Assembly: GCA_017307375.1 (NCBI GenBank)
Contig: JAFKFH010000006.1
Coordinates: 1-64,000 of the forward strand
Source of the DNA: Alphaproteobacteria bacterium
GTDB taxonomy: Bacteria > Pseudomonadota > Alphaproteobacteria > Ferrovibrionales > Ferrovibrionaceae
Reading direction: 5' to 3'
DNA length: 64,000 nt
This document shows positions 1-64,000 of the stretch, piece after piece. The position numbers and the translations under genes were made by a program. Each line of letters opens with the position of its first letter. The first letter of the stretch is position 1. The notes below the pieces were generated by a model. It ran no database searches and was not told where the DNA came from. It saw only the letters and a program-made list of their open reading frames with translations.

Positions 1-130
1 CCTTGGTCCGGTCGTAGGTGATCGGCACTTCCGCCGCGTATTGCGCGGCGATGCAGGCGATCTTGTTCTCGAAGCCGGTCTCGGTGGCTTCGCCTTCATG
101 CTTGCAATCCATGATGATCAGGTCGGACAT
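1..130 (-). CDS. Partial small protein, possibly Hcp-like (N-terminus only)
   Basis: Only the first 43 codons are in the window; the gene runs off the left edge. It begins MSDLIIMDCKHEGEATET and continues with GFENKIACIAAQYAAEVPIT. The start is supported by an AAGGA ribosome site about 8 bases upstream on the minus strand. The pattern of a short hydrophobic strand, a Gly-Glu-x-Thr turn and a Gly-Phe-Glu-x-Lys-Ile strand resembles the N-terminus of Hcp, the type VI secretion tube protein. The match is short and I am not confident in it. No other secretion gene is visible. It is divergent from the DoxX gene. Confidence 0.5.
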   Translation of the reverse strand, partial: MSDLIIMDCKHEGEATETGFENKIACIAAQYAAEVPITYDRTK

Positions 131-247
131 GACACGGTTTCCTTTGAGATGATCTTGTTCGGGGCTTCGTCGTTTGCCGTGAAGCGACTATGCCCCGATC
201 CGCGTCCCTCCGCTGTGACCGGCGTCAAATCCTGGCGTTCTTGCAAA

Positions 248-269
248 ATTGCAAATTATAATCTGCAAT
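248..269. promoter_or_regulatory. Inverted repeat in the doxX upstream region, candidate LysR-type box
   Basis: ATTGCA and TGCAAT are separated by 10 AT-rich bases (AATTATAATC), in an otherwise GC-rich genome. The site lies about 87 bases upstream of the DoxX start. LysR-type regulators bind partial dyads with AT-rich centres, and a LysR gene lies just downstream of doxX. The assignment of regulator to site is inference. Confidence 0.4.
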
Positions 270-355
270 ATGCCAATTTGCCGTGCAATCGGGAAAGGAG
301 CATTCTTGCCCTCACGAACCAACCGGTTCCCCATCTGGCCACGGAGACTGCCGCC

Positions 356-781
356 ATGATCGACCATCGCCTTGCCCCGTACGGTGCCCTTGCCCTGCGC
401 GTTGCGCTGGGCGTCATGTTCATCGCCCATGCCTATCTGAAGTTCGCCATTTTCACGATGCCGGGCTTCGCCGGCTTCCTCGCCCAGGTCGGACTGCCGA
501 CCTTCCTGGCCTGGCCGATCGTGCTGGCCGAATTCTTCGGCGGCCTGGCGCTGATCCTCGGCGTCTATGCCCGCGGCGTCGCCTTCGCCCTGCTGCCGGT
601 CCTGCTCGGCGCCCTCTCGGTCCATGCCGGCAACGGCTGGGTCTTCAACGCCCCGAACGGCGGCTGGGAATATCCGGCCTTCCTGGCGGTCGCGGCGGCC
701 GTGCAGGTGCTGATCGGCGACGGCGCGCTGGCGGTGCAGCCGACGACGCTGCCGCGGCGGCTGGTGGCACACGCGGCTTGA
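356..781 (+). CDS. DoxX family membrane protein
   Basis: A 141-residue integral membrane protein with four hydrophobic segments. It has the DoxX-type opening (ALRVALGVMFIAHAYLKF), a central GLALILGVYARGVAF helix and the short loop NAPNGGWEYP before the last membrane segment. DoxX proteins are small quinone-linked or redox-associated membrane proteins whose exact reaction is usually unknown. The ATG at 356 is chosen because the protein then begins directly with the conserved part. It is followed by a strong terminator and by a LysR regulator in the same direction, a common pairing in which the regulator controls doxX (inferred). Confidence 0.85.
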   Translation: MIDHRLAPYGALALRVALGVMFIAHAYLKFAIFTMPGFAGFLAQVGLPTFLAWPIVLAEFFGGLALILGVYARGVAFALLPVLLGALSVHAGNGWVFNAPNGGWEYPAFLAVAAAVQVLIGDGALAVQPTTLPRRLVAHAA

Positions 782-795
782 ACTGAATTGCCCCC

Positions 796-828
796 GGGCG
801 GCATCCTCGGATGCCGCCCCTGACTTTT
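796..828 (+). terminator. Rho-independent terminator of doxX
   Basis: A 9-base stem GGGCGGCAT/ATGCCGCCC with a 6-base loop starts 15 bases after the DoxX stop and is followed by a T-rich stretch (CTGACTTTT). The right arm contains the upstream ATG at 811 that would otherwise look like the start of the LysR gene. Confidence 0.75.
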
Positions 829-840
829 CCGGATTCGCCG

Positions 841-1734
841 ATGATCGCCTGGGACGATTTTCGCCTGATCAAGGCGATAGCCGATGCCGGTGGCCTTGCC
901 GGCGCGGCGGCGCGGCTCGGCGTCAACCACTCGACGGTCTTTCGCCGCCTCGCCCAGATCGAGGAGGGGCTGGGCCTGCCGCTGTTCGAACGGCATCGCG
1001 GCGGTTATCTGCCGACCCCGGCCGGCGAGGAGATGATCGCGCTGGCCCTGCGCCTCGACAACGACATCACCGCCTTCACCCGCAAGCTCGCCGGCCGCGA
1101 CTGGCTGCCCGCCGGCGAATTGCGGGTCACCACCTCGGATTCGCTGCTGGTCCATCTGCTGACCCTGCCGCTGGCTCGTTTCCGCGAGCGTTATCCGGAC
1201 GTGCGGCTCGACCTGATCATCGGCAACCAGGCCCTGAACCTGTCGAAGCGCGACGCCGACGTGGCGATCCGCGCCACCGACCATCCGCCGGAAAACCTCG
1301 TCGGGCGCCGGGTCGCGCGCATCGCCTGGGCGCTCTACGGCCGCCGCACCGACTTTCCCGTGGTCCCGGCCGCGCCCGGCGACTGCCGCTGGGTGATGCT
1401 GGGCGACGGTTTCGCCGGGCTCAAGGTGGTGCGCGGCCTGCAGGCCCGGGTGCCGGCCGAACGGATCGTCTACAAGCTGAACACCGTGCTCGGCCTGGCC
1501 GAGGCGGTCGAGGCCGGCATCGGCATCGGGCATCTGCCCTGCTTCATCGGCGACGTTCGCCCGGGCCTCGTCCGCCTCGGGCCGCCGGAACCCGACTTCG
1601 CCGCCGATCTCTGGCTGCTGACCCACCCCGACCTGCGCCACCAGGCCCGGCTGCGCGCGTTCCTGGACTTCGTGGCCGAAGAGATCGCGCGGGAACGTGC
1701 CTTGATCGAAGGGGCGAAGCCCGCGGCATCGTAA
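841..1734 (+). CDS. LysR family transcriptional regulator
   Basis: A 297-residue regulator. The N-terminal winged helix reads WDDFRLIKAIADAGGLAGAA, then a recognition helix with HSTVFRRLAQIEEGLG and the LPLFERHRGGYLPTPAGEE wing typical of LysR proteins. A substrate-binding domain follows, with a LRVTTSDSLLVHLLTLPLA strand. I place the start at ATG 841, not 811, because 811 lies in the terminator stem of doxX. In this subfamily the regulator usually controls the adjacent gene, here doxX, through the dyad at 248-269; that link is inferred. The effector is unknown. Confidence 0.9.
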   Translation: MIAWDDFRLIKAIADAGGLAGAAARLGVNHSTVFRRLAQIEEGLGLPLFERHRGGYLPTPAGEEMIALALRLDNDITAFTRKLAGRDWLPAGELRVTTSDSLLVHLLTLPLARFRERYPDVRLDLIIGNQALNLSKRDADVAIRATDHPPENLVGRRVARIAWALYGRRTDFPVVPAAPGDCRWVMLGDGFAGLKVVRGLQARVPAERIVYKLNTVLGLAEAVEAGIGIGHLPCFIGDVRPGLVRLGPPEPDFAADLWLLTHPDLRHQARLRAFLDFVAEEIARERALIEGAKPAAS

Positions 1735-1753
1735 GTGGATCGCACACCGGTGC

Positions 1754-2530
1754 TCATGCCGGCATGATGTAGGCGAGCTGGTTGCGGATGTTGGTGGCCA
1801 GCGAGATCAGCCGCGGTGCCACCTCGTCCTCGATCTGGTTGGGGCTGAGCCGGTAGATCGGCACGCGGCAGTTGATGCCGAAGCAGTCGCCGTTGGCGTC
1901 GCGGATCAGCGGCACGCCGGCCGAATGCGTGCCGGGAATCCAGGTGCCCTTGACCACCGAGAAGCCGCGGGCGCGGCAATCCCTGACGCCCTGGATGAAC
2001 GAATCGGCGTACTTCACCCACAGGTCCGGCCGCCGCTTCAGCTCCTCCAGCTTGGCCTTCAGCTCGTCCTCGGTCAGCAGCGAGCACAGCGCATGGCCGA
2101 TCGCGGCGGGCAGCAGCGGCCCGATCGTGCCGAGGTCGGGCGAACTCCAGATGTTCTCGTTGACCCGCGAGGTCTCGAGGTAGACGAAATTCCCACGGTC
2201 CATCGTGCCGATCGAGACGGTACCGCCGAGATCCTGGGCCAGCTTCTGCATCGAGGGCCGGGCGATGTGCAGCAGCTTCAGGTCGACCAGCAGCGGATTG
2301 ACCAGCATCAGTGCCCGCCAGCTCAGCCGGTATTTCGTCTTTTCCTGCCGCAGATAACCGGTCTGCTGCAGCGTGTAGGTCAGCCGCGTGACGGTCGAGC
2401 GGTTGATCCCGGTCTCGCGCGCGATTTCCCCGTTGCTCATCAGCGTGCGGTTCGGCCGGAACGCCTCCAGCACCTTCAGCCCCTTGACCAGGGTGGTCGC
2501 GATATCGGGGTCTTTGTCGCCAGCGGTCAA
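1754..2530 (-). CDS. IclR family transcriptional regulator
   Basis: 258 residues. N-terminal winged helix (residues about 10-75: LKVLEAFRPNRTLMSNGEIA, then GINRSTVTRLTYTLQQTGYL) and the C-terminal IclR effector domain (ALCSLLTEDELKAKLEEL, and the C-terminal FGINCRVP strand). The first codon appears to be TTG at 2530, with an AGAGGGA ribosome site 7 bases upstream; no better ATG exists before the helix-turn-helix. The gene is divergent from the amidohydrolase/ABC transporter operon, which it most likely controls. IclR relatives often sense aromatic or small organic acids, but the ligand here cannot be read from sequence. Confidence 0.92.
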   Translation of the reverse strand: MTAGDKDPDIATTLVKGLKVLEAFRPNRTLMSNGEIARETGINRSTVTRLTYTLQQTGYLRQEKTKYRLSWRALMLVNPLLVDLKLLHIARPSMQKLAQDLGGTVSIGTMDRGNFVYLETSRVNENIWSSPDLGTIGPLLPAAIGHALCSLLTEDELKAKLEELKRRPDLWVKYADSFIQGVRDCRARGFSVVKGTWIPGTHSAGVPLIRDANGDCFGINCRVPIYRLSPNQIEDEVAPRLISLATNIRNQLAYIMPA

Positions 2531-2622
2531 GGATCGTCCCTCTCGTCGGTCCCGGCATGGCCGCGCGGCCTTGCGCCGGCAGGTTGCCGTGTCGGGCGGA
2601 GGATCGCCCTCGATTGCGCTAA

Positions 2623-2639
2623 TGTCAACATAGTGAACA
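2623..2639. promoter_or_regulatory. Candidate IclR operator in the divergent intergenic region
   Basis: TGTCAACATAGTGAACA is an imperfect 17-base palindrome with conserved TGT/ACA ends, in the 194-base gap between the IclR gene and the amidohydrolase gene. A TTGACA hexamer at 2665-2670 could be the -35 element of the rightward promoter. IclR proteins bind short palindromes of this size; the assignment is inference. Confidence 0.4.
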
Positions 2640-2724
2640 TTTTTTTCGTATTATTACCGATCGATTGACATAATTGGCCGCTAAGAGCCAAATTTTGCCG
2701 GGAGTTCATCCAGGAGAGTGTGGA

Positions 2725-3627
2725 ATGACCGGCGTCATCGACATGGAAATCAGCATGCCTCGCAGCGAGGCGAACCCGGATCTCGACCGCATCGCCCGCG
2801 GCCGGCCGGGAACGCCCTTCGCCCAGTCGCTGCCGCGGCCCGAGGGGTATGGCTTTGCCAACTACGCCCATGTCTTCAGGAGCAAGGAAGGCGCGCCCAA
2901 GGAGGGCAAGGCCGATGACGGCGGGCTGAAGAAGCTGGTCGAGGACATGGACCGCGCCGGCATCGAGCGCGGCCTGCTCGTCGGTGCCGAGAACAGCGCG
3001 ACCGGCCGCATCCACCAGGCCTATCCGAACCGCTTCTTCCTGTTTCCGACGATGGACCCGTTCGACGGCATGCGCGCGGTGCGCGAGTTCGAGCGGCTGG
3101 TGAAGGAGGAGGGCGCGAACGGCCTGCGCCTGTCGGCGCTCTACAACGGCGTGCCGGCCAATGACCGCCGCTACTACCCGCTCTATGCCAAGGCCGCCGA
3201 ACTCGACGTGCCGGTGCGCATCTACACGGCGATGAACTACGCCAACGACCGGCCCTACGACCTCGGCCATCCGCGCTATCTCGACGACGTCTGCGTCGAC
3301 TTCCCCGAATTGCGCGTCGTCGCCGGCCTTGCCGGCTGGCCCTGGGTCAACGAGATGGTCGGGCTGTTGCGGCGTCATCCGCGGCTCTATGTCGACACGG
3401 CGGCGCATCATCCGCGCTATTTCAGCCAGCAGGGCTCGGGGTGGGAGCAGTTCCTGCAGTTCGGCAACACGCTGCTGCAGGACAAGGTGATGGTCGGGCT
3501 GTCGCGCTATCTGTTCGGCACCTCGTTCGAGAGCATCGTCGACGAGTACCGGAAGCTGCCGCTGAAGGACAAGGTGATCGAGAAGTGGCTCTACAAGAAC
3601 GCGGCTGAATTCTTCCGCCTGGGCTGA
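2725..3627 (+). CDS. Amidohydrolase-2-fold protein lacking metal ligands
   Basis: 300 residues with the overall TIM-barrel pattern of the amidohydrolase-2 family: the strand KEEGANGLRLSALYNG, the helix region RYYPLYAKAAELDVPVRIY, the block LAGWPWVNEMVGLLRRHPRL and the C-terminal YLFGTSFES. The start is ATG 2725 with an AGGAGA site 7 bases upstream. Family enzymes bind metal through an HxH near the N-terminus, two further His and one Asp. Here those places read IDMEISMP, VRIYTAMNY, GLAGWPW and GTSFES, so all expected ligands appear replaced. It may be a non-catalytic or metal-independent relative. It heads an operon with a peptide-type ABC transporter. Confidence 0.85.
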   Translation: MTGVIDMEISMPRSEANPDLDRIARGRPGTPFAQSLPRPEGYGFANYAHVFRSKEGAPKEGKADDGGLKKLVEDMDRAGIERGLLVGAENSATGRIHQAYPNRFFLFPTMDPFDGMRAVREFERLVKEEGANGLRLSALYNGVPANDRRYYPLYAKAAELDVPVRIYTAMNYANDRPYDLGHPRYLDDVCVDFPELRVVAGLAGWPWVNEMVGLLRRHPRLYVDTAAHHPRYFSQQGSGWEQFLQFGNTLLQDKVMVGLSRYLFGTSFESIVDEYRKLPLKDKVIEKWLYKNAAEFFRLG

Positions 3628-3639
3628 AGGTCGCGGCCG

Positions 3640-4608
3640 ATGCTTCGCTTCATAGGCAGGCGTGCGCTCTACGCCATCCCGCTGCTGCTCGTGATCGTCG
3701 TTCTGATGTTCTCGATGCTGCACCTGATCCCCGGGGATCCGGTCCAGGCACTGGTGGGCGACTATCCGGTGCCGCCCGCCTATCGCCAGGCAATCGAAGA
3801 GAAGTATCGGCTGAACGACCCGTTCCTGGTGCAGGTCGGCAACTATCTCGCCAATGTCGTCCAGGGCGATTTCGGCTTTTCCTATCAGAACCAGCGCACG
3901 GTGCTCAGCCTGATCCTGGAACGCGCGCCGCGCACCATCCTGCTGGCCGCGGTCAGCTTCGGGCTGGCCATCCCGCTGGGCATGCTGATCGGCATCGCCT
4001 GCGGCACCACGCGCCATCCCGGCGTCGACAAGTTCTGGACCACGACCGCGCTGATCGCCTATGCCATTCCGACCTTCTGGCTCGGCCAGCTGTTCGTCAT
4101 GTTCTTCGCGCTCAAGCTCGGCTGGTTTCCGACGCAGGGCATCGGCCCGATGGTCAGCCGGACGCAGGGCTTCGCCTGGGTGCTCGAACGTATCCGCTAT
4201 CTCGCCCTGCCGGTGATGGCCTTCGGCATCCACGAGGGCATGCGGATCGCCAGGATCATGCGGGCGAGCGTCATCGATACCCTGTCGCAGGGTTACATCG
4301 TCACCGCCCGCGCCAAGGGCCTCGGCCGGGGCCAGATCATCCGCAGCCATGTGCTGCGCAATTCGAGCCTGCCGCTCGTCACCATCGCCGGCTATGCCTT
4401 CGGCCATGCGCTGGGCGGCGCCGTGCTGCTCGAGACCGTCTTCACTTGGCCGGGTCTCGGGCTTCTGCTGGTTGATGCGATCCGCCTGCGCGACAACATG
4501 ACGGTGGTGGGTGTCGTGATCTTTTCCGCCATTGCCGTCGTCGTGATGAACCTGGTCGTCGACCTGCTCTACGCGATGCTCGACCCGCGTATCCGGACGA
4601 TGCGGTGA
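3640..4608 (+). CDS. Dipeptide/oligopeptide-type ABC transporter permease (DppB-like)
   Basis: 322 residues with six membrane segments. The N-terminal RRALYAIPLLLVIVVLMFSM and LIPGDPVQAL are typical of DppB/OppB/GsiC permeases. The coupling loop (EAA motif) reads RASVIDTLSQGYIVTARAKG. It forms the inner-membrane pore with the next gene and is energised by the two ATPases downstream. The gene lies 12 bases after the amidohydrolase-fold gene and 10 bases before the second permease, in one operon. The substrate may be a peptide or another small molecule used by this family; it cannot be fixed from sequence. Confidence 0.92.
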   Translation: MLRFIGRRALYAIPLLLVIVVLMFSMLHLIPGDPVQALVGDYPVPPAYRQAIEEKYRLNDPFLVQVGNYLANVVQGDFGFSYQNQRTVLSLILERAPRTILLAAVSFGLAIPLGMLIGIACGTTRHPGVDKFWTTTALIAYAIPTFWLGQLFVMFFALKLGWFPTQGIGPMVSRTQGFAWVLERIRYLALPVMAFGIHEGMRIARIMRASVIDTLSQGYIVTARAKGLGRGQIIRSHVLRNSSLPLVTIAGYAFGHALGGAVLLETVFTWPGLGLLLVDAIRLRDNMTVVGVVIFSAIAVVVMNLVVDLLYAMLDPRIRTMR

Positions 4609-4618
4609 GGGGCTGGTG

Positions 4619-5476
4619 ATGAGCGAGACCACCCTCACGGCCCACGCCGCCAGGCTGATGCGCACCCGCCATGGCTCGATCGGTGCGGTCATCCTGATCG
4701 CCATGGCGCTGATCGCCGTCTTTGCCGGGCTGCTCGCGCCTTATGCGCCGCTGCAGCAGACCGCGGAAAGCCTGGCCGAGCCATCCGCCGCGTATCTGTT
4801 CGGTACCGACAATATCGGCCGCGACATCTTCTCGCTGGTCGTGCACGGCGCGCGTTCGTCGCTGCTGGTCGGCCTCGGCGCGGCGCTTGCCGCGCTGCTG
4901 GTCGGCGGCACCGTCGGCATCGTCGCCGGTTATTTCCAGGGCCCGGTCGAGGCGGTGCTGATGCGCATCGTCGAACTGTTCCAGACCCTGCCGGTGATCA
5001 TCCTGGTGCTCTGCGCCGTCGCCCTGTTCGGATCGAGCTTCTGGCTGCTGATCGCCGCCGTGGCGCTGGCGATCTGGCCGATGGAGGCGCGGCTGGTCTA
5101 TGGCCAGTATCTCAAGCTGCGCGATCGCGACTTCATCGCCGCCGCGCGCGTCGCCGATCTGTCGACAGCCCATATCATGTTCAGGGAAATCCTGCCCAAT
5201 GCGCTCCAGCCGGTGATCGTCCAGGTCGCGCTCGACGCGTCGATCGCGATCCTGATCGAGGCAGGCCTGGGGTTCCTCGGCCTGTCCGATCCCGACATGG
5301 TCAGCTGGGGCCGCCTGCTGTTCGTCGCCCAGGACTACATGGACAGCGCCTGGTGGATGAGCCTGTTCCCCGGGGCCGCCATCTGCCTTACCGTCGTCGG
5401 GCTGAATCTGTTCGCCGACGGCCTCAACGAGGTGATCGATCCGCGCGGATCGGCCGGCGCCGGGGGGCTGCAATGA
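4619..5476 (+). CDS. Dipeptide/oligopeptide-type ABC transporter permease (DppC-like)
   Basis: 285 residues. An N-terminal membrane segment is followed by the DppC-type sequence YLFGTDNIGRDIFSLVVHGA, then five more membrane segments and the EAA coupling loop near KLRDRDFIAAARVADLSTAH. It pairs with the DppB-like permease. A GTG at 4616 precedes the ATG at 4619; I use the ATG. The stop overlaps the start of the next ATPase gene (ATGA), so translation is probably coupled. Confidence 0.92.
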   Translation: MSETTLTAHAARLMRTRHGSIGAVILIAMALIAVFAGLLAPYAPLQQTAESLAEPSAAYLFGTDNIGRDIFSLVVHGARSSLLVGLGAALAALLVGGTVGIVAGYFQGPVEAVLMRIVELFQTLPVIILVLCAVALFGSSFWLLIAAVALAIWPMEARLVYGQYLKLRDRDFIAAARVADLSTAHIMFREILPNALQPVIVQVALDASIAILIEAGLGFLGLSDPDMVSWGRLLFVAQDYMDSAWWMSLFPGAAICLTVVGLNLFADGLNEVIDPRGSAGAGGLQ

Positions 5477-6288
5477 ACGCGTCTCCTGTGCTGCTCGACG
5501 TCCGCGACCTCAAGGTCCATCTGCGCGTCGGCCCCGTCCTGGTCAAGGCGATCGACGGCGTCGATTTCCAGGTCCGGCACGGCGAATGCGTCGGCATCGT
5601 CGGCGAATCCGGCTCGGGCAAGTCGACGATGGCGCGCGCCGTCACCCGGCTGATGCCGAACGTCGCGATCGGCGAGCTGAGCGGCAGGCTGACCTTCGAT
5701 GGCCGCGACATCCTCGGAATGCCCGACGCCGAACTGCGCCGGTTGCGGCGCGGCCGCGGCTTCTCGATGATCTTCCAGGATCCGCTGGGCTATCTCAACC
5801 CGACCCAGCGGATCGGCCGCCAGATCGGCGAAGCGCTGGCGCGCGATGCCGGTGCCGGGGCTGACCAGGCCCGGATCCGCACCCTGCTCGACGAAGTCGG
5901 GCTGCCCGATCCGGCCAATATCGCCCGCCGCTATCCGCACGAACTGTCGGGCGGCCAGCGTCAGCGGGTGATGATCGCCATCGCGCTGGCTTCCGATCCG
6001 CAATTGCTGTTCGCCGACGAACCGACGACGGCGCTGGACGCTACCGTCCAGCTCCAGGTGCTGCAGACCCTCTATCGCCTGCATCGCGAACGCAACATGG
6101 CAATGGCGATCATCACCCACGATCTCGGCGTCGTCGCCGAACTCTGCGACCGCGTCTATGTGATGCGGGCGGGCAAGGTGGTCGAGAGCGCGGAAACGGT
6201 CACGCTGTTCGAGAACCCCGCCCACGATTATTCCAGGCGCCTGATCGAGCTGAGCACGCGCCGTCATACGCGAGGTGCCGGGGCATGA
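5473..6288 (+). CDS. ABC transporter ATP-binding protein (DppD-like)
   Basis: 271 residues. Walker A GESGSGKST, Q-loop FQDPLGYLNP, signature LSGGQRQRV, Walker B LLFADEPTTALD and the switch His in ITHDLGVVAE are all present, so it should hydrolyse ATP. The ATG at 5473 overlaps the previous stop; upstream in-frame codons belong to the permease gene. It is shorter than most DppD proteins (about 320-330 residues): it ends soon after the ATPase core and lacks the usual cysteine-bearing C-terminal oligopeptide domain. It overlaps the next gene by 4 bases. Confidence 0.93.
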   Translation: MNASPVLLDVRDLKVHLRVGPVLVKAIDGVDFQVRHGECVGIVGESGSGKSTMARAVTRLMPNVAIGELSGRLTFDGRDILGMPDAELRRLRRGRGFSMIFQDPLGYLNPTQRIGRQIGEALARDAGAGADQARIRTLLDEVGLPDPANIARRYPHELSGGQRQRVMIAIALASDPQLLFADEPTTALDATVQLQVLQTLYRLHRERNMAMAIITHDLGVVAELCDRVYVMRAGKVVESAETVTLFENPAHDYSRRLIELSTRRHTRGAGA

Positions 6289-7283
6289 CCGAGCCGATCC
6301 TGCGCCTGCACGGCGTCGAACAGATCTACACCAGCCGCAATGCCGCAGGTTCCGGCTGGAGCACGGTGCGCGCAGTCGACGGCGTCGATCTCGACGTGCG
6401 CGAGGGCGAGACGCTTGCGGTGGTCGGCGAATCCGGGTCGGGCAAGAGCACGCTGGCAAAGCTTCTGCTGATGCTCAATCGACCGACCGCGGGCGAGGTC
6501 CGTTTCCGCGGCCGGCCGCTTGCCGCGCTCGGCCCGGCCGACCGCCAGGCCTATCGCCGCCAGGTGCAGGCGGTGTTCCAGGATCCGGCCTCGTCGCTGA
6601 ACCCGCGGATGACGGTCGCGCGCATGCTGGGTTTCATCGTCCGGCGCCACGATCTGGCGCCGCCGGCCGAGGTCAGGGCGTTCCTGGCCCGGCAACTGGC
6701 GGCGGTCGGGCTCGACCCGCCGGAAAGCTATCTCGACCGCTATCCCCATCAGCTGTCCGGCGGGCAGCAGCAGCGTATCGCGATCGCCCGGGCGATGATG
6801 CTGCGCCCGGCGATCATCATTGCCGACGAACCGCTTTCCAGCCTCGACGTCTCGGTGCAGGCCCAGGTCCTCGACCTGATGCGCGACCTGCACCAGGCGA
6901 CCAATGTCGGCTTCGTGATCATCAGTCACGATCTCGGCGCGATGGAGGCGATCGCCGATCGCACGGCGGTGATGTATCGCGGCCGCATCGTCGAGATCGG
7001 CGGGGCGATCTATGCGCGCCCGTGCCATCCCTATACCAGGCTGCTGCTGGAGGCGCGGCTGTCGCTTGACCCGCGGCGCGGCCGGATCAGGGCGATGAGC
7101 GCCGCGGCGCGACCCGAGGCGGTGGCGGCGGCGGCGGGCGGATGCCGCTTCCGCGGCCGCTGCGCCTACGCCGTCGACATCTGCGCGCGGGCCGAGCCGG
7201 CCCTGCGCACCGTCGGGACCGACGGCACGCTTGCCGCCTGTCATCGCGCCGAAGAAGTCGGTGCCGAACCGATCGCGATCTAG
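6285..7283 (+). CDS. ABC transporter ATP-binding protein (DppF-like)
   Basis: 332 residues. Walker A GESGSGKST, Q-loop FQDPASSLNPR, signature LSGGQQQRI, Walker B IIADEPLSSLD and switch region ISHDLGAMEA are intact. The C-terminus carries the oligopeptide-transporter extension with a cysteine pattern (GCRFRGRCAYAVDICARAEP and a later C) typical of DppF/OppF. It is the partner of the shorter DppD-like ATPase; the start overlaps that gene by 4 bases. Confidence 0.93.
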   Translation: MTEPILRLHGVEQIYTSRNAAGSGWSTVRAVDGVDLDVREGETLAVVGESGSGKSTLAKLLLMLNRPTAGEVRFRGRPLAALGPADRQAYRRQVQAVFQDPASSLNPRMTVARMLGFIVRRHDLAPPAEVRAFLARQLAAVGLDPPESYLDRYPHQLSGGQQQRIAIARAMMLRPAIIIADEPLSSLDVSVQAQVLDLMRDLHQATNVGFVIISHDLGAMEAIADRTAVMYRGRIVEIGGAIYARPCHPYTRLLLEARLSLDPRRGRIRAMSAAARPEAVAAAAGGCRFRGRCAYAVDICARAEPALRTVGTDGTLAACHRAEEVGAEPIAI

Positions 7284-7315
7284 AGACCGGAACACAAGCT
7301 GAGGGAGAGAGCGTT

Positions 7316-8941
7316 ATGGACAAGGTAACAAGATCGGGCGGCGGCCGATTGCTCCGCCTGGGTGCGGCCTCGCTGCTGGCCGGGCTGCTGGCTGCGACGG
7401 CGGCACAGGCCCAGGACGAAAAGCCGGTTCCCGGCGGCACGGTGATCGCCGCGCTGAATTCGACGACGATTCCGAACCTCAACACCCAGTTGACCTCGTC
7501 GGTCCCGGCGCTGTTTGCCGCCGATGTCTGGGCCGACGGGCTGATGACCTACGACCGCCTCGCCAATCGGATCCCCCGGCTGGCGACCGGCTGGACCTTG
7601 TCCGATGACGGCAAGACCTACACCTTCACCCTGCGCGAAGGGGTCAAGTGGTCTGATGGCAAGCCGTTCACCGCTGCCGACGTCGTCTTCACGCTGGAGG
7701 CCTTCGGCAAGTTCAACACCTACCTGACCAAGCTGGTGCCGCTGATCGACAAGGCCTCGGCGCCCGATGACAAGACCTTCGTGCTGACCCTGAAGGAGCC
7801 GTTGACCGCGACCCTTGACCTCTTCGACAAGGAAGTGTTTCCGCTGATGCCGAAGCACGTCTACGAGGGCAAGGATATCGCGACCCATCCGGCCAACATC
7901 GCCCCGGTCGGTCTCGGTCCCTTCAAGTTCGAGAAGTGGGAAAGCGGCAAGTCGATCACCTTCGTGCGCAACCCGAACTACTGGGAGGCGCCCAAGCCCT
8001 ATCTGGATCAGGTGATCTTCGCGCTGATCCCGAACCCGCAACAGCGCCTGAACGCGATCGTCAACGGCGAGATCAACTGGTTCCGCCCGGAAGTGGTGCA
8101 GGTGCCGGCGACCCAGGCGGCGGCGAAGAAGGGCACCTTCCGCGTCGTGCCGATCATCACCAACGCGCCGGAGACCGCGGTCGTCGATCTCAATCTGCGC
8201 CGCGCGCCGATGAACAACGTCAAGGTTCGCCAGGCGCTGTTCCAGGCGATCGACCGCCAGCGCATCGTCAAGGATGTCTATCAGGGCCTGGCCGAGACGG
8301 CGAAGAACGCGATCCCGACCCAATTCAAGATGCTGCACGATCCGTCGGTCAACTACGACACGATGTATCCCTACGATCCGAAGAAGGCCGGCGAACTGCT
8401 CGACGAGGCGGGTTTCCCGCTGAAGGACGGCAAGCGCTTCTCGATGGAGCTGACGGTCGTCTCGATCGCGCCCTATGACGCGGTGGCCCAGATCGTCCAG
8501 GCGCAGTGGAAGGCGATCGGCATCGACGTCAAGCTGTCGGCCCTCGACCTGCAGATCTGGACCAACAAGGTCTACACCCAGCACGATTTCGACGCGTCGA
8601 TCATCTCGCTGACCGGCCGTTCTAATCCGGTGCTCGGCGTCGACCGCAGCTTCACCTGCAACCAGACCAGCGTGCCCTTCGCCAACCCGACCGGCTACTG
8701 CAACCCCGAATTCGACAAGGTGGCGGCCGAGGCGGCGTCGGCGCCGGCCGGCAAGCAGCGTGCCCTCTACAAGACCTATGCCGAGATCATCGCCCGCGAC
8801 CTGAACCAGCTGGCGCTGACCAACGCCCGGGTGTTCGAGGCGGTGACCAACAACTTCAAGAACCTGGATGCGCAGTTCAACTTCGCCTTCAACACGCATC
8901 CCAACTGGGCGGAAGCCTGGCTGCCCAAGGACAAGCAGTAA
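7316..8941 (+). CDS. Extracellular solute-binding protein, family 5 (peptide/organic solute)
   Basis: 541 residues with a clear signal peptide (RLLRLGAASLLAGLLAATAAQAQ, cleavage expected after AQA). The mature part matches DppA/OppA-type periplasmic receptors: LATGWTLSDDGKTYTFTLRE, GVKWSDGKPFTAADVVFTLE and the domain-hinge block VGLGPFKFEKW. It captures the substrate and delivers it to the permease pair. The ATG at 7316 follows a GAGGGAGAGA site. It is the last transporter gene, followed by a strong terminator. Confidence 0.93.
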   Translation: MDKVTRSGGGRLLRLGAASLLAGLLAATAAQAQDEKPVPGGTVIAALNSTTIPNLNTQLTSSVPALFAADVWADGLMTYDRLANRIPRLATGWTLSDDGKTYTFTLREGVKWSDGKPFTAADVVFTLEAFGKFNTYLTKLVPLIDKASAPDDKTFVLTLKEPLTATLDLFDKEVFPLMPKHVYEGKDIATHPANIAPVGLGPFKFEKWESGKSITFVRNPNYWEAPKPYLDQVIFALIPNPQQRLNAIVNGEINWFRPEVVQVPATQAAAKKGTFRVVPIITNAPETAVVDLNLRRAPMNNVKVRQALFQAIDRQRIVKDVYQGLAETAKNAIPTQFKMLHDPSVNYDTMYPYDPKKAGELLDEAGFPLKDGKRFSMELTVVSIAPYDAVAQIVQAQWKAIGIDVKLSALDLQIWTNKVYTQHDFDASIISLTGRSNPVLGVDRSFTCNQTSVPFANPTGYCNPEFDKVAAEAASAPAGKQRALYKTYAEIIARDLNQLALTNARVFEAVTNNFKNLDAQFNFAFNTHPNWAEAWLPKDKQ

Positions 8942-8955
8942 TCTCCCCAACTGGC

Positions 8956-8996
8956 GCCTTCGCGGGTCGCCCAACGCCCGCGAAGGCATTTTTCTT
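8956..8996 (+). terminator. Rho-independent terminator after the solute-binding protein gene
   Basis: A perfect 11-base stem GCCTTCGCGGG/CCCGCGAAGGC with a 10-base loop, then ATTTTTCTT. It lies 15 bases after the stop. The next gene is only 26 bases past its first arm, so that gene depends on readthrough or its own promoter. Confidence 0.9.
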
Positions 8997-9012
8997 CGGT
9001 AAGGACACCGTC

Positions 9013-11127
9013 TTGCATATCGATGTCACCCCCATGGTCCGGCCGCGCGCCGTGGCCGTCATCGGCGCCTCGGCCAAGCGTTCAACCCAGGGCAACGTCG
9101 TTCTCGGCAATCTGAAGTCATGGGGTTATGGCGGCCGGATCGTGCCGGTCCACCCCCAGGCCGGCGAGATCGACGGCCTGGCGGTCGTCAATTCGGTCGC
9201 GGCGCTGGGTGACGATACCGATGTCGCGATCGTGGCCATTCCTGCCGCCCAGGTTCCCGCGATGCTGCGCGAGCTGGAGGCCAGCCCGGTCCGTTCCGCG
9301 ATCGTCTTCTCGAACGGCTTCACCGCCGAGGAGGAAGCCGACATGCGCGCCTTCGGCGCGACGAGCCGGCTGATCGTGCATGGCCCGAACTGCATGGGCC
9401 TCGTGAACTTCAACGATTCGGTGCCGCTCTATCCGTCGCGCCCGTCGCTGCGGCTGAAGCCTGGGCGCGTCGCGCTGGTGGCGCAATCCGGATCGGCCGC
9501 GATCTCGGTGATGAATTCGACCGTCATCGGCCTGTCCAAGGTCGTGACCGTGGGCAGCGAGTTCACGGTTTCCGCCGCCGACTACATCAGGTGGTTCGCC
9601 GACGACCCCGAGACCCAGGTGGTCGGTGTCGTCGCCGAATCGATCAAATCGGCGCGGGCCTTTGCCGCGGCGGCCGAGGCGATCCACGCCGCGGGCAAGT
9701 CGCTGATCGTGCTGAAGGTCGGCCGCTCCGACGTCGGGGTCAAGGCGACACAGGCGCATACCGGGGCGCTGGTCTCGTCGGCCGACGCCTACGATGCCTT
9801 CTTCCGCGAAACCAATATCGCCACCGTCGCCGACTATGACGAACTGGTCGCAAGCCTCGAATGCGCCGCCGCCGCCCGCCCCATGGTCGGCGGGACGGCA
9901 ATCGGCATCGTCGGCATTTCGGGCGGCCAGACCGCGCTGGCCTGCGACATCGCCGAGGCCCAGGGTGTCGCGGTCGCGGCCTTCGCCGGGCATACCCAGG
10001 CCAGCCTGCGCGGCTTCCTGCCGGGCACGCCCGGCCATAACCCGGTCGATTTCGGCGCTGTGGTCAACGTCCAGGACCGCAAGATTCCGGAGGCGCTCGA
10101 GGCCGTGATCGCCGACGAGGCGGTGGGCGCCGTGGTCGCGCTGCAGGACACGCAGGAAAGCCTGAACCCGGCGACGCTGCAGAACTATATGAACGTCCTG
10201 GGCATCTACGCGGCACGGGGCAAGGCCAGCCCCAAGCCGCTGGTCGTCGTCTCGCCGACGTCGGAGAACGTCGATCCCGGCGTGCGCGCGATGCTGGCCG
10301 ATCATGGCGTGCCGCTGATCCGTGGCCTGCATGCCGGGTTGAAGGCGGTGGGCAACCTTGCCCTGGGCCGGCCGGGTCCTGCCGGTGCCTGGGCCAAGCG
10401 GCAGAACGTCGCAACGGCCGGCAGCGACGAGATCGCCGCGCTGAAGCGCGAGGTCGCGCAGGCGCAAGGCACGCTCGGCGCCGCGCTGTCCTTCCGCCTG
10501 TTGCGTGCCTATGGCATCCCGCTGGTCAAGGCGATCGTCGTCCGCGACGAGGCGGAAGCACTGGCCCGCGTCGGCGAGGTCGGCTTCCCGATGGTCGTCA
10601 AGGTCGCCTCGGCCCGGATCCAGCATCGTTCCGACGTCGGCGGCGTCGTGCTCGGGGTCGCCGATGCCGACGGGCTTCGCGATGCGATTCGCACCATCGC
10701 CGCGAATGTCGGCCGCGCCCGCCCCGATGCCGGCATCGACGGCTATGAATTGCAGGCGCATCTGGCGGGCGGCATCGAGGCGATGGCCGGATTCACGGCA
10801 GCCGCCCCGTTCGGCCAGATGGTGATCCTGGGTTCGGGCGGCACGCTGGTCGAACTGCTGGCCGATCGCGCCGTCGGGCTTGCCCCGTTCGACCAAGCGC
10901 AGGCCCGGGCCATGCTCGATCGGACCCGGCTGGCCAAGGTCCTCGGCGGCTATCGCAACCTGGTGCCGCAGACCGACATGAGCGGCCTGATCGACGTTGC
11001 GGTCAGGCTGTCGCGGCTCGCCGCCGATTTCGACGGCCTGCTGGCCGAGTGCGATATCAATCCGGTGCTGGTCGCCAGGGGCACCGGCGACGTTCGTGTG
11101 GTCGACGCGCTGTTCGTGCGCGCCTGA
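9013..11127 (+). CDS. ADP-forming acyl-CoA synthetase (acetate-CoA ligase family)
   Basis: 704 residues. Domains in order: CoA-binding (RPRAVAVIGASAKRSTQGNV, residues about 8-130), a succinyl-CoA-ligase-like domain with a GPNCMGLVNF loop, and a C-terminal ATP-grasp domain (from about 480: LLRAYGIPLVKAIVVRDEAE, with VVKVASARIQHRSDVGGV). The loop TQAHTGALVSSADAYDAFF holds the likely phospho-accepting His. The reaction would be acid + CoA + ATP to acyl-CoA + ADP + phosphate. The TTG at 9013 is preferred over ATG 9034 because AAGGA at 9001 sits 7 bases before it. Position after the transporter suggests it activates the imported or derived acid (inferred). Confidence 0.88.
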   Translation: MHIDVTPMVRPRAVAVIGASAKRSTQGNVVLGNLKSWGYGGRIVPVHPQAGEIDGLAVVNSVAALGDDTDVAIVAIPAAQVPAMLRELEASPVRSAIVFSNGFTAEEEADMRAFGATSRLIVHGPNCMGLVNFNDSVPLYPSRPSLRLKPGRVALVAQSGSAAISVMNSTVIGLSKVVTVGSEFTVSAADYIRWFADDPETQVVGVVAESIKSARAFAAAAEAIHAAGKSLIVLKVGRSDVGVKATQAHTGALVSSADAYDAFFRETNIATVADYDELVASLECAAAARPMVGGTAIGIVGISGGQTALACDIAEAQGVAVAAFAGHTQASLRGFLPGTPGHNPVDFGAVVNVQDRKIPEALEAVIADEAVGAVVALQDTQESLNPATLQNYMNVLGIYAARGKASPKPLVVVSPTSENVDPGVRAMLADHGVPLIRGLHAGLKAVGNLALGRPGPAGAWAKRQNVATAGSDEIAALKREVAQAQGTLGAALSFRLLRAYGIPLVKAIVVRDEAEALARVGEVGFPMVVKVASARIQHRSDVGGVVLGVADADGLRDAIRTIAANVGRARPDAGIDGYELQAHLAGGIEAMAGFTAAAPFGQMVILGSGGTLVELLADRAVGLAPFDQAQARAMLDRTRLAKVLGGYRNLVPQTDMSGLIDVAVRLSRLAADFDGLLAECDINPVLVARGTGDVRVVDALFVRA

Positions 11128-11134
11128 CGCTGGC

Positions 11135-11156
11135 GGGGCGGACGTCGGTCCGCCCC
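11135..11156. terminator. Terminator-like hairpin after the acyl-CoA synthetase gene
   Basis: Stem GGGGCGGAC/GTCCGCCCC with a 4-base loop, 8 bases after the stop. No T-run follows, so it may be a weak terminator or an mRNA end stabiliser. Confidence 0.45.
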
Positions 11157-11330
11157 ACCGAACAGACCGGCATGTGCGAAATGAAATATCCGCGTAATAT
11201 TCGGCGACTTGCAGGTTCCTGATCTACCGGTACCTGTGGGCGACCTCGGCCCTTCGCGCGACACACCGTTTCATGTCCCGACAATCCGTTACAAGTTTCA
11301 ATCGGTAAGTGTCCTATACAGCTTGAGAAA

Positions 11331-11357
11331 TTGCCCGCCTCTCCGTAAGGTGGGCAA
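11331..11357 (+). promoter_or_regulatory. Hairpin in the long leader of the exopolysaccharide operon
   Basis: A 10-base stem TTGCCCGCCT/AGGTGGGCAA (one G-U pair) with the loop CTCCGTA, ending 35 bases before the probable GTG start of the outer-membrane barrel gene. It lies in a 264-base non-coding stretch that is AT-richer than its surroundings (11128-11391). No T-run follows. It could affect leader stability or translation; no known riboswitch pattern was recognised. Confidence 0.35.
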
Positions 11358-11391
11358 CTACTCGAAGATTGGCTTACGGGGGCCCAGGGGC

Positions 11392-12750
11392 GTGCAAGGC
11401 TTAGCGGGATTTTCGCGTTTCGGCGCGGGCGCCTTCGGCGTCTGTTTGCTCGCGGTTTTGGCGGCGCCGGTGCATGCCCAGACCGCGATCGACAGCCAGA
11501 ATTTTTCGACCAGTGCGCCTGACCCGAAGCGGCAGAGCAACACGTCGAAGGTCGCTGCCGAGATCGGCGATGGCGACGACCGGGCGACGTCTGATGACCG
11601 GCAGCGGGTCGACGATCGCTATCAGCCCAAGGGCGTCGAACTCGGGAAGTTCCTGTTCCTGCCCGACGTCATGACCGCCGGCGGCTACAATTCGAACGTC
11701 TACACGACGACGAACAATGCAAAGAGCGACCTGTTCGCCCGAGTCGTTCCCAGTTTCCGGCTGCAGTCGCGCTTCGACCGGCATGCGTTGAACCTCTCGG
11801 GCGAAGCCGAGAAGATCTATTACCGTCGCTACACCAGCGACAACGTCCTCAACGGGCGCCTTTATGCGGATGGCCGCTACGACCTGTTCCGGGGGACCGA
11901 GATCACCGGTCAGGCTTCGTACTATGCCGAGCACGAGGATCGCGGCAGCCCCGATGCCGTGAATGGCCAGTATCCGACTCCGGTCTTCGGCAACCGCCAG
12001 TTCCTGGCCGGCAAGCACACCGAGGGGCCGTGGCTGTTCTCGGCCGACGTCAGCCGCCATCAGATGATCTTCAAGGACGTCCCCGGCGACAATGGCGTCA
12101 TCATCCAGAACCAGGGCCGTAATCGCACCGAATATCGCGCCTCGGGCCGGGTCGGTTACGAATTGATCCAGGGCTACTACGCCCTTGGCCAGGTCAGCGG
12201 CAACATCCGGGATTACAACCTGCCCGTCGACTATAACGGCGTCGACCGCTCGTCGCGCGGCTATGCGGCGCAGGGTGGCGTCGGCGTCGATCTGAGCCAG
12301 CTCATTCGCGGCGACTTCCTGGTCGGCTACTTCAAGCAGGACTACAACAGCTCGACCCTGCAGAACCCGAGCGGCCTCGCCGTCAGGGCCGTGTTCAACT
12401 GGACGCCGGACAAGCAGACCCTGATCGTGCCGTCGCTCGAGCGCTCGGTGCTGGAAAGCACGACGGCGGGCGCATCGAGCATGGTGCGTACCGCCTTGAC
12501 CGCCTTGGTCCGGCGCGAGATTCAGCGCAATCTGGTCGGCTCGATCTTCGGCGGCGTCTACTATGACGCTTATGAAGGCCTGGGCAAATCGACCTGGACC
12601 TACGAAGGCAAGATTTCGACGACCTATGCCTTCAACGAGAATGTCTATACCGGTGCCGATATCGGCTATCGGCAACGCAACGCGCCCGTCGGGGTCAGCA
12701 ACAGCTACAGCCAGCTCATCGGCATGATCCGCCTCGGCGTGCGCATGTGA
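11392..12750 (+). CDS. Outer-membrane beta-barrel protein of the exopolysaccharide locus
   Basis: About 452 residues if it starts at GTG 11392, where a GGGG-rich ribosome site precedes it and a signal peptide begins at once (GAGAFGVCLLAVLAAPVHAQ). The body is made of alternating strands with many Tyr/Arg/Asn, repeated YRxY patterns and a C-terminal strand ending in IGMIRLGVRM, all typical of the BBP2-type outer-membrane barrels found beside Wza/Wzc genes. It probably supports surface export or anchoring of the polysaccharide. Upstream in-frame codons (from 11209) lack a ribosome site and would put the signal peptide internally. Confidence 0.8.
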   Translation: MQGLAGFSRFGAGAFGVCLLAVLAAPVHAQTAIDSQNFSTSAPDPKRQSNTSKVAAEIGDGDDRATSDDRQRVDDRYQPKGVELGKFLFLPDVMTAGGYNSNVYTTTNNAKSDLFARVVPSFRLQSRFDRHALNLSGEAEKIYYRRYTSDNVLNGRLYADGRYDLFRGTEITGQASYYAEHEDRGSPDAVNGQYPTPVFGNRQFLAGKHTEGPWLFSADVSRHQMIFKDVPGDNGVIIQNQGRNRTEYRASGRVGYELIQGYYALGQVSGNIRDYNLPVDYNGVDRSSRGYAAQGGVGVDLSQLIRGDFLVGYFKQDYNSSTLQNPSGLAVRAVFNWTPDKQTLIVPSLERSVLESTTAGASSMVRTALTALVRREIQRNLVGSIFGGVYYDAYEGLGKSTWTYEGKISTTYAFNENVYTGADIGYRQRNAPVGVSNSYSQLIGMIRLGVRM

Positions 12751-12780
12751 CGTCACTACAGTCCGGATCTGGGTGCTTGA

Positions 12781-13374
12781 ATGTGGAATGACCTGGTAGG
12801 CGTGATCCGCCGTGCGCCGGCCCTGCTGGTGCTGGTGCTGTGCGTGTTGCTGACCGCCTGCGGCGGTGGCCTTCCCAGCGAGATGGCGCCGGCCAAGGCA
12901 ACGTTGCCTGGCGACGGGTATCTGCTCGAGCCGGGCAACCGGGTCCGTGTCATCGTTTTCAACGAGCCCGCCTTGTCGGGTGACTTCACGGTCGATGCCA
13001 GTGGCAATATCGCCGTACCGCTGGCCGGCGGCATCCCGTCGAGCGGGGTGACCGCGAAGGTGCTGGCCAAGCGGATCGAGGATGCGCTGATCCGCGGCGG
13101 TTTCCTCAAGGAACCCCAGGTCTCGGTCGAGATCCAGACTTTCCGGCCCTATTATGTTCTCGGCGAGGTTCGCCAGCCGGGTGAGTTCCCGTACACCACG
13201 GGCGTGACGGTGCTCGGCGCGATCGCGCGTGCCGGCGGCTATGACTACCGTGCCCGCGAGGGCGAGGTGCTGCTGGTCCGCGACGTCGATGGCCAGCCCA
13301 AGGAGTTCCGCGCCAACGAGCGCACCCAGTTGCAGCCTGGCGACATCGTCAAGGTACAGCAGCGAGCCTACTGA
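12781..13374 (+). CDS. Polysaccharide export lipoprotein (Wza-like)
   Basis: 197 residues. A signal peptide with lipobox LLTAC (Cys27) predicts an outer-membrane lipoprotein. The poly-export domain follows (DGYLLEPGNRVRVIVFNEPA, VDASGNIAVPLAGGI), then one SLBB-type block (YYVLGEVRQPGEFPYTTGVT and IARAGGYDYRAREGEV). It should form the outer part of the export channel with the Wzc-like kinase. It is short compared with E. coli Wza (about 380), like the compact forms common in alphaproteobacteria. Confidence 0.9.
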   Translation: MWNDLVGVIRRAPALLVLVLCVLLTACGGGLPSEMAPAKATLPGDGYLLEPGNRVRVIVFNEPALSGDFTVDASGNIAVPLAGGIPSSGVTAKVLAKRIEDALIRGGFLKEPQVSVEIQTFRPYYVLGEVRQPGEFPYTTGVTVLGAIARAGGYDYRAREGEVLLVRDVDGQPKEFRANERTQLQPGDIVKVQQRAY

Positions 13375-13457
13375 GGACGCGTCGTGATGGCGCCCGCCGG
13401 CATATGCCCACCGGATCACCCGATGCAGCCCGCGCCGGCGGGGCAGCGGATCGCCTG

Positions 13458-14861
13458 ATGTCGATTGCCTCTCCCGCGTCGACCTACGCCGTCGCGCGGG
13501 GTGACGATGCCGCAGCGCCGCGCCCGTTGCTGATTACCTTGCTGATGTTGCTGCTCGATACCGGGCTGGTGCAGGTCGCGGTGGCTGCGGCGATACTGGT
13601 CCGCCTCGCCCTGGCCCATTGGGTGCCGATCGGTATCGGCTTCGAAACCTGGAGCCAGATGGCGCTGGTGATGCTGGTGCTGCCGGTCGGGTACTTCTTT
13701 GCCGGGCTCTATCCCGGCTATGGGCGTACCGGCGTCGAAAGGCTGCGGGTCCGGGTGCTGGTCACCGTGCTGGGCTTCGGCGGCCTGATCCTGTTCGACT
13801 ATCTGGCGCAGAACGGCCAGTGGTCGCGCGGCATCCTGCTGATCACCGCGGCGATCGTCGTGGTGGCGGTGCCGGTCTGGGATGCGATGGTGCGCCATTG
13901 GCTGATGCGCACCCGCTGGTGGGGCGAGCCCGCGGTGGTCTGGGGCCCGGCCGAGCGGCGCCAGACCGTCATCGCCACGCTGAACCTGCAGCGTGATCTC
14001 GGCTGGCTGCCGGTTTCCGAGGGCGAATTTCCGGTGCCCGGGATGTCGCCCTTGCCAGGAATCAAGCTGGCGATCCTGGTGCTCGATCGCCAGGCGGCGC
14101 TGCCCCCGCTGACCGTCGAGGCGCTGCCCTACAGCCGCGTCGTGCTGGTGCCCGACATGGGCAACGTCCAAAGCCTCTGGGTCGCCGTGCGCGATCTCGA
14201 TACCCATCTCGGCCTTGAGATGCAGCGCAACCTGCTGGTGCCCGGGAACCGGATTCTCAAGCGTTGCCTCGATCTGCTGCTGGGCGTCGTCGCCGCGGCG
14301 CTCGCCCTGCCGATCGTTCTGGCCGCTGCCGCCGCGATCAAGTTCATGTCGCCCGGTCCGGTCTTTTTCGCCCAGACACGCGAAGGGCATCGCGGTGTTC
14401 CGTTCCGCATGTGGAAGCTGCGGACGATGGTCACTGACGCCGACCGGCGCCTCGAGGCGCTCTTCGCCGCTTCGCCGGACCATCGGGTCGAATGGGAACA
14501 GAACATGAAGCTGCGCGACGATCCGCGCATCATCCCGCGTGTCGGCCACTTCCTCCGGCGGTTCAGCGTTGACGAACTGCCGCAACTCTGGAATGTCCTG
14601 CGTGGCGAGATGAGTCTGATCGGGCCGCGGCCTTTGCCCGACTATCATCTTGCGGCGCTCGATCGCGACGGTACCGACCTGCGCCGGCATGTCCGGCCGG
14701 GCATGACGGGGTTGAGCCAGGTTTCCGGGCGGTCCTCCTGTTCGCTGGAAGAACAGCAGCACCTTGACGGATATTACGTGCGAAACTGGTCGCTGTGGCT
14801 CGACCTGCACATCCTGGCGCGCACCGTGCTGGCTGTCGTCCGGGGGCGAGGCGCCTGGTAA
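13458..14861 (+). CDS. Undecaprenyl-phosphate sugar phosphotransferase (initiating enzyme)
   Basis: About 467 residues. Four N-terminal membrane segments and a central CoA-binding-like domain precede the C-terminal bacterial sugar transferase domain: KRCLDLLLGVVAAALALPIV, PGPVFFAQTREGHRGVPFRM, WKLRTMV, FLRRFSVDELPQLWNVLRGE and MSLIGPRPLPDYH. It transfers a sugar phosphate to undecaprenyl phosphate, starting the repeat unit at the inner membrane (WcaJ/WbaP-type). The ATG at 13458 is used; an earlier in-frame ATG at 13404 would add 18 residues with no clear benefit. Confidence 0.9.
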   Translation: MSIASPASTYAVARGDDAAAPRPLLITLLMLLLDTGLVQVAVAAAILVRLALAHWVPIGIGFETWSQMALVMLVLPVGYFFAGLYPGYGRTGVERLRVRVLVTVLGFGGLILFDYLAQNGQWSRGILLITAAIVVVAVPVWDAMVRHWLMRTRWWGEPAVVWGPAERRQTVIATLNLQRDLGWLPVSEGEFPVPGMSPLPGIKLAILVLDRQAALPPLTVEALPYSRVVLVPDMGNVQSLWVAVRDLDTHLGLEMQRNLLVPGNRILKRCLDLLLGVVAAALALPIVLAAAAAIKFMSPGPVFFAQTREGHRGVPFRMWKLRTMVTDADRRLEALFAASPDHRVEWEQNMKLRDDPRIIPRVGHFLRRFSVDELPQLWNVLRGEMSLIGPRPLPDYHLAALDRDGTDLRRHVRPGMTGLSQVSGRSSCSLEEQQHLDGYYVRNWSLWLDLHILARTVLAVVRGRGAW

Positions 14862-14919
14862 GGAGCGGGTTCGGCGCAGGGCCGTCCCCGATTGAATTCA
14901 TGAATATCGGATTGTCGCG

Positions 14920-17151
14920 ATGAACCAGATGATGCAGCGGGAAGGCGGGCTCGCCCAACGCCTGCGCGAGCGTGTCTCGACCGAGGTGGATCTCGGGCAG
15001 ATGCTGAGGTTGTTGTGGCGACGCCGGCTGTTCATCCTGGCCTGGGTCGTGCTGGCCGTCGGACTGGCCTGGTTGATCGTTTCTCACATTACCCCGATCT
15101 ACACCGCGACCGCCCAGGTGATGATCGACGCGCGCCGGTCGCGAGTGGTCGACCTCAAGGAAGTGCTGAGCCAGCTGAGCCCGCAAATGGTCACCGTCTT
15201 CAGCGAGGTCGAGGTCCTGCGGTCGCGCGGGCTGGCCAAGCGGGTTGCCGACAAGCTCGATCTCTACAACAGCCCCGAATTCAATCCCGCCCTTCGGCCG
15301 GTGATCGAGAAGAACAAGGCCATGCAGTTGATCGAGGATGCGACCTCGACGCTGTCGCGCCTGCTCGGCATCGAGAAGCCGGAACCTGTGCTCGATCCCG
15401 CGGCCGTGGAGGCGCGGATGCGGTCGTCCGTGGTCAATACGCTGATGGGGCGGCTGTCGGTCAGCGCCGTGCCACAATCGCTGGTGATCCGCCTGTCGGT
15501 CACCTCGCCCGACCCGGCCATGGCCGCGCAATTGGCCAACGCCTTCGCCGAGGCCTATGTCACCGATCAGCTCGAAGCCCGGTTCGAGGCGGTCCGGCGT
15601 GCGACGTCGTGGCTGAACGGCCGCCTCGACGACCTGCGGCAGAGCGTGGCCGAAGCCGAGCGGCAGGTTGCGGCCTACCGGAGCGAGGCGGGGCTGGTCG
15701 AGAGCCGCGGCAACACGGTCAGCCAGCAGCGCCTCACCGAACTGTCGTCGCAACTGATCCTGGCCCAGTCACGACGCGCGGAACAGGAAGCCCGTGTCGC
15801 GGCGTTGCAGCGGATCGGCAGCGGCGGCGATGCCGGCACCGAACTCATCGATTCGCCGCTGATCCAGCGCCTGCGCGAGCAGGAGGCGACGCTGGCGCGC
15901 GAAGCGTCCGACCTGTCGACGCGCTATGCCGAACGCCACCCGCAGATGACCAAGATCCGGGCGGAACAGGCGGAAGTCCGGCGCAAGATCGAGGCCGAGG
16001 TGGCCAAGCAGGCCCAGGTCTCCCGCTCCGAACTGGCGGTTCTCCGCGACCGCGAAGCCACGCTGGCCGCACAGGTGCGCAAGCTGGAAGCCACCATCAA
16101 CGATCAGAGCCAGGCGTCGGTACGCCTGCGCGAACTCGAGCGCGAGGCACAGGCGAGCCGCTCGCTCTACGAAGCGTTCCTGTCGCGCTTCAAGGAAACC
16201 GGCGAGCAGGAACAGATCCAGCAGGCGGATTCCCGGATCATCTCGACGGCCGAGCCGCCGCGTGCCCCAACCTATCCGCGGGCGAGCATGCTGATCGCGG
16301 TGGCGGGCCTGGCCGGGCTGGTTGCCGGGATCGGGCTGGTCCTTCTGCTCGAGCAGTTCGACAACGCGTTCCGCAACAAGGAGCAACTCGAGGAAGCAAT
16401 CGGCCTGCCGGTTTTCGGCCTGGTGCCGCAGGTTCGGGTGATGCCGGGGCGCCATGTCGAATCCTATCTCGCCGACCGGCCGGCCTCGTCGTTTGCCGAG
16501 GCCTTCCGCATCATCTGGTTCACGCTGAAGAACTCGGTGGCGGGCGGCACGCCCAAAGTGGTGCTGGTGACGTCGTCGGTGCCCGAGGAAGGCAAGAGCC
16601 TGTCGGCCCTGTCGCTTGCCCGGACGGCGGCGAACCTGTCGATGCGGGTCCTGCTGATCGATGCGGACCTGCGGCGTTCGTCGGTCGCCGGCATGCTCCG
16701 GACCGACGGGACCAATGCCTTTGCCGACGTGCTGGCCGGGCGCTCCAAGGTCGAGGATGCCGTTTGCCGCGACCCCCTGTCCCAAGTCGACGTGCTGTTG
16801 TCGCGCGCGGCCAATCCGCCGGCGGTCGACCTGATGGCGGCCGACGGCCTCGGCCCGCTCATCGCCGATCTGCGCACGCGCTACGACCTCATCGTCATCG
16901 ACAGCCCGCCGACGATGCCGGTCGCCGATGTCCAGGTGCTGACCCGCCACGCCGATGCCACGCTGTTCTGCGTCCGCTGGAACAAGACCCCGCGCCCCAG
17001 CGTCCAGGCTTCCATCCGCACGCTGCTCGATGCCGATGCCAAGCTTGCCGGGGTCCTGCTGACCCGGGTGAATACCCGCAAGCACGCGCGCTACGGCTAC
17101 GGCGATATCGGTTATTATTATGGCAAGTATCGCGGCTATTATTCCGGCTGA
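14920..17151 (+). CDS. Polysaccharide co-polymerase with tyrosine autokinase domain (Wzc-like)
   Basis: 743 residues. N-terminal Wzz domain (membrane segment near residues 35-55, LFILAWVVLAVGLAWLIVSH), a long coiled-coil periplasmic part (about 200-430), a second membrane segment (SMLIAVAGLAGLVAGIGLVL) and a cytoplasmic BY-kinase domain. That domain has Walker A VPEEGKSL near 555, Walker A' LLIDADLRRSS near 578 and Walker B IVIDSPP near 658. The C-terminus ends in a tyrosine cluster (GYGDIGYYYGKYRGYYSG), the autophosphorylation tail. It controls polymer length and export together with the Wza-like lipoprotein. Confidence 0.95.
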   Translation: MNQMMQREGGLAQRLRERVSTEVDLGQMLRLLWRRRLFILAWVVLAVGLAWLIVSHITPIYTATAQVMIDARRSRVVDLKEVLSQLSPQMVTVFSEVEVLRSRGLAKRVADKLDLYNSPEFNPALRPVIEKNKAMQLIEDATSTLSRLLGIEKPEPVLDPAAVEARMRSSVVNTLMGRLSVSAVPQSLVIRLSVTSPDPAMAAQLANAFAEAYVTDQLEARFEAVRRATSWLNGRLDDLRQSVAEAERQVAAYRSEAGLVESRGNTVSQQRLTELSSQLILAQSRRAEQEARVAALQRIGSGGDAGTELIDSPLIQRLREQEATLAREASDLSTRYAERHPQMTKIRAEQAEVRRKIEAEVAKQAQVSRSELAVLRDREATLAAQVRKLEATINDQSQASVRLRELEREAQASRSLYEAFLSRFKETGEQEQIQQADSRIISTAEPPRAPTYPRASMLIAVAGLAGLVAGIGLVLLLEQFDNAFRNKEQLEEAIGLPVFGLVPQVRVMPGRHVESYLADRPASSFAEAFRIIWFTLKNSVAGGTPKVVLVTSSVPEEGKSLSALSLARTAANLSMRVLLIDADLRRSSVAGMLRTDGTNAFADVLAGRSKVEDAVCRDPLSQVDVLLSRAANPPAVDLMAADGLGPLIADLRTRYDLIVIDSPPTMPVADVQVLTRHADATLFCVRWNKTPRPSVQASIRTLLDADAKLAGVLLTRVNTRKHARYGYGDIGYYYGKYRGYYSG

Positions 17152-17830
17152 CCGGGCGCGGATCGCCGCCACGGTTGTTTCGGTCCTGATCGGGGTGGCC
17201 TTGATCGGCCTCGCCTGGGGCCGCGTCGTCGACGAGATGGCCTTGTTGAAGCCGGCCTCGGTGCTGGCGGCCGTCGAAGCAGGCATCCCCGTCACCGCAG
17301 CGGAGATTTCGGGGGCGGCGCGTGCGGCGCAGGCGGCCGAGGATGGCCCGGTCGGCGCGCGGGCCAGCCGCATCGCCGGTCAGTTGCACATGGCGGCTGC
17401 CGCCCGCCTTGGCGGTACGGCTACCCTTGCCGGGCTTGCCGAATACGATCGCGCGGCCGCACAGTTCGCGTCGGCGCTTGCCGATGCGCCGGCCGACCGA
17501 TTTGCCTGGTGGTGGCTCGTCTCGTCGCGCTGGAACAGCGCCCAGCATCTGGCCGCGGCGCAGGCCTGGCGGGCGGCGGCGCTGAGCGGGCTGTTCGATC
17601 CGGAACTGATGTTCGCCCGCGTCGAGGGGGCGCTTGCCTTGTGGCCTTATCTGGACATCTCGGCACGGCAGGCGCTCGGCGCACAACTGGTGGTGCATTG
17701 GCAATGGGGGCCTGACGGCCTTGCCGAACTGCTGGCGCGCTTCGGTGCCGGAGACGTCTTGCGCGAGGCCCTGACCGGGCGTCCCGACATCGCCGAGGAT
17801 CTCGGCCGGCGCATGGCGGGGCGGCGGTGA
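17120..17830 (+). CDS. Membrane-anchored protein of unknown function in the exopolysaccharide operon
   Basis: 236 residues; family not recognised. One N-terminal membrane segment (about residues 12-32, IAATVVSVLIGVALIGLAWG) is followed by an Ala-rich, helical periplasmic region. That region includes YDRAAAQFASALADAPADRF and AWWWLVSSRWNSAQHLAAAQ, which look like TPR-style helix pairs. It overlaps the kinase gene by 32 bases and the next gene by 4 bases, so it is tightly built into the operon. A scaffold role in polymer assembly would fit but is only inference. Confidence 0.8.
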   Translation: MASIAAIIPADRARIAATVVSVLIGVALIGLAWGRVVDEMALLKPASVLAAVEAGIPVTAAEISGAARAAQAAEDGPVGARASRIAGQLHMAAAARLGGTATLAGLAEYDRAAAQFASALADAPADRFAWWWLVSSRWNSAQHLAAAQAWRAAALSGLFDPELMFARVEGALALWPYLDISARQALGAQLVVHWQWGPDGLAELLARFGAGDVLREALTGRPDIAEDLGRRMAGRR

Positions 17831-19152
17831 TCGAAGATCCGGCATCGGGCTATCTGGCAGTCGGGGCGACAGCGGCCGTTCTGCTGGTGATCTCGCTGTT
17901 CAATCGATGGCTTCTGATCCTCGTTTTCCTGTTCCTCGCCATCGTCGGCAACCAGTTGCAGGTCGATCTCAACCTGCGCATCGATGACCAGTCGGTCGCG
18001 CCGCTGGACATCGCCTTTGCCATCGGGGCACTGGCGGCCGGCTTGCGCATGGCAAGCGGGCGCGCACCGGACCGAACCCAGACGATCTGGCTCGGCTTCA
18101 CCATCGTCGGCTTCATCGCCTTCCTCCGCGGCATGTCGTCCTATGGATTCGAGGTGGCGGCGACGTCCTACCGCTACTGGTTCTATTTTTCCGCCGGCAC
18201 GCTGTTCGTGCTGAGCTTTCCCTGGCAGCCGCTGCATGTCGATCGTCTGGCCAGGCTGTGGCTGGGAATCGCCACCGTGCTGCTGATCCTCATCATGATC
18301 CTGTGGACCGCGCCGGATCTCTCGCCCTTGAGCGAAGACCTTGCGATGCAGCAGGTCAGATACGCCTACGAGAACCAGCGCGTCGTCGGCGCCTCGGTGG
18401 CCTTCCTGATCGGGCAGGCGGGCATGATCGGTCTTGCCGCGTGGCTTGCCGTCCGGCCGGTGCCGCTGATCCGGGCTTCGGGGCCGATTTTCCTGATCGT
18501 GATGGTGCTGCTCTATCATCGCAGCGTCTGGGTGGCGATCGCCCTGGGCATGGGCGTCCTGATGCTGCTCCATCGCCGGGCACTCTATCGCCTCAGCGTG
18601 CCGATCGGACTCGGCGCGATCCTGCTTGCAGGGGCGCTCATGCTCGGCCATGGCCTGGGCAAGGATCTGCTCGCCGAACAGATCGATTCGGCGATCGACG
18701 AGGCGCTCGACCAGAACAGCACGCTGACCTGGCGGTTGGAGGGCTGGCAGGTTCTGCTGTCGCGTGCGATCGGCGAGGGGCCGGTCGTCTGGGTCTTCGG
18801 CAGCGGTTTCGGCGTGAGCTATGAACGCCAGCTCGGCTATTCCACCGTCACGGTTTCACCGCACAATCTCTACGTCGAACTTTTCGTCAATGCCGGTCTG
18901 CTCGGCGTCGGGTTGCTGCTCTGGTTCCAGGTCAGGACCGTGCGCCTGTTGTACGTCTCGGCCAACGCCGAAAATCCTGACCTGCTGGACCGCCGAAGCG
19001 CGATTGCGATGATGGCGACGCTGATGATTTTCAGCATCCCTTATTCGCCGTCGCTCGAGCAGTCGGTCTGGCTGGGTGCCCTCGCGGCGATGGCAAGCGC
19101 CACCCTGGAGGCACGAAAGTCAGAGACGGCTGTCGCTGCCCGGTTCGCCTGA
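17827..19152 (+). CDS. O-antigen ligase/polymerase-type membrane protein (Wzy-like)
   Basis: 441 residues with about ten membrane segments and a long periplasmic loop. Toward the C-terminus is the Wzy_C/O-antigen ligase signature region (GFGVSYERQLGYSTVTVSPH, then NLYVELFVNAGLLGVGLLLW). It starts at GTG 17827, overlapping the previous stop. It probably polymerises the undecaprenyl-linked repeat units. Proteins of this superfamily can act as polymerase or ligase, and sequence alone does not decide. Confidence 0.88.
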   Translation: MIEDPASGYLAVGATAAVLLVISLFNRWLLILVFLFLAIVGNQLQVDLNLRIDDQSVAPLDIAFAIGALAAGLRMASGRAPDRTQTIWLGFTIVGFIAFLRGMSSYGFEVAATSYRYWFYFSAGTLFVLSFPWQPLHVDRLARLWLGIATVLLILIMILWTAPDLSPLSEDLAMQQVRYAYENQRVVGASVAFLIGQAGMIGLAAWLAVRPVPLIRASGPIFLIVMVLLYHRSVWVAIALGMGVLMLLHRRALYRLSVPIGLGAILLAGALMLGHGLGKDLLAEQIDSAIDEALDQNSTLTWRLEGWQVLLSRAIGEGPVVWVFGSGFGVSYERQLGYSTVTVSPHNLYVELFVNAGLLGVGLLLWFQVRTVRLLYVSANAENPDLLDRRSAIAMMATLMIFSIPYSPSLEQSVWLGALAAMASATLEARKSETAVAARFA

Positions 19153-19221
19153 GGTCCCGCCGGCGATGCGACGCCGTGCGGTCCGGCGACGGCTGAAGGT
19201 CTTCATCGGAGGCTCGCCTGG

Positions 19222-20343
19222 ATGAGCCGGCCGATGCTCCGTGTGCTCCACGTCCTCAACACCCTCCAGCGATCCGGCGCCGAGGTCATGCTGGCTGCCG
19301 GGGCCCCGCATTTCCGGGCGGCAGGTTTCGACGGCCATATCCTTTCGACCGGCGAGGAATCTGGCCCCTTCGCCGAGACGCTTTCGCGTGCCGGGTATGT
19401 CATCCATCACTTGCCGTTCAGCCGCAGTGCCGGCTTCTTCAGCGACTTCCGTCGGCTGGTCGCAGCGACGCGGCCCGACGTCGTCCATATCCATACCGAG
19501 CGGGCGGCGCTGGCCTACGCCGCCCTCGCCAGGCCGACGGCGACGGTGATTCGCACCATACATGCGTGCTTTGAGTTTTCCGGCGCCCTGCGCTGGCGCA
19601 AGGCCGGCGAGCGTTGGTTGAGCCGTAGAGCATTCGGCGCCGTTCATGTCGCGCCGAGCCCCTCGGTTCGCGACAACGAATCCCGCCGCTTCATGAACGA
19701 GACCGTTCTCTGTCCGAACTGGTACGACGACCGGCGATTTTTCCCGCCGACAGACGAGCAGCGCCGTCGTGCGCGCGACGCGCTGGCATACACGTCCGAC
19801 GATGTCGTCGTGGCTTGCATTGGCAATCATGAGCCGGTCAAGAATTTCGCTGTCGGTCTGGAAGCGTTCGCTCGGGCCCGGCCGGATCGGCGATTGCGCT
19901 TTCTGCATGTCGGTTGCGCGACCGCCCCGGAAACCGGCTACTCTCTGCCGCAATTGGCGGTCAGCCTGGGCGTGTCGGATCGGACCCTCTTCATCGGCCC
20001 AACCGACGATGTGCCGCGCTACCTGCACGCCGCCGACGTCTGCCTGGTTCCTTCGCTGCGCGAGGGTTTCTCGGTGGCAACCGTCGAAGCGATGGCCTGT
20101 GGCCTGCCACTGATCCTTGCCGATGTTCCGGGGCTGGCCGACTTTCGGGATGGCATTCCTGGCCTCGTCTATTCGGCCCCCTCGATCAACGACTTGAGCC
20201 GGGCGATCACGTCGATGGCAGAAGCCGGCGAGAGTGCCCGCCGGCAACTCGGCGCAAGAATCGCCGCAGCGGCCAGCGAAAGGTTCTCCACCGAGGCGGG
20301 GGCCGCCCGCTATGTCGCGTTGTACCGCGGGGCCGGGATCTGA
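19222..20343 (+). CDS. Glycosyltransferase family 4
   Basis: 373 residues, GT-B fold. N-terminal LRVLHVLNTLQRSGAEVML, the acceptor-domain strand PDVVHIHTERAALAYAALAR and the C-terminal nucleotide-sugar domain with VVACIGNHEPVKNF, the PRYLHAADVCLVPSLREGFS block and VATVEAMACGLPLI. A GGAGG site precedes the ATG. It is the last gene of the plus-strand exopolysaccharide unit and probably adds one sugar to the lipid-linked repeat unit; donor and linkage are unknown. Confidence 0.92.
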   Translation: MSRPMLRVLHVLNTLQRSGAEVMLAAGAPHFRAAGFDGHILSTGEESGPFAETLSRAGYVIHHLPFSRSAGFFSDFRRLVAATRPDVVHIHTERAALAYAALARPTATVIRTIHACFEFSGALRWRKAGERWLSRRAFGAVHVAPSPSVRDNESRRFMNETVLCPNWYDDRRFFPPTDEQRRRARDALAYTSDDVVVACIGNHEPVKNFAVGLEAFARARPDRRLRFLHVGCATAPETGYSLPQLAVSLGVSDRTLFIGPTDDVPRYLHAADVCLVPSLREGFSVATVEAMACGLPLILADVPGLADFRDGIPGLVYSAPSINDLSRAITSMAEAGESARRQLGARIAAAASERFSTEAGAARYVALYRGAGI

Positions 20344-20351
20344 AGGGGCAC

Positions 20352-21137
20352 CTACCGGCCTGCCTGGAGGATGCGCAGGCGATCGCCATCCAATGCCGCG
20401 GCCGTAAGGACCCCCGTGGCATAGGCGCCGGTATCCAGCGCCACGCGATTGGGCAGGACCTGTGGCACGGGCACGACGCTGTGACCGTGGACGATCACTT
20501 TTTCATGCCGGCCCGGCCAGCTCAGGAACGGCTCGCGGATCCACATCAGGTCATGCAGATCCTGCTGGGCGAGCGGACGGCCGGGGCGGATGCCGGCGTG
20601 CACGAAGGCGTAGTCGCCCAGCACCATGCTGGGTTCGAGGTTTTCCAGGAATGCGCGATGGCCGGGGGGCAGACCGGCCGCCAGCGCATCGCGCAACCCG
20701 GTCAATCGCCCTGGGCCGGTCCCGCCGGCGGTGCCGATGCCGTAGCTGTCCAGGGTGGCCGCCGCGCCGAACCGGAACCAGTCATCCGCCGCCTCGGGCT
20801 CGTGCAGGAAATCCAGCATCGCCTGATCATGATTGCCACGCAGGCAGCGTAGTTCGAACCCGGGCGGCGGCCCGGCGGCCAGCAGCTCGATCACCCCGCG
20901 GCTATCGGGTCCACGATCGACATAGTCGCCGAGGCACACGATGATTCGACGCGTCGCCGGCGGGTGGCGGCCAGCATCGGCGACAATCTCGGACAGGAGA
21001 TTACGGAGCGCAGAAAGTTCGCCATGGATGTCGCCGATGGCGTAGACGGCGAGGCCGGACGGCAGTGCCGGTGGCTGATGAACTACCGCGCGGCCGGGCA
21101 GCAGACCTCGCAGCCCGGCAAGCAATCCCCTGATCAT
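20352..21137 (-). CDS. PP1-like serine/threonine phosphatase (metallophosphoesterase)
   Basis: 261 residues from ATG 21137. All metallophosphatase motifs are present: GDIHG (35-39), GDYVDRG (70-76), GNHD (101-104), then single His motifs in FVHAGIRPG and VIVHGHSVV. It belongs to the bacterial ApaH/PrpE/PP1-like group, so it may remove phosphate from proteins or hydrolyse small phosphoesters such as Ap4A. It lies 13 bases after the secreted repeat protein gene and converges on the GT4 gene with a 8-base gap. Placement inside a tyrosine-kinase-controlled polysaccharide locus makes a regulatory role possible. Confidence 0.9.
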   Translation of the reverse strand: MIRGLLAGLRGLLPGRAVVHQPPALPSGLAVYAIGDIHGELSALRNLLSEIVADAGRHPPATRRIIVCLGDYVDRGPDSRGVIELLAAGPPPGFELRCLRGNHDQAMLDFLHEPEAADDWFRFGAAATLDSYGIGTAGGTGPGRLTGLRDALAAGLPPGHRAFLENLEPSMVLGDYAFVHAGIRPGRPLAQQDLHDLMWIREPFLSWPGRHEKVIVHGHSVVPVPQVLPNRVALDTGAYATGVLTAAALDGDRLRILQAGR

Positions 21138-21150
21138 CAGCCGCAAAGAA

Positions 21151-22227
21151 TCAGGAAGGGCTGGCCTGGCTCAGGGTGTTCTGGTTGGTGACCGGCACGA
21201 CCGGATTCTGATTCTGGGTGTTCTGATTCTGCGTCGTCTGCGTGGTCGTCGAGCCGGTGCCGGTCTGGGCCTGCTGCGGATTGGTCGGGGTGGGATTGGC
21301 CAGGATCGCGGCGACCTGCGCGCCGTTCGTCGTATTGATCTGCGACAGCTGCGACGACGTCGATGCCTGATTGAGGGTCGTCACCACGGTCGTGCTGGCC
21401 GTCGGCGCCGCGGCAGCGACCGTCTGGCTCGAGACCGCCGCATAGGAATTGGCCATGACCGCAATCGCCGCCGACGGCGAAGCCTGATAGACGGCCGGCG
21501 TGGTCGCGATCTGAACCGCCGTGGTGGCGATCTGAGCGACCGAGGTCGGGGCAACCTGCTGGGCGGCGGGATTGACGGCGATGCGAGCGGCCGTCGTCAC
21601 GACCTGCAGCGCCTGGGACGGCGCGCTGCCGTTGACCGTCTGCGGCTGCACAGTCTGGACCGCGACGGCCGCCACCTGCACGGCCGCCGCCGGGTTGACG
21701 GTCAGAATCCGCTCGGCCGCGGTGACCGCGTTCACCGCGACGGTCGCGATGACCGTGGAGTTGTTCGTGCTCTGCGCCGCCGTCATGGTAGCGACGGCGA
21801 GATTCGCGGCCTGCTGGGGCACCACCTGGGTGGCGGCGGGGGACACGAAGATCCGCGCGGCCGTGGTCAGCACGTTCTGGGTCTGCTGGGGGGCGGATTG
21901 CTGGACCGGCAGGCTGCGGACCGCCTCGACGGTCGCGGCGGCCACCTGCACGGCCGCCTGGGGATTGGTCGCCAGCAGCTGTTCGGCCGCGGCGACGGTC
22001 TGGGCGGCAAGCGTTGCCGAACGGGTCGCATCGCCGCCGCTCAGCGTGGTGATGGCCGAGGCCACCGCGCTGCTCGATCCCGACTGAACTGCTGCGCGCA
22101 GGGCCGGCGGCAGGCTCGCGAGCGCGTTCTGCTGCTGCTGCTGTGCGAGGGCAGGGGACTGCAACGACAGGCTGCAAATCGTCGACAGGCCGCCAGCCAC
22201 TGCCAGCGCGACAAATAGATTACGCAT
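21151..22227 (-). CDS. Secreted Ala/Gln/Thr-rich repeat protein, function unknown
   Basis: 358 residues. A signal peptide (residues 1-29, ending SPALAQ) is followed by a poly-Gln stretch. Two copies of a roughly 90-residue repeat then begin near residues 78 and 168. Each copy holds two half-units built on a helix plus NP-x-AA-x-QV, for example AEQLLATNPQAAVQVAA, AARIFVSPAATQVVPQQ, AERILTVNPAAAVQVAA and AARIAVNPAAQQVAPTS. The tail (320-358) is Thr/Gln/Asn-rich and disordered. The start at 22227 is fixed by the signal peptide. No known domain was recognised. It is co-transcribed with the phosphatase and located between two polymerase genes, so a surface or matrix role is plausible. Confidence 0.8.
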   Translation of the reverse strand: MRNLFVALAVAGGLSTICSLSLQSPALAQQQQQNALASLPPALRAAVQSGSSSAVASAITTLSGGDATRSATLAAQTVAAAEQLLATNPQAAVQVAAATVEAVRSLPVQQSAPQQTQNVLTTAARIFVSPAATQVVPQQAANLAVATMTAAQSTNNSTVIATVAVNAVTAAERILTVNPAAAVQVAAVAVQTVQPQTVNGSAPSQALQVVTTAARIAVNPAAQQVAPTSVAQIATTAVQIATTPAVYQASPSAAIAVMANSYAAVSSQTVAAAAPTASTTVVTTLNQASTSSQLSQINTTNGAQVAAILANPTPTNPQQAQTGTGSTTTQTTQNQNTQNQNPVVPVTNQNTLSQASPS

Positions 22228-22363
22228 CGGATAAGCCCCGCATGGTCGAATTCTCGGCCATATCATACGCTGCTGTGCATGCCCCCGCCAGCCCGCTGTT
22301 CCCGCCCTTGTCACGAAGGTGCGGATTCGCGTAACAGCATGCCGGGGCAGGTGGGGGAGATCG

Positions 22364-23704
22364 ATGGGGCGGCGTCTGCATTTCTGGATCTTTGCCGCCG
22401 TGCTGCTGTTGGCGCCGCTACCGTTCGGGGCCAATCGGCCCTGGAGCGCCGCGCTGCTGGCTTTGCTGACCGGCTTGTTATGCCTGACTTGGCCGCTGGC
22501 GACCGTTGGCGACCGTGCCCTGCAGCCCTGGCCCTTGCGGCGGATCGCCGGTCCGGCGAGCCTCTTCGTGATCGTCGTCGCCTGGGCCCTGCTGCAGGCC
22601 AGTCCGTGGTTGCCGCTTGGCTGGGCGCACCCGTTCTGGGGCGAGGTCGCGGCCGGGCTCGGACCCGCCGGCCCCGCGGTCTTGCCCAGGGTGGCGCTGG
22701 CCCCGGAGGCGGCAACGGCTGCGACCATGCGCTGGGTGGCCTATGCCGGCATCTTCTGGCTGGCGTTGCAGCACGGTCGGTCGCATCGCCGGGCCCGGCT
22801 GCTGGTCGAGGCCCTGGCGCTGGCCGGCGGCCTTTATGCCGCCTACGGGCTGGTCGTCTATTTTTCGGGCCGCGAGATGATTCTCGGCATACCGAAATGG
22901 GCCTATCGCGGCGACCTGACGGCGACGTTCGTCAATCGCAACAGCTATGCCGCCTATGCCGGGCTCGGCCTGCTATGCGCCGCTGCTGCCTTGCATCGCC
23001 GTCTGCGCGACAGCCGCGGCGACCTGCCGGCGCTGGTCAACCATCTGCGGCGCCCCAGTGTCTTCTTCATGGCCGCTGCCGCGGCCATCGTCGTTGCCTT
23101 GCCGCTGTCGGGATCGCGGGCCGGCCTGGTGGTGTCGGTCGGTGGCCTCGTGGTTTTCGTCGGGGCGCTTCTGCTCGGGCGGCTGGCGCCCGCCGCGCGT
23201 CCGAAGGCGATATTGGGCCTGGCCGTTGCCGTGGTGGTGCTGGCGGGCGCGTTCGGCGGCCTCGTCTTCTGGCTGGGGCCGACCGCGGATGACGCGGAGG
23301 CACGCCTGCGCATCTATCGCATCGCGCTCGAGATGATCGAACGCCGGCCATGGATCGGCATCGGTCTCGGCGGATTCGGTCCGGAATTTGCGATGGACCG
23401 GCCGTTCACCATCAGCCAGGTCTGGACCGAGGTTCACAACGGCTATCTGGAACTCGCGGTCGAACTCGGCGTGCCGGCGGCCGTGATCTTCGTCGCGGCC
23501 ATCGCCTGGCTGGTCGTCCTGTCGCTGCGCGGTGTCCTGGTGCGCCAGCGCGACGGCATGTTCCCGGCGCTGGCCCTGGCGGCCAGCGCGCTGCTGGGCG
23601 CCCACGCGCTCGTCGACTTCAGTGGCCAGATCCCGGCGATCGCGGCGACCTGGGCGGCCCTGCTGGGCCTGGGGGTCGCCCAGGGATGGCGTCACGCCGA
23701 CTGA
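22364..23704 (+). CDS. Second O-antigen ligase/polymerase-type membrane protein
   Basis: 446 residues with about eleven membrane segments. The ligase-superfamily region reads ATFVNRNSYAAYAGLGLLCA, then LPLSGSRAGL, the periplasmic block MIERRPWIGIGLGGFGPEFA and VHNGYLELAVELGVPAAVIF, ending in a final membrane pair. The ATG at 22364 follows a GGGGGAGA site. It is a single-gene plus-strand unit flanked by minus-strand genes; its 3' end overlaps the WecG-type gene by 13 bases. With the Wzy-like protein at 17827 the locus has two enzymes of this superfamily, one possibly acting as ligase. Confidence 0.9.
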   Translation: MGRRLHFWIFAAVLLLAPLPFGANRPWSAALLALLTGLLCLTWPLATVGDRALQPWPLRRIAGPASLFVIVVAWALLQASPWLPLGWAHPFWGEVAAGLGPAGPAVLPRVALAPEAATAATMRWVAYAGIFWLALQHGRSHRRARLLVEALALAGGLYAAYGLVVYFSGREMILGIPKWAYRGDLTATFVNRNSYAAYAGLGLLCAAAALHRRLRDSRGDLPALVNHLRRPSVFFMAAAAAIVVALPLSGSRAGLVVSVGGLVVFVGALLLGRLAPAARPKAILGLAVAVVVLAGAFGGLVFWLGPTADDAEARLRIYRIALEMIERRPWIGIGLGGFGPEFAMDRPFTISQVWTEVHNGYLELAVELGVPAAVIFVAAIAWLVVLSLRGVLVRQRDGMFPALALAASALLGAHALVDFSGQIPAIAATWAALLGLGVAQGWRHAD

Positions 23705-24441
23705 CCGCGTGCGCCGAAGCGGCGCCGCCATTCCTCGGCCATCGCCAGGGCGGCGAAGCGCGGGACGGTGCGCAGGTAGCGCGGGGCCAGCCGGCGCGGC
23801 TCGGTAGCCAGCCTGAACGCCCATTCCAGTCCGATCCGGCGCAACGCCGGCGGGGCCTGGGGCTTGGTGCCGGCCAGGAAGTCGAAGGCTGCACCCACCC
23901 CCAGCAGCAGCGGCGCCGCGAGCGCGGCGCGATGGCGCGCCATCCACAACTCCTGCCGGGGTGCCCCGAGCCCGACCCAGACCACGTCGGCATGCGTTCG
24001 ATTTATCGCCGTTATCAGGCCCGCCTCTTCCTCGGCGCTCCAGGCCCCATGCGGCGGTCGCAGCGTCGTCACCTGCGCACCGAAACGTGCCGCCAGGCGG
24101 GCAAGGGTTGCATCGTCGGAACCGAACAGCAGGTGGCGGCGGCCACCGGTTCGGGCGAGCAGGGCAAGCATGAAGTCCGGGCCATAGACCCGGTCCACGG
24201 GATGCCCGCGGGCGCGGCCCAGCCACACCAGCGGCATGCCGTCCGGTGCTGCCAGCGCCGCGCCGGCCACCGCGGCGGCCATCGCGGGATCGTCGCGCGC
24301 CGCCAGGATCGAGCGGGCATCGAGATGGCAGACATAGCGCCGGCCGCCATCGGCGATCCAGGACTCGGCGGTGGCGACCGCCTCGTCGAATCGCGGCATG
24401 TCGACCTCGATCCCCAGCAGGATTTCCTTGCGCCAGTTCAT
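23692..24441 (-). CDS. WecG/TagA/CpsF family glycosyltransferase (GT26)
   Basis: 249 residues. Family motifs: YVCHLDARSILAARDDPAMA, PDGMPLVWLGR, RVYGPDFMLALLARTGGRRH, the LLFGSDDATLARLAARFGAQ strand and VVWVGLGAPRQELWMARHRA. Family members add N-acetylmannosamine-type sugars or glucuronic acid to lipid-linked intermediates at the membrane. It is the last gene of the ten-gene minus-strand operon; its ATG overlaps the stop of the GT4 gene upstream (ATGA). Confidence 0.93.
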   Translation of the reverse strand: MNWRKEILLGIEVDMPRFDEAVATAESWIADGGRRYVCHLDARSILAARDDPAMAAAVAGAALAAPDGMPLVWLGRARGHPVDRVYGPDFMLALLARTGGRRHLLFGSDDATLARLAARFGAQVTTLRPPHGAWSAEEEAGLITAINRTHADVVWVGLGAPRQELWMARHRAALAAPLLLGVGAAFDFLAGTKPQAPPALRRIGLEWAFRLATEPRRLAPRYLRTVPRFAALAMAEEWRRRFGARGQSA

Positions 24442-25598
24442 GACCGCTCCCGGCGAAGGTGCTCATAGAGCGCCAGGCGGTCAGCCAGCACCCGGTCCGG
24501 GTGGTAGCGGTCGCAATAGGATGACCTGGCACCGGCCGACAGACGGGCCAGCCCCGGCCTGTCGGCCAGCAGTGCCGATGCGGCGTCGCGCCAGTCCGCA
24601 CCGTCGCCCGGCGCGGCGAAGGCACCGCTCGTGCCTGCCTCGACCATGTCCGCCGCGGCACCGCGGCGGCTTGCCAGCACCGGCAGACCGTTCGCCATCG
24701 CCTCCACCACCGACAGCGGAAAGTTCTCATAGGCGAGCGAGGGGAACACCAGCAGCGCGGCCTTGGCCATCGCCGCGTGAACATGCTGCGAGTCTAGCGG
24801 CCCTGCGATGGTCACATGGCTCGGCGCCCGCTGTTCCAGCGCCGGGCGCAGCGGGCCATCGCCGATGACGGTCAGGGGATGGTCGATCTGTGCCCAGGCA
24901 TCGACGAGCATGTCGACGCCCTTCTCGGGGCTGAGCCGGCCGACATAGAGGGCGCCCCGTCGTTCATCGGTCCAGGGTGAAGCGCCCGGATCGGGCAGCG
25001 CGACCGGGCTGACGGCGATCCGCTCGGCCGGCACGCCGCCGGCGATGAAGCGGTCGCGGGCGAACGGCGTCAGGGCAAGAAATCGGTCGACCCGGCTGGC
25101 CCAGGTACCCCGCAGCCGGTGCAGTCCGGCCATCGCGGCGGCAGCGGCGCTGGCCCCCCGACTGCCACGATAGCAGCCATGCACGACACCCGGCCATTTG
25201 ACCAGTCTGTCGCGGCATGTTTCGCACGGCTGGCCGTCGCGCAGCAGAAGGCCGTTCGGGCAGAGTAGGCGATAGTTGTGCAAGGTCTGCACCACCGGGA
25301 TCCCGGCATCGTGCGCCGCCTCGTAGATCGCGGGCGACAGCACGGGGAAGAAATTATGGACGTGCATCAGGTCCGGCCGCGCCGCCGCGATCGCGGCGGC
25401 AACCCCGCGCCGGCCCGAGGGTGACCACACCGCGCCGAAGCCCAGGGCCAGCGATCCGTTGCCCGCGATATCCTGGTGGTCGAGGATATGGCCGACCACG
25501 TCAAGCCCGGCCTCTGCCAGCAGTGCGCGCTCGGCATCGACCGCGACATCCTCGCCGCCACGCAGCCGATAGCGCTCATGCACGATCAGGATGCGCAT
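24438..25598 (-). CDS. Glycosyltransferase family 4
   Basis: 386 residues, GT-B fold. N-terminal MRILIVHERYRLRGGEDVAV, HVHNFFPVLSPAIYEAAHDA, a cysteine pair region (CPNGLLLRDGQPCETC) seen in related GT4 enzymes, and the C-terminal YVGRLSPEKGVDMLVDAW, FPSLAYENFPLSVVEAMANG block. It probably transfers a sugar to the lipid-linked repeat unit. The start at 25598 overlaps the upstream kinase-like gene by 13 bases. A longer open frame continues upstream but overlaps that gene fully and is not real. Confidence 0.92.
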   Translation of the reverse strand: MRILIVHERYRLRGGEDVAVDAERALLAEAGLDVVGHILDHQDIAGNGSLALGFGAVWSPSGRRGVAAAIAAARPDLMHVHNFFPVLSPAIYEAAHDAGIPVVQTLHNYRLLCPNGLLLRDGQPCETCRDRLVKWPGVVHGCYRGSRGASAAAAAMAGLHRLRGTWASRVDRFLALTPFARDRFIAGGVPAERIAVSPVALPDPGASPWTDERRGALYVGRLSPEKGVDMLVDAWAQIDHPLTVIGDGPLRPALEQRAPSHVTIAGPLDSQHVHAAMAKAALLVFPSLAYENFPLSVVEAMANGLPVLASRRGAAADMVEAGTSGAFAAPGDGADWRDAASALLADRPGLARLSAGARSSYCDRYHPDRVLADRLALYEHLRRERS

Positions 25599-26788
25599 CG
25601 CGCGATCATCCAGGCCAGCGCCCTGGCCGCGAGGCGGTTCGGCGTCTCGGCGCTGCTGTCGAGCAGCAGGGCTGCGGGCTCGCCGCCGGCCAGGGTGCGG
25701 TAGGCCGCGACCTGACGGTGCGCCTCGGCCAGTTCGAGTTCGCCCTTGCGGGCGACGAGCAGGGCGGGATCGGCAACCAGTACCAGGAGCCCGGTGCCGC
25801 GGGGTATCAGCCTGGCTATCAGGTCGATCGCCGGCTGGGGCGCCGCGATGCCGCGCGCGAGCGGCGCGACACGATAGTCGGCGGCATGCCTGTCGAAGAT
25901 CGCCATCCTGCCGCAAACGAGGTGCGGGCGAACCAGCAGCCAGTAGCCGACATGCCAGTCTGCCCAGGCGATGCCGAGCCGCAGCAGCGATGCGACCTTT
26001 CCTGGTTTGCCGGTGCGCTCGGCCTTCGGCCCTTCCGGTCGATTGCGTCGCAGCCCGGCCAGCCGCGGCAGCAGGAAGGGCCGGGTATGAAACAGGCGGA
26101 CATCGGTTGCGAGCTGCCCGGGCAACCGATCGGCAAGGTCTGCGATCAGCGTCGACTTGCCGGCGCCGTCGGGTCCGCTGACGACCCACATATGGCCGGG
26201 CGGCCGCCACCAGCATGCCAGCGTGTCGCCAAGGCGGGCCGCGGCGACCCGGGCCATCAGCCCCGGTCGGCGGGCCAACGCCCGGAGCAGCACGCGGCGC
26301 CAGGCAAGCCCGCCGGCCTCGGCGAGCAGTGCGGGATCGATGGAGGTGCCGGGGCGACGTGGTCGCCCGTGCACCAGCCGGTGCTGGAGCTCGCGCAGCG
26401 ATGTCGCCTGGCCCGGCCGCAGGCGTCGCACGCCGTTCTCGACGATCGCGCCGTTCAGCGCCACGTCCGCGTCGACGAACGGCACGAGCTGCGCGGTCAT
26501 CGCCCGATGCAGGTCCAGGACGAGGAAGTCGCCCGCGTCGTCGCGGGCGAGATAGAGCGCCAGTACCGCGCCGCGCGGAATCGCGACACAGAGCTGCCAC
26601 GGCGTTTCCTCCAGCTGCCGCCTCACCAGCGCAATCCAGTCGCGCCACGGGCGCCACGCGGCCAGCAGGTCGGCATCATGGCCGTCGGTCGGGGCGCCGG
26701 GATCGATCGCCTCGTCCAGGCGGGCAAGCGCGAGCCCCGCGGCCTCGGCGGCCGCAAGCAAGCGGGTGAGGACGGCCCCGCGTGTCAT
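25586..26788 (-). CDS. P-loop kinase-like protein with N-terminal nucleotidyltransferase-like region
   Basis: 400 residues. The C-terminal half is a thymidylate-kinase-like P-loop domain with Walker A GPDGAGKST (205-213), a lid-like basic region and a DRHAADYRV motif in the position of the dTMP-kinase DR(Y/F) motif. The N-terminal part (about 35-140: PTDGHDADLLAAWRPW, then VLDLHRAMT) resembles the nucleotidyltransferase-like fold found in exopolysaccharide-linked kinase fusions. It is unlikely to be the housekeeping dTMP kinase, given its length and context; phosphorylation of a sugar or lipid carrier intermediate is a guess. The ATG at 26788 overlaps the upstream stop. Confidence 0.75.
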   Translation of the reverse strand: MTRGAVLTRLLAAAEAAGLALARLDEAIDPGAPTDGHDADLLAAWRPWRDWIALVRRQLEETPWQLCVAIPRGAVLALYLARDDAGDFLVLDLHRAMTAQLVPFVDADVALNGAIVENGVRRLRPGQATSLRELQHRLVHGRPRRPGTSIDPALLAEAGGLAWRRVLLRALARRPGLMARVAAARLGDTLACWWRPPGHMWVVSGPDGAGKSTLIADLADRLPGQLATDVRLFHTRPFLLPRLAGLRRNRPEGPKAERTGKPGKVASLLRLGIAWADWHVGYWLLVRPHLVCGRMAIFDRHAADYRVAPLARGIAAPQPAIDLIARLIPRGTGLLVLVADPALLVARKGELELAEAHRQVAAYRTLAGGEPAALLLDSSAETPNRLAARALAWMIARCAS

Positions 26789-27504
26789 CGCGCCCGTTCG
26801 CGCAGCCGATGCCACAGCGTCTCGCCCAGCAGCGCCTTCAGCCCCTGCTTGCAGTGGTCGAGCCACAGCGGCGCGCGGCCTTCGATCAGGCGAACGAACG
26901 CCCTGTCCGTGGTGCGGGCATTGACCGGCAAGGCGGGCAGCATCAGGCCGAGCGGTTCGGCCGCATAGTCCCAGCGCAGGCTGCGGACATGGGCGTAGCC
27001 GTGTGTCGCCGCCAGGGTCTCGATCCCTCGCGGGCAGATGCCGCCGGGCGGGGCGAGCCAGTCGATCCGTCGGCCGGTGAGATCCTCGAGGATGGCGCGG
27101 GGACGGACCAGTTCGCCATCGAGCGTCCGGGCGTCCATCCGGTCGAACCGGGCATGGCTGAAGCCATGCGCACCGATGACATGGCCCTGGGCGGCGAGGC
27201 GGGCGACCTGGCGCGGGGTCAGCCGGCCGGGCTCGCCGAGCCGCCCGGCCGGCACCAGGAACAGGCCGGGCCAGCCGCGATCCGCGAGCACGTCGCCGAC
27301 ATCGGCATGATCGGCCGTCGCATCGTCGAAGGTCAGTGCCACCGCGCGTCCGTCGGCGAGCCGCAGCAGCGCGCCGCCGGTCGAGCGCGCGCCGCGCCGC
27401 GCCAGCAGGTCGAGCTGGGCGGCGAAACGGGCACGGGTGACGTCGTGGAAGCGCGCGCCTGCCTCCGTGGTGATCCGATGATAGACCAGCAGCGCGGCGG
27501 TCAT
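26785..27504 (-). CDS. Polysaccharide deacetylase family protein
   Basis: 239 residues, NodB-type fold. Motif 1 is TFDD (58-61, DD being the base and metal Asp), motif 2 is HGFSH (His111/His115, metal ligands) and motif 3 is WLAPPGG. It should remove acetyl groups from amino sugars in the polymer or its precursor. No signal peptide is visible, so a cytoplasmic or peripheral action on the lipid-linked intermediate is likely. It overlaps both neighbours by 4 bases. Confidence 0.88.
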   Translation of the reverse strand: MTAALLVYHRITTEAGARFHDVTRARFAAQLDLLARRGARSTGGALLRLADGRAVALTFDDATADHADVGDVLADRGWPGLFLVPAGRLGEPGRLTPRQVARLAAQGHVIGAHGFSHARFDRMDARTLDGELVRPRAILEDLTGRRIDWLAPPGGICPRGIETLAATHGYAHVRSLRWDYAAEPLGLMLPALPVNARTTDRAFVRLIEGRAPLWLDHCKQGLKALLGETLWHRLRERAR

Positions 27505-28742
27505 TGCGGAGCCTTCAGGAAGCGGTCATAGAGCGCTGTGGCACGAGTGGGCCAGAGAAAATTCCGGACGGCGTGACTTCTGCCGACGCGGCCCAGCGCC
27601 GCGCAGCGTGGCGGATCGGCCACCAGGCTCGTGATCGCCGAAGCCAGCCCCGCGACGGCTTCGTCGGGTGTTGCCGCGGCCACCTTGATGCCGGCCTCGT
27701 CGGGGACGAGCTGGGCTGGCCCTCCGCGCCGCAGGCAGACGATGGCCAGGCCGGCCGCCATCGCCTCGGCCACGGCAAAACCGCCGGAATCGTGCAGGGC
27801 CGGAAAGATCAGGGCATGCGACCGGGCCAGCCGCCGATGCGCCTCCGCCTGGGGCAGCCTGCCGACGAAGGTCACGCGCGCGCCGATACCGAGGTCGTCG
27901 GCAAGGCGGGCGAGTCTCGCCCGCTGCGGCCCGTCGCCGATCACTTCGAGGTGCCAGTCGCCGGCAACCTTCGCCAGCGCAGCGAGTGCCAGATGGAGCC
28001 CCTTGTGCGGCAACAGCGGGCCGAGCGCCACCAGGCGCAGGCCGGTCCCCGCGACGCTGGTGCCCCCGTCGCCGGCCGAACTGCTTGCGAGTTGGTTCAG
28101 CGTTTCGGGTGCCAGCGCGACCTGCGATTGGAGCATCACGCTGGCCGCGCCGATCGCCCGCATCCGTTCGGCGGTTTCCGGGGTCGTCGCGACGGCGAGC
28201 CGGCAGCGTCCGGCAAGGCGCCGCAGCGCCGGGCGGTGTTCCGCCAGTCGCGGTAACAGCCGTCGCAGTGCCTCGTAGGTCGCCCCGCGCCAGCCCAGGC
28301 CCGGCCAGAATGCCGCCTCGCACGGTTCCCCGCCGCCGACCGGCCCCCACAGCAGCGGCAGGTCCAGCGAGTCGAGTGCGGTGCCCGACCAGTATTGGGC
28401 GAAGGTGACGTGATGGGCCACATCGAATCGGCCGGTGGCGGCCAGTTCGCGCAGGCGCGGCGTCACGCTGCGCATCCAGGCGAGATAGTAGGCCCGCGTG
28501 GCCAGTCCGCCGAACCGCGCCTTCAGCCGTCGCGCCCACGGCGGCAGGTCATGATAGACTACCGTCAGGCGCGGTTGTGGCCGGGCCGTCAAGGCCGCCT
28601 CGATCGCCGGGCGCGAGGAGGCGCGGGTGACAACGCAGACATCGTGGCCGAGGCCGGCCAGCGTCGTCGCCCATCCCCAGCCGAGGCCGGGTTCGGATCC
28701 ACGGTCAGGCGCACAGGCATAGGCCATCAGCAGCACCTTCAT
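27501..28742 (-). CDS. Glycosyltransferase family 4
   Basis: 413 residues. N-terminal MKVLLMAYACAPDRGSEPGL and GWGWATTLAGLGHDVCVVTR are typical of a GT4 group common in exopolysaccharide loci. Acceptor-domain motif FAQYWSGTALDSLDLPLLWG; donor-domain motifs LVALGPLLPHKGLHLALAAL, VTFVGRLPQAEAHRRLARSH and FPALHDSGGFAVAEAMAAGL. Probably adds one sugar of the repeat unit. The start overlaps the methyltransferase stop (ATGA). Confidence 0.92.
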   Translation of the reverse strand: MKVLLMAYACAPDRGSEPGLGWGWATTLAGLGHDVCVVTRASSRPAIEAALTARPQPRLTVVYHDLPPWARRLKARFGGLATRAYYLAWMRSVTPRLRELAATGRFDVAHHVTFAQYWSGTALDSLDLPLLWGPVGGGEPCEAAFWPGLGWRGATYEALRRLLPRLAEHRPALRRLAGRCRLAVATTPETAERMRAIGAASVMLQSQVALAPETLNQLASSSAGDGGTSVAGTGLRLVALGPLLPHKGLHLALAALAKVAGDWHLEVIGDGPQRARLARLADDLGIGARVTFVGRLPQAEAHRRLARSHALIFPALHDSGGFAVAEAMAAGLAIVCLRRGGPAQLVPDEAGIKVAAATPDEAVAGLASAITSLVADPPRCAALGRVGRSHAVRNFLWPTRATALYDRFLKAPQ

Positions 28743-29611
28743 GGTCCCTCGCGCCGCCGCAGGACAAAGCGCAGGCCGGTCAGGGCAAGGTCGGCGCGCG
28801 GGCGATGCGCGAAACAGGCCGCCGGCACGATGCGGTCGAGCTGGGCCAGTTCGTCCGGCCCGCCGCCTGCGGTCTTCCAGGCCACGATGTCGAAGGGCAA
28901 CCCCGACAGCGCCGCGCGATGATCGGCGGCGCCGAGGCGATTGAAGGGGGTGAACGGGTTCGCAAACCAGCGGCGCCAGGTCGCCTCGTCGTAGCGCAGG
29001 AAGTTGAAGCGAGAGAGGCTCGGATCCATCAGGGCGTACTGGTCGTCCAGCGTGATCGTGACGACGCAGAAGCCGCCGGGGCGCAGCAGACGCGCGATGT
29101 CGCGATAGAGCGCGGCGACCTCGTCCGGTGCGGGATGTTGCATCACCTGCAGGCAGGTCACCAGGCCGAAGCCACCTTCCGGCAGTGGATAGGGCGGCAG
29201 CGCCGGCGCGAGGTAGCGGCAGTGATGCCGCGCAAGCCAGCCGTCGAGATCGGGATCGCCGGCGTCGAAGCCGAGTTGCCGGGCGACCGCCGCCACCGCC
29301 GGCCAGCGCATGACCGGGGCGACGTCGACCCAGGTCTGCGGCGTGATGCCATGCCGATGCAGCACGAGCGGCACGACGGGCAGCCAGCCCGCGCCGATGT
29401 CGAGATGGGGACCGAGCGTCGCGGGGTCGGCACCGGCCTCGGCCAGCCAGCCGATCAGCTGGCGGCCCAGCATCTCCTTGTTGGCGATCGCCTCGGGGTT
29501 CGGTGCGATCGAGCGCGTGCCGTGGCGTTGCAGCAAGCCATAGACGGCGTGGCCGCCGGGCAAGGCGCCGAGCAGGCGCTGGATCATGACCTTGGCAAGA
29601 AATCGGATCAT
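28739..29611 (-). CDS. SAM-dependent methyltransferase
   Basis: 290 residues, class I fold. Motif I is LDIGAGWLPVV near 70-80, and the methyltransferase strand GFGLVTCLQVMQHPAPDEVA is followed by LYRDIARLLRPGGFCVVTIT. It probably methylates a sugar of the polymer or its precursor (inferred from the operon). The start at 29611 overlaps the deacetylase stop by 4 bases; upstream in-frame codons lie inside that gene. Confidence 0.88.
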   Translation of the reverse strand: MIRFLAKVMIQRLLGALPGGHAVYGLLQRHGTRSIAPNPEAIANKEMLGRQLIGWLAEAGADPATLGPHLDIGAGWLPVVPLVLHRHGITPQTWVDVAPVMRWPAVAAVARQLGFDAGDPDLDGWLARHHCRYLAPALPPYPLPEGGFGLVTCLQVMQHPAPDEVAALYRDIARLLRPGGFCVVTITLDDQYALMDPSLSRFNFLRYDEATWRRWFANPFTPFNRLGAADHRAALSGLPFDIVAWKTAGGGPDELAQLDRIVPAACFAHRPRADLALTGLRFVLRRREGP

Positions 29612-30327
29612 GCGAGCGATCCCTGCACTGTGCGCCGCCGCCCGGGCGGTATCGCCTCGGCCAATGCCGCACAGGCGCGGTCCAGGGCAGGCCACAGCCC
29701 GAGCTGGTCGATCTCCCAGCTGTGGCTCCACAGATGGAAGACGCCGCCGCGCCGCCGGCCGATCCCCAGCAGGCCGGCAAGACCGCGGTCGAGATCGCCG
29801 GCAAGCCGGCAGGCCAGGTCCAGCCGCCCAAGCCCGCCGCCGCAGCGCAGCCAGTTGCGGGTCAATGCCGGCCAGCCATGCGGATGAAACTGCATCGTGG
29901 TCGCCAGCATGAATTGGTCGGGTCCGTGATCGAGGCGGAACATTTCGGTCCCACGGGCATAGGCAAATCCGGCCGCGACCGCGGCAGCGCGGCCATGCCT
30001 GCCGGCATGGCCGCCCGGATAGGCGAAGCCGGTGACCGGCATGCCCAGCACGTCCTCGAGCCGCCGCCGGCCGTCGACGATCTGCTCGCGGACCTCGGCG
30101 GGTTCCAGGCCGGTCAGCCGCCGGTGGTCGCGTGTATGGGCCGCGATCTCGAACCCGGCCGACGCCAGCGCGCGCAGGTCGCCCGGCGTCATCACTGGCC
30201 GCCCTTCGCCGTTGACGGCCGGCACGAAGAACGTGCCGGCAATGCCGTGGCGGACAAGGATGTCGGCCAGCCGCCGGTCGGCGGGATGGCCGTCGTCCCA
30301 GGAGGTGACCAGGGTCAGTTCAGCCAT
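29608..30327 (-). CDS. Polysaccharide deacetylase family protein (second copy)
   Basis: 239 residues, NodB-type. Motif 1 is SWDDGH (Asp11/Asp12), motif 2 is HTRDH (His64/His68), motif 3 is GFAYPGGHAGRHG. It differs clearly from the other deacetylase in the operon (26785-27504), so the two probably act on different residues or steps. No signal peptide is visible. It overlaps the upstream methyltransferase gene by 8 bases. Confidence 0.88.
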   Translation of the reverse strand: MAELTLVTSWDDGHPADRRLADILVRHGIAGTFFVPAVNGEGRPVMTPGDLRALASAGFEIAAHTRDHRRLTGLEPAEVREQIVDGRRRLEDVLGMPVTGFAYPGGHAGRHGRAAAVAAGFAYARGTEMFRLDHGPDQFMLATTMQFHPHGWPALTRNWLRCGGGLGRLDLACRLAGDLDRGLAGLLGIGRRRGGVFHLWSHSWEIDQLGLWPALDRACAALAEAIPPGRRRTVQGSLA

Positions 30328-31051
30328 GATCGGTTCGCCTGGCCAGCAGCAAGCCGCCGGTCTGATAGCTTTTTGCGGGCCGCAGGCGGTCGAGCGCGAG
30401 CGCGGGATAGCCGAGGATATGCCACGGCGCGGCCAGTAGCAGCGCCAGGCCGACCCGCAGATAGTCGGAGGCGCGACGGCCGCTGCGCCAACCCGATTCA
30501 TGCCGGATCAGCAGCCGGCCGGGCAGCGCGGCGGCATTCGCGGTCAGCAGGAAGAAGAAGCCGCCGAGCGGCCGGTGGTGCAGAATCGTGAAGCCCGCAT
30601 CGGCCAGCAGCCGCTCCGCCCCGGCATGCGTCCAACGCCAGAGGTCGCGGCTCGCCCCCTGGGGCAGCATGCTCGGATAGGTGATCAGCAGCGCGCCCTG
30701 CGGCGCCAGGACCCGCCGTATCTCGGCCAGCACGACCGATGGCGCCTCGACATGCTGCAGGACCTGGAACATCGCCACCACGCCCGCGGTATCGCTGGCT
30801 ATCGGCAGGCGGGCGGCGTCCGCGACCAGGCTCAGCTCGGGCGCCGGCGTCAGGTCGACGACGATCTGCGGGGCCCGCGGCCGGGCTTGGTACAACGCTC
30901 GGCCATGTGGTGCGCGGCCCCCGCCGACGTCGACCACCGGCAGTTTCGACAGCGGATCGGCCACCATCTCGGCGACAAAGCGCCTAACCAACCAGTATTC
31001 GGGCTGAAGCAGTTGGAGCAGCAGCCGGTAGAGGCGTATCGCCGCCGTCAT
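30320..31051 (-). CDS. SAM-dependent methyltransferase (second copy)
   Basis: 243 residues. Motif I is VVDVGGGRAPHG near 39-50; the strand GVVAMFQVLQHVEAPSVVLA and EIRRVLAPQGALLITYPS complete the class I fold. The C-terminal part (SDYLRVGLALLLAAPWHILG) is hydrophobic and may bind the membrane, fitting action on a lipid-linked sugar. It overlaps the phosphotransferase-like gene by 4 bases. Confidence 0.88.
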   Translation of the reverse strand: MTAAIRLYRLLLQLLQPEYWLVRRFVAEMVADPLSKLPVVDVGGGRAPHGRALYQARPRAPQIVVDLTPAPELSLVADAARLPIASDTAGVVAMFQVLQHVEAPSVVLAEIRRVLAPQGALLITYPSMLPQGASRDLWRWTHAGAERLLADAGFTILHHRPLGGFFFLLTANAAALPGRLLIRHESGWRSGRRASDYLRVGLALLLAAPWHILGYPALALDRLRPAKSYQTGGLLLARRTDHG

Positions 31052-31869
31052 GCCAACAACCCTGCCAGCAGCAACGGATAGAGCGACAGCAGCCGGTCGC
31101 GCTGGCGCTGGGCGGCATGATCGTCGATCGCCTCGGCCGCCACCAATGCGGTCTCGGCGGCCAGCCGTTCGGCATGATGCAGCAGGAACAGGGCCAGCTC
31201 GGCCTCGGCGCTGCTCTCGTCAGGCAGCAGTCGTCGCGCAAGCCACGGGCCGGCCGCCGCCGCAAGCCTGCCCAGGCCGAGCGCCATCGCCCGGCGGCCG
31301 AAGGGTACGACGGTCCATGACAGCCTGTCATGGTGCCGTGGCGCGTCGGCCTGGAAATTCTCGAAGTCGAGCAGGACCGGCCCGTCCAGCAGGTTCCAGT
31401 AGACGAAGTCGCCATGCGACGGCGCGACGGCGATGGCCCGGTCGCCATGCCGGTCGACCAGGCGACGATGCCAGTCGGCGAACCCGGGTACGGCATGGGC
31501 CGGCATCATGTCGCCGATCCGGTGCCGACCTGAGACCAGACCCTCATAGGGGCCGTGACGCGGCATCAGGGCGCGCCGGCGGCTCCAGGGCGCTGCGGTT
31601 TCGGTCCGCAGCCAAAGTGCCGCCCAGCCGCCGCCGTCATGAAAATCGATCAGCACAGGGCGGCGATAAGGTGCCGGCGGTGGCGGCAGCGCATAGGCGG
31701 CCGCTTCCCGCCGCAGCCCGGCGGCGGTGGCGGGGGTCGGTGCCAGCTTGACGAAGCCGGCGTCGCCGGCGAGCTGGATGCCGAGCTTGCCCAGCGCATG
31801 GCGGCGCACCATGGCGGTCGGCGCGGCAATGCCGAGCGCGGCGAGGCAGCTTCCGGGGTCGACCGTCAT
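31048..31869 (-). CDS. Aminoglycoside-phosphotransferase-fold kinase of the exopolysaccharide operon
   Basis: 273 residues. The kinase catalytic loop SHGDFVYWNLL and the metal-binding LLDFENFQ motif match the APH/choline-kinase-like fold. The N-terminal lobe is reduced (FVKLAPTPATAAGLRREAAA supplies a candidate ATP-binding Lys). In this setting the substrate is more likely a sugar, polyol or carrier than an antibiotic (inferred). Some relatives in capsule loci have no tested function. The start at 31869 overlaps the glycosyltransferase stop (ATGA). Confidence 0.78.
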   Translation of the reverse strand: MTVDPGSCLAALGIAAPTAMVRRHALGKLGIQLAGDAGFVKLAPTPATAAGLRREAAAYALPPPPAPYRRPVLIDFHDGGGWAALWLRTETAAPWSRRRALMPRHGPYEGLVSGRHRIGDMMPAHAVPGFADWHRRLVDRHGDRAIAVAPSHGDFVYWNLLDGPVLLDFENFQADAPRHHDRLSWTVVPFGRRAMALGLGRLAAAAGPWLARRLLPDESSAEAELALFLLHHAERLAAETALVAAEAIDDHAAQRQRDRLLSLYPLLLAGLLA

Positions 31870-33914
31870 CGACGCACCAGGGCCCGGCGAATGCCGGACA
31901 AGGTTGCCGCCGCGATGGCTGCGACGCCCAGCCGATCGGCCGTTGCCGCAGCCCCGGCGGCCAGGCGCGCGGCCAGGTCCGGTTCCCGAACCAGCCCGGC
32001 CATCGCCCCGGCAAGGCCGGCGGCATCGGCCGTCGGCGAAACGCAGGCATTGGTGCCGTCCTCGATATCGGCAATCTCCGGTCCGTGCGCCTCGCCGCGG
32101 CAGGTCACCAGCGGCCTGCCATAGGCGGCGGCATGGGCGACGACCAATCCGACCGCATCCGGCACGACGACGGCCAGCGCCATGCCAAACAACGACGCCA
32201 GCCGGCGTTCGTCGAATTCCGGTCCCACGAAACGGATGCCCTGCCGCCCGGCCGCGAGATCGCGGACACGGCCGATGTCCGGACCGTCGCCGACGATCAC
32301 CAGCGCACAGTCGAGCCCACTGTCGCGAAGGTTCGTGATCGCCTCGATGGCAAGATCGAGCCGCTTGCGTGCATAGACCCGCCCGACAAACAGGAAAATG
32401 TTCTTTTCGGTCAGATCCAGTTCGTGCCGCCGGGCGGCGATATCCTCGGGGGCGATCGTCGCCGCTATCCGGCGAATCGCCGCGACATCGAGGCTGTTTC
32501 GCTGCACGAATATCCGGTCGGCCGGAATCCCGCAGGCGAGGCAGTCCTCGGCGCCGGCAGCGCCATAGGGCAGGGCGGCGTCGGCGCCGCGCGCCATTGC
32601 ACGCCGCAAGGCATTGCGCAACCGTTCCCAGCCGCCGCCGGCAGCCGGTCCGAGGCGGAAATGACCCGAGAGGACCAGCCGCGGCCGCCCGCACAGCCGG
32701 CGTGCCAGCCAGCAGAGCCAGATGCCGAGGTCATGGACGTGCAGGCCGGCGACGACGACATCGTGGGCCAGCATCGCGGCGAAGCTGCCGCCGCTCCAGC
32801 CGATGCGGCCGCCGCCGCCGGGCCAGAACCCGTGCCGGGCGCGACGGGCCGGCAGGTCGAGGCCGTCCGTCTTGCCGCGGCCGGGAAAGCCGGCCGGGGC
32901 CGGCCCATAATAGACGGTGAAGGCAAGATCGCCGGCGCCGGCAAGTGCGTTGATCTGCGCCACCCGATAGGGCGGCAGCGTGCCTTCCAGCAGCGCGACG
33001 CGGGCCGGACCGCCGGTCGGCCGGAGGGCCGCCAGTAAACAGCGGGGATAGGGCATCAGCAGCCAGACAGGCCACAGCCGGCCGCCATGGCGGCGCGCAA
33101 AGCGCGTCCAGCCCCGCCAGTGGTAGCCGCGCGGTCCGACGATCGCGGACAGCCGCTCCGGCAGCGGCAGGCTGCGGTCGGTCCAGGGAGCCGGCTTCAG
33201 GTTGGGCGCGCAGAGGCCGTGGCTGCCCGGCGCGGCGAGCAAGGCGACGCCGATCGCCCTCGCTCGCAGGCCGAAATCGGTATCGGCCATGCCCTGGACG
33301 CCGACAAAGGCCGGATCGATGCCCCCGAGGCGACGGGTAACCGCGGCGGGAACCAGCGCAATATTCCCCTGGAAGGTGTCGCAGCTAATCGCCGTTTCGG
33401 TGGCCGCGACCGGCTCGAGGCGAAAGGGATGGTGCCGGCCCAGACGCTGGCCGCCGTAGGATCGGCCTCCCTGGATCGGATCCCGCGTCGTGCCGACGAC
33501 GACCGCGCCCGGCGAAGCGTCGTGGATCGCGAGCAGGCGCGCGATGGCATCGGGATCGAGCAGCACGTCGTCGTTGAGCCACAGATGGAAATCGGCAGGC
33601 CCGGCCGCGGCGACGGCAAGACCGCGGGCCATGGCACCGGCCCACCACAGCGACCCGTCGGCCTGCACTATTTCGATGGCTGGATATCGCGCCCGGATTG
33701 CCGCGACCGTATCGTCCGGGCTGCCGTCGTCGATCACCAGCACGTCGATGCAGGTGTTCTCGGGCAGTCGCTGGGCCACCAGGGCTTCCAACCCGGCCAG
33801 GGTCACGTTCCGGCGGCCGTAAGTCGCCAGAACTGCAAGAATACGCCGGATCGGTGTCGATCCAGTGATCGTTCCGGCCAGCCGGAGATCGCGATGGTGC
33901 ATAGCGGCGCTCAC
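31866..33914 (-). CDS. Bifunctional glycosyltransferase: GT2 fused to GT4
   Basis: 682 residues. The first half (about 23-290) is a GT2 enzyme: ILAVLATYGRRNVTLAGLEA, VLVIDDGSPDDTV and the donor-site FHLWLNDDVLLDPDAIARLL. The second half (about 305-682) is a GT4 enzyme: RVALLEGTLPPYRVAQINAL, NIFLFVGRVYARKRLDLAIE, ALVIVGDGPDIGRV and VVPDAVGLVVAHAAAYGRPL. One chain can thus add two sugars in succession. It is the first gene of the ten-gene minus-strand operon. GTG 33914 and ATG 33902 are both possible starts. Confidence 0.9.
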   Translation of the reverse strand: MSAAMHHRDLRLAGTITGSTPIRRILAVLATYGRRNVTLAGLEALVAQRLPENTCIDVLVIDDGSPDDTVAAIRARYPAIEIVQADGSLWWAGAMARGLAVAAAGPADFHLWLNDDVLLDPDAIARLLAIHDASPGAVVVGTTRDPIQGGRSYGGQRLGRHHPFRLEPVAATETAISCDTFQGNIALVPAAVTRRLGGIDPAFVGVQGMADTDFGLRARAIGVALLAAPGSHGLCAPNLKPAPWTDRSLPLPERLSAIVGPRGYHWRGWTRFARRHGGRLWPVWLLMPYPRCLLAALRPTGGPARVALLEGTLPPYRVAQINALAGAGDLAFTVYYGPAPAGFPGRGKTDGLDLPARRARHGFWPGGGGRIGWSGGSFAAMLAHDVVVAGLHVHDLGIWLCWLARRLCGRPRLVLSGHFRLGPAAGGGWERLRNALRRAMARGADAALPYGAAGAEDCLACGIPADRIFVQRNSLDVAAIRRIAATIAPEDIAARRHELDLTEKNIFLFVGRVYARKRLDLAIEAITNLRDSGLDCALVIVGDGPDIGRVRDLAAGRQGIRFVGPEFDERRLASLFGMALAVVVPDAVGLVVAHAAAYGRPLVTCRGEAHGPEIADIEDGTNACVSPTADAAGLAGAMAGLVREPDLAARLAAGAAATADRLGVAAIAAATLSGIRRALVRR

Positions 33915-34051
33915 CGTCGCTTTCCTGCCACCCCGCAGCGCCGAAGTCCAGTGTGCCCGCGGTCAGGGGATTCGCGCTCGGGGGCCAGCCTTGATGTCGC
34001 TACTTATGGTAGAAGAAAGAACGCAGATTCCTTCCTTTCGGCGTGTCGGTG

Positions 34052-34924
34052 TCAGTGGGTCGCCAGGATCGGGATCCGGCTGCGGCTCAGCAGGTCGTGG
34101 GTGAAGCCGCCGAAGACGAATTCGCGCAACCTCGCATGGCCGTAGGCGCCGGCGACGATCAGGTCCGACCCGCGCTCCGCCGCGCGGATCAGCAGTTGGT
34201 CGGCAAGGGTCGGTCCGGCTGCGACCTCGACGGCGGAGAGGGCCTGGATCCGATGCCGCCCCAGGAAGGCAACGACGGACTCCAGCCGTTGCCGCACGGC
34301 CGCGATCTCGCCGGGCGATGCCTCCGGCGGGGCGATCTCGACCACTTCCACCTGGCGGGCCTGGCGCAGCAAGGGGATCGCGTCGGCGACGGCGCGCGCC
34401 GTTTCGCGCCGTTCGCTCCAGGCGATCGTCACGGTTTCGCCGATCGACGCCGGCGGGCCGCCTTCGGGCACGACCAGCACCGGCCGGCCCGACTCGACGA
34501 TCAGACCTTCGGCGAACCGTCCCGGTGCGTCCTTGTGATCCTCGCCCGTACCGGTCAGCCCGACGATTGCCAGATCGGCCCGCCGAGCGGCCTGGGCCAG
34601 CAGACTCGGCGGGTCGCTGAGGCCGCCAGGCTGGTTTCCGTCGATATGGAGCCATTCGGCAGCCGGCATGGTCGGGCTGAACGTGGCAAAATGGTCCCTT
34701 GCATGGCCTTCCGTCGCCGCCAGGGCGGCCTCGATCGTCCTGTCCCAGTCGGTTCCGGTGCGTCCGAATAGCGTGGCGGGCGCGATCCGCGCCGGCGAAA
34801 CATAGGCGCAGACCAGCCTGGCCCCGTGACGCTGGGCAAGGCCGCGGGCGAGGGCAAGTCGTGTCGCCGTCTGCCGCGTGTCGTCGACATGGACCAGGAT
34901 GGTGCTGAGCTCGCGCGCGGGCAT
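34052..34924 (-). CDS. Universal stress protein, two tandem USP domains (USP1)
   Basis: 290 residues. Both halves are UspA folds: the first opens STILVHVDDTRQTATRLALA, the second begins near VTIAWSERRETARAVADAIP. The nucleotide-binding loop near the C-terminus reads GAYGHARLREFVFGGFTHDL (G-x2-G-x9-G type), and the chain ends ILATH. Such proteins bind ATP in the cytoplasm and support survival under energy or oxygen stress. It lies 14 bases after the next USP gene and is probably co-transcribed with it from the FNR boxes near 35863 and 36280. Confidence 0.92.
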   Translation of the reverse strand: MPARELSTILVHVDDTRQTATRLALARGLAQRHGARLVCAYVSPARIAPATLFGRTGTDWDRTIEAALAATEGHARDHFATFSPTMPAAEWLHIDGNQPGGLSDPPSLLAQAARRADLAIVGLTGTGEDHKDAPGRFAEGLIVESGRPVLVVPEGGPPASIGETVTIAWSERRETARAVADAIPLLRQARQVEVVEIAPPEASPGEIAAVRQRLESVVAFLGRHRIQALSAVEVAAGPTLADQLLIRAAERGSDLIVAGAYGHARLREFVFGGFTHDLLSRSRIPILATH

Positions 34925-34938
34925 CTGTCGACCGGCGT

Positions 34939-35799
34939 TCAGTGGGATATCAGGACGGGCAGGGTCATCGAGGACAGGATAGATCGCGTCACCCCGCCCA
35001 GCACCATCTCCTGAAGCCGCGAGTGGCCGTAGCCGCCCATCACCAGCATGTCGGCACCGACATCCGCGGCGCGCGAGAGGATCAGTGACGCATCCCCGAT
35101 TCCGGGTACCCCGGGCAGATATTCCGACGCTGTCGCAAGGCCGTGCGCCTCGATATACCGGCGCAACGTCGCCAGTCCGTCGCGGTGCCGGGCGATTTCC
35201 TCTTCGGCCGCCCTCGCCGGCCCGATTTCCAGCAGATGTACTTTTTCCGCGTCGCGTAGCAGCGGAAGCGCGTCGTACAAAGCGCGTGACGCCTCGCGGC
35301 TCTCGGTCCAGGCGATCAGGGGGCGCCGGCCGACATCGGTGAAGCGGCCGGCCTGCGGTACGATCAGCACCGGCCGGCCGGCCGACATCATGACTTCCTG
35401 GGCCAGCAGGCCGGGACCCTGGGGCAGGGCGCCGTCGGTCTCGGTCTGTCCGACGACGATCAGATCGGCTCTCCGTCCTTGCGCCACCAGGACCGGCCCG
35501 GGACGGCCAAGGCCGTCCGCTTCCTCGACGCGCCAGACGGCATCGGGCACCTGCTGCTTCAACGCGGCGAAATGTTCCTCGGCCTGCCGCTGGATCGTCC
35601 GGCGATGTCGGCTCAACCGGTCGTTCCATCCGGGATCGACCTCGCCCGGCAGCGCCAGCGGCATCGTGGCTGGCGGCGCGACGAAGACGCCCACGAGGTC
35701 GGCTTCCAGACGACGCGCCAGCGTGCCGGCAAGGGCAAGGCGTGCCGGGCAGTGCCGGGTTTCGTCCACATGGACAAGAATCGTCGAGATCATGGGCAT
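34939..35799 (-). CDS. Universal stress protein, two tandem USP domains (USP2)
   Basis: 286 residues. Opens MISTILVHVDETRHCPARLA; the second domain begins near PLIAWTESREASRALYDALP. ATP loop GGYGHSRLQEMVLGGVTRSI; ends LPVLISH. Two start codons are possible, 35799 (AGGAGA about 6 bases upstream, preferred) and 35793 (ATGA overlap with the cytochrome stop). An FNR-type box inside the cytochrome gene is centred 64 bases upstream, so the gene may have its own low-oxygen promoter as well as cytochrome readthrough. Confidence 0.92.
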   Translation of the reverse strand: MPMISTILVHVDETRHCPARLALAGTLARRLEADLVGVFVAPPATMPLALPGEVDPGWNDRLSRHRRTIQRQAEEHFAALKQQVPDAVWRVEEADGLGRPGPVLVAQGRRADLIVVGQTETDGALPQGPGLLAQEVMMSAGRPVLIVPQAGRFTDVGRRPLIAWTESREASRALYDALPLLRDAEKVHLLEIGPARAAEEEIARHRDGLATLRRYIEAHGLATASEYLPGVPGIGDASLILSRAADVGADMLVMGGYGHSRLQEMVLGGVTRSILSSMTLPVLISH

Positions 35800-36215
35800 G
35801 GCTCGTCTCCTCCGATGTTCTTTGCGCAAGCCTGCACCCGGACCTGCGCCGGGTCGTTGATCCGGGTCAATCCCGGCTGCGGCGACGCGCCGCGCAGATC
35901 GAGGATGTAGGTGATGACCGCCGTCGTCTGCTCCGGCGTCAGGCTGAGGTTCGGCATCGTCTGGTGCGACGTCTGCAGCAGGACGCGCAGCGCCAGTGCG
36001 CTGATCGCGGGGTTGGCGGCCAGGTCGGCGAACGGAATCGCCGCCTTCAGCGGCGAGGTGCGATCCTGTCGACCGACGGCATGGCAGCCGCCGCAATTGG
36101 CGCGGACGAACGCCGCGTCCTCCTGCGAACCGGCGCCCGCCGATATTGTCGGGACAGTGGACGAGGCCAGCACGGCGACGAGAAACATGATCGGTATCGG
36201 TCGGTACATCGGCAT
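35790..36215 (-). CDS. Periplasmic c-type cytochrome
   Basis: 141 residues. Signal peptide (IPIMFLVAVLASSTVPTISA), one haem-attachment motif CGGCH (41-45), and a likely axial Met87 in HQTMPNLSLTPEQTTAVITY. This is a small class I cytochrome c that carries electrons in the periplasm. The partner oxidase or dehydrogenase is not in the window. It is divergent from an alcohol dehydrogenase across a perfect-geometry FNR box (36274-36287) and heads a cytochrome-USP2-USP1 unit. Confidence 0.9.
   Translation of the reverse strand: MPMYRPIPIMFLVAVLASSTVPTISAGAGSQEDAAFVRANCGGCHAVGRQDRTSPLKAAIPFADLAANPAISALALRVLLQTSHQTMPNLSLTPEQTTAVITYILDLRGASPQPGLTRINDPAQVRVQACAKNIGGDEPCP
35857..35870 (-). promoter_or_regulatory. 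FNR-type box inside the cytochrome c gene, upstream of USP2
   Basis: TTGAT-CCGG-GTCAA, one mismatch to TTGAT-N4-ATCAA. Centre is 64 bases upstream of the USP2 ATG, the same spacing as other boxes here, although it lies in cytochrome codons (read as Thr-Arg-Ile-Asn-Asp on the minus strand). Could be chance; no convincing -10 seen. Confidence 0.4.
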
Positions 36216-36273
36216 CCTCGCGATGTCGGCTGATGCAATGAGTCAATCTGCACCGGACGTCGTTCCCGCCGCC

Positions 36274-36287
36274 TTGATCGAGGTCAA
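36274..36287. promoter_or_regulatory. FNR-type box between cytochrome c and alcohol dehydrogenase genes
   Basis: TTGAT-CGAG-GTCAA. The centre is 65 bases from the cytochrome start and 64 from the alcohol dehydrogenase start. On the plus side a TAGAAT hexamer at 36309-36314 sits 31 bases from the centre, which is the class II FNR promoter geometry (box at about -41.5). Confidence 0.8.
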
Positions 36288-36344
36288 GCCGTGCCTGCCC
36301 GAATGAGCTAGAATTCCCAGGCGACAGCGGCCAGGGAGGCGCAG

Positions 36345-37328
36345 ATGCAGGCCATGGTGCTCCACGGCGGATCGTCGGTGCTGCAATTGGAGACCCGGGC
36401 CGACCCGCTGCCCGGCCCCGGCGAGATCCGGCTGCGGGTCGAGGCCTGTGCCGTATGCCGGACCGATCTGCATGTCGTCGATGGCGAGTTGCCGCATCCG
36501 CGCCTGCCGCTGATCCCGGGTCACGAGATTGTCGGCCGTATCGACCTGATCGGCGACGGCGTTGCGGGGCTGGGGGTCGGCGATCGAGTCGGGATACCCT
36601 GGCTGGGCCATTGTTGCGGCCGATGCCCCTACTGCCTCGCCGGCACCGAGAATCTCTGCGATGCGCCGCAGTTCACCGGCTATACCCGCGATGGCGGTTT
36701 CGCCACGCACGCGATAGCTGATGCCGCCTTCGCCTTCCGCCTCGCCGATGACGGCGACCCGGTCGCCACCGCCCCGCTGATGTGCGCCGGGCTGATCGGC
36801 TGGCGCTGCCTGCGGGCGGCGGGCGACGCCAGGCGCCTGGGGCTCTACGGGTTCGGGGCGGCCGCGCATATCCTGGCGCAGGTCGCCTGCTGGCAGGGTC
36901 GGGACGTCTATGCCTTCACCCGATCTGGCGATCTGGCGGCGCAGCACCACGCGCGGACCCTCGGCGCCGTCTGGGCCGGCGCATCCGGCGAAACACCGCC
37001 GGTGCCGCTCGATGCCGCGATCATCTTCGCGCCGGTCGGCGGGCTGGTGCCCGTCGCCCTGGCGGCCGTCGCCAAGGGCGGTCGGGTCGTCTGCGGCGGC
37101 ATCCACATGTCCGATATTCCGCGCTTTCCCTATGCCCTGCTGTGGGAGGAGCGCAGCCTGTGCTCGGTGGCAAACCTGACGCGCGCCGATGCGGCCGAAT
37201 TCCTGGCGGTCGCGGCCCGGGCCAAGCCCGTCGTGACCACGACCGTGTACCCGCTGTCCCGGGCCAACCAGGCACTCGCGGAACTGCGCGCCGGCACGTT
37301 CCAGGGCGCGGCGGTCCTTGTGCCCTGA
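36345..37328 (+). CDS. Zinc-dependent alcohol dehydrogenase
   Basis: 327 residues. Catalytic zinc ligands Cys38 (CAVCRTDLH), His60/Glu61 (PGHE) and a Cys near 146; structural zinc Cys91/94/97/105 (CGRCPYCLAGTENLC); NAD-binding loop YGFGAAAHI. It interconverts alcohols and aldehydes with NAD(P)H and could reoxidise NADH when oxygen is scarce. It belongs to a slightly divergent branch (YGFGAAAH instead of the usual GxGGxGH). Transcription from the FNR box upstream is supported by a TAGAAT -10. Confidence 0.92.
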   Translation: MQAMVLHGGSSVLQLETRADPLPGPGEIRLRVEACAVCRTDLHVVDGELPHPRLPLIPGHEIVGRIDLIGDGVAGLGVGDRVGIPWLGHCCGRCPYCLAGTENLCDAPQFTGYTRDGGFATHAIADAAFAFRLADDGDPVATAPLMCAGLIGWRCLRAAGDARRLGLYGFGAAAHILAQVACWQGRDVYAFTRSGDLAAQHHARTLGAVWAGASGETPPVPLDAAIIFAPVGGLVPVALAAVAKGGRVVCGGIHMSDIPRFPYALLWEERSLCSVANLTRADAAEFLAVAARAKPVVTTTVYPLSRANQALAELRAGTFQGAAVLVP

Positions 37329-37340
37329 AATCCCGCGTCG

Positions 37341-38207
37341 CTAGTGGGAGATGAAGACCGGCAGCATCGCCTCGGTCAGTACCTGCCGGGTCACGCCGCC
37401 CAGCAGATATTCATGCAGCCGCGAGTGGCTATAGCCGCCCATCACCAGGAGGTCGGCACCGAACGCGGCCGCATGGTGCAGAAGGCGCATGGCGATATCC
37501 TCGCTGCCCAGATTGTCGTCGCGCTGCAGCGTCGCGGCAACGTCGTGGACCGCGAGATAGTCGACGAGGCTTTCCAGATCGACGGCGGCTCGCATCGCCT
37601 CCGCCTGGCTCTCCCCCGGCGCACCGATCTGCAGGATGCGCACGGCGGCGGCGCGCCGCAGCAACGGCAGCGCATCGCGAACCGCCCTGGCCGATTCCCG
37701 ATCCGATCGCCAGCAGACGACGACCCGGTCGATCGCCTCGATCGCGGCGCAATGCCGCGGTACCACCAGGACCGGCCTGCCGCCGCGCAGCAGCACCTCC
37801 TGGGGCAGCGCACCCAGGCGGTGATCGCCGGTTTCCCCGGTGCCTGCCTGGCCGACGATCACCAGGTCGGCGAAATGCGCCTCGCGGACCAGTGTCGGCG
37901 CAATGTCGTCGAACAGGCTGGGTTCCGCATCGATCACCCGCCAGCGTGCCGACGGCATGTCGTGGGCGAGGCCGAGGAAATGCTCCTCGGCATGGCGCAT
38001 CGCGGTGCGGATGCGTCTTGCCGCTGCCTCGGTAAGGACGCAATCGACCGTGCACGGCATGGCGAACGGATTGGCGGCGCGCAAGGCGACATGCAGTGCG
38101 ACAAGCGTCGCCCCTTCGCGGCGCGCGATGTTTGCGGCAAGGCGCAGCCGGCCGGGACAGTCTTCGGCATCGTCGGCATGGACGATGATGGTGGCGATTT
38201 CAGGCAC
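37341..38207 (-). CDS. Universal stress protein, two tandem USP domains (USP3)
   Basis: 288 residues from GTG 38207. Opens (V)PEIATIIVHADDAEDCPGRL, aligning with the start of USP2; a GGAGAC site 7 bases upstream matches that of USP2, so the upstream in-frame ATG at 38243 is not used. The second domain begins near VVVCWRSDRESARAVRDALP. ATP loop GGYSHSRLHEYLLGGVTRQV; ends LPVFISH. It is convergent with the alcohol dehydrogenase and divergent from the L,D-transpeptidase across an FNR box. Confidence 0.92.
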   Translation of the reverse strand: MPEIATIIVHADDAEDCPGRLRLAANIARREGATLVALHVALRAANPFAMPCTVDCVLTEAAARRIRTAMRHAEEHFLGLAHDMPSARWRVIDAEPSLFDDIAPTLVREAHFADLVIVGQAGTGETGDHRLGALPQEVLLRGGRPVLVVPRHCAAIEAIDRVVVCWRSDRESARAVRDALPLLRRAAAVRILQIGAPGESQAEAMRAAVDLESLVDYLAVHDVAATLQRDDNLGSEDIAMRLLHHAAAFGADLLVMGGYSHSRLHEYLLGGVTRQVLTEAMLPVFISH

Positions 38208-38261
38208 GGCTTCGTCTCCGTCGTTGATCCTGCAGAACGCCATGGATCGGCCGCGCGGACC

Positions 38262-38275
38262 TTGATCAGGATCAA
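38262..38275. promoter_or_regulatory. FNR-type box between USP3 and L,D-transpeptidase genes
   Basis: Perfect TTGAT-CAGG-ATCAA. The centre is 61 bases from the USP3 GTG and 41 from the L,D-transpeptidase ATG. A weak TCTAGG lies about 30 bases away on the plus side. It most clearly fits leftward USP3 control. Confidence 0.8.
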
Positions 38276-38309
38276 CCCCTGTTGCGAGCCATCGCTCTAG
38301 GCTCGTCCG

Positions 38310-39227
38310 ATGACGACGCGCCGGGTCCCTCCGATCAGCCGTCGCCGGCTGATCGGAGCCGGCTGTCTGCTGGCGTGTACCGCGCTTGCCGGCGTCGCGC
38401 AGCCCGCGCCGGCAGACGACCTGCTGGGCGAGGTTCGGCTGCATGTCGCCGGACATGACGACACGCTGCCCGATCTGGCGGTCGACAACGATCTCGGCTA
38501 TGGCGAGGTGCTGGCCGCCAACCCGGACATCGATCCCTGGCTGATCCCCAGCGGGACCGTGATCGTGTTGCCGGGCGCCCACCTGCTGCCGCGCGCGCCG
38601 CGGCGGGGTATCGTGATCAACCTCGGCGATCAACGGCTCTATTTCTTCCGGGGCGCGACGGTCCGCAGCTTTCCGATCGGTATCGCGGTGGAAGAAAGGG
38701 ACATGCGGCTGGGGACGACGCGAATCCAGCGCAAGCAGGAAAATCCGACCTGGTATCCGCCGCCATCGGTCCGGGAGGAAAGCCCCTGGCTGCCCGACCG
38801 GGTGGCGCCGGGACCGGACAATCCGCTGGGCAGCCGTGCCCTCTATCTGGAATGGCCGCGGGTGCTGATCCATGGGACGAACAGGCCCTATGGCGTCGGG
38901 CGGCGGGTCAGTCATGGTTGCATCCGGCTCTACGAACCCGATATCGAGCAGCTCTATCGGGATGCACCGGTTGGCCTGCCGGTCACCTTCGTGTTCGAGC
39001 CGGTCAAGCTCGGCTGGTCGTCGGGCGTGCTCTATCTGGAAATCCATCCCACCCTGGACCAGATCGACGCGTTGGAGAACAATGAGGCGGTTGATCGCGA
39101 CGAGCCTGCCGACCTGCGGGAACTGGTGCTTGCCGCCGCCGGCTCGGCGGCCGACCGGCTCGAATGGGACACGGTGGCGCTGGCGGCCCGCCGGCGCAGC
39201 GGCCTGCCGGTGGCGATCGTCCGTTGA
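38310..39227 (+). CDS. L,D-transpeptidase (YkuD domain) with N-terminal LysM-like region
   Basis: 305 residues. Signal sequence with twin arginines (SRRRLIGAGCLLACTALAGV), a LysM-like stretch (LPDLAVDNDLGYGEVLAANP) and the YkuD catalytic domain (about 100-250) with IHGTNRPYGVGRRVSHGCIR; Cys204, His202 and His188 form the active site. It cross-links peptidoglycan or attaches lipoproteins to it in the periplasm, as in the ErfK/YbiS group. Its place inside the FNR island suggests cell-wall remodelling at low oxygen. The upstream box centre is only 41 bases from its ATG, so the plus-side promoter assignment is less secure. Confidence 0.92.
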   Translation: MTTRRVPPISRRRLIGAGCLLACTALAGVAQPAPADDLLGEVRLHVAGHDDTLPDLAVDNDLGYGEVLAANPDIDPWLIPSGTVIVLPGAHLLPRAPRRGIVINLGDQRLYFFRGATVRSFPIGIAVEERDMRLGTTRIQRKQENPTWYPPPSVREESPWLPDRVAPGPDNPLGSRALYLEWPRVLIHGTNRPYGVGRRVSHGCIRLYEPDIEQLYRDAPVGLPVTFVFEPVKLGWSSGVLYLEIHPTLDQIDALENNEAVDRDEPADLRELVLAAAGSAADRLEWDTVALAARRRSGLPVAIVR

Positions 39228-39248
39228 CGATGCCACCGGTGCGACCGG

Positions 39249-39578
39249 TCATTGCTTGCGGAGCGACCTGTTGAACATCCGATCGGCCTTCTCGCTGGCC
39301 GACCTGGCATCTGCCGCAGCCGTGCTGGCGCTCGCCTGGGCGCTGCGCGCCGCATCGGCGGCTGCCTTCGCCTCGGTCGCCGCGCGACCGGCATCGGCCG
39401 CCGCCTGCGCCGCCGTCGACTGGGCCGCAGCGGAACTGGCAGCCGCGCGATCGGCGGTCGCGCGCACCTCGGTCAACAGGGCGCGATCCTGCTCGGAAAG
39501 CTGGGTGCATCCGGCGGCCACCAGCATCATCGTGCCGACGACGCAGGAAGACAGGGCCTGTCGATAGCTGTGGGGCAT
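39249..39578 (-). CDS. Alanine-zipper lipoprotein (Lpp-like)
   Basis: 109 residues. Lipoprotein signal with lipobox LVAAGC, then a long heptad-like helix rich in Ala with regular AA-x-x-A spacing (ATADRAAASSAAAQSTAAQA and onward), ending in a basic tail RSLRKQ. The architecture matches the alanine-zipper/murein-lipoprotein group, which trimerises and spaces the outer membrane from peptidoglycan. The C-terminal basic residues are reminiscent of Lpp, whose terminal Lys is joined to peptidoglycan by L,D-transpeptidases. One such enzyme is the convergent neighbour. Confidence 0.85.
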   Translation of the reverse strand: MPHSYRQALSSCVVGTMMLVAAGCTQLSEQDRALLTEVRATADRAAASSAAAQSTAAQAAADAGRAATEAKAAADAARSAQASASTAAADARSASEKADRMFNRSLRKQ

Positions 39579-39658
39579 CTGGAAATCTCCTTGGCGATGA
39601 AGGCCGCCTGCGTTTGGGCGGCGACACCCCTAGGATGACGCCGGCGTCAGGTTCGGCA

Positions 39659-39672
39659 TTGATCCCAGTCAA
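39659..39672. promoter_or_regulatory. FNR-type box upstream of the lipoprotein gene
   Basis: TTGAT-CCCA-GTCAA, one mismatch to consensus. The centre is 87 bases upstream of the lipoprotein start (39578). A weak -10-like CATCCT lies at the expected distance on the minus strand. Confidence 0.65.
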
Positions 39673-39789
39673 GTTGTGATCAGACCCTGGAATAAGTTTT
39701 TCGTCCTATTACTTCCGATGCTGGACGATCGGAGCCGGTCGGCCGTGGCCGCGTCTGTGGCAATCGTGGGTCGACGAATCACCCCTGCC

Positions 39790-39803
39790 TTGATTGGAAT
39801 CAA
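39790..39803. promoter_or_regulatory. FNR-type box upstream of the FNR-family regulator gene
   Basis: Perfect TTGAT-TGGA-ATCAA, centre 109 bases upstream of the regulator ATG. This suggests autoregulation, or control by a second FNR/FixK protein. No good -10 was seen at the class II distance, so repression is also possible. Confidence 0.7.
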
Positions 39804-39905
39804 TTTTCGACGAATTGGCCGCTTGGTGCGGCAAGCCGCCGCGTTTGCCAACCTTACATCTTCAGATACCATGCGTTCATCGAAGCAGAGACAGGGAGGA
39901 TTGCG

Positions 39906-40685
39906 ATGCCCTCGTTCGCACCGGCCGCCGGCCGCGACGTTCCTGCGCAACCGCCGCCGACTGGCGTTCGGCCCTGCTGTGACGGGTCGCGCTCGCCCCG
40001 GCCTACCTGCAGCGCCTGCGTGGCGCGTGGCCTGACCATCTGTCGGGCGCTGCCGCCCGAGGAACTGGTCGAGATGGAGCAGCTGTCGACCGTCATCCGC
40101 ATCGAGGCCGGCGCGACGCTGTTCGACCAGGGCGACGAAGCCGGCAGCGTCTACAATCTGACCGCCGGGACCATCCGGCTCAGCAAGACTTTGGCCGACG
40201 GCAGGCGGCAGATCACCGGTTTCGTGCTGCCGGGTGACTTCATCGGCCTGTCGAGCCGGGCAACCCATCCCTATAGCGCCGAGGCGATCGGACCTTGCCA
40301 GCTTTGCCGGTTCAACGCGGCCACGCTGGGCCGGATGGCGGATCGGCTGCCCCGGCTGGAGCACGAACTGTTCGATCGAGCCCGCGACGAACTCGATGCC
40401 GCCCACGACCAGATGCTGCTGCTCGGCCGCAAGTCGCCGCGCGAGAAGGTTGCATCCTTCCTGCTGGAACTGGCCCATCGCTGCGAGCGCTGGGGGCAAC
40501 GCCCCGACCGGGTCAGCCTCGACATGACCCGGACCGACATCGCCGATTATCTGGGACTGACCATCGAAACCGTCAGCCGGACGTTGACCCGGATGAAGCG
40601 GGACGGGATGATCGCGCTGCCGTCGTCGAACGAGATCGTCTTCCTGCGGCTGGATGCCGTCCGCACCCTGGCCGAGGGCAGCTGA
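39906..40685 (+). CDS. FNR-type oxygen-sensing transcription regulator (Crp/Fnr family)
   Basis: 259 residues. A cyclic-nucleotide-binding-type sensor domain is preceded by cysteines Cys35-x2-Cys38-x7-Cys46, and Cys134 falls where E. coli FNR has its fourth cluster ligand. This spacing matches FnrN/FnrL proteins of alphaproteobacteria, so an oxygen-labile [4Fe-4S] cluster is likely. The helix-turn-helix ADYLGLTIETVSRTLTRMKR carries Glu221-x2-Ser224-Arg225, the E--SR reading head for TTGAT half-sites. An AGGGAGGA site precedes the ATG. It probably controls the eleven TTGAT-N4-(A/G)TCAA boxes in this region. Confidence 0.93.
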   Translation: MPSFAPAAGRDVPAQPPPTGVRPCCDGSRSPRPTCSACVARGLTICRALPPEELVEMEQLSTVIRIEAGATLFDQGDEAGSVYNLTAGTIRLSKTLADGRRQITGFVLPGDFIGLSSRATHPYSAEAIGPCQLCRFNAATLGRMADRLPRLEHELFDRARDELDAAHDQMLLLGRKSPREKVASFLLELAHRCERWGQRPDRVSLDMTRTDIADYLGLTIETVSRTLTRMKRDGMIALPSSNEIVFLRLDAVRTLAEGS

Positions 40686-40709
40686 GCGGCGGCTTCGCCC
40701 CGTCAGGCC

Positions 40710-42533
40710 TCATGCCGGATCTGCCGGCCCGCTAGCGGGCAGCAGCCGGGCGATGTCATCCTCGGTCAGCGTTTCCTTTTCCAGCAGTACCGCCATCGCT
40801 CCCTCGATCTGGCCGGCGTGGTGGCGGACGAGGTTCTCGGCCCGGGCAAAGGCCGTGTCCACCAGCGCCCGAACCGCCATGTCGATCCGATCGGCGGTCC
40901 GGTCGCCGAACTGGCGCGGAGAGGCCGCCGGCATGGCAGTATCGAGGAAGCGGGGTACTTCGTCCTCATAGGCCACCTGGCCGAGGTCTTCGGCCATGCC
41001 ATAGCGCATGACCATGGATCTGGCGATATCGGTGGCCTTGACCAGGTCGTCGGCCGCCCCCGTCGAGATTTCACCGATCAGCACCGCCTCCGCCGCCCTG
41101 CCGCCCAGCAGCACCGCCATCTTGTTCTCGAGTTCGGCGCGCGTCATCAGGTAGCGATCCTCGGTCGGACGTTGGATCGTATAGCCCAGCGCGCCGATTC
41201 CCCGCGGAATGATCGAGACCTTGTGGACGCTGTCGCTGCCGGGCAGGCAGCGCGCCACCAGCGCATGGCCGAGTTCGTGGCAGGCCACCGCCCGCCGTTC
41301 GGCCAGGTTGAGCAGTCGATGCTTCTTTTCCAGCCCCGCCACCACCCGTTCGATCGCTTCGGTGAAATCTGCCATTGCCGTTGCGGCGGCACCGCGCCGG
41401 GTCGCCAGCAATGCAGCCTCGTTGACCAGGGTGGCGAGGTCTGCGCCGCTGAAGCCAGGCGTCAGCGCCGCGATCGCGTCGGCTTCGATATCGGGGCCGA
41501 TGCGGATGCGGGGCAGATGGACGGCCAGGATCTGGGCGCGGCCGGCGCGATCCGGCCGGTCGACCAGGATCTGACGGTCGAAGCGGCCGGCTCGCAGCAG
41601 GGCCGGGTCGAGGATTTCCGGCCGGTTGGTCGCGGCCAGCAGCACGACGCCCTCCCGGGTGTCGAAACCGTCCAGCTCGGACAGCAGCTGGTTCAGCGTC
41701 TGCTCCTTCTCGTCATGACCGCCGCCAGCCGCCGGAAAGGCACCCCGCGCCCGGCCGAGCGCGTCGAGTTCATCGATGAAAATGATTGCCGGTGCACGCT
41801 GCCTTGCCTGCTCGAACAGATCGCGTACGCGCGCGGCGCCGACACCCACGAACATCTCGACGAATTCCGAGCCGCTGATCGAGAAGAAGGGTACGCCTGC
41901 TTCGCCTGCCACCGCCCGTGCCAGCATCGTCTTGCCGGTGCCGGGCGGCCCGACCAGCAGGATGCCCCTGGGCATCCGCGCGCCGAGCCGGCCGTATTCG
42001 GCCGGGTTGCGCAGGAAGGCGACGATCTCCTGCAGTTCGAGCTTGGCTTCGTCGACACCGGCGACGTCGGCGAAGGTCACCTTCACGTCGGTCTCGACGA
42101 AGACCTTGGCGCGGCTGCGCCCGACCGACATGAGGCCGCCGCCGCCGGCCATCATCGGGCGCAGCAGGAACATCCACAGCGCGATGAAGACCAGCGACGG
42201 CACGACCCAGCCCAGCACCTGGCCCAGCAGCCCGGGTTCGGGCTGGCCGGTGAACCGCACCCCCGTCTGAGTCAGCATGGCGGCAAGGCCCGGCTCGACC
42301 CGCTCGGTCACGAAGCGGCCCGCGCTGCCCTTCTCGGCGCCGCGGATGGTGCCGGTGATGCGGCCGGGGCCGACGACGAGGTCATCGACCTGCTTGTCGG
42401 CCAGCATGACCAGGAAGTCGCTGTACCCGACCGTGCGGACGTCGCGATACTCGGTCACGAAATCCCGGATCATGATCACCGCCAGCACCGCGAAGACGAT
42501 GTACCAGAGGCTGATCTGATGTTGCTTCTGCAT
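40710..42533 (-). CDS. ftsH: ATP-dependent membrane protease FtsH
   Basis: 607 residues. Two N-terminal membrane segments (about 9-22 and 108-124), AAA domain with Walker A GPPGTGKT (195-202), [12 protein letters not shown], the second region of homology ([20 protein letters not shown]), and the zinc protease motif HELGH (419-423). It extracts and degrades membrane and damaged proteins at the inner membrane. It lies 16 bases after USP4 and is probably expressed with it from the FNR box at 43427. Because ftsH is usually a housekeeping gene near tilS/folP, this may be a second, stress-linked copy. Confidence 0.93.
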
Positions 42534-42549
42534 CAGCGGTCGGGACCGC

Positions 42550-43371
42550 TCAATGTGCCAGCAGCACGGGCAGCGGGGCGGTGCGCAGGATGTCGCGTGT
42601 CACCCCGCCCAGCACCCGCTCGCGCAGCCGCGAATGACCATAGGCGCCCATGACCAGAAGGTCGGCCCCGAGTTCGGCGGCGCGCCGCAACAGCGTGGCG
42701 CCGGGATCGAGGCGGCCGGACGACGCCACCTCCACTGTCACCTCCATGCCGTGGCGCGCCAGGTGCGCCGCAATGTCTGCGCCGGGTTCCTCGCCGTGAT
42801 CGGGGGCATCGCCCGGATCGACGACGAGAACGGTCACCTTCGCTCCCGGTTCGAGAAGCGCCAGCGCGTCGTTGACCGCCCGCACCGCCTCGCGCGTCGG
42901 CTTCCAGGCGACGACGGCATTGCGGCCGACGGCTGCCGGGCTGCCGGGCGGCACCATCAGCACCGGCCTGCCCGAATCGATCGCGAGATCGGCGGCCGTC
43001 ACGGTCGTGCCGTCCGGGGTCTCGGGCTTGGCACGGGCCACGACGGCGAGGTCGACATAGCGGGCGTGGAGCATCGCGGCGTCGGGGCCGCCGGCAGCGA
43101 CCAGCCAGCCGCCCGGGACCCCGGCGGCGGCCGTTCGCGCCTCGTAGCGCTCGCGGCAGCGCGCCGCGGCGAGATCCGCCTCCTCCCGCCATTGCTGCCA
43201 CAGCGGTTCGAACATCATCGGATCATAGCCCAGCGGCAGCCGCATCGGCGGCACCGGGAAGATGCCGGTCAACTGGGCGCCGTCGCGGCGTGCCAGACCG
43301 GTTGCGACATCGATCAGGCCGTCATCGCCCGCGCTCTCGTCGACATAGACGATCAGGTCTCTGATGGTCAT
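42550..43371 (-). CDS. Universal stress protein, two tandem USP domains (USP4)
   Basis: 273 residues. Opens MTIRDLIVYVDESAGDDGLI; the second domain starts near NAVVAWKPTREAVRAVNDAL. ATP loop GAYGHSRLRERVLGGVTRDI; ends LPVLLAH. ATG 43371 is preferred over 43377 because AAGGG lies 8 bases before it but only 2 before the other. An FNR box (43427-43440) is centred 62 bases upstream. FtsH follows directly, forming a stress-protein/protease unit. Confidence 0.92.
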   Translation of the reverse strand: MTIRDLIVYVDESAGDDGLIDVATGLARRDGAQLTGIFPVPPMRLPLGYDPMMFEPLWQQWREEADLAAARCRERYEARTAAAGVPGGWLVAAGGPDAAMLHARYVDLAVVARAKPETPDGTTVTAADLAIDSGRPVLMVPPGSPAAVGRNAVVAWKPTREAVRAVNDALALLEPGAKVTVLVVDPGDAPDHGEEPGADIAAHLARHGMEVTVEVASSGRLDPGATLLRRAAELGADLLVMGAYGHSRLRERVLGGVTRDILRTAPLPVLLAH

Positions 43372-43426
43372 CGGCATTGCCCTTCTGTTGCGGCCGGCAG
43401 AATGACACCGGCGCGCCGGGCGCGGG

Positions 43427-43440
43427 TTGATCTCGATCAA
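43427..43440. promoter_or_regulatory. FNR-type box between USP4 and the 122-residue protein gene
   Basis: Perfect TTGAT-CTCG-ATCAA. The centre is 62 bases from the USP4 start and 65 from the start at 43499, so it can serve both directions. Confidence 0.8.
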
Positions 43441-43498
43441 GGCCATGCGCGAGCGGAGATGGTCGCATGGGCGGCCGCAACGCCGATGGAACCCACCG

Positions 43499-43867
43499 AT
43501 GACCAGCAAGATCCGACTTGAGCTCGCCCGGACCAAGGACCGGCCGGAAGGCGATATCCGCCATGGCTATGAACTCGTCGCGCCGCTCGACCCCGAAGGG
43601 CATCTCGACGTCGACGCCTGGCGGCACCAGCGTGCCGCCTGCACCGTGCATCGCTTCGCCCCCGGGGCCGAGGACGAGTTCGGCCGTCTGGTCCACACCC
43701 GGGGGCAGCGATGGGCGTTCTCCTATCGTCCGGGTGACGATGACGACGAGGCGGTCTTCCGGCTGGCCGACCATCGTTTCCGCGTCGGGGACTATGTCTC
43801 GATCACCGAGCATGACGGGGTGACCCGGCCGTTTCGCGTCGTGTCGGTCCGTCCGCTGCCGGCATGA
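43499..43867 (+). CDS. Conserved-looking hypothetical protein in the FNR island
   Basis: 122 residues; family not recognised. The chain is charged and acidic, with predicted short strands: RPEGDIRHGYELVAPLDPEG, HLDVDAWRHQRAACTVHRFA, FSYRPGDDDDEAVFRLADHR, FRVGDYVSITEHDGVTRPFR. The last part resembles a small beta-barrel and the whole looks cytoplasmic. It starts 65 bases from the FNR box and ends 10 bases before the acetyltransferase-like gene, so the two form one unit. Confidence 0.8.
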   Translation: MTSKIRLELARTKDRPEGDIRHGYELVAPLDPEGHLDVDAWRHQRAACTVHRFAPGAEDEFGRLVHTRGQRWAFSYRPGDDDDEAVFRLADHRFRVGDYVSITEHDGVTRPFRVVSVRPLPA

Positions 43868-43877
43868 CGGCGCGACG

Positions 43878-46112
43878 ATGACCATCCGGCACCTCGACGG
43901 CCTGTTTCGCCCCGCGGCCATCGCGGTGATCGGGGCCAGCCGGGACGAGGGTCGGTCGGGTGGCATGATCCTGCGGCGCTTGCGCGCCGGGGGCTTTGCC
44001 GGACCGGTACTCGCGGTCAACCGGCGGGCCGCGACGGTGCAGGGCCAGCCGGCCTGGGCCGACGTCGAGAGCCTGCCGCAGGTGCCCGATCTGGCCGTGC
44101 TGGCAACGGCGCCCGGCGAATTGCCGGGGCTGGTCCGCGCGCTATGCCGCCGGGGTTGCCGTGCCTTCGCCGTGCTGCCGCGCGACGGCGATGCGCCGGG
44201 GATGGCGACCGAGGCGCAAGACGCCACGCTCGCGGCGGCACGCCCCTGGCTCGGACGGCTTCTCGGGCCAGATAGCTTCGGGGTGATGGTGCCGGCGCCG
44301 CGTCTCAATGCCACGCTGGCGGTCGACCTGCCGGCGCCCGGGCATCTTGCATGCGTCACCGCATCGACGGCGGTGGCCGCCACGCTGCTCCACCGGGCAC
44401 AGGCATCGGGGATCGGCATCAGCAAGCTGGTCGGGGCCGGCGCGGCCGCCGACATCGACCTCGCCGATCTCGTCGACTATCTCTCTTTGGATGCCGATAC
44501 ACATGTGATCGCCCTGCATCTGCAGGCCGTGCCCAACGGACGCAAATTCATGTCCGCGTTGCGCGCGGCATCGCGGCTGAAACCGGTGATCGTGTGCCGC
44601 AGCGGCAATGCCGGCGACCCGGATGCCTGGACGGACGCGGTCCACGATGCGGTCTTCCGGCGCGCCGGCGCCCTGCGCGTGGCCGCCCTGGACGATCTCT
44701 TCGATGCTGCGATCGCCTTGGCTGCTCCCCATCGCCCGCGCGGGAGCCGGCTGGCCATCGCCGGCAACGGCGGCGGCCTGGCGACGATGACCGCGGATGC
44801 CGCCGCCGGTGCGGGGTTGCAGCCGCTAGGCGGCATGATCGATATCGGCGACCATGCCCGGCCGGCCCGCCATGTCGAGGCGCTCGCCCGGCTGGGGGCA
44901 CGAACGGGGGCCGACGCGTTGCTGCTGGCGCATGCCCCCTCCGGCATGGTGCCGACCGGGGATATCGTCCGGACAATCCTTGCCGCGCCGGGCGCCGGGC
45001 CGATCTGGACCGCGATCTGCCTTCCGGCCGCGAGCGCGGGCGAACGCCGGGCGCTGGGCGCGGTCGGCTACGCCGCGTTCGCCGATCCGCTCGCCGCCGT
45101 GCGCGGGCTGGGCCTCGCCCTGCGGCATCGTCAATTGCAGGATCTGGTCCAGCGGGTTCCAGGGCATGTCGCTGAAAGCGGTCGCGATTCGACCCGGCCG
45201 CTCGGTGGCGGGGACGGCCGCGGGTTGCTGGCCGATTACGGCATCCGGCATCTGCCGGCGGGGGTCGCGGCCGGCTTGTGGTGCGACCCGGTGTTCGGGC
45301 CGGCGGTATGGGTTGCGCCCGGCCCAGGCCCGGCCCGTTCTTTCGGCTTGCCGCCGCTGGACTCCGTGCTCGCCGCCGATCTTTGCCGCGACGTTGCCGC
45401 CGATGGCCTGACCGACCTTCTGGTTACACTCGGCCGGATTGCCATCGACCATCCGGAGATCAGGGAGATGGTGGTCGATGCGGCCGGCGACGCCGCCGGT
45501 CTGCGCTGCCGGGTCGCCATCCATGGCGGCCCCGCCCCGCCGATGCCCGCGATTCGTCCTTATCCGGCCGAGTTGGCCGGGATGGTGGCCTTGCGCGACG
45601 GCACGGCCATCGCGCTGCGCCCGGTCCGGCCCGACGATGCCCCGCTGGTCGATGATCTGTTCGAGCATCTGACGCCGGACGACGTCCACACCCGCTTCTT
45701 CAGCACCTTGCGCGTCTTGCCGCGGGCGTTGCGCGCCAGGCTGACCCAGATCGACTACGACCGCGAGATGGCGTTTGTCGCGATCGAGGAGACCGGCGGA
45801 GATCCCTGCCTCGTCGGCATGATCCATCTGCTTGCCGACCCGGATTTCGACGTCGCCGAGTTTGCCGTCATGGTCCGCAGCGACTGGCAGGGTCGCGGCG
45901 TCGGCCACCTGTTGATGCGGACGATCCTGTCCCACGCCCGGCGGCGCGGTCTGCGGCGTATCGTCGGCGTGGTGCTGAACGAGAACCGGCGCATGCTCGA
46001 TCTGGCGCGGCGCCTCGGCTTTGCCGCCGTGCATGGCCGCGATCCCGGCACGAGCGAGCTGCAGCTGGATCTCGAACCGCTCAGCCCTGGGCCAGGGCCA
46101 GCGCCCGCCTGA
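43878..46112 (+). CDS. Acyl-CoA-synthetase-like/GNAT fusion, probable protein lysine acetyltransferase (Pat-like)
   Basis: 744 residues. CoA-binding domain (RPAAIAVIGASRDEGRSGGM), a succinyl-CoA-ligase-like domain, then a C-terminal GNAT domain (about 570-735) with the acetyl-CoA loop WQGRGVGHLL. The order matches Pat/PatZ protein acetyltransferases. It is shorter than E. coli Pat (886): the ATP-grasp part (about 440-560) looks truncated, and the AHTGAL catalytic-His loop seen in the synthetase at 9013 is missing. A ligase reaction is therefore unlikely; acetylation of proteins such as acyl-CoA synthetases or stress proteins is more likely. Its 3' end overlaps the convergent permease gene by 32 bases. 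Confidence 0.85.
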   Translation: MTIRHLDGLFRPAAIAVIGASRDEGRSGGMILRRLRAGGFAGPVLAVNRRAATVQGQPAWADVESLPQVPDLAVLATAPGELPGLVRALCRRGCRAFAVLPRDGDAPGMATEAQDATLAAARPWLGRLLGPDSFGVMVPAPRLNATLAVDLPAPGHLACVTASTAVAATLLHRAQASGIGISKLVGAGAAADIDLADLVDYLSLDADTHVIALHLQAVPNGRKFMSALRAASRLKPVIVCRSGNAGDPDAWTDAVHDAVFRRAGALRVAALDDLFDAAIALAAPHRPRGSRLAIAGNGGGLATMTADAAAGAGLQPLGGMIDIGDHARPARHVEALARLGARTGADALLLAHAPSGMVPTGDIVRTILAAPGAGPIWTAICLPAASAGERRALGAVGYAAFADPLAAVRGLGLALRHRQLQDLVQRVPGHVAESGRDSTRPLGGGDGRGLLADYGIRHLPAGVAAGLWCDPVFGPAVWVAPGPGPARSFGLPPLDSVLAADLCRDVAADGLTDLLVTLGRIAIDHPEIREMVVDAAGDAAGLRCRVAIHGGPAPPMPAIRPYPAELAGMVALRDGTAIALRPVRPDDAPLVDDLFEHLTPDDVHTRFFSTLRVLPRALRARLTQIDYDREMAFVAIEETGGDPCLVGMIHLLADPDFDVAEFAVMVRSDWQGRGVGHLLMRTILSHARRRGLRRIVGVVLNENRRMLDLARRLGFAAVHGRDPGTSELQLDLEPLSPGPGPAPA

Positions 46113-47202
46113 ACCGGGCGAGCGCCAGGATGAAGAACACGGCCCCGAGACCTGCGACCACCGCGAGGCTGGGCCAGATCGTGTCGAGGCCGGCGCCACG
46201 GTTGAGGATCGACTGGGCCAGCGCCACGTAATGCGTCGACGGTGACAGCCGCATCACCATCTGCATCGCCTCGGGCATGCTTTCCAGGGGTGTCGTTCCC
46301 CCCGACAGCAGGTTCATGATGATGAAGACGGGGATCGCCAGCAATCCGAACTGCGGCATCGAACGGGCGACGGTGGCGAGCAGGATGCCGAGCGAGGAAA
46401 CCGAGAACAGGTAGATCACCGTCGCGGCGACGAACAGCGATATCGAGCCGGGGATCGGAATTCCGAGCAGCCAGCGCACGACCAGTATCAGCGACAGTGT
46501 CGCCGCGCCGACGATCACGAGGCCGTTGGCCCACAGCTTGGCGCACATGATGTCGCTGGCGGCAAGCGGCATCACCAGCAGGTGTTCGATCGTGCCGTGC
46601 TCCCGTTCGCGGATCAGGGCTGCGCCGCTCAGGATGATCGCCAGCAGCGTGACGTTGTTGATGACCTGCATCAGCGCCATGAACCAGCTGGACTGCAGAT
46701 TGGGGTTGAACCGGGTGCGCAGGGTCAGCGCCACGGCCGGATCGCTGGCGGGCGCATTGACGAACGCGGCGGTCTCCTGGGCGACGATGCTGGCGATATA
46801 GCCCGCGCCATTGCCCGCCTGGCTCATCGCGGTCGCGTCGACATCGAGTTGCAGGGCGGGCCGGCGGCCGGCCAGCAGATCGGACTGGAAGTCTGGAGGT
46901 ATATCGAGCACGAACGAGAACCGCCCGCGATCGAGCGCCTGGTCGACCTCCTGGCTCGTCAGCATGACCGGCGACTGGAAGAACGGCGGCCGCAGGGCGT
47001 CGACGAGCCGCCGCGAAAGCTGCGACCGATCCTCGTCGACGACGCCGACCGCGGCGTTCTCCACGTCGGTCTTGGCGCCTGTCGCTACGCTGTAGATGGC
47101 GATGGTGAAAGTATAGACGATCAGCAGCAGCAGGACCGGATCGGCCCGCAGGCTCATCAGTTCCTTGACGCCCAGGCGATAGATGATGCGCAGCCGCCGC
47201 AT
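46081..47202 (-). CDS. ABC-2 type permease (YhhJ-like)
   Basis: 373 residues. One N-terminal membrane segment (LRADPVLLLLIVYTFTIAIY), a long periplasmic region with DRSQLSRRLVDALRPPFFQS, then five C-terminal membrane segments including ILSGAALIREREHGTIEHLL, the conserved ABC-2 motif. It lies directly after rbbA. The order HlyD-type protein, RbbA, this permease is the same as yhiI-rbbA-yhhJ of E. coli. It probably forms part of an efflux or ribosome-linked membrane complex. Confidence 0.9.
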   Translation of the reverse strand: MRRLRIIYRLGVKELMSLRADPVLLLLIVYTFTIAIYSVATGAKTDVENAAVGVVDEDRSQLSRRLVDALRPPFFQSPVMLTSQEVDQALDRGRFSFVLDIPPDFQSDLLAGRRPALQLDVDATAMSQAGNGAGYIASIVAQETAAFVNAPASDPAVALTLRTRFNPNLQSSWFMALMQVINNVTLLAIILSGAALIREREHGTIEHLLVMPLAASDIMCAKLWANGLVIVGAATLSLILVVRWLLGIPIPGSISLFVAATVIYLFSVSSLGILLATVARSMPQFGLLAIPVFIIMNLLSGGTTPLESMPEAMQMVMRLSPSTHYVALAQSILNRGAGLDTIWPSLAVVAGLGAVFFILALARFRRALALAQG

Positions 47203-49917
47203 TCAGGCCTCCTGCGTGCGCAGCACCGCGCGGCCGGCCGCCATGATGGCGATGGCAAACAGGGCCAGGGCCGCAAGATCGACCGGTACGTCGGGCCAGC
47301 CGAGCGCCTTGGTGAAGGCGCCGACACTGATGCGCTGGAAATAGGCCGACGGGAACAGCGTCGCCATGACGGCACCCGGACCGGTCAGCGACGAGACCGG
47401 GAACAGCAACCCGGAGAAGTTCACCGCCGGAATCACGATGGCGATCGCCGTGCCGAAGATCGCCGCGATCTGCGTCGTCATGAACGACGACATCGCGATG
47501 CCGATGCCGGTGGCGCCGATCACATAGAGGAAGCCGCCGGCGGCGAGCGCGCTCAGGCTGCCCTTGATCGGCACGCCGAACAGCAGCACGGCGAGCAGGA
47601 CAAGACAGGCGAGGTTGACCAGCGCCACGCCGATATAGGGCAGCTGCTTGCCCATCAGGAACTCACTGCCCCGGACAGGCGTGACGTAGAGATTGATGAT
47701 CGAACCCATCTCCTTTTCGCGCACCACCCCGACCGCCGTCATCATCGCCGGGATCATCACCAGCAGCAGCATCAGCACGCCGGGGACGATCGCATAGACG
47801 CTCTTGAAATCCTGGTTGTAGCGGAAGCGGGTTTCCAGCCCGAAGGCAGCTTCGGGGGCGCGCGGCGCGGCATCGAGATCGGCCAGCCTTTCGAGATAGA
47901 GGGAATGGACACCACGGACATAGCCACGGGCCGTTTCGGCCCGGAACGGCATCGCGCCGTCCAGCCAGACGCCTACCTCGGGCCGGTGTCCGCGCTTGAG
48001 GTCGCGACCGAAACCGGGCGGGATCTCGATCGCCAGGCGCAGGTTGCCGGCGCGCAGGCGATCGTCGAGGTCGGCATCGCCGGCCAGCGGCGCCTGTGCC
48101 TCGAAGTAGCGCGAGCCGGCGAAGTTCTCCAGATAATCGCGGCTCGCCGGGGTACGGTCGCGATCCAGCACGGCGTAGGACAGGTTTTCGACGTCGAAGG
48201 AGATGCCGAAGCCGAAAGCGATCATCAGGATCAGCGGACCGAGCAGCGCAAAGGCAAGCCGTACCGGATCGCGGCGCAGTTCGAGCGTCTCGCGCGCCGC
48301 GTAGGCCCACAGCCGCCGCGGACTGAATCCCGGACCTTCGGTCTCCGGCTCGTCCGGTATCACGGCGGCGGGGGCCGTGCCGGCATCCGGCTCGCCGGCC
48401 GCCTGCTCCAGCAGCGCGATGAAGGCTGCTTCCAGGCTGTCGCCGCCGCGGCTGCGGCGTATCTCCTCGGGCGTCCCCTGGGCCAGCACCCGGCCGGCAT
48501 GCATCAGCGACAGGCGGTCGCACCGCTCGGCCTCGTTCATGAAATGCGTCGAGATGAAGATGGTCACCCCGTCATCGCGCGACAGTTCGACCAGCAGCCG
48601 CCAGAAATCGTCGCGAGCGACCGGGTCGACGCCCGAGGTCGGTTCGTCGAGGATCAGCATGTCCGGCCGGTGGATGACGGCGACGGCAAGCGACAGCCGC
48701 TGGCGCTGGCCGAGCGGCAGACGCTCGGGCAGGTCGTCGGCGACGGTCTCGAGGCCGAACCGGGCGATCATCGCGGCCGTCCGCGCCTCGACCTCGGTGG
48801 CAGGCAGCTGGAAGAGGCGGGCGTGCAGGACCAGGTTCTGGCGCACCGTCAGTTCGGTATAGAGCGAGAAGCTCTGCGACATGTAGCCGACCCGGTGCCG
48901 CCGCCCGATGTCGTTGCCGTCGACGGCGCTGCCGAACAGGAAGGCTTCGCCCTCGCTGGCCGGCAGCAGGCCGGTCAGCATCTTCATCGTCGTCGTCTTG
49001 CCGCAACCGTTCGAACCGAGGAAGCCGAAGATCTCGCCCCGGCGGATGCTGAAATTGACCCGGTCGACGGCGGTGAAGTCGCCGAACCGGCAGGACAGGC
49101 CGCGGGCCTCGATGACCGGCGGGCTGCCGTCGTCCTGCCACGGCGGGATCACCAGCCGGCCGTCGCGGCCGCGCCGCGCCGGCGGCAGCAAGGCGACGAA
49201 CGCGTCCTCCAGGGTGGTGGTGCCGGTGCGGTGCTGGAACTCGGCGGCGGTGCCGGTCGCAAGCACCCGCCCCTGGTCCAGCGCGATCAGCCAGTCGAAG
49301 GCCGTCGCCTCCTCCATATAGGCGGTGGCGACGATGATGCTGAGCCCCGCGCGCTGGCGTCGCAGCCGGTCGATCAGCGCCCAGAACTGGCGGCGGGACA
49401 AGGGATCGACGCCGGTCGTCGGCTCGTCGAGGATCAGCAGGTCGGGATCGTGGATCAGCGCGCAGCATAGGCCCAGCTTCTGCTTCATTCCGCCGGAAAG
49501 CTTGCCGGCAGGCCGGTCGGCGAACCGCGCCAGGCCGGTGGCGGCCATCAGCGCCTCGGCGCGCTGGCGACGGGCCAGCGGGCCGTGGCCGAACAGGCGA
49601 CCGAAGAAGTCGATGTTCTCGGCCACCGACAGGGTCGGATAGAGGTTGCGGCCCAACCCCTGTGGCATGAAGGCGATGCGGCCGCAGGCGGCGGCGCGAT
49701 GGGCCGGATCGGCAATATCGCCGTCAAGCACCGTGACCTTGCCCGCCTGGACCCGGCGCGCACCGCTGACCAGGCTCAGCAGCGTCGACTTGCCGACCCC
49801 GTCCGGTCCGATCAGCCCGACCAGCCGCCCCGCGGGAATATCGAGATCGACTCCGTCCAGCGCACTGACCCGGCCGTAGCGATGGACGACGCCGGCAAGC
49901 CGGACAACCGCGCTCAC
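47203..49917 (-). CDS. rbbA: RbbA: tandem ABC ATPases fused to an ABC-2 permease
   Basis: 904 residues (E. coli RbbA is 911). The first ATPase has GPDGVGKST, signature LSGGMKQKL and [12 protein letters not shown]. The second has GSNGCGKTT, a less usual LPLGQRQRL signature and [11 protein letters not shown] with the switch [10 protein letters not shown]. The C-terminal third is a permease with [20 protein letters not shown] and [20 protein letters not shown]. RbbA is known as a ribosome-bound ATPase in E. coli and, by domains, an exporter. The start GTG 49917 overlaps the HlyD-type stop (GTGA); an in-frame ATG at 49935 is an alternative. Confidence 0.9.
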
Positions 49918-50996
49918 TGCAGACGGGCCGGCCATGCCACGGCATCGTCGTAGCGGGCGAAGGCGAGGCCCGGCAGGCCCGGCTTGATCAGCGGCAGGGT
50001 CGGGTCGAGCAGGCGGGCCTTGACCCGGAACATCAGCTTCTGTCGTTCGGTGGCGGTCTCCACTTCCTTCGGCGTGAACTGGGCCTTGGCGGAGACGAAG
50101 GTGATGCGGGCCGGCAGCGCCCGGTCGGGGCGAACGTCGAGCAGCACGCGTGCCTCGGCGCCGATCGGCAGCAGGCCGGCCTCGCGCTCGGGCAGGAAGA
50201 ATGTCATGTAGACATTGTCCAGGTCGATCAGCGTCAGCACGCGGCCGCCGGCGGCCAGGACTTCGCCCGGTTCGGCCAGGCGATACTGGATGCGCCCGGC
50301 CCGCGGGGCGCGCAGCGTGGCGTCGTCGAGATTGGTCTGGATGCGGTCGACCTCGGCCCGCGCCGCGGCGATCGCCTGGGTCGCGTTCGCATGCTGCGCC
50401 TCGGCCACGGCCACGGCGGCGGATGCGGCCGTCATCTCGGCGCGCCGCATGTCGGCCTGTTGCCGGGTGCCGGTCCCTCGGTCCAGCAAGGTCTGTGCGC
50501 GGTCGAGTTCCTGCCGGGCCAGGGCGCGGCGGGCCTGGGCGTCGGTGATCTGTGCCGCGGCCTGGCGTTGCTGTTCCCGCGCCTGCTGGACACGCGCTTC
50601 GGCCTGGCGCAACCCGGCCAGCAATTCCTGGCTGTCCATGCGGGCGACGATCTGCCCCGCCTCGACCGTATCGCCCTCGTCGACCAGGACTTCGGCGATC
50701 CGGCCGGCGAACTTGGTCGCGATGTCGACCTCCTGCGCCTCGAGCCGGCCGTTGCCGACGGCAATCCCCGCCGGGATCGCCTGCGCCCGGGCAAGCCACC
50801 ACAGCCGTCCGCCGTACCCGCCGGCGCCGAGCGCCACGAGGATCAGGATCAGCCAGGCGATGCGCCGCCGCCAGCCGCCACCGCCGCCGCCAGCCGCCGG
50901 ACGCTGGCCACGCGCCGGCAAAGCCGCGACCGGGTTGGCGACGGGTACGAGGGTGCCGGCAGTCGGCCCCGGCGGCGTGGTGTCGGATTGGGCCAT
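49914..50996 (-). CDS. HlyD-family membrane fusion protein (YhiI-like)
   Basis: 360 residues. One N-terminal membrane anchor ([20 protein letters not shown]), a lipoyl-type half ([20 protein letters not shown]), an Ala/Arg/Gln-rich coiled coil (about 115-240) and the second lipoyl half ([20 protein letters not shown]). It links the inner-membrane exporter to an outer-membrane channel. The ATG at 50996 has AAGGG 8 bases upstream. It is the first gene after USP5 in the efflux unit. Confidence 0.9.
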
Positions 50997-51007
50997 GGCG
51001 ACGCCCT

Positions 51008-51871
51008 TCAATGCGCCATCAGCACGGCGCAGTCGCCATGCTGCAGCACATGGCGGCTGACACCGCCTAGAACGAACTGGCGGAAGCGATTGTGGCCGAA
51101 GCCGCCCATCACCAGCAGGTCGCTGCCGCAGCCGCGGACCGCGTCCAGCAAGGCCGGACCGTCCCCGTCGCCATCGCCGACGACGGGTCGGACGGCCGCC
51201 GGCAAGCCGCGCCAGCGCAGGCTGTCCACCAGGCGCGCGGCGTCCTGCCGATGGCCGGCGTCGGCATCGACGCAGACGACCTCGATCGCCTTGGCCCGTT
51301 CCAGGAACGGTGCCGCTGCAGCGACGGCACGTGCCGCCTCGCGCCCCGGTGTCCAGCCGATCGCGATGCGGTCGTAGGTGACGGTGGGCTGCGGACCGGC
51401 CAGCAGCAGCGGCCGCCCGGTTTCGAACAGCGCGGCGTGAAGCATTCCCTGCGGCAGGCCGGTATCATCCGGCCGGCGCATGACGATCAGGTCGCTGACC
51501 CGGCCGGCGCCGGCCAGGGCGTCGGCCGGATCGCCATAGTCGAACAGCAATTCGGCCGAAAGGCCGTCGCGTGCCACGCCGGCGCGGCTCGTGACCGGAA
51601 TGTTGCGTCGGGCGCAGAAATCGTCGAATTGCCGACGCGCGGCCCGGCACCGGGTGTCGCCGTCGCGGTCGATCATCCCGGCAAGTTCTTCGGCCGGTAT
51701 CGAGGCCAGCATGTCGCCCCCGAGTGCCGCGACGTAGGCGGTGCCGTCGGTACGCACGTGCAGGCAGACGAGATGGGCGCCGAACCCCCGCGCCATGCCG
51801 CCCGCGGTTTCCAGCGCATCGACGGCACCGGCGCCGTCGCCGGCAAGCGGCACGAGAATGGTCCTGATCAT
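51008..51871 (-). CDS. Universal stress protein, two tandem USP domains (USP5)
   Basis: 287 residues. Opens [20 protein letters not shown], a different subfamily start (TILVP) from USP1-4 and USP6; USP7 shares it. The second domain begins near [23 protein letters not shown] loop [20 protein letters not shown]; ends CAVLMAH. It is the first gene of a USP5-HlyD-RbbA-permease unit. An FNR box at 51928-51941 and a TAGAAC hexamer (51900-51905, minus strand) lie at class II spacing upstream. Confidence 0.92.
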
Positions 51872-51927
51872 CGCCTGCTGCTCCTGACTCTATGATGCCG
51901 TTCTAGGCGCGCGGGTGGGCGAGGACC

Positions 51928-51941
51928 TTGATCGAGATCAA
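51928..51941. promoter_or_regulatory. FNR-type box between USP5 and mgtA
   Basis: Perfect TTGAT-CGAG-ATCAA. The centre is 63 bases from the USP5 start and 60 from the mgtA start. -10 candidates lie about 31 bases away on both sides: TAGAAC leftward and CGATAA (51963-51968) rightward. Confidence 0.82.
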
Positions 51942-51994
51942 TGTACACCGGCAGGCGACGGACGATAAGCGCCGCATCTTGCGGAGGTGTCGTG

Positions 51995-54520
51995 ATGGCC
52001 CGCCCGATATCCGAAGGAGGGTTCTGGACCAGACCGCTGGCCCAGACCCTGGCCTTGCTAGAGTGCGGAGCCGACGGGCTGGCGACTGCCGAGGCGGCGG
52101 CCCGGCTGCGGCGCACAGGACCCAATCTGGTACGTCAGCAGTCGCGCCGGTCGCTGTTGCGCCAGCTCGCCGCCCGGCTGCGCAATCCCCTGGTCATGAT
52201 CCTGCTCGGCGCCGCGGTCCTGTCGGCGATCACGGGCGACCGGGCCAGCTTCGCCATCATCGCCGCCGTGGTCGTCCTGAGCGTCGTACTCGATACCGTG
52301 CAGGAACATCGGGCGGCGACCGCGGCCGAGAGGTTGAGATTGTCGGTCGGGCTCAGCGAACGGGTCCTGCGCGACGGCCGTGAGCGTCTCGTCGCGGCGG
52401 CAGAGATCGTCCCGGGCGACGTCGTCCGGCTCGCGGCAGGCGACCTCGTGCCGGCCGACGGACTGGTGCTCGAAGCCCGCGACTTCTTCGTGAACGAGGC
52501 ATTGCTCACCGGCGAATCCTATCCTTGCGAAAAACGGCCCGCCGGTGATGCGGACACCGATACGGCGCAGGTGGCGTTCGCGGGAAGCTCGGTGGTCAGC
52601 GGTTCGGCCACGATGCTGGCGGTCGAGACCGGGCCGCGCACCCAGCTCGGCCATATCGCGGAAACCCTGCGGACACCGCCCCCGCCGGCCGCCCTGGAGC
52701 GCGGCGCCCATCAGTTCGGGATGATGATCATCCGGTTGACCGTGCCGCTGGTCCTGTTCGTGCTGATGGTCGACCTGGCGTTCCAGCGCCCGACACTCGA
52801 ATCCTTCCAGTTCGCGCTGGCGCTGGCGGTGGGGCTGACGCCCGAACTGCTGCCGATGGTGCTGTCGGTGACGCTGGCGCGCGGGGCGGTCCGGCTGGCG
52901 GCGCGCCGGGTCATCGTCAAGCGCCTGGCGGCGATCCATGACCTCGGCGGGATGGACGTGCTGTGCACAGACAAGACAGGCACGTTGACCGAGGCCCGGA
53001 TCAGTCTGGTCGGCCATGTCGGACCCGACGGCCGCGACAGCACGCGCGTCTTCGAACTGGCCTGGCTGAACAGCCGGTTCGAGACCGGTCTGCGCAGCCC
53101 CCTCGACGCCGCGGTGCTGGCAAGACCCTGGGCGCAAGGCGAAACCTGGCGGAAGATCGACGAGATACCGTTCGGTTTCGAACGCCGCCGCGTCTCGGTC
53201 CTGGTCGAGCGCGACGGCGAGCGCCTGCTGATCGCGAAGGGGGCGCCGGAGGACGTGCTGGCGCTATGTGACAGAACCGATGCCGAGGGCGTGCCGCATC
53301 GACTGGATCCGGCAGGGCGGACACAGATCCTGGCCACGTTCGAAAGGCTGAGCCGCCAGGGCTACCGCCTGCTGGGCATCGCCTGGCGGCCGGCGGCCGA
53401 CGGGCAGGCCAGGGCGGTCGTCGCCGACGAGGCCGGCTTGATCTTTGCCGGTTTTGCCGTGTTCGTCGATCCCCCGAAGGCGTCGGCCCGGGCGGCAATC
53501 GACGGGCTGCGCCGGTTCGGCATCGCGACCAAGGTGGTCACCGGCGACAATGAATTCGTCGCCCGCCATGTCTGCGCCGAGATCGGCATGGCGGTCGATG
53601 TGATGCTCACCGGTACCGAGCTCGAGCAATTGAGCGACGAGGCGCTGCTGGCCCGGGTCGAGCGCGTCGACCTCTTCTGCCGGGTCACGCCGGCGCAGAA
53701 GCACCGGGTGATCCTCGCCCTGAAGCGACGCGGCCATACGGTGGGGTATCTCGGCGACGGCATCAACGATGCCCCCTCGCTGCATGCTGCAGACGTGGGC
53801 ATCTCGGTCGAAGGGGCGGTCGACGTGGCCAAGGATGCCGCCGACCTGATCCTGCTGGAACGCGATCTCCGGGTGATCGAGGCCGGCGTCCGCGAAGGGC
53901 GGCGGACCTACGCCAACATCATGAAGTACGTGATGATGGGCACCAGCTCGAACTTCGGCAACATGTGTTCGATGGCCGCTGCCTCGGTGCTGCTGCCGTT
54001 CCTGCCGATGCAGCCGATCCAGGTCCTGCTCAACAACCTGCTCTACGACCTGTCGGAAGTGCCGATCCCGTTGGACGAGGTCGATGCCGAGGCCCTGGCC
54101 ACCCCTCAGCGCTGGGACATCGGTTTCATCCGCGGCTTCATGCTGGCGCTGGGGTCGCTCAGTTCGCTGTTCGACCTCCTGACCTTCGGCATCCTGCTCT
54201 GGGGCTTCGGGGCCGGGATGGCGGAATTCCAGACCGGCTGGTTCGTCGAATCCCTGGCAACCCAGGTCCTGGTGATCTTCGTCATCCGCACCGGCGGCAA
54301 CCCGCTGCGGGCGCGGCCTCATCCGTTGCTCGCGGTCGCGGCGCTGGGTGCCGTCGTCCTGGCGGCTGCGCTACCCTACCTGCCGGTCGGTGCCTGGTTC
54401 GGCCTGGTGCCGCTGCCACCAGGCTTCCTTGCCGCGCTGGCGGGGCTGACGATCGGCTATCTCGTCCTTGCCCAGTTCGCCAAGACCGCCTTCCTGCATT
54501 TCCACCAACAGAAGCACTGA
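51995..54520 (+). CDS. mgtA: Magnesium-translocating P-type ATPase
   Basis: 841 residues (E. coli MgtA 898). Phosphorylation motif DKTGTLTEA with Asp326, LTGES actuator motif, GDGINDAPSLHAADVGISVE hinge, and ten membrane segments. MgtA-specific stretches include VGLTPELLPMVLSVTLARGA and the C-terminal LLNNLLYDLSEVPIPLDEVD. It imports Mg2+ using ATP at the inner membrane. ATG 51995 has GGAGG 7 bases upstream; the in-frame ATG at 51941 is the last base of the FNR box and is rejected. FNR-type control of an Mg2+ pump is unusual; PhoP or a leader switch is the better known route. Confidence 0.92.
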   Translation: MARPISEGGFWTRPLAQTLALLECGADGLATAEAAARLRRTGPNLVRQQSRRSLLRQLAARLRNPLVMILLGAAVLSAITGDRASFAIIAAVVVLSVVLDTVQEHRAATAAERLRLSVGLSERVLRDGRERLVAAAEIVPGDVVRLAAGDLVPADGLVLEARDFFVNEALLTGESYPCEKRPAGDADTDTAQVAFAGSSVVSGSATMLAVETGPRTQLGHIAETLRTPPPPAALERGAHQFGMMIIRLTVPLVLFVLMVDLAFQRPTLESFQFALALAVGLTPELLPMVLSVTLARGAVRLAARRVIVKRLAAIHDLGGMDVLCTDKTGTLTEARISLVGHVGPDGRDSTRVFELAWLNSRFETGLRSPLDAAVLARPWAQGETWRKIDEIPFGFERRRVSVLVERDGERLLIAKGAPEDVLALCDRTDAEGVPHRLDPAGRTQILATFERLSRQGYRLLGIAWRPAADGQARAVVADEAGLIFAGFAVFVDPPKASARAAIDGLRRFGIATKVVTGDNEFVARHVCAEIGMAVDVMLTGTELEQLSDEALLARVERVDLFCRVTPAQKHRVILALKRRGHTVGYLGDGINDAPSLHAADVGISVEGAVDVAKDAADLILLERDLRVIEAGVREGRRTYANIMKYVMMGTSSNFGNMCSMAAASVLLPFLPMQPIQVLLNNLLYDLSEVPIPLDEVDAEALATPQRWDIGFIRGFMLALGSLSSLFDLLTFGILLWGFGAGMAEFQTGWFVESLATQVLVIFVIRTGGNPLRARPHPLLAVAALGAVVLAAALPYLPVGAWFGLVPLPPGFLAALAGLTIGYLVLAQFAKTAFLHFHQQKH

Positions 54521-54530
54521 TCGGCAACTG

Positions 54531-54544
54531 TTGATCATGATCAA
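54531..54544 (+). promoter_or_regulatory. FNR-type box upstream of the phasin gene
   Basis: Perfect TTGAT-CATG-ATCAA, itself a full palindrome, centred 78 bases upstream of the phasin ATG. A GATAAT -10 (54567-54572) sits 32 bases from the centre, giving near-ideal class II geometry. Confidence 0.85.
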
Positions 54545-54615
54545 GGCCGTAAGCCTCGCACCGCACGATAATCGGACCGTGCCGGGATGCGGCAGGACTG
54601 ACGGGAGAGCAAGAC

Positions 54616-54981
54616 ATGTCCGACCCATCGAAAAAGAAGGAAGCCGCCGAAACGGGATTCCCGTTCGCGACGGCGATCATGCCGGACGCCTCGGCGTTCG
54701 AGGGTTTCATGCAGTCCGGCCAGGCCTGTCTCCAGGCCTGCACCGACTGGCGTAACGAAGTGATGCGGTTCTTCGACCAGCGCCTGAAGGCCGACGAGAA
54801 GCTGGGTGCGGCACTCGGCGAGTGCAAGTCGCTCGTCGAAATCGCTGACCTGCAGCGCAATTGGGCGGTGACCGCCGCGCAGGACTACGCCGAGGAAGCG
54901 CAGCGCCTGGCCCAGATTGCCGCCGGATCCTTTCCATTCTGGCCGGACGCCGGGGCGAAAGGCGCACGCGGGAAAGTCTGA
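54616..54981 (+). CDS. Phasin family protein
   Basis: 121 residues. The helix WRNEVMRFFDQRLKADEKLG followed by CKSLVEIADLQRNWAVTAAQ and DYAEEAQRLAQIA is the phasin-2 pattern. Phasins coat polyhydroxyalkanoate granules and affect their number and size. It is a single-gene unit behind an FNR box with a good -10. Together with phaB at 58314, also behind an FNR box, it points to polymer storage as an electron sink at low oxygen. No PHA synthase lies in the window. Confidence 0.85.
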   Translation: MSDPSKKKEAAETGFPFATAIMPDASAFEGFMQSGQACLQACTDWRNEVMRFFDQRLKADEKLGAALGECKSLVEIADLQRNWAVTAAQDYAEEAQRLAQIAAGSFPFWPDAGAKGARGKV

Positions 54982-54991
54982 CATCGCCTCT

Positions 54992-55017
54992 CGCCGGCCG
55001 GGGTGCCCCGACCGGCG
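54992..55017. terminator. Hairpin between convergent phasin and alcohol dehydrogenase genes
   Basis: A 12-base stem CGCCGGCCGGGG/CCCCGACCGGCG with one mismatch and a 2-base loop, in the 43-base convergent gap. No T-run; may act on both strands as an mRNA end. Confidence 0.45.
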
Positions 55018-55024
55018 ACCCGGC

Positions 55025-56050
55025 TCAGGCTTGCATGTCCAGGACGATGCGGCCGTCGATCTGCCCCTGCAGCATGCGGGCGAAGATATCGTTGATGTTT
55101 TCGAGCCTGTCCCAGCTGAAATGCGCGGCAACCTTGCCCGCGGCGGCAAAGGCCAGGGCTTCGTCCAGATCCTGGCGGGTACCGACGATGGATCCACGCA
55201 CCGTGATCCGCTTCAGCACGGTGTCGAAGATCGGCAGCGCGAAGCTGCCGGGCGGCAGGCCGACCAGCGCCATCGTGCCATGCGGGCGCAGCATGCCGAA
55301 GGCCTGCTCGAAGGCTGCGGGCGAGACTGCGGTGACCAGGACACCGTGCACGCCGCCGATCTCGCCCTGGACCGACGCGACCGCATCGCTCCGGCCGTTG
55401 ATCGCGATCTCGGCGCCGAGGCGGCGGGCCAGGGCCAGCTTGTCGTCGTGGATGTCGACGGCGACGACGCGCATGCCCATCGCGACGGCGTATTGCACGG
55501 CCATATGGCCGAGGCCGCCGATACCCGAGACCGCGACCCATTCGCCCGGCCTGACCTCGGTCTCCTTCAATCCCTTGTAGACGGTGACGCCGGCGCAGAG
55601 GACCGGTGCCGCCGGCCCCCAGTCCAGCCCAGGCGGCAGGACGCCGACGTAGTCGGGATCGGCCAGCGCGTATTCGGCAAAGCTGCCGTTGACCGAGTAG
55701 CCGGTGTTCTGCTGCGATCCGCACAACGTCTCCCAGCCGGTCCGGCAATGCGGGCAGTGGCCGCAGGCCGTGTGCAGCCAGGGAATGCCGATCCGATCGC
55801 CCTCGCGCAGCCGACTGACGCCCTGGCCCAGAGCGGCGACCGTACCGACACCCTCGTGACCGGGAATGAACGGCGGCCGGGGCTTGACCGGCCAGTCGCC
55901 ATGGGCGGCATGCAGGTCGGTATGGCAGACGCCGGTCGCGGCAATCCTGACCAGGACTTGGCCCGGACCGGGCTCGGGCACCGGGACCTCTTCGATGACC
56001 AGCGGTGCGCCGAATTCGCGAACGACCGCGGCCTTCATCGTCTTGACCAT
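55025..56050 (-). CDS. Zinc-dependent alcohol dehydrogenase (AdhP/AdhA type)
   Basis: 341 residues. Catalytic zinc Cys42 (GVCHTDLH), His65/Glu66 (PGHE); structural zinc Cys96/99/102/110 (CGHCPHCRTGWETLC); NAD-binding GIGGLGHMAVQYAVAMGMRV. It closely follows the ethanol-active AdhP pattern, including VLCAGVTVYKGLKETEVRPG. It should oxidise ethanol or reduce acetaldehyde with NADH. It lies 24 bases after USP6 with an AAGGAG site, so it is probably expressed from the FNR box at 57127 as the last gene of a small-peptide/USP6/alcohol dehydrogenase unit. Confidence 0.93.
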   Translation of the reverse strand: MVKTMKAAVVREFGAPLVIEEVPVPEPGPGQVLVRIAATGVCHTDLHAAHGDWPVKPRPPFIPGHEGVGTVAALGQGVSRLREGDRIGIPWLHTACGHCPHCRTGWETLCGSQQNTGYSVNGSFAEYALADPDYVGVLPPGLDWGPAAPVLCAGVTVYKGLKETEVRPGEWVAVSGIGGLGHMAVQYAVAMGMRVVAVDIHDDKLALARRLGAEIAINGRSDAVASVQGEIGGVHGVLVTAVSPAAFEQAFGMLRPHGTMALVGLPPGSFALPIFDTVLKRITVRGSIVGTRQDLDEALAFAAAGKVAAHFSWDRLENINDIFARMLQGQIDGRIVLDMQA

Positions 56051-56074
56051 CGTCGGGCTCCTTCCAACTCGATT

Positions 56075-56923
56075 TTAGTGACTCATCAACACCGGCAGGG
56101 GCAGCCGGGTGAGCATCTCTCGCGTCATGCCGCCGAGCACCAGTTCGCGCAGCCGCCCGTGCCCATAGCCGCCCATGACCAGAAGGTCGGCTTCGAACCG
56201 CCCGCTGCGCGCAATCAGGGCGCCGGTCTCGTCGCCTGGATCCGCGCGAAGAATTTCCCCGTCGGCCGTGACCCCGTGCAAGGCGAGATAGCCCAGCGGC
56301 AGATCCAGTGCAGCCATGCTCGGTGTGGCTGCCTGGCCCACCGTGACGACGCAGACCCGTTCGGCGCGGCGCAGGAACGGCATGGCGTCGGCCAGGGCGC
56401 GGGCGGCCTCCCGGCTGTCGCTCCAGGCGACGACGATCCGTCGGCCGGCGTCTTCGTCGGCAAGGATGCGTGGCACGACCAGGACCGGGCGGCCTGTGGT
56501 GACGACCAGCTGCTGGGGCAGGCTGCCGGGCCGTTCGGCCTCGTCCTCGCCGGCGCCGCTCTGCCCGACGATCACGAGGTCGAAGCCGCGGGCCTGGCGC
56601 GCGACAAGGGCGGCGGGGCCGCCAGCCGCGGCGACGGCCGCGGGTCCGAAAGCCTGCCATGCGGTATCGCGACGGGGGCGCCGGAACGCCGCGAACATGT
56701 CCTGCGCGCGCTTTTGCATTTCGTCCGACCGGGATGCGATCAGGGTATCCCAGGCCTCATGTGCCTCGCCCGGCGCTACCGGCCCCATCGCCGCCGTTGG
56801 TGATGCGTAGATCCCCGAAACCATGGCCTGGAACCGGTCGGCCAGGCGACCCGCGAGACGAAGCCGGGACGGGCAGAACACCGTCTCGTCGACATGAACG
56901 AGAATCGAACGGATGTCGGTCAT
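56075..56923 (-). CDS. Universal stress protein, two tandem USP domains (USP6)
   Basis: 282 residues. Opens MTDIRSILVHVDETVFCPSR, closest to USP2 in its first strand; the second domain starts near RIVVAWSDSREAARALADAM. ATP loop GGYGHGRLRELVLGGMTREM; ends LPVLMSH. Its ATG overlaps the stop of a 48-codon frame upstream (ATGA), so translation may be coupled to that peptide. Confidence 0.92.
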   Translation of the reverse strand: MTDIRSILVHVDETVFCPSRLRLAGRLADRFQAMVSGIYASPTAAMGPVAPGEAHEAWDTLIASRSDEMQKRAQDMFAAFRRPRRDTAWQAFGPAAVAAAGGPAALVARQARGFDLVIVGQSGAGEDEAERPGSLPQQLVVTTGRPVLVVPRILADEDAGRRIVVAWSDSREAARALADAMPFLRRAERVCVVTVGQAATPSMAALDLPLGYLALHGVTADGEILRADPGDETGALIARSGRFEADLLVMGGYGHGRLRELVLGGMTREMLTRLPLPVLMSH

Positions 56924-57066
56924 CGCACGACGCGCCGGATCCAGCCGGCATCGACCGGCCGCCGGTGGCGAAGGGCCGCCTCGTCTGCCCGGCCGCCGAA
57001 CAGGCGATCCGCTCCCTCGTGCCGGCGTGCCAGCGGGTGCGCGGGCGTAGCATCCTGGCCGATCAT
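56920..57066 (-). CDS. Small basic protein (48 residues) preceding USP6
   Basis: A short frame beginning MIGQDATPAHPLARRHEGAD and containing RLFGGRADEAALRHRRPVDA. A GAGGAG ribosome site lies about 9 bases upstream, and the stop overlaps the USP6 start by 4 bases, the coupling pattern seen elsewhere in the window. It lies 67 bases from an FNR box centre. Family not recognised; it may be a leader peptide or a small stress protein. Support is from position and ribosome site only. Confidence 0.5.
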   Translation of the reverse strand: MIGQDATPAHPLARRHEGADRLFGGRADEAALRHRRPVDAGWIRRVVR

Positions 57067-57126
57067 CGATAAGGCTCCTCGCTTGCCTGACGACGCCAAG
57101 CTTGGAGCCGTTCTGCGTTCCGCGCC

Positions 57127-57140
57127 TTGATCGGGATCAA
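57127..57140 (-). promoter_or_regulatory. FNR-type box upstream of the small peptide/USP6/alcohol dehydrogenase unit
   Basis: Perfect TTGAT-CGGG-ATCAA inside a longer palindrome (GCGCC and GGCGC arms). The centre is 67 bases upstream of the small-protein start. On the right lies the 3' end of USP7, so only the leftward direction has a nearby start. Confidence 0.8.
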
Positions 57141-57161
57141 GGCGCGGCGGCAGGCCCGGTA

Positions 57162-58025
57162 TCAGTGCGCCATCAGGATCGGCAGCGGCGCCTGCGTCGT
57201 GACGGTATCGGTGACGCCGCCGAAGACGAACTGGCGAAACCGGCTGTGCCCATAGCCGCCCATCACCAGCAGGTCCGCGCCACCTTCGCGCGCGGCCGCC
57301 AGCAAGGTCGCGGCGACACCGTCGTCGCCCGGCGTCAGGAAGCGCGCCGACACGTTCGGCCGATGCCACTGCAGGGCGGCAGTCAGCCGCGCGCTGTCAT
57401 CGGCTTCGAACGGCGCATCCTCGCCGACCTCGAGCACCAGCACGCGCTCGGCGCGCTCGATGAACGGCATCGCCGCGGCAACGGCGTGGGCTGCCTCGCG
57501 GGTCGCCTTCCAGGCGATGGCGACCGTGCGAAATGCCGGCGGCAGCGGCCGGCTGCCCAGCAGAAGGAGCGGCCGGCCGCTTTCGAACAGGGCGTTCTCG
57601 GTCACGACCGGGGGCGCCATCCCGCCCTTGTCGCGCGGAATCAGGATCAGATCGGCGGTACGACCATGATCGGTGATGATGTCGGCCTCGCTCCCCGCCT
57701 CGACGCGATACTCCGCCGACATGCCGGGCAACAGGCTCGGGGTTTCCGCCCGCATCACCGCGTTCGTCTCGCAAAACCGCTCGAAGCTCGCCCGGGCCAC
57801 GGCCGCGCGCCCGGTTGCCTCCTCCTGGATTCGGGTGATCACCTCGCCGTCGATCGGCAGGCCGAGGCCGGCGCCGCTCATGGTCGCGGCGAACGTCACC
57901 CAGTCATGGCCGACATGCAGAAAGATCAGGTGCGAGGCGAAAGGCTGGCCAATCGCGGCCGCGGCGGCAAAGGTCGCCTCGTCGGCATCGGTCCCGGTCG
58001 CGGGAACGAGGATGGTCTTGAACAT
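57162..58025 (-). CDS. Universal stress protein, two tandem USP domains (USP7)
   Basis: 287 residues. Opens MFKTILVPATGTDADEATFA and shares the TILVP subfamily start with USP5. The second domain begins near RTVAIAWKATREAAHAVAAA. ATP loop GGYGHSRFRQFVFGGVTDTV; ends LPILMAH. An FNR box (58091-58104) is centred 72 bases upstream, with a TAGAAG hexamer (58063-58068, minus strand) at class II distance. It is probably a single-gene unit. Confidence 0.92.
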   Translation of the reverse strand: MFKTILVPATGTDADEATFAAAAAIGQPFASHLIFLHVGHDWVTFAATMSGAGLGLPIDGEVITRIQEEATGRAAVARASFERFCETNAVMRAETPSLLPGMSAEYRVEAGSEADIITDHGRTADLILIPRDKGGMAPPVVTENALFESGRPLLLLGSRPLPPAFRTVAIAWKATREAAHAVAAAMPFIERAERVLVLEVGEDAPFEADDSARLTAALQWHRPNVSARFLTPGDDGVAATLLAAAREGGADLLVMGGYGHSRFRQFVFGGVTDTVTTQAPLPILMAH

Positions 58026-58090
58026 GACTCGCCTTTCGATCGCCTGTGATGCGTCCGTGATCCTTCTACGACCCGTAGCGCGGTCCGGCC

Positions 58091-58104
58091 TTGATTGGGA
58101 TCAA
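58091..58104 (-). promoter_or_regulatory. FNR-type box upstream of USP7
   Basis: Perfect TTGAT-TGGG-ATCAA, 72 bases from the USP7 start to the centre. TAGAAG on the minus strand (58063-58068) is 32 bases from the centre. Confidence 0.82.
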
Positions 58105-58230
58105 CCGACGTCGTGCGCGACCACGATCCGGCTCTCGACCGCGGTAACGCCGGCGGTCGCATAGGCGGTCTCCACGGCCCCGCGTACCAGATCCTGCAGG
58201 TCCTTGTCGCATCGTCCTGGCGGATCGCCC

Positions 58231-58244
58231 TTGATCCTGGTCAA
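58231..58244 (+). promoter_or_regulatory. FNR-type box upstream of phaB
   Basis: TTGAT-CCTG-GTCAA, one mismatch to consensus, centred 76 bases upstream of the phaB ATG. No clear -10 at the class II distance. Confidence 0.7.
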
Positions 58245-58313
58245 GGCACCATGGCGCCGCAGTCGCCAAGGTGGCAGGCGATCGAGCCCCTGCGTGAGCG
58301 GAAGGAAGCAGAC

Positions 58314-59039
58314 ATGACCAAGCGACTGGCCCTCGTCACCGGCGGCACGCGCGGCATCGGCGCGGCCATCTCGACCGCCCTGGCCGATGCCGGTTGCACC
58401 GTCGTTGCCACCCATGCCGGCAACACGGCGAAGGCTGACGCCTTTCACGCCGAAACAGGGATACCGGTCTATGGCTGGGACGTCGCCGACTTCGCGGCCT
58501 GCCGCGACGGTGTCGCCCAGGTCGTCGCGGCGCACGGCCCGATCGATATCCTCGTCAACAACGCCGGCATCACCCGTGACGCGACGCTGCACAGGATGAC
58601 CGAAGCGCAATGGCGCGCCGTGATCGACACCAACCTGGGCGGCTGCTTCAACATGTGCCACGCCGTGATCGAGGGCATGCGCGCGCGCGGTTTCGGCCGG
58701 ATCGTCAATATCGGCTCGATCAACGGTCTGGCGGGGCAGTTCGGTCAGGCCAACTACGCCGCCGCCAAGGCCGGCATCATCGGCTTCACCAAGTCGCTGG
58801 CTCAGGAAAGTGCGCAGAAGGGCATCACCGTGAACGTCGTTGCCCCCGGCTATACCGCCACCGACATGGTCGCGGCGGTGCCGGCCGGAATCCTGGAGAA
58901 GATCGTGGCAAAGATTCCGGTCGGACGGCTGGCCGAGGCTCGCGAAATTGCCGCCGCCGTCCGTTATCTGGTGTCGGAGGAAGCCGCTTTTGTTACCGGC
59001 GCGACGCTCTCGGTGAACGGGGGCCAGTACATGGCCTGA
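58314..59039 (+). CDS. phaB: Acetoacetyl-CoA reductase
   Basis: 241 residues, short-chain dehydrogenase. Cofactor loop TGGTRGIG (9-16), NNAG motif (82-85), catalytic Ser135-Tyr148-Lys152 (GSINGLAGQFGQANYAAAKA). PhaB-specific stretches include GITRDATLHRMTEAQWRAVI and the C-terminal LSVNGGQYM. It reduces acetoacetyl-CoA to (R)-3-hydroxybutyryl-CoA with NADPH, supplying the polyhydroxybutyrate monomer. A GGAAGGAAG site precedes the ATG. It lies behind an FNR box and near a phasin gene; PhaA and PhaC are elsewhere. Confidence 0.92.
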   Translation: MTKRLALVTGGTRGIGAAISTALADAGCTVVATHAGNTAKADAFHAETGIPVYGWDVADFAACRDGVAQVVAAHGPIDILVNNAGITRDATLHRMTEAQWRAVIDTNLGGCFNMCHAVIEGMRARGFGRIVNIGSINGLAGQFGQANYAAAKAGIIGFTKSLAQESAQKGITVNVVAPGYTATDMVAAVPAGILEKIVAKIPVGRLAEAREIAAAVRYLVSEEAAFVTGATLSVNGGQYMA

Positions 59040-59041
59040 TC

Positions 59042-59069
59042 TCCGGCCGGGCAGCCGTGACCGGCCGGA
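59042..59069 (+). terminator. Terminator-like hairpin after phaB
   Basis: A perfect 9-base stem TCCGGCCGG/CCGGCCGGA with a 10-base loop directly after the phaB stop. No T-run follows. Confidence 0.45.
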
Positions 59070-59151
59070 ATCACGCCTGTTGCGTGACGGATCTGAATGG
59101 TGTGCTGTCGGGGGCCACCATTCGAGTCCCGTTTCCGGAGGATGTGTCACC

Positions 59152-59544
59152 ATGGATCGCTTTACCGGCGGCTGCCTCTGCGGCGATGTCCGTCTTGTTG
59201 CGCGGGGCCGGCCGTACCGGGTCGGGCTTTGTCATTGCCTGGCCTGTCGCAAACACCATGGCGCACTCTTCCATGCATCCGCGGTCTTCCCCGAGGAGGC
59301 GGTGACCATCGAGGGCGAGCCCAGCGGTTATGCCGATCGCTTTTTCTGTCCACGCTGCGGCTCGTCGGTGTTTTCGCGCAGCGGCGACGAGATCGAGGTA
59401 CATCTGGGCGCGCTCGATGCCTGCGACCAGTTGGAACCCACGTACGAATTGTGGACCGTGCGCCGGGAAGCCTGCCTGCCGCCTTTTCCCGGCATGCGGC
59501 GATACGATCGTGATCGTATCGCCGCCGGACGCTCGGAGGACTGA
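59152..59544 (+). CDS. GFA family protein (glutathione-dependent formaldehyde-activating type)
   Basis: 130 residues. All zinc cysteines of the family are present: Cys8/Cys10 (GGCLCGD), Cys27/Cys29/Cys32 (LCHCLACR) and Cys66/Cys69 (FFCPRCGSS). The fold is that of CENP-V/GFA proteins. Only a few members are tested, and many act on unknown glutathione adducts. The ATG at 59152 follows GGAGGA. The enzyme may handle aldehydes made by the alcohol dehydrogenases nearby, but that is a guess. Confidence 0.9.
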   Translation: MDRFTGGCLCGDVRLVARGRPYRVGLCHCLACRKHHGALFHASAVFPEEAVTIEGEPSGYADRFFCPRCGSSVFSRSGDEIEVHLGALDACDQLEPTYELWTVRREACLPPFPGMRRYDRDRIAAGRSED

Positions 59545-59596
59545 CACAGGGTTCGGCAATCCGCACGATGGAATAGCCCGCCTGGAACCAGGCGCA

Positions 59597-59788
59597 TCAT
59601 CCGCCGCCGATCCCCTGGACCACCTTGCCTCGTCCTTCGCAGTTTGGACATACGCGGTCCCGTAACCGGCCGGTGCCGGCGCATTCGGGGCAAACCGCCT
59701 CACCGGTGCCTGGCATGCCTGCCGGCGCGTCATCGCCGGGCGCAATCTCGTCCTGCAGCGGCCGGCCGGGGGTTGAGCCGTTTACCAT
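59597..59788 (-). CDS. Small zinc-ribbon protein with two CxxCxGxG motifs
   Basis: 63 residues. The C-terminal half holds CPECAGTG and CPNCEGRG, the DnaJ-type zinc-binding repeat in its shortest form, followed by a flexible Gly tail. The N-terminal half is acidic and probably disordered. ATG 59788 is preferred to GTG 59797 because GGAGG lies 8 bases before the ATG. It may bind zinc and assist protein folding or disulfide chemistry; no enzyme domain is present. Confidence 0.75.
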   Translation of the reverse strand: MVNGSTPGRPLQDEIAPGDDAPAGMPGTGEAVCPECAGTGRLRDRVCPNCEGRGKVVQGIGGG

Positions 59789-59943
59789 CGCCGTCACCTC
59801 CGTTGTTTCAGTGGCGGTTCAACCGGGTGGATTCCGGCTTGTTCCGGCGACAAGGTGAATTCGCGGTCCAGTCTTTGCGCGAGGAACACTCGATGGCCAG
59901 CCGGGCGATGACACCCGCCACCTCGCATGCCCGCTCGGACCGG

Positions 59944-60558
59944 TCAGCAGCGGTCCGGCCAAGCCTGCAACAGCTGATCGGCCGTGGCGATCTCGATCTG
60001 CTGGCTGAACCGCTGCCGGTACATGCCCAGCAGCGCGTCATGCCCGGGATCGGATGAACTGCATATGCCGTCCTCGACGATGACGACGCGAAAGCCGTGA
60101 TCTACCGCGGCCAGGACGGTGGCCAGGACGCAGACATCGGTTTCGGAGCCCGATATCACCAGACTGTCGACGGACTGCGCCGCAAGCTGCATCGGAAGCC
60201 GCCGCCCGGCCAGGGCCGAGTACACCGGCTTGTCGACTACCTGCGCCGGCGGCACGAACCGGGCGAGGCTCGGCACGAGGTCGAGATAGTCGGGGTCGAG
60301 CCGGGCGCGGGTCTTGTCCTCCCATCGGGTATAGTACCGCTGCCAGCTGCCCGGCATATCCTCCGCCTTCAGCGGCGGAATGAACCGCGTGAAAATCGTC
60401 CGCGCGGGGTCGTGAGCGACCAGGCTCTCGACGACGGGCAGCACTCGATCCATCCAGGGCGTCGGCCAGGGACCGTCCGCGGCGAACAGACGCTGCATAT
60501 CGACACACAGATGGCGCGTCGTCGCCGGCAACGTTCCGAAGATCAGTCCGTCAGCCAT
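59944..60558 (-). CDS. Isochorismatase-family cysteine hydrolase
   Basis: 204 residues. The catalytic triad Asp20 (LCVDMQRLF), Lys110 (VVDKPVYSAL) and Cys143 (GSETDVCVLATVLAAVDHGF) is complete, with the family cis-peptide region VISGSETD. Members hydrolyse amides or esters such as nicotinamide, biuret or N-carbamoyl compounds; the substrate here cannot be told. It is divergent from a small membrane protein gene and has no FNR box. Confidence 0.9.
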   Translation of the reverse strand: MADGLIFGTLPATTRHLCVDMQRLFAADGPWPTPWMDRVLPVVESLVAHDPARTIFTRFIPPLKAEDMPGSWQRYYTRWEDKTRARLDPDYLDLVPSLARFVPPAQVVDKPVYSALAGRRLPMQLAAQSVDSLVISGSETDVCVLATVLAAVDHGFRVVIVEDGICSSSDPGHDALLGMYRQRFSQQIEIATADQLLQAWPDRC

Positions 60559-60611
60559 GGCCGTCCCCTGCCGGTTCGGAACATTCGCCTCCAGGCCCGG
60601 TTCGTGAACTG

Positions 60612-61061
60612 ATGAATGGAGCAGACATGATGTTCGGATCCTGGTTTCCGCCTCCGCCGATCTGGATCAGCGATATGGCGCTATTGCTGGTCGTGGTCGG
60701 CCTCGGCTGGCTCGGCCACGCGCTGGCCTGGCATCCTGCCCGGCAACGCCGCTGGCAGCCGTATCGGGGAGCGACACGCCTTGCCGTCATTGCCATTGCC
60801 TTGCTGGCGATGCCGGCGCTCGACCGGACGCTGATGGTCGGGCCGCTGCCGTGGGCGGCGCTCGCGCTGCTGGCGCTGATCGTTGCCGGGGGCTGGGCGA
60901 TGCACTCGGCGTGGGGCCGGGCGGCAGCGCTGGCGACGGTGGTCGGCCTCGGCGGGCTTGCGATGGCGCCCGCTGTGGAGGGACTGTCGCATCCTCTGAT
61001 GGCTTGTGCCGGCGTGGCTGGGCTGGGGCTGGCTTTTGCTGTCTGCCGGCGCATCGGGTGA
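60612..61061 (+). CDS. Small integral membrane protein of unknown function
   Basis: 149 residues with about four membrane segments: MALLLVVVGLGWLGHALAWH, RLAVIAIALLAMPALDRTLM, LPWAALALLALIVAGGWAMH and a C-terminal pair. The N-terminus carries a Pro-rich GSWFPPPPIWISD. ATG 60612 has no strong ribosome site; a second start, ATG 60627 (MMFGSWF), is possible. Family not recognised. It is convergent with the next gene. Confidence 0.7.
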   Translation: MNGADMMFGSWFPPPPIWISDMALLLVVVGLGWLGHALAWHPARQRRWQPYRGATRLAVIAIALLAMPALDRTLMVGPLPWAALALLALIVAGGWAMHSAWGRAAALATVVGLGGLAMAPAVEGLSHPLMACAGVAGLGLAFAVCRRIG

Positions 61062-61063
61062 TG

Positions 61064-61381
61064 TCAGCGGTCGGTGACGCCGACCAGGCCGATGACGGCG
61101 ATTGCGACGACTACAATGACTGCCAGCAGCCATACCGCACCGTGACCAACGACGGCCCCCGACCGGTCCCGGGGACGGGTGAAGTCCGGCGGCCTGTCAA
61201 AGCGTTCCTGATCGCGTGCCTTGTCCACTTCCGACGCTTTGGGCGGGGTGCCGGCAGCCTCGTCGTCCGTGCCGAGGGGGGCTGCTGCCGGATCGCTGAA
61301 GTCGACCTTGGACCCTGTGCGGCCGCTGTCGATTTCGTGGCGAAGCATGTCTGAGTTGGCGCGTCGCGGCTCGTCTTTCAT
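61064..61381 (-). CDS. C-terminally anchored small protein of unknown function
   Basis: 105 residues. A polar, acidic region (about 1-75) is followed by one membrane segment at the C-terminus (GAVVGHGAVWLLAVIVVVAI, then IGLVGV). AGGAG lies 6 bases before the ATG at 61381. The layout is that of a tail-anchored protein; family not recognised. It converges on the membrane protein gene with a 2-base gap. Confidence 0.7.
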   Translation of the reverse strand: MKDEPRRANSDMLRHEIDSGRTGSKVDFSDPAAAPLGTDDEAAGTPPKASEVDKARDQERFDRPPDFTRPRDRSGAVVGHGAVWLLAVIVVVAIAVIGLVGVTDR

Positions 61382-61446
61382 GCGATGCTCCTGGCAATTC
61401 GGGATCCGGGGCTGACGGCCGGCGGGATGATGCCGGCGGCAAACAT

Positions 61447-61485
61447 GCCGGGAGGGGCCCTGGCCGCGACGGAGCCCCTCCCGGC
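61447..61485 (-). terminator. Strong GC hairpin between two minus-strand small genes
   Basis: A perfect 12-base stem GCCGGGAGGGGC/GCCCCTCCCGGC with a 15-base loop, about 140 bases downstream of the 102-residue protein gene and 66 upstream of the next one. The 243-base gap around it (61382-61624) holds no gene; a 7-T run sits at 61598-61604. Confidence 0.45.
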
Positions 61486-61624
61486 TGATCGGTCGGAGTG
61501 GGCGTCGCGCCATCCAAGCGCCGCTTCACTCGGTCTCGATCACGTCGACAACGGAACTGGAGGCGTGATGTTCCTGAAATGGCGTGAAATAATAGGATTT
61601 TTTTCTTTATCTGCCAAACATAGG

Positions 61625-61933
61625 TTAAGGACGGGACTCCAGGGCTACGGGTGCGGTGCCGACGACCGGCCGGTCGCGTTCGCGCAGGATCCGCCCGCCG
61701 AACTTGCGCAGGATGTCGCGGCAGGCCGCATCCAGTTCGGCGATTGAGGAAGATTCGACCGTTCCATAGCCGACGGGTATGCCGCGCGCGGCCTTTCCCG
61801 TGGCGGGGTGTGCAGCCAGCCGGGTGACCACATAGCTGCCAAAGTAGCGCTGCTTTCGATCGGTGTCGTAGATCATCACATGCAGGCGGTTGGATGAAGT
61901 TTCGAATATCGCGTGTTCCAGCAATTGCTTCAT
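61625..61933 (-). CDS. Hypothetical protein (102 residues)
   Basis: Starts MKQLLEHAIFETSSNRLHVM at 61933 with GAGGAG 4 bases upstream. The chain reads as strand, turn, strand (HVMIYDTDRKQRYFGSYVVT) followed by two helices (SSIAELDAACRDILRKFGGR). It is probably a small cytoplasmic alpha/beta protein. Family not recognised. It lies apart from its neighbours, with its own non-coding flanks. Confidence 0.65.
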   Translation of the reverse strand: MKQLLEHAIFETSSNRLHVMIYDTDRKQRYFGSYVVTRLAAHPATGKAARGIPVGYGTVESSSIAELDAACRDILRKFGGRILRERDRPVVGTAPVALESRP

Positions 61934-62064
61934 GATACTCCTCGACGGTCGCGCCATGTTCCCATCAGGAGGGATTGCCGACATTCACTTACGATAAGGC
62001 CTGCTATTATTCTTCGTCGGCAATTGGACCCTAATCCAGCCAGTTTTCTCTCTCATCGAGTGCT

Positions 62065-62607
62065 TTACGGACTTCTGTCGCATCGGCCGATCCGCGTATC
62101 GTTCTGGACATGTCTTACGCCCGAGACCGCCTCGGCGATGGCTTCGGCGCGACGCCTGGCGGCGCGCGAGGCGACCGAGCCGGACAAGGTGACTTCGGTG
62201 CCGCTGACCGTGACCTCGATGCAGCGGGCGTCGACTCGCGGGTCGTCGGTCAGCCGTGTGCAGACATCGTCGTGGATACGCGCGGCCGGCCGGGTGTAGC
62301 CGCGCGGGCCATGGCCGCGATGTGCTTCGACTGGCTGCCGGTGCACAATATTGCGGTCGCGGAACCATGATGCGATCCGGTCTCCCGCGCGGTCGAGCAG
62401 GGCACGATGCACGCCACCCAGGGCCGTGGGTCCGCTTTGGTCCTGGCCGTCGTCGGCAAACGGCGGGCCGAAGGCCAGATAGTAGCGCTCCGCCAGACGA
62501 TCGGCGTGCCGTCGGCGGTGCGTCGGCGCACCACCGATGCCCGCCGATGCGTCGTGGGGCCGAGGCCGGCACCGGTCTTCTCCGCTCGCGCGGTCGTTGT
62601 CGTCCAT
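62065..62607 (-). CDS. BON-domain protein
   Basis: 180 residues. The C-terminal 70 residues form a BON domain: HDDVCTRLTDDPRVDARCIE, VTVSGTEVTLSGSVASRAAR, RRAEAIAEAVSGVRHVQND. The first half is charged, with no signal peptide, and contains a GSxxDR-type linker (LLDRAGDRIASWFRDR). BON domains bind membranes or envelope lipids and are common in osmotic-stress proteins. The absence of an export signal suggests a cytoplasmic form or a mis-set start; GGGAG precedes the chosen ATG. Confidence 0.8.
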   Translation of the reverse strand: MDDNDRASGEDRCRPRPHDASAGIGGAPTHRRRHADRLAERYYLAFGPPFADDGQDQSGPTALGGVHRALLDRAGDRIASWFRDRNIVHRQPVEAHRGHGPRGYTRPAARIHDDVCTRLTDDPRVDARCIEVTVSGTEVTLSGSVASRAARRRAEAIAEAVSGVRHVQNDTRIGRCDRSP

Positions 62608-62799
62608 CGTTTTCTCCCGCTCAGGTCTGCAAGCCGCCGGGGAACGTCGTGCAGGCGAGGCCGTTCCGGATGTGCGGCCAGCTCTTGGTGTTGTGGCATC
62701 GGTGTAGCCAGGGTCCTCGCTGGCGCGATGCCGGATCACGACATGCTCTTTGTCGTCATTCGGCGGTCGGCGCCCATGCCGGGAACGGCTTCCCGATAT

Positions 62800-62821
62800 T
62801 ACATCAATGTAAGTTGATGTA
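62800..62821. promoter_or_regulatory. Perfect inverted repeat just upstream of the CheB-PAS gene
   Basis: TACATCAA and TTGATGTA separated by TGTAAG, ending 11 bases before the ATG, where a ribosome site would be. The half-sites are in the reverse orientation to the FNR boxes, so this is a different operator. The regulator is unknown. Confidence 0.45.
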
Positions 62822-62831
62822 GGCTGATCTC

Positions 62832-64000
62832 ATGCCCGAAAATTCGGCACTTGAACCCCCCGGCGATTCACGACAGGCCTCCCGATTGGTGGTCGTCGGT
62901 ATCGGCGCAGTCCGGGCATCGATCCCATCGGTCAGCTGGGTGCTCGCTCGGCTGCCGGCGCAGTCGCGGCTGGCGGTCCTGATCGTTGTGCAGGACCATC
63001 AGCCAGATGACCTGCCGGGGATATCGGCAACCCTCGCCCAGGCCGGGCGGCTGCCAGTCGAAGTCGCCGCTGACGGCCTGCAGCTTCAGCGTGGTCACGT
63101 CTACCTGGCGCCGGCGGGCGCGCTGCTGACCCTGGAAGGGGCACGTCTGCGGGTCGGAGGGGATGGTGACCGGGGCGCGCTCGACACATTCCTGCGGTCG
63201 TTGGCCGAGCAGCATGGGAAATATGCGATCGGCATCGCCCTGGCCGGATTGGGCGACGACGGCACTCTGGGGCTCGCCGCTGTCAGGCTCAATGGCGGGC
63301 TGGCCATGGCCGAGCTGACGATGCCGGCGGACCAGATCGGGCGCCATATCGTTGCCCATGTCGACCGTCTCGGTAGCGCCGTCAGGGCCATCGGCCTCGG
63401 CGCCGACATTCAGCCCGACCATGGGGCGGCTCATCTGCGCGATGAGCATGTCCGGCGGCTGGAGAGCGAGTTGCACCTGACCAAGGACCGGCTGGAGGCG
63501 ACGATCAAGGAACTCGAGACTGCCAATGGGGTGCTCAAGTCCTCCAACGACGGATACCGGGCAGCCAACGAGGAGCTAAGATCGGTCAACGAGGGCTTGC
63601 AGACAGTCAATGGCGAACTGGCCAAGGCCAATTCCGATCTGAAGAATCTGCTGGAGGGCACACGGATCGCGACCATCTTTCTAGACAGCGACCTGCGTGT
63701 CAAAGCCTTCACGCCCAGCGCCACCGAGATATTCCACCTGGTCGAGAATGATACCGGGCGCCCGATCACCCAGATCGCATTGCGGATTGCCTACAATGGG
63801 CTCGAGGACGATGTGCGCAACGTGCTGCGCACGCTGGCAACCGTCGAGCGCGAGGTCGACGACCCGCGCAGCGGTTCGCGCCATCTCGTTCGCGTGCTGG
63901 CCTGTCGCGGCATCGATAATTTCATCGCGGGCGCGGTGCTGACCTTCCTCGACGTGACGCCCGCCGTTCGCGCCGATGAGACCCTGCGCAAGAGCGAGCA
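62832..64000 (+). CDS. CheB-like/PAS sensor protein lacking the CheR domain (partial)
   Basis: At least 389 residues; runs off the right edge, so there is no stop in view. Residues about 18-190 follow the CheB methylesterase fold (GHVYLAPAGALLTLEG, YAIGIALAGLGDDGTLGLAA). The catalytic Ser (usual GASAGG) reads GAVRAS and the usual VVQH reads VVQD, so it is probably inactive. A coiled coil (about 205-276) with NEELRSVNEGLQTVNGELAK leads into a PAS domain (FLDSDLRVKAFTPSATEIFH). In known CheB-CheR hybrids a CheR methyltransferase lies between CheB and coil; here it is absent. A kinase domain probably follows beyond the window. Confidence 0.85.
   Translation, partial: MPENSALEPPGDSRQASRLVVVGIGAVRASIPSVSWVLARLPAQSRLAVLIVVQDHQPDDLPGISATLAQAGRLPVEVAADGLQLQRGHVYLAPAGALLTLEGARLRVGGDGDRGALDTFLRSLAEQHGKYAIGIALAGLGDDGTLGLAAVRLNGGLAMAELTMPADQIGRHIVAHVDRLGSAVRAIGLGADIQPDHGAAHLRDEHVRRLESELHLTKDRLEATIKELETANGVLKSSNDGYRAANEELRSVNEGLQTVNGELAKANSDLKNLLEGTRIATIFLDSDLRVKAFTPSATEIFHLVENDTGRPITQIALRIAYNGLEDDVRNVLRTLATVEREVDDPRSGSRHLVRVLACRGIDNFIAGAVLTFLDVTPAVRADETLRKSE

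Follow-up and report, generated by a model that had tools for sequence, protein, structure and literature searches.

The window, by which we mean the whole 64,000-nucleotide stretch of alphaproteobacterial DNA analysed here, contains a gene, Pat, whose product we read with moderate confidence as a type I PatZ-like lysine acetyltransferase whose synthetase half has shrunk to a scaffold that probably also senses acyl-CoA, with expression under probable FNR-type low-oxygen control and with AMP-forming acyl-CoA synthetases as the most likely clients.

Domains, fold and missing parts of Pat

The ORF runs without interruption and has a coding-like GC3 of 0.836. Pfam matches above cut-off were obtained for CoA_binding_2 (PF13380, residues 14–137, 62.6 bits), the flavodoxin-like Succ_CoA_lig (PF13607, residues 154–280, 106.5 bits) and GNAT (PF00583, approximately residues 579–715, 53.2 bits), in agreement with an earlier note in which the CoA-binding and GNAT domains were said to be kept. 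The match to ATP-grasp_5 scores just 13.8 bits, where the cut-off is 27.6, short of the full ATP-grasp of E. coli PatZ, and a remnant C-lobe is found at about residues 463–548. Alignment with E. coli PatZ (EcPatZ) reveals that EcPatZ residues 501–583, the ATP-grasp N-lobe, are missing from Pat together with smaller blocks, and that the position of the phospho-His loop is a deletion. The synthetase encoded at 9013–11127 of the window has a nearly full ATP-grasp_5 (profile positions 4–217 of 221) and the AHTGAL loop; the loss of AHTGAL relative to this protein and the shortening of the ATP-grasp part, both described in that note, are confirmed, and the alignment with PatZ structures that it proposed as a check revealed no intact ATP-grasp or phospho-His in Pat. 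Pat thus has neither of the two features tested for an ADP-forming acyl-CoA synthetase, and no Pfam match to the cNMP-binding N-terminal domain that marks a cAMP-regulated type III enzyme was found in it.

The AlphaFold2 model of Pat (pLDDT 88.6, pTM 0.89) is confident over almost the entire length, and in it the CoA-binding and flavodoxin-like domains and the C-lobe remnant are predicted to fold as in PatZ, with the GNAT domain intact. E. coli PatZ (9it0) is the nearest solved structure by sequence (E 3e-92) and is matched by the model in Foldseek (E 5.9e-68), and VIA-align gives a Z of 38.3 and an rmsd of 3.1 over 724 aligned residues, i.e. a PatZ fold over the whole chain. The GNAT domain superimposes on that of S. 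lividans Pat in the Acs-complex structure 4u5y with a VIA-align Z of 26.5. E661 aligns with E809 of EcPatZ and the sequence QGRGVG at 671–676 provides the QxxGxG form of the R/QxxGxG/A motif, the two GNAT features looked for in a type I enzyme; TQIDYDRE is invariant or almost so across 38 sequences.

Domain order, fold, the E809-equivalent and the CoA motif are thus shared with the type I PatZ of E. coli and Salmonella (also Pat, YfiQ or Pka), and EcPatZ has likewise lost the phospho-His but carries a full ATP-grasp_5 (positions 1–220). The ADP-forming acyl-CoA synthetases (4xyl, 8wzu and that of the window) have the CoA-binding and flavodoxin-like domains in common with Pat, which lacks their phospho-His loop and ATP-binding lobe and has gained the GNAT domain. 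Because its ATP-grasp region is incomplete, as in 25 other lobe-less Pats of the 112 compared, we call Pat, by its sequence, a variant of the type I GNAT protein acetyltransferases (PatZ/SePat) and not a standard member, with a usable ATP-grasp judged absent. Lacking both the N-lobe and the phospho-His loop, Pat is expected neither to synthesise acyl-CoA nor to sense ATP at that site. The N-terminal part of type I Pats is reported to bind acetyl-CoA and to be required for activity, and the octamer of E. coli PatZ to be driven by autoacetylation (PMC8556138); the latter may not apply here, since Pat has only 3 lysines in its 744 residues, against 28 in EcPatZ. Its K/(K+R) is the lowest of the 112 Pats.

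Loss of the ATP-grasp lobe among Pats

The N-lobe is missing from 26 of the 112 compared Pats, that of the window included. Lobe and phospho-His are both kept in 77 and both missing in 24, nine lack only the His and two only the lobe. The loss of phospho-His pointed out in the earlier note is not special to Pat, as the motif is missing from 33 of the 112 and from EcPatZ too, and for the latter reason we discarded it as a hallmark. On a quick tree of the 112 Pats the best tree has eight lobe changes and the starred branches force at least six, and, on these sequences, other bacteria seem to have lost the lobe on several occasions. The pairing of lobe and His losses was not significant on the tree (of the independent pairs, 2.6 agreed in direction, 0.1 were opposite and 3.3 showed no difference). 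Of the 17 lobe-less relatives scanned, 14 match ATP-grasp_5 only from profile position 103–113 and three not at all or below cut-off; the two full Pats scanned match from position 1–2. A literature search found no published description of lobe-less Pats in the text that it covered.

The set was reached by manual removal of 23 of 151 rows (eight full Pats and, as lobe-less ones, L085 and 14 closely similar Burkholderiaceae) and of 15 further rows at a 90% identity filter. L065, from a frameshifted MAG contig, was left out of the 112-Pat counts because its ATP-grasp_5 matches in two stretches; the GC3-based comparison used 112 of 113 Pats (one has no GC3 value), with L065 among its 27 lobe-less rows.

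The low-oxygen locus and its small conserved protein

The window has seven perfect FNR boxes, compared with a mean of 0.00 in shuffled sequence, and seven of the 13 in the genome fall in this locus, which also encodes a CRP/FNR regulator with a box of its own; the low-oxygen control proposed earlier is on these grounds well supported by sequence. Pat lies, as had been stated, among seven USP genes, and their clustering with the boxes is the gene content of an FNR-regulated, lxa-like USP locus. The box that Pat was said to share with USP4 sits between the divergent USP4 and a 121-aa ORF (Table 1). This ORF ends 10 bp upstream of Pat, which therefore probably comes second in an ORF-pat operon that would have the box in common with USP4.

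Table 1. Features of the window discussed in the text
Feature	Position	Strand	Remarks
USP1 + USP2, tandem USPs	34052..36246	-	upstream stretches of raw ORFs taken as non-coding
USP3	37341..38243	-	3' part of raw ORF 37341-39236; no lysine from ATG at 38243 to end
CRP/FNR regulator, N-terminal CxxCx7C + internal Cys pair	39906..40685	+	FNR box 39790-39803 upstream
USP4, tandem universal stress protein	42550..43377	-	275 aa, 3 lysines
FNR box TTGATCTCGATCAA	43427..43440	.	centre 56.5 bp from USP4 start codon, 68.5 bp from 121-aa ORF start codon
121-aa conserved protein outside named families, predicted small beta-barrel	43502..43867	+	first gene of likely ORF-pat operon
PatZ-like type I Pat; ATP-grasp N-lobe and phospho-His loop absent	43878..46112	+	744 aa
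Gap site, codons 461/462 of Pat	45258..45263	+	alignment; EcPatZ has 83 further residues (501-583, ATP-binding lobe)
USP5	51008..51871	-	FNR box 51928-51941 between USP5 and P-type ATPase
P-type cation ATPase	51941..54520	+	raw ORF begins at FNR box edge; start codon putative
Phasin	54616..54981	+	FNR box 54531-54544 upstream
USP6	56075..56923	-	
USP7	57162..58025	-	FNR box 58091-58104 upstream

The lxa locus of B. cenocepacia is reported to contain several USPs with a PHB reductase, a zinc alcohol dehydrogenase and a BON protein (PMC6127331), as does the window, where some of these names were given by eye. The likeness is one of gene content only, and in the available text of that paper, whose tables cover changed proteins only, the word acetyltransferase occurs 0 times. 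FnrL targets reported in Rhodobacter include uspA, ccoNOQP, rdxBHIS, fnrL and hemZ. In that alphaproteobacterium, as probably here, an FNR protein has a USP among its targets and the boxes read TTGAT-N4-ATCAA; acetyltransferase again occurs 0 times in the available main text (PMC2908626). In B. cenocepacia H111, a strain described as lacking the lxa locus, BCAM2710 ('Protein acetyltransferase') is reported to be raised in micro-oxia, with 19.5-fold more protein and 1.9-fold more transcript (PMC3759415). It is named 'Putative acetyl-CoA synthetase' in PMC3862766, and its equation with the Burkholderia lobe-less Pats, drawn from annotation, is only a lead. In B. thailandensis, USPs are reported to decrease rather than increase when oxygen is low (PMC3966863).

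FNR control of Pats in general is unsupported: an exact box lies upstream of 4/105 Pats and 23/1067 control genes, with no enrichment, and one with at most one mismatch upstream of 11/105 and 65/1067, three Pats with short flank being excluded. Around Pats in 40 alphaproteobacterial regions a box was found in four, against none of 40 control regions taken from those contigs at a distance of 70 kb (p=0.12). Among the named Pat loci of at least 15 kb (68 of 80), 10 have an FNR box and 12 a USP, counts that have no matched control.

For the 121-aa protein no match was found above cut-off in Pfam or NCBIfam or in the PDB at E up to 0.001, and its best VIA-align Z is only 6.2; we therefore claim no fold family for it. 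A USP is present in 11 of the 20 neighbourhoods of its gene, compared with 1 of 40 controls, the 20 being drawn from 71 genomes, mostly best matches, with several ended by contig ends. The gene lies within 5 kb of a Pat in at least 8 of 43 genomes that have both, among the matches listed (the set was checked by script and the eight close pairs were read by eye from coordinates). One record places it beside ccoNOQP and one inside an ackA/pta/haemoglobin/USP cluster. With the window excluded, an exact FNR-like box is upstream of 0/22 small ORFs against 3/303, and one with at most one mismatch of 5/22 against 22/303 (p=0.026). Judged by this gene linkage, the small predicted barrel protein might be a partner of Pat and USPs or an adaptor that joins them.

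Clients of Pat and competing explanations

At low oxygen the FNR-type regulator of the locus would, from the box and the gene order, turn on USP4 in one direction and the small protein with Pat in the other, one box serving both. To judge from its family, Pat would then use acetyl-CoA to acetylate lysines of client proteins, most likely AMP-forming acyl-CoA synthetases, and a sirtuin could reverse the modification. The genome has one sirtuin gene and the PKTRSGK motif is present in two of three synthetase loci examined, which makes acetylation of acyl-CoA synthetases by Pat plausible. We regard the AMP-forming enzymes as more likely targets than the USPs.

The earlier note had suggested acetylation of USPs or of acyl-CoA synthetases, with USP1–7 as the substrates to test. 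For USP1–7 as worded this cannot hold, since USP3 has no lysine and the other six have 1–3 each, and the broader idea that Pat acetylates USPs of the locus at low oxygen and so tunes their activity is in our view unlikely. The seven USPs have 11 lysines in 1993 residues (0.55%), at no single common position, against 1.62% in 12 other window proteins (Pat included; the gene calls of this baseline are mechanical and include some doubtful frames), and a lysine share above that of the locus USPs is also seen in most of the six USPs called in the rest of the genome, a set that misses at least one Pfam USP (C9:221017-221829). The idea draws on the FNR box common to USP4 and ORF-pat, the grouping of USP, small ORF and Pat in the window and in L161, L259 and L269, the divergent USP-box-Pat pair of L102 (a Herminiimonas MAG), the USP immediately after the lobe-less Pat of L037, and the M. 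smegmatis precedent, where a USP is a known substrate of Pat (PMC6800001). That precedent is real, but the mycobacterial enzyme (MSMEG_5458/Rv0998) is of the cAMP-regulated type III; it has the GNAT domain in common with the window Pat, and in place of the synthetase part a cAMP-binding N-terminal domain (PMC8556138) that Pat lacks. The link between Pats and USPs that the note implied owes its comparative support chiefly to the small ORF, whereas a USP near a Pat alone is a mere trend (5 of the 40 alphaproteobacterial regions against 1 of the 40 controls, p=0.20, not significant). No USP occurs within about 9–10 kb of any of 20 Burkholderiaceae lobe-less Pats, or on the contigs of the alphaproteobacterial lobe-less relatives L143 and L144, and among 35 named loci that have a lobe-less Pat and span 15 kb or more, only 3 have a USP in reach. 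A literature search on USP acetylation returned, among the matches listed, titles on ubiquitin-specific proteases or eukaryotic sirtuins.

Pat might also be a paralogue that lost its ATP-grasp and much else after duplication and is heading toward a pseudogene, as its long branch (1.53, inside no starred clade), losses exceeding those of the lobe-less Pats L002 and L055, the second Pat gene of the source genome and the failure to see a counterpart in 17 same-family genomes, several incomplete, would allow. Such a branch is compatible with relaxed constraint as well as with new function, but the intact, coding-like frame, the retained GNAT core and E809-equivalent, the confident predicted fold and the persistence of lobe-less Pats across one entire sampled clade of Burkholderiaceae make decay improbable. 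Even less credible to us is a Pat that serves as a regulator or scaffold gated by acyl-CoA, with a GNAT that is inactive or modifies a small molecule and with the USP and barrel proteins as partners; the retained CoA-binding part and the partner-like linkage of the small ORF suit it, yet the GNAT domain is nearest in sequence and fold to the protein-acetylating Pat GNATs and its catalytic and CoA motifs are intact. A further reading, speculative and rather improbable, is that ATP-blind Pats arose several times by clean removal of one ATP-grasp lobe, that Pat here works with the small barrel protein as adaptor to the USPs, and that the near-absence of lysines in Pat and their scarcity in the USPs reflect selection against acetylation of its own machinery, the USPs being protected partners and not substrates.

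The role of the inactive synthetase half in PatZ-type enzymes is described as incompletely understood (PMC8556138). The apparently repeated deletion of the ATP lobe with the rest retained would show which parts matter for acetyl transfer, and natural deletion variants are available, including the Erwinia and Rosenbergiella Pats for comparison with E. coli PatZ. The lysine counts make USP acetylation sharply testable, with USP3 as a built-in negative control. Linked with USPs and Pats, and in single records with genes for high-affinity oxidases, the uncharacterised 121-aa protein is a candidate component of the low-oxygen response. Both the recurrent loss of the lobe and this small candidate partner are worth following.

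A type I acetyltransferase without its ATP-grasp N-lobe

The 744-aa product of the window gene, here called Pat, is a variant of the type I protein acetyltransferases. CoA_binding_2, Succ_CoA_lig and GNAT all score above the Pfam cut-off and ATP-grasp_5 reaches only 13.8 bits (cut-off 27.6), so that the earlier description of a CoA-binding and GNAT protein with a shortened ATP-grasp part is borne out, also by alignment to E. coli PatZ. This is the nearest solved structure by sequence (9it0, 9isq; E 3e-92), and the confidently predicted AlphaFold2 fold of Pat (pLDDT 88.6, pTM 0.89; input alignment of 38 sequences) superimposes on liganded PatZ over 724 aligned residues (Z 38.3, rmsd 3.1). The GNAT domain retains QxxGxG at 671-676 and E661, the equivalent of PatZ E809, which, according to a passage of PMC8556138, contributes in PatZ yet is not strictly required.

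The largest gap relative to E. coli PatZ is an 83-residue block, residues 501-583, corresponding to the ATP-grasp N-lobe. Within it sit the ALK and HKS(D/E) motifs, which we take to be the ATP-site residues of the lobe. Further gaps of 15-16 residues fall at PatZ 315-330, 456-470 and 635-649, and gaps of 6 residues at 394-399 and, in the phospho-His loop, at 244-249. Among 17 lobe-less relatives scanned, the ATP-grasp_5 match begins at profile position 103-113 in 14, lies below the cut-off in L083 and is absent from L044 and L078 at the limits used; in E. coli PatZ and in one Pat of the same family it begins at position 1-2. Loss of the phospho-His loop, to which the earlier note had drawn attention, is real but not special, because E. 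coli PatZ reads NTTAGMD at this point, the motif is absent from 33 of the 112 Pats compared, and the synthetase domains of these Pats are described as inactive in part of a review (PMC8556138). What stands out is the reverse, retention: His motif and lobe are both present in 77 of the 112.

Distribution and origin of the lobe-less form

The lobe is absent from 26 of 112 non-redundant Pats, a set gathered by likeness to the query rather than as a random sample (23 of 151 rows were removed by hand and 15 more by a 90% identity filter; L065, on a frameshifted MAG contig, was set aside). The lobe-less proteins come from Burkholderiaceae and a further Burkholderiales MAG, from Macromonas, Competibacteraceae, Nevskiales, MAGs labelled Deltaproteobacteria or Syntrophobacteraceae, Acetobacteraceae and single MAGs of Rhodospirillales and Erwinia, from Rosenbergiella and Vibrio breoganii and, in the alphaproteobacteria, from genomes G188, G375 and the present one (twice). 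A quick tree, built after removing the trait's own columns, has 8 trait changes at best, 6 of them forced by starred branches, the stars being less sure with long rows included. On the tree alone gain and loss are indistinguishable; loss is the natural reading, because the window's own ADP-forming synthetase carries the lobe and because the Erwinia and Rosenbergiella Pats (L055, L056) group with E. coli PatZ (L116) yet lack the lobe that it keeps. The window Pat (branch 1.53) falls in no starred clade, and as its place is unsure we claim no separate loss for it.

A strong Pat match is found in 103 of 386 alphaproteobacterial genomes, and in at least 3 of the 103 (this genome, G188 and G375), among the matches listed, it looks by eye like a single-piece, lobe-less protein. 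The second Pat of this genome (L002, L145), 39% identical to the first, is also without the lobe but retains His in the loop.

A probable low-oxygen locus and a conserved small protein

Features of the window, of the same genome (G000) and of two further loci
Feature	Position	Strand	Remark
ADP-forming acyl-CoA synthetase	9013-11127		used for comparison
USPs of the low-oxygen locus	34052-58025
Seven perfect FNR boxes	38262-58104
FNR box	39790		of the regulator gene
CRP/FNR regulator	39906-40685
USP4	42550-43377	-	divergent side of FNR box
FNR box	43427-43440		between USP4 and 121-aa ORF
121-aa ORF	43502-43867	+	10 bp upstream of Pat
Pat	43878-46112	+	744 aa
Second Pat	G000:C13:259072-261504
Acetyl-CoA-synthetase-like 3' end	G000:C30:16-570		contig end
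Acetyl-CoA-synthetase-like 3' end	G000:C37:187341-187895		contig end
Pfam USP	C9:221017-221829		left out of comparison
Herminiimonas MAG locus	L102 8946-12703		perfect FNR box 9888
Burkholderiales MAG locus	L037 2055-12973

Low-oxygen control of the locus is well supported by its sequence: 7 of the 13 perfect TTGAT-N4-ATCAA sites in the 7.54-Mb genome lie here, shuffles of the window contain none, and the regulator gene has its own box. Its product carries CxxCx7C and an internal Cys pair, presumably the mark of an oxygen-sensing FNR. Around it lie seven universal stress proteins (USPs), a phasin, a BON protein, an L,D-transpeptidase, FtsH, an alcohol dehydrogenase and a P-type ATPase, to which naming by eye adds another alcohol dehydrogenase and a probable PHB reductase. 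The gene content resembles that of the B. cenocepacia lxa locus and of Rhodobacter FnrL targets, uspA being bound in Rhodobacter, and two Herbaspirillum USPs are Fnr targets, as far as parts of these sources describe them (PMC6127331, PMC2908626 and PMC5934665, respectively). The locus is predicted to be expressed at low oxygen. The FNR box said to be common to USP4 and Pat does lie between divergent units, but the 121-aa ORF stands between it and Pat.

This ORF belongs to a real family, found in 71 of the 386 genomes, with 13 positions invariant across 22 members; neither Pfam nor NCBIfam names it above cut-off, and its predicted fold is a small beta-barrel (pLDDT 88.6, confident) with no convincing match in the PDB. 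A USP lies near it in 11 of 20 neighbourhoods (from 20 of the 71 genomes, mostly best matches, several cut by contig ends) against 1 of 40 control regions (p=5e-6). Among the matches listed, it lies <5 kb from Pat in at least 8 of 43 genomes with both, or at least 7 of 42 with this genome excluded (rough Poisson estimate 5e-11), and the window, L161, L259 and L269 each have all three genes, USP, ORF and Pat, in one neighbourhood. Such linkage hints at possible partner proteins of Pat.

Relatives of the ORF (L258-L277, L161, L197) show linkage to low-oxygen genes as well as to USPs and Pats. Genes reading by eye as a cbb3 oxidase cluster adjoin ORF and Pat in L197; on four plasmid records the ORF is divergent from ccoNOQP (Terrarubrum), lies among truncated haemoglobins, acetate kinase, phosphate acetyltransferase, ADH and USPs (Sphingobium), is separated from a USP by one small gene (Azospirillum), or lies among inositol/sugar genes with no USP shown there (Nitratireductor). 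L102 has a window-like layout of USP (-), FNR box and full-length Pat (+), followed by a gene reading as hemN, and in L037 a lobe-less Pat, with an FNR box and an acetate-kinase-like gene upstream, is followed by USP, hemN-like and fnr-like genes (by eye).

Candidate substrates

Acetylation of the locus USPs by Pat, as the earlier note proposed, is a weak proposition, USP3 having no lysine and all seven only 11. A mycobacterial Pat acetylates a USP, according to part of PMC6800001, but that is a type III enzyme. Linkage of Pat and USP genes makes the reaction worth testing, but the sequences argue against its being general. USP1-7 hold 1, 2, 0, 3, 1, 1 and 3 lysines, in 1993 residues, against 83 in 5126 for a set of 12 further window proteins that includes Pat (p=2e-4); two of the set, ADH1 and the L,D-transpeptidase, are almost as lysine-poor. 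The window USPs also have fewer lysines for their length than six USP calls from elsewhere in the genome, which leave out at least one Pfam USP (p=0.005; p=0.010 with one doubtful call removed). USPs are absent from the contigs of L143 and L144, alphaproteobacterial lobe-less relatives, and from the reach of 20/20 Burkholderiaceae lobe-less Pats; one is in reach in 3 of 35 named lobe-less loci of at least 15 kb, directly adjacent in L037.

Pat is unusually lysine-poor, like the USPs of its locus: its 744 aa include 3 lysines, and its K/(K+R) is the lowest among 112 Pats. Of the gene calls sampled from the genome, 2 of 140 with 300 aa or more and 10 of 217 of all lengths are as low (mechanical calls, some in doubtful frames). 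With GC3 allowed for, lobe-less Pats are lysine-poorer (t=4.4; 112 of 113 rows, L065 still counted as lobe-less, related rows not independent), which we take as a lead only that lysine poverty may be tied to the lobe-less form.

Two acetyl-CoA-synthetase-like 3' ends lie at contig ends, where a repeated acs may have interrupted the assembly. A single sirtuin is encoded in the genome, along with many matches to AMP-forming acyl-CoA synthetases, and PKTRSGK, presumably the Pat target motif of Acs, is present in 2 of 3 synthetase loci fetched; one synthetase bearing it, PrpE-like by eye, lies ~8 kb from the second Pat. If Pat acetylates proteins, as we infer, AMP-forming acyl-CoA synthetases would, on these sequences, be more likely clients than USPs.
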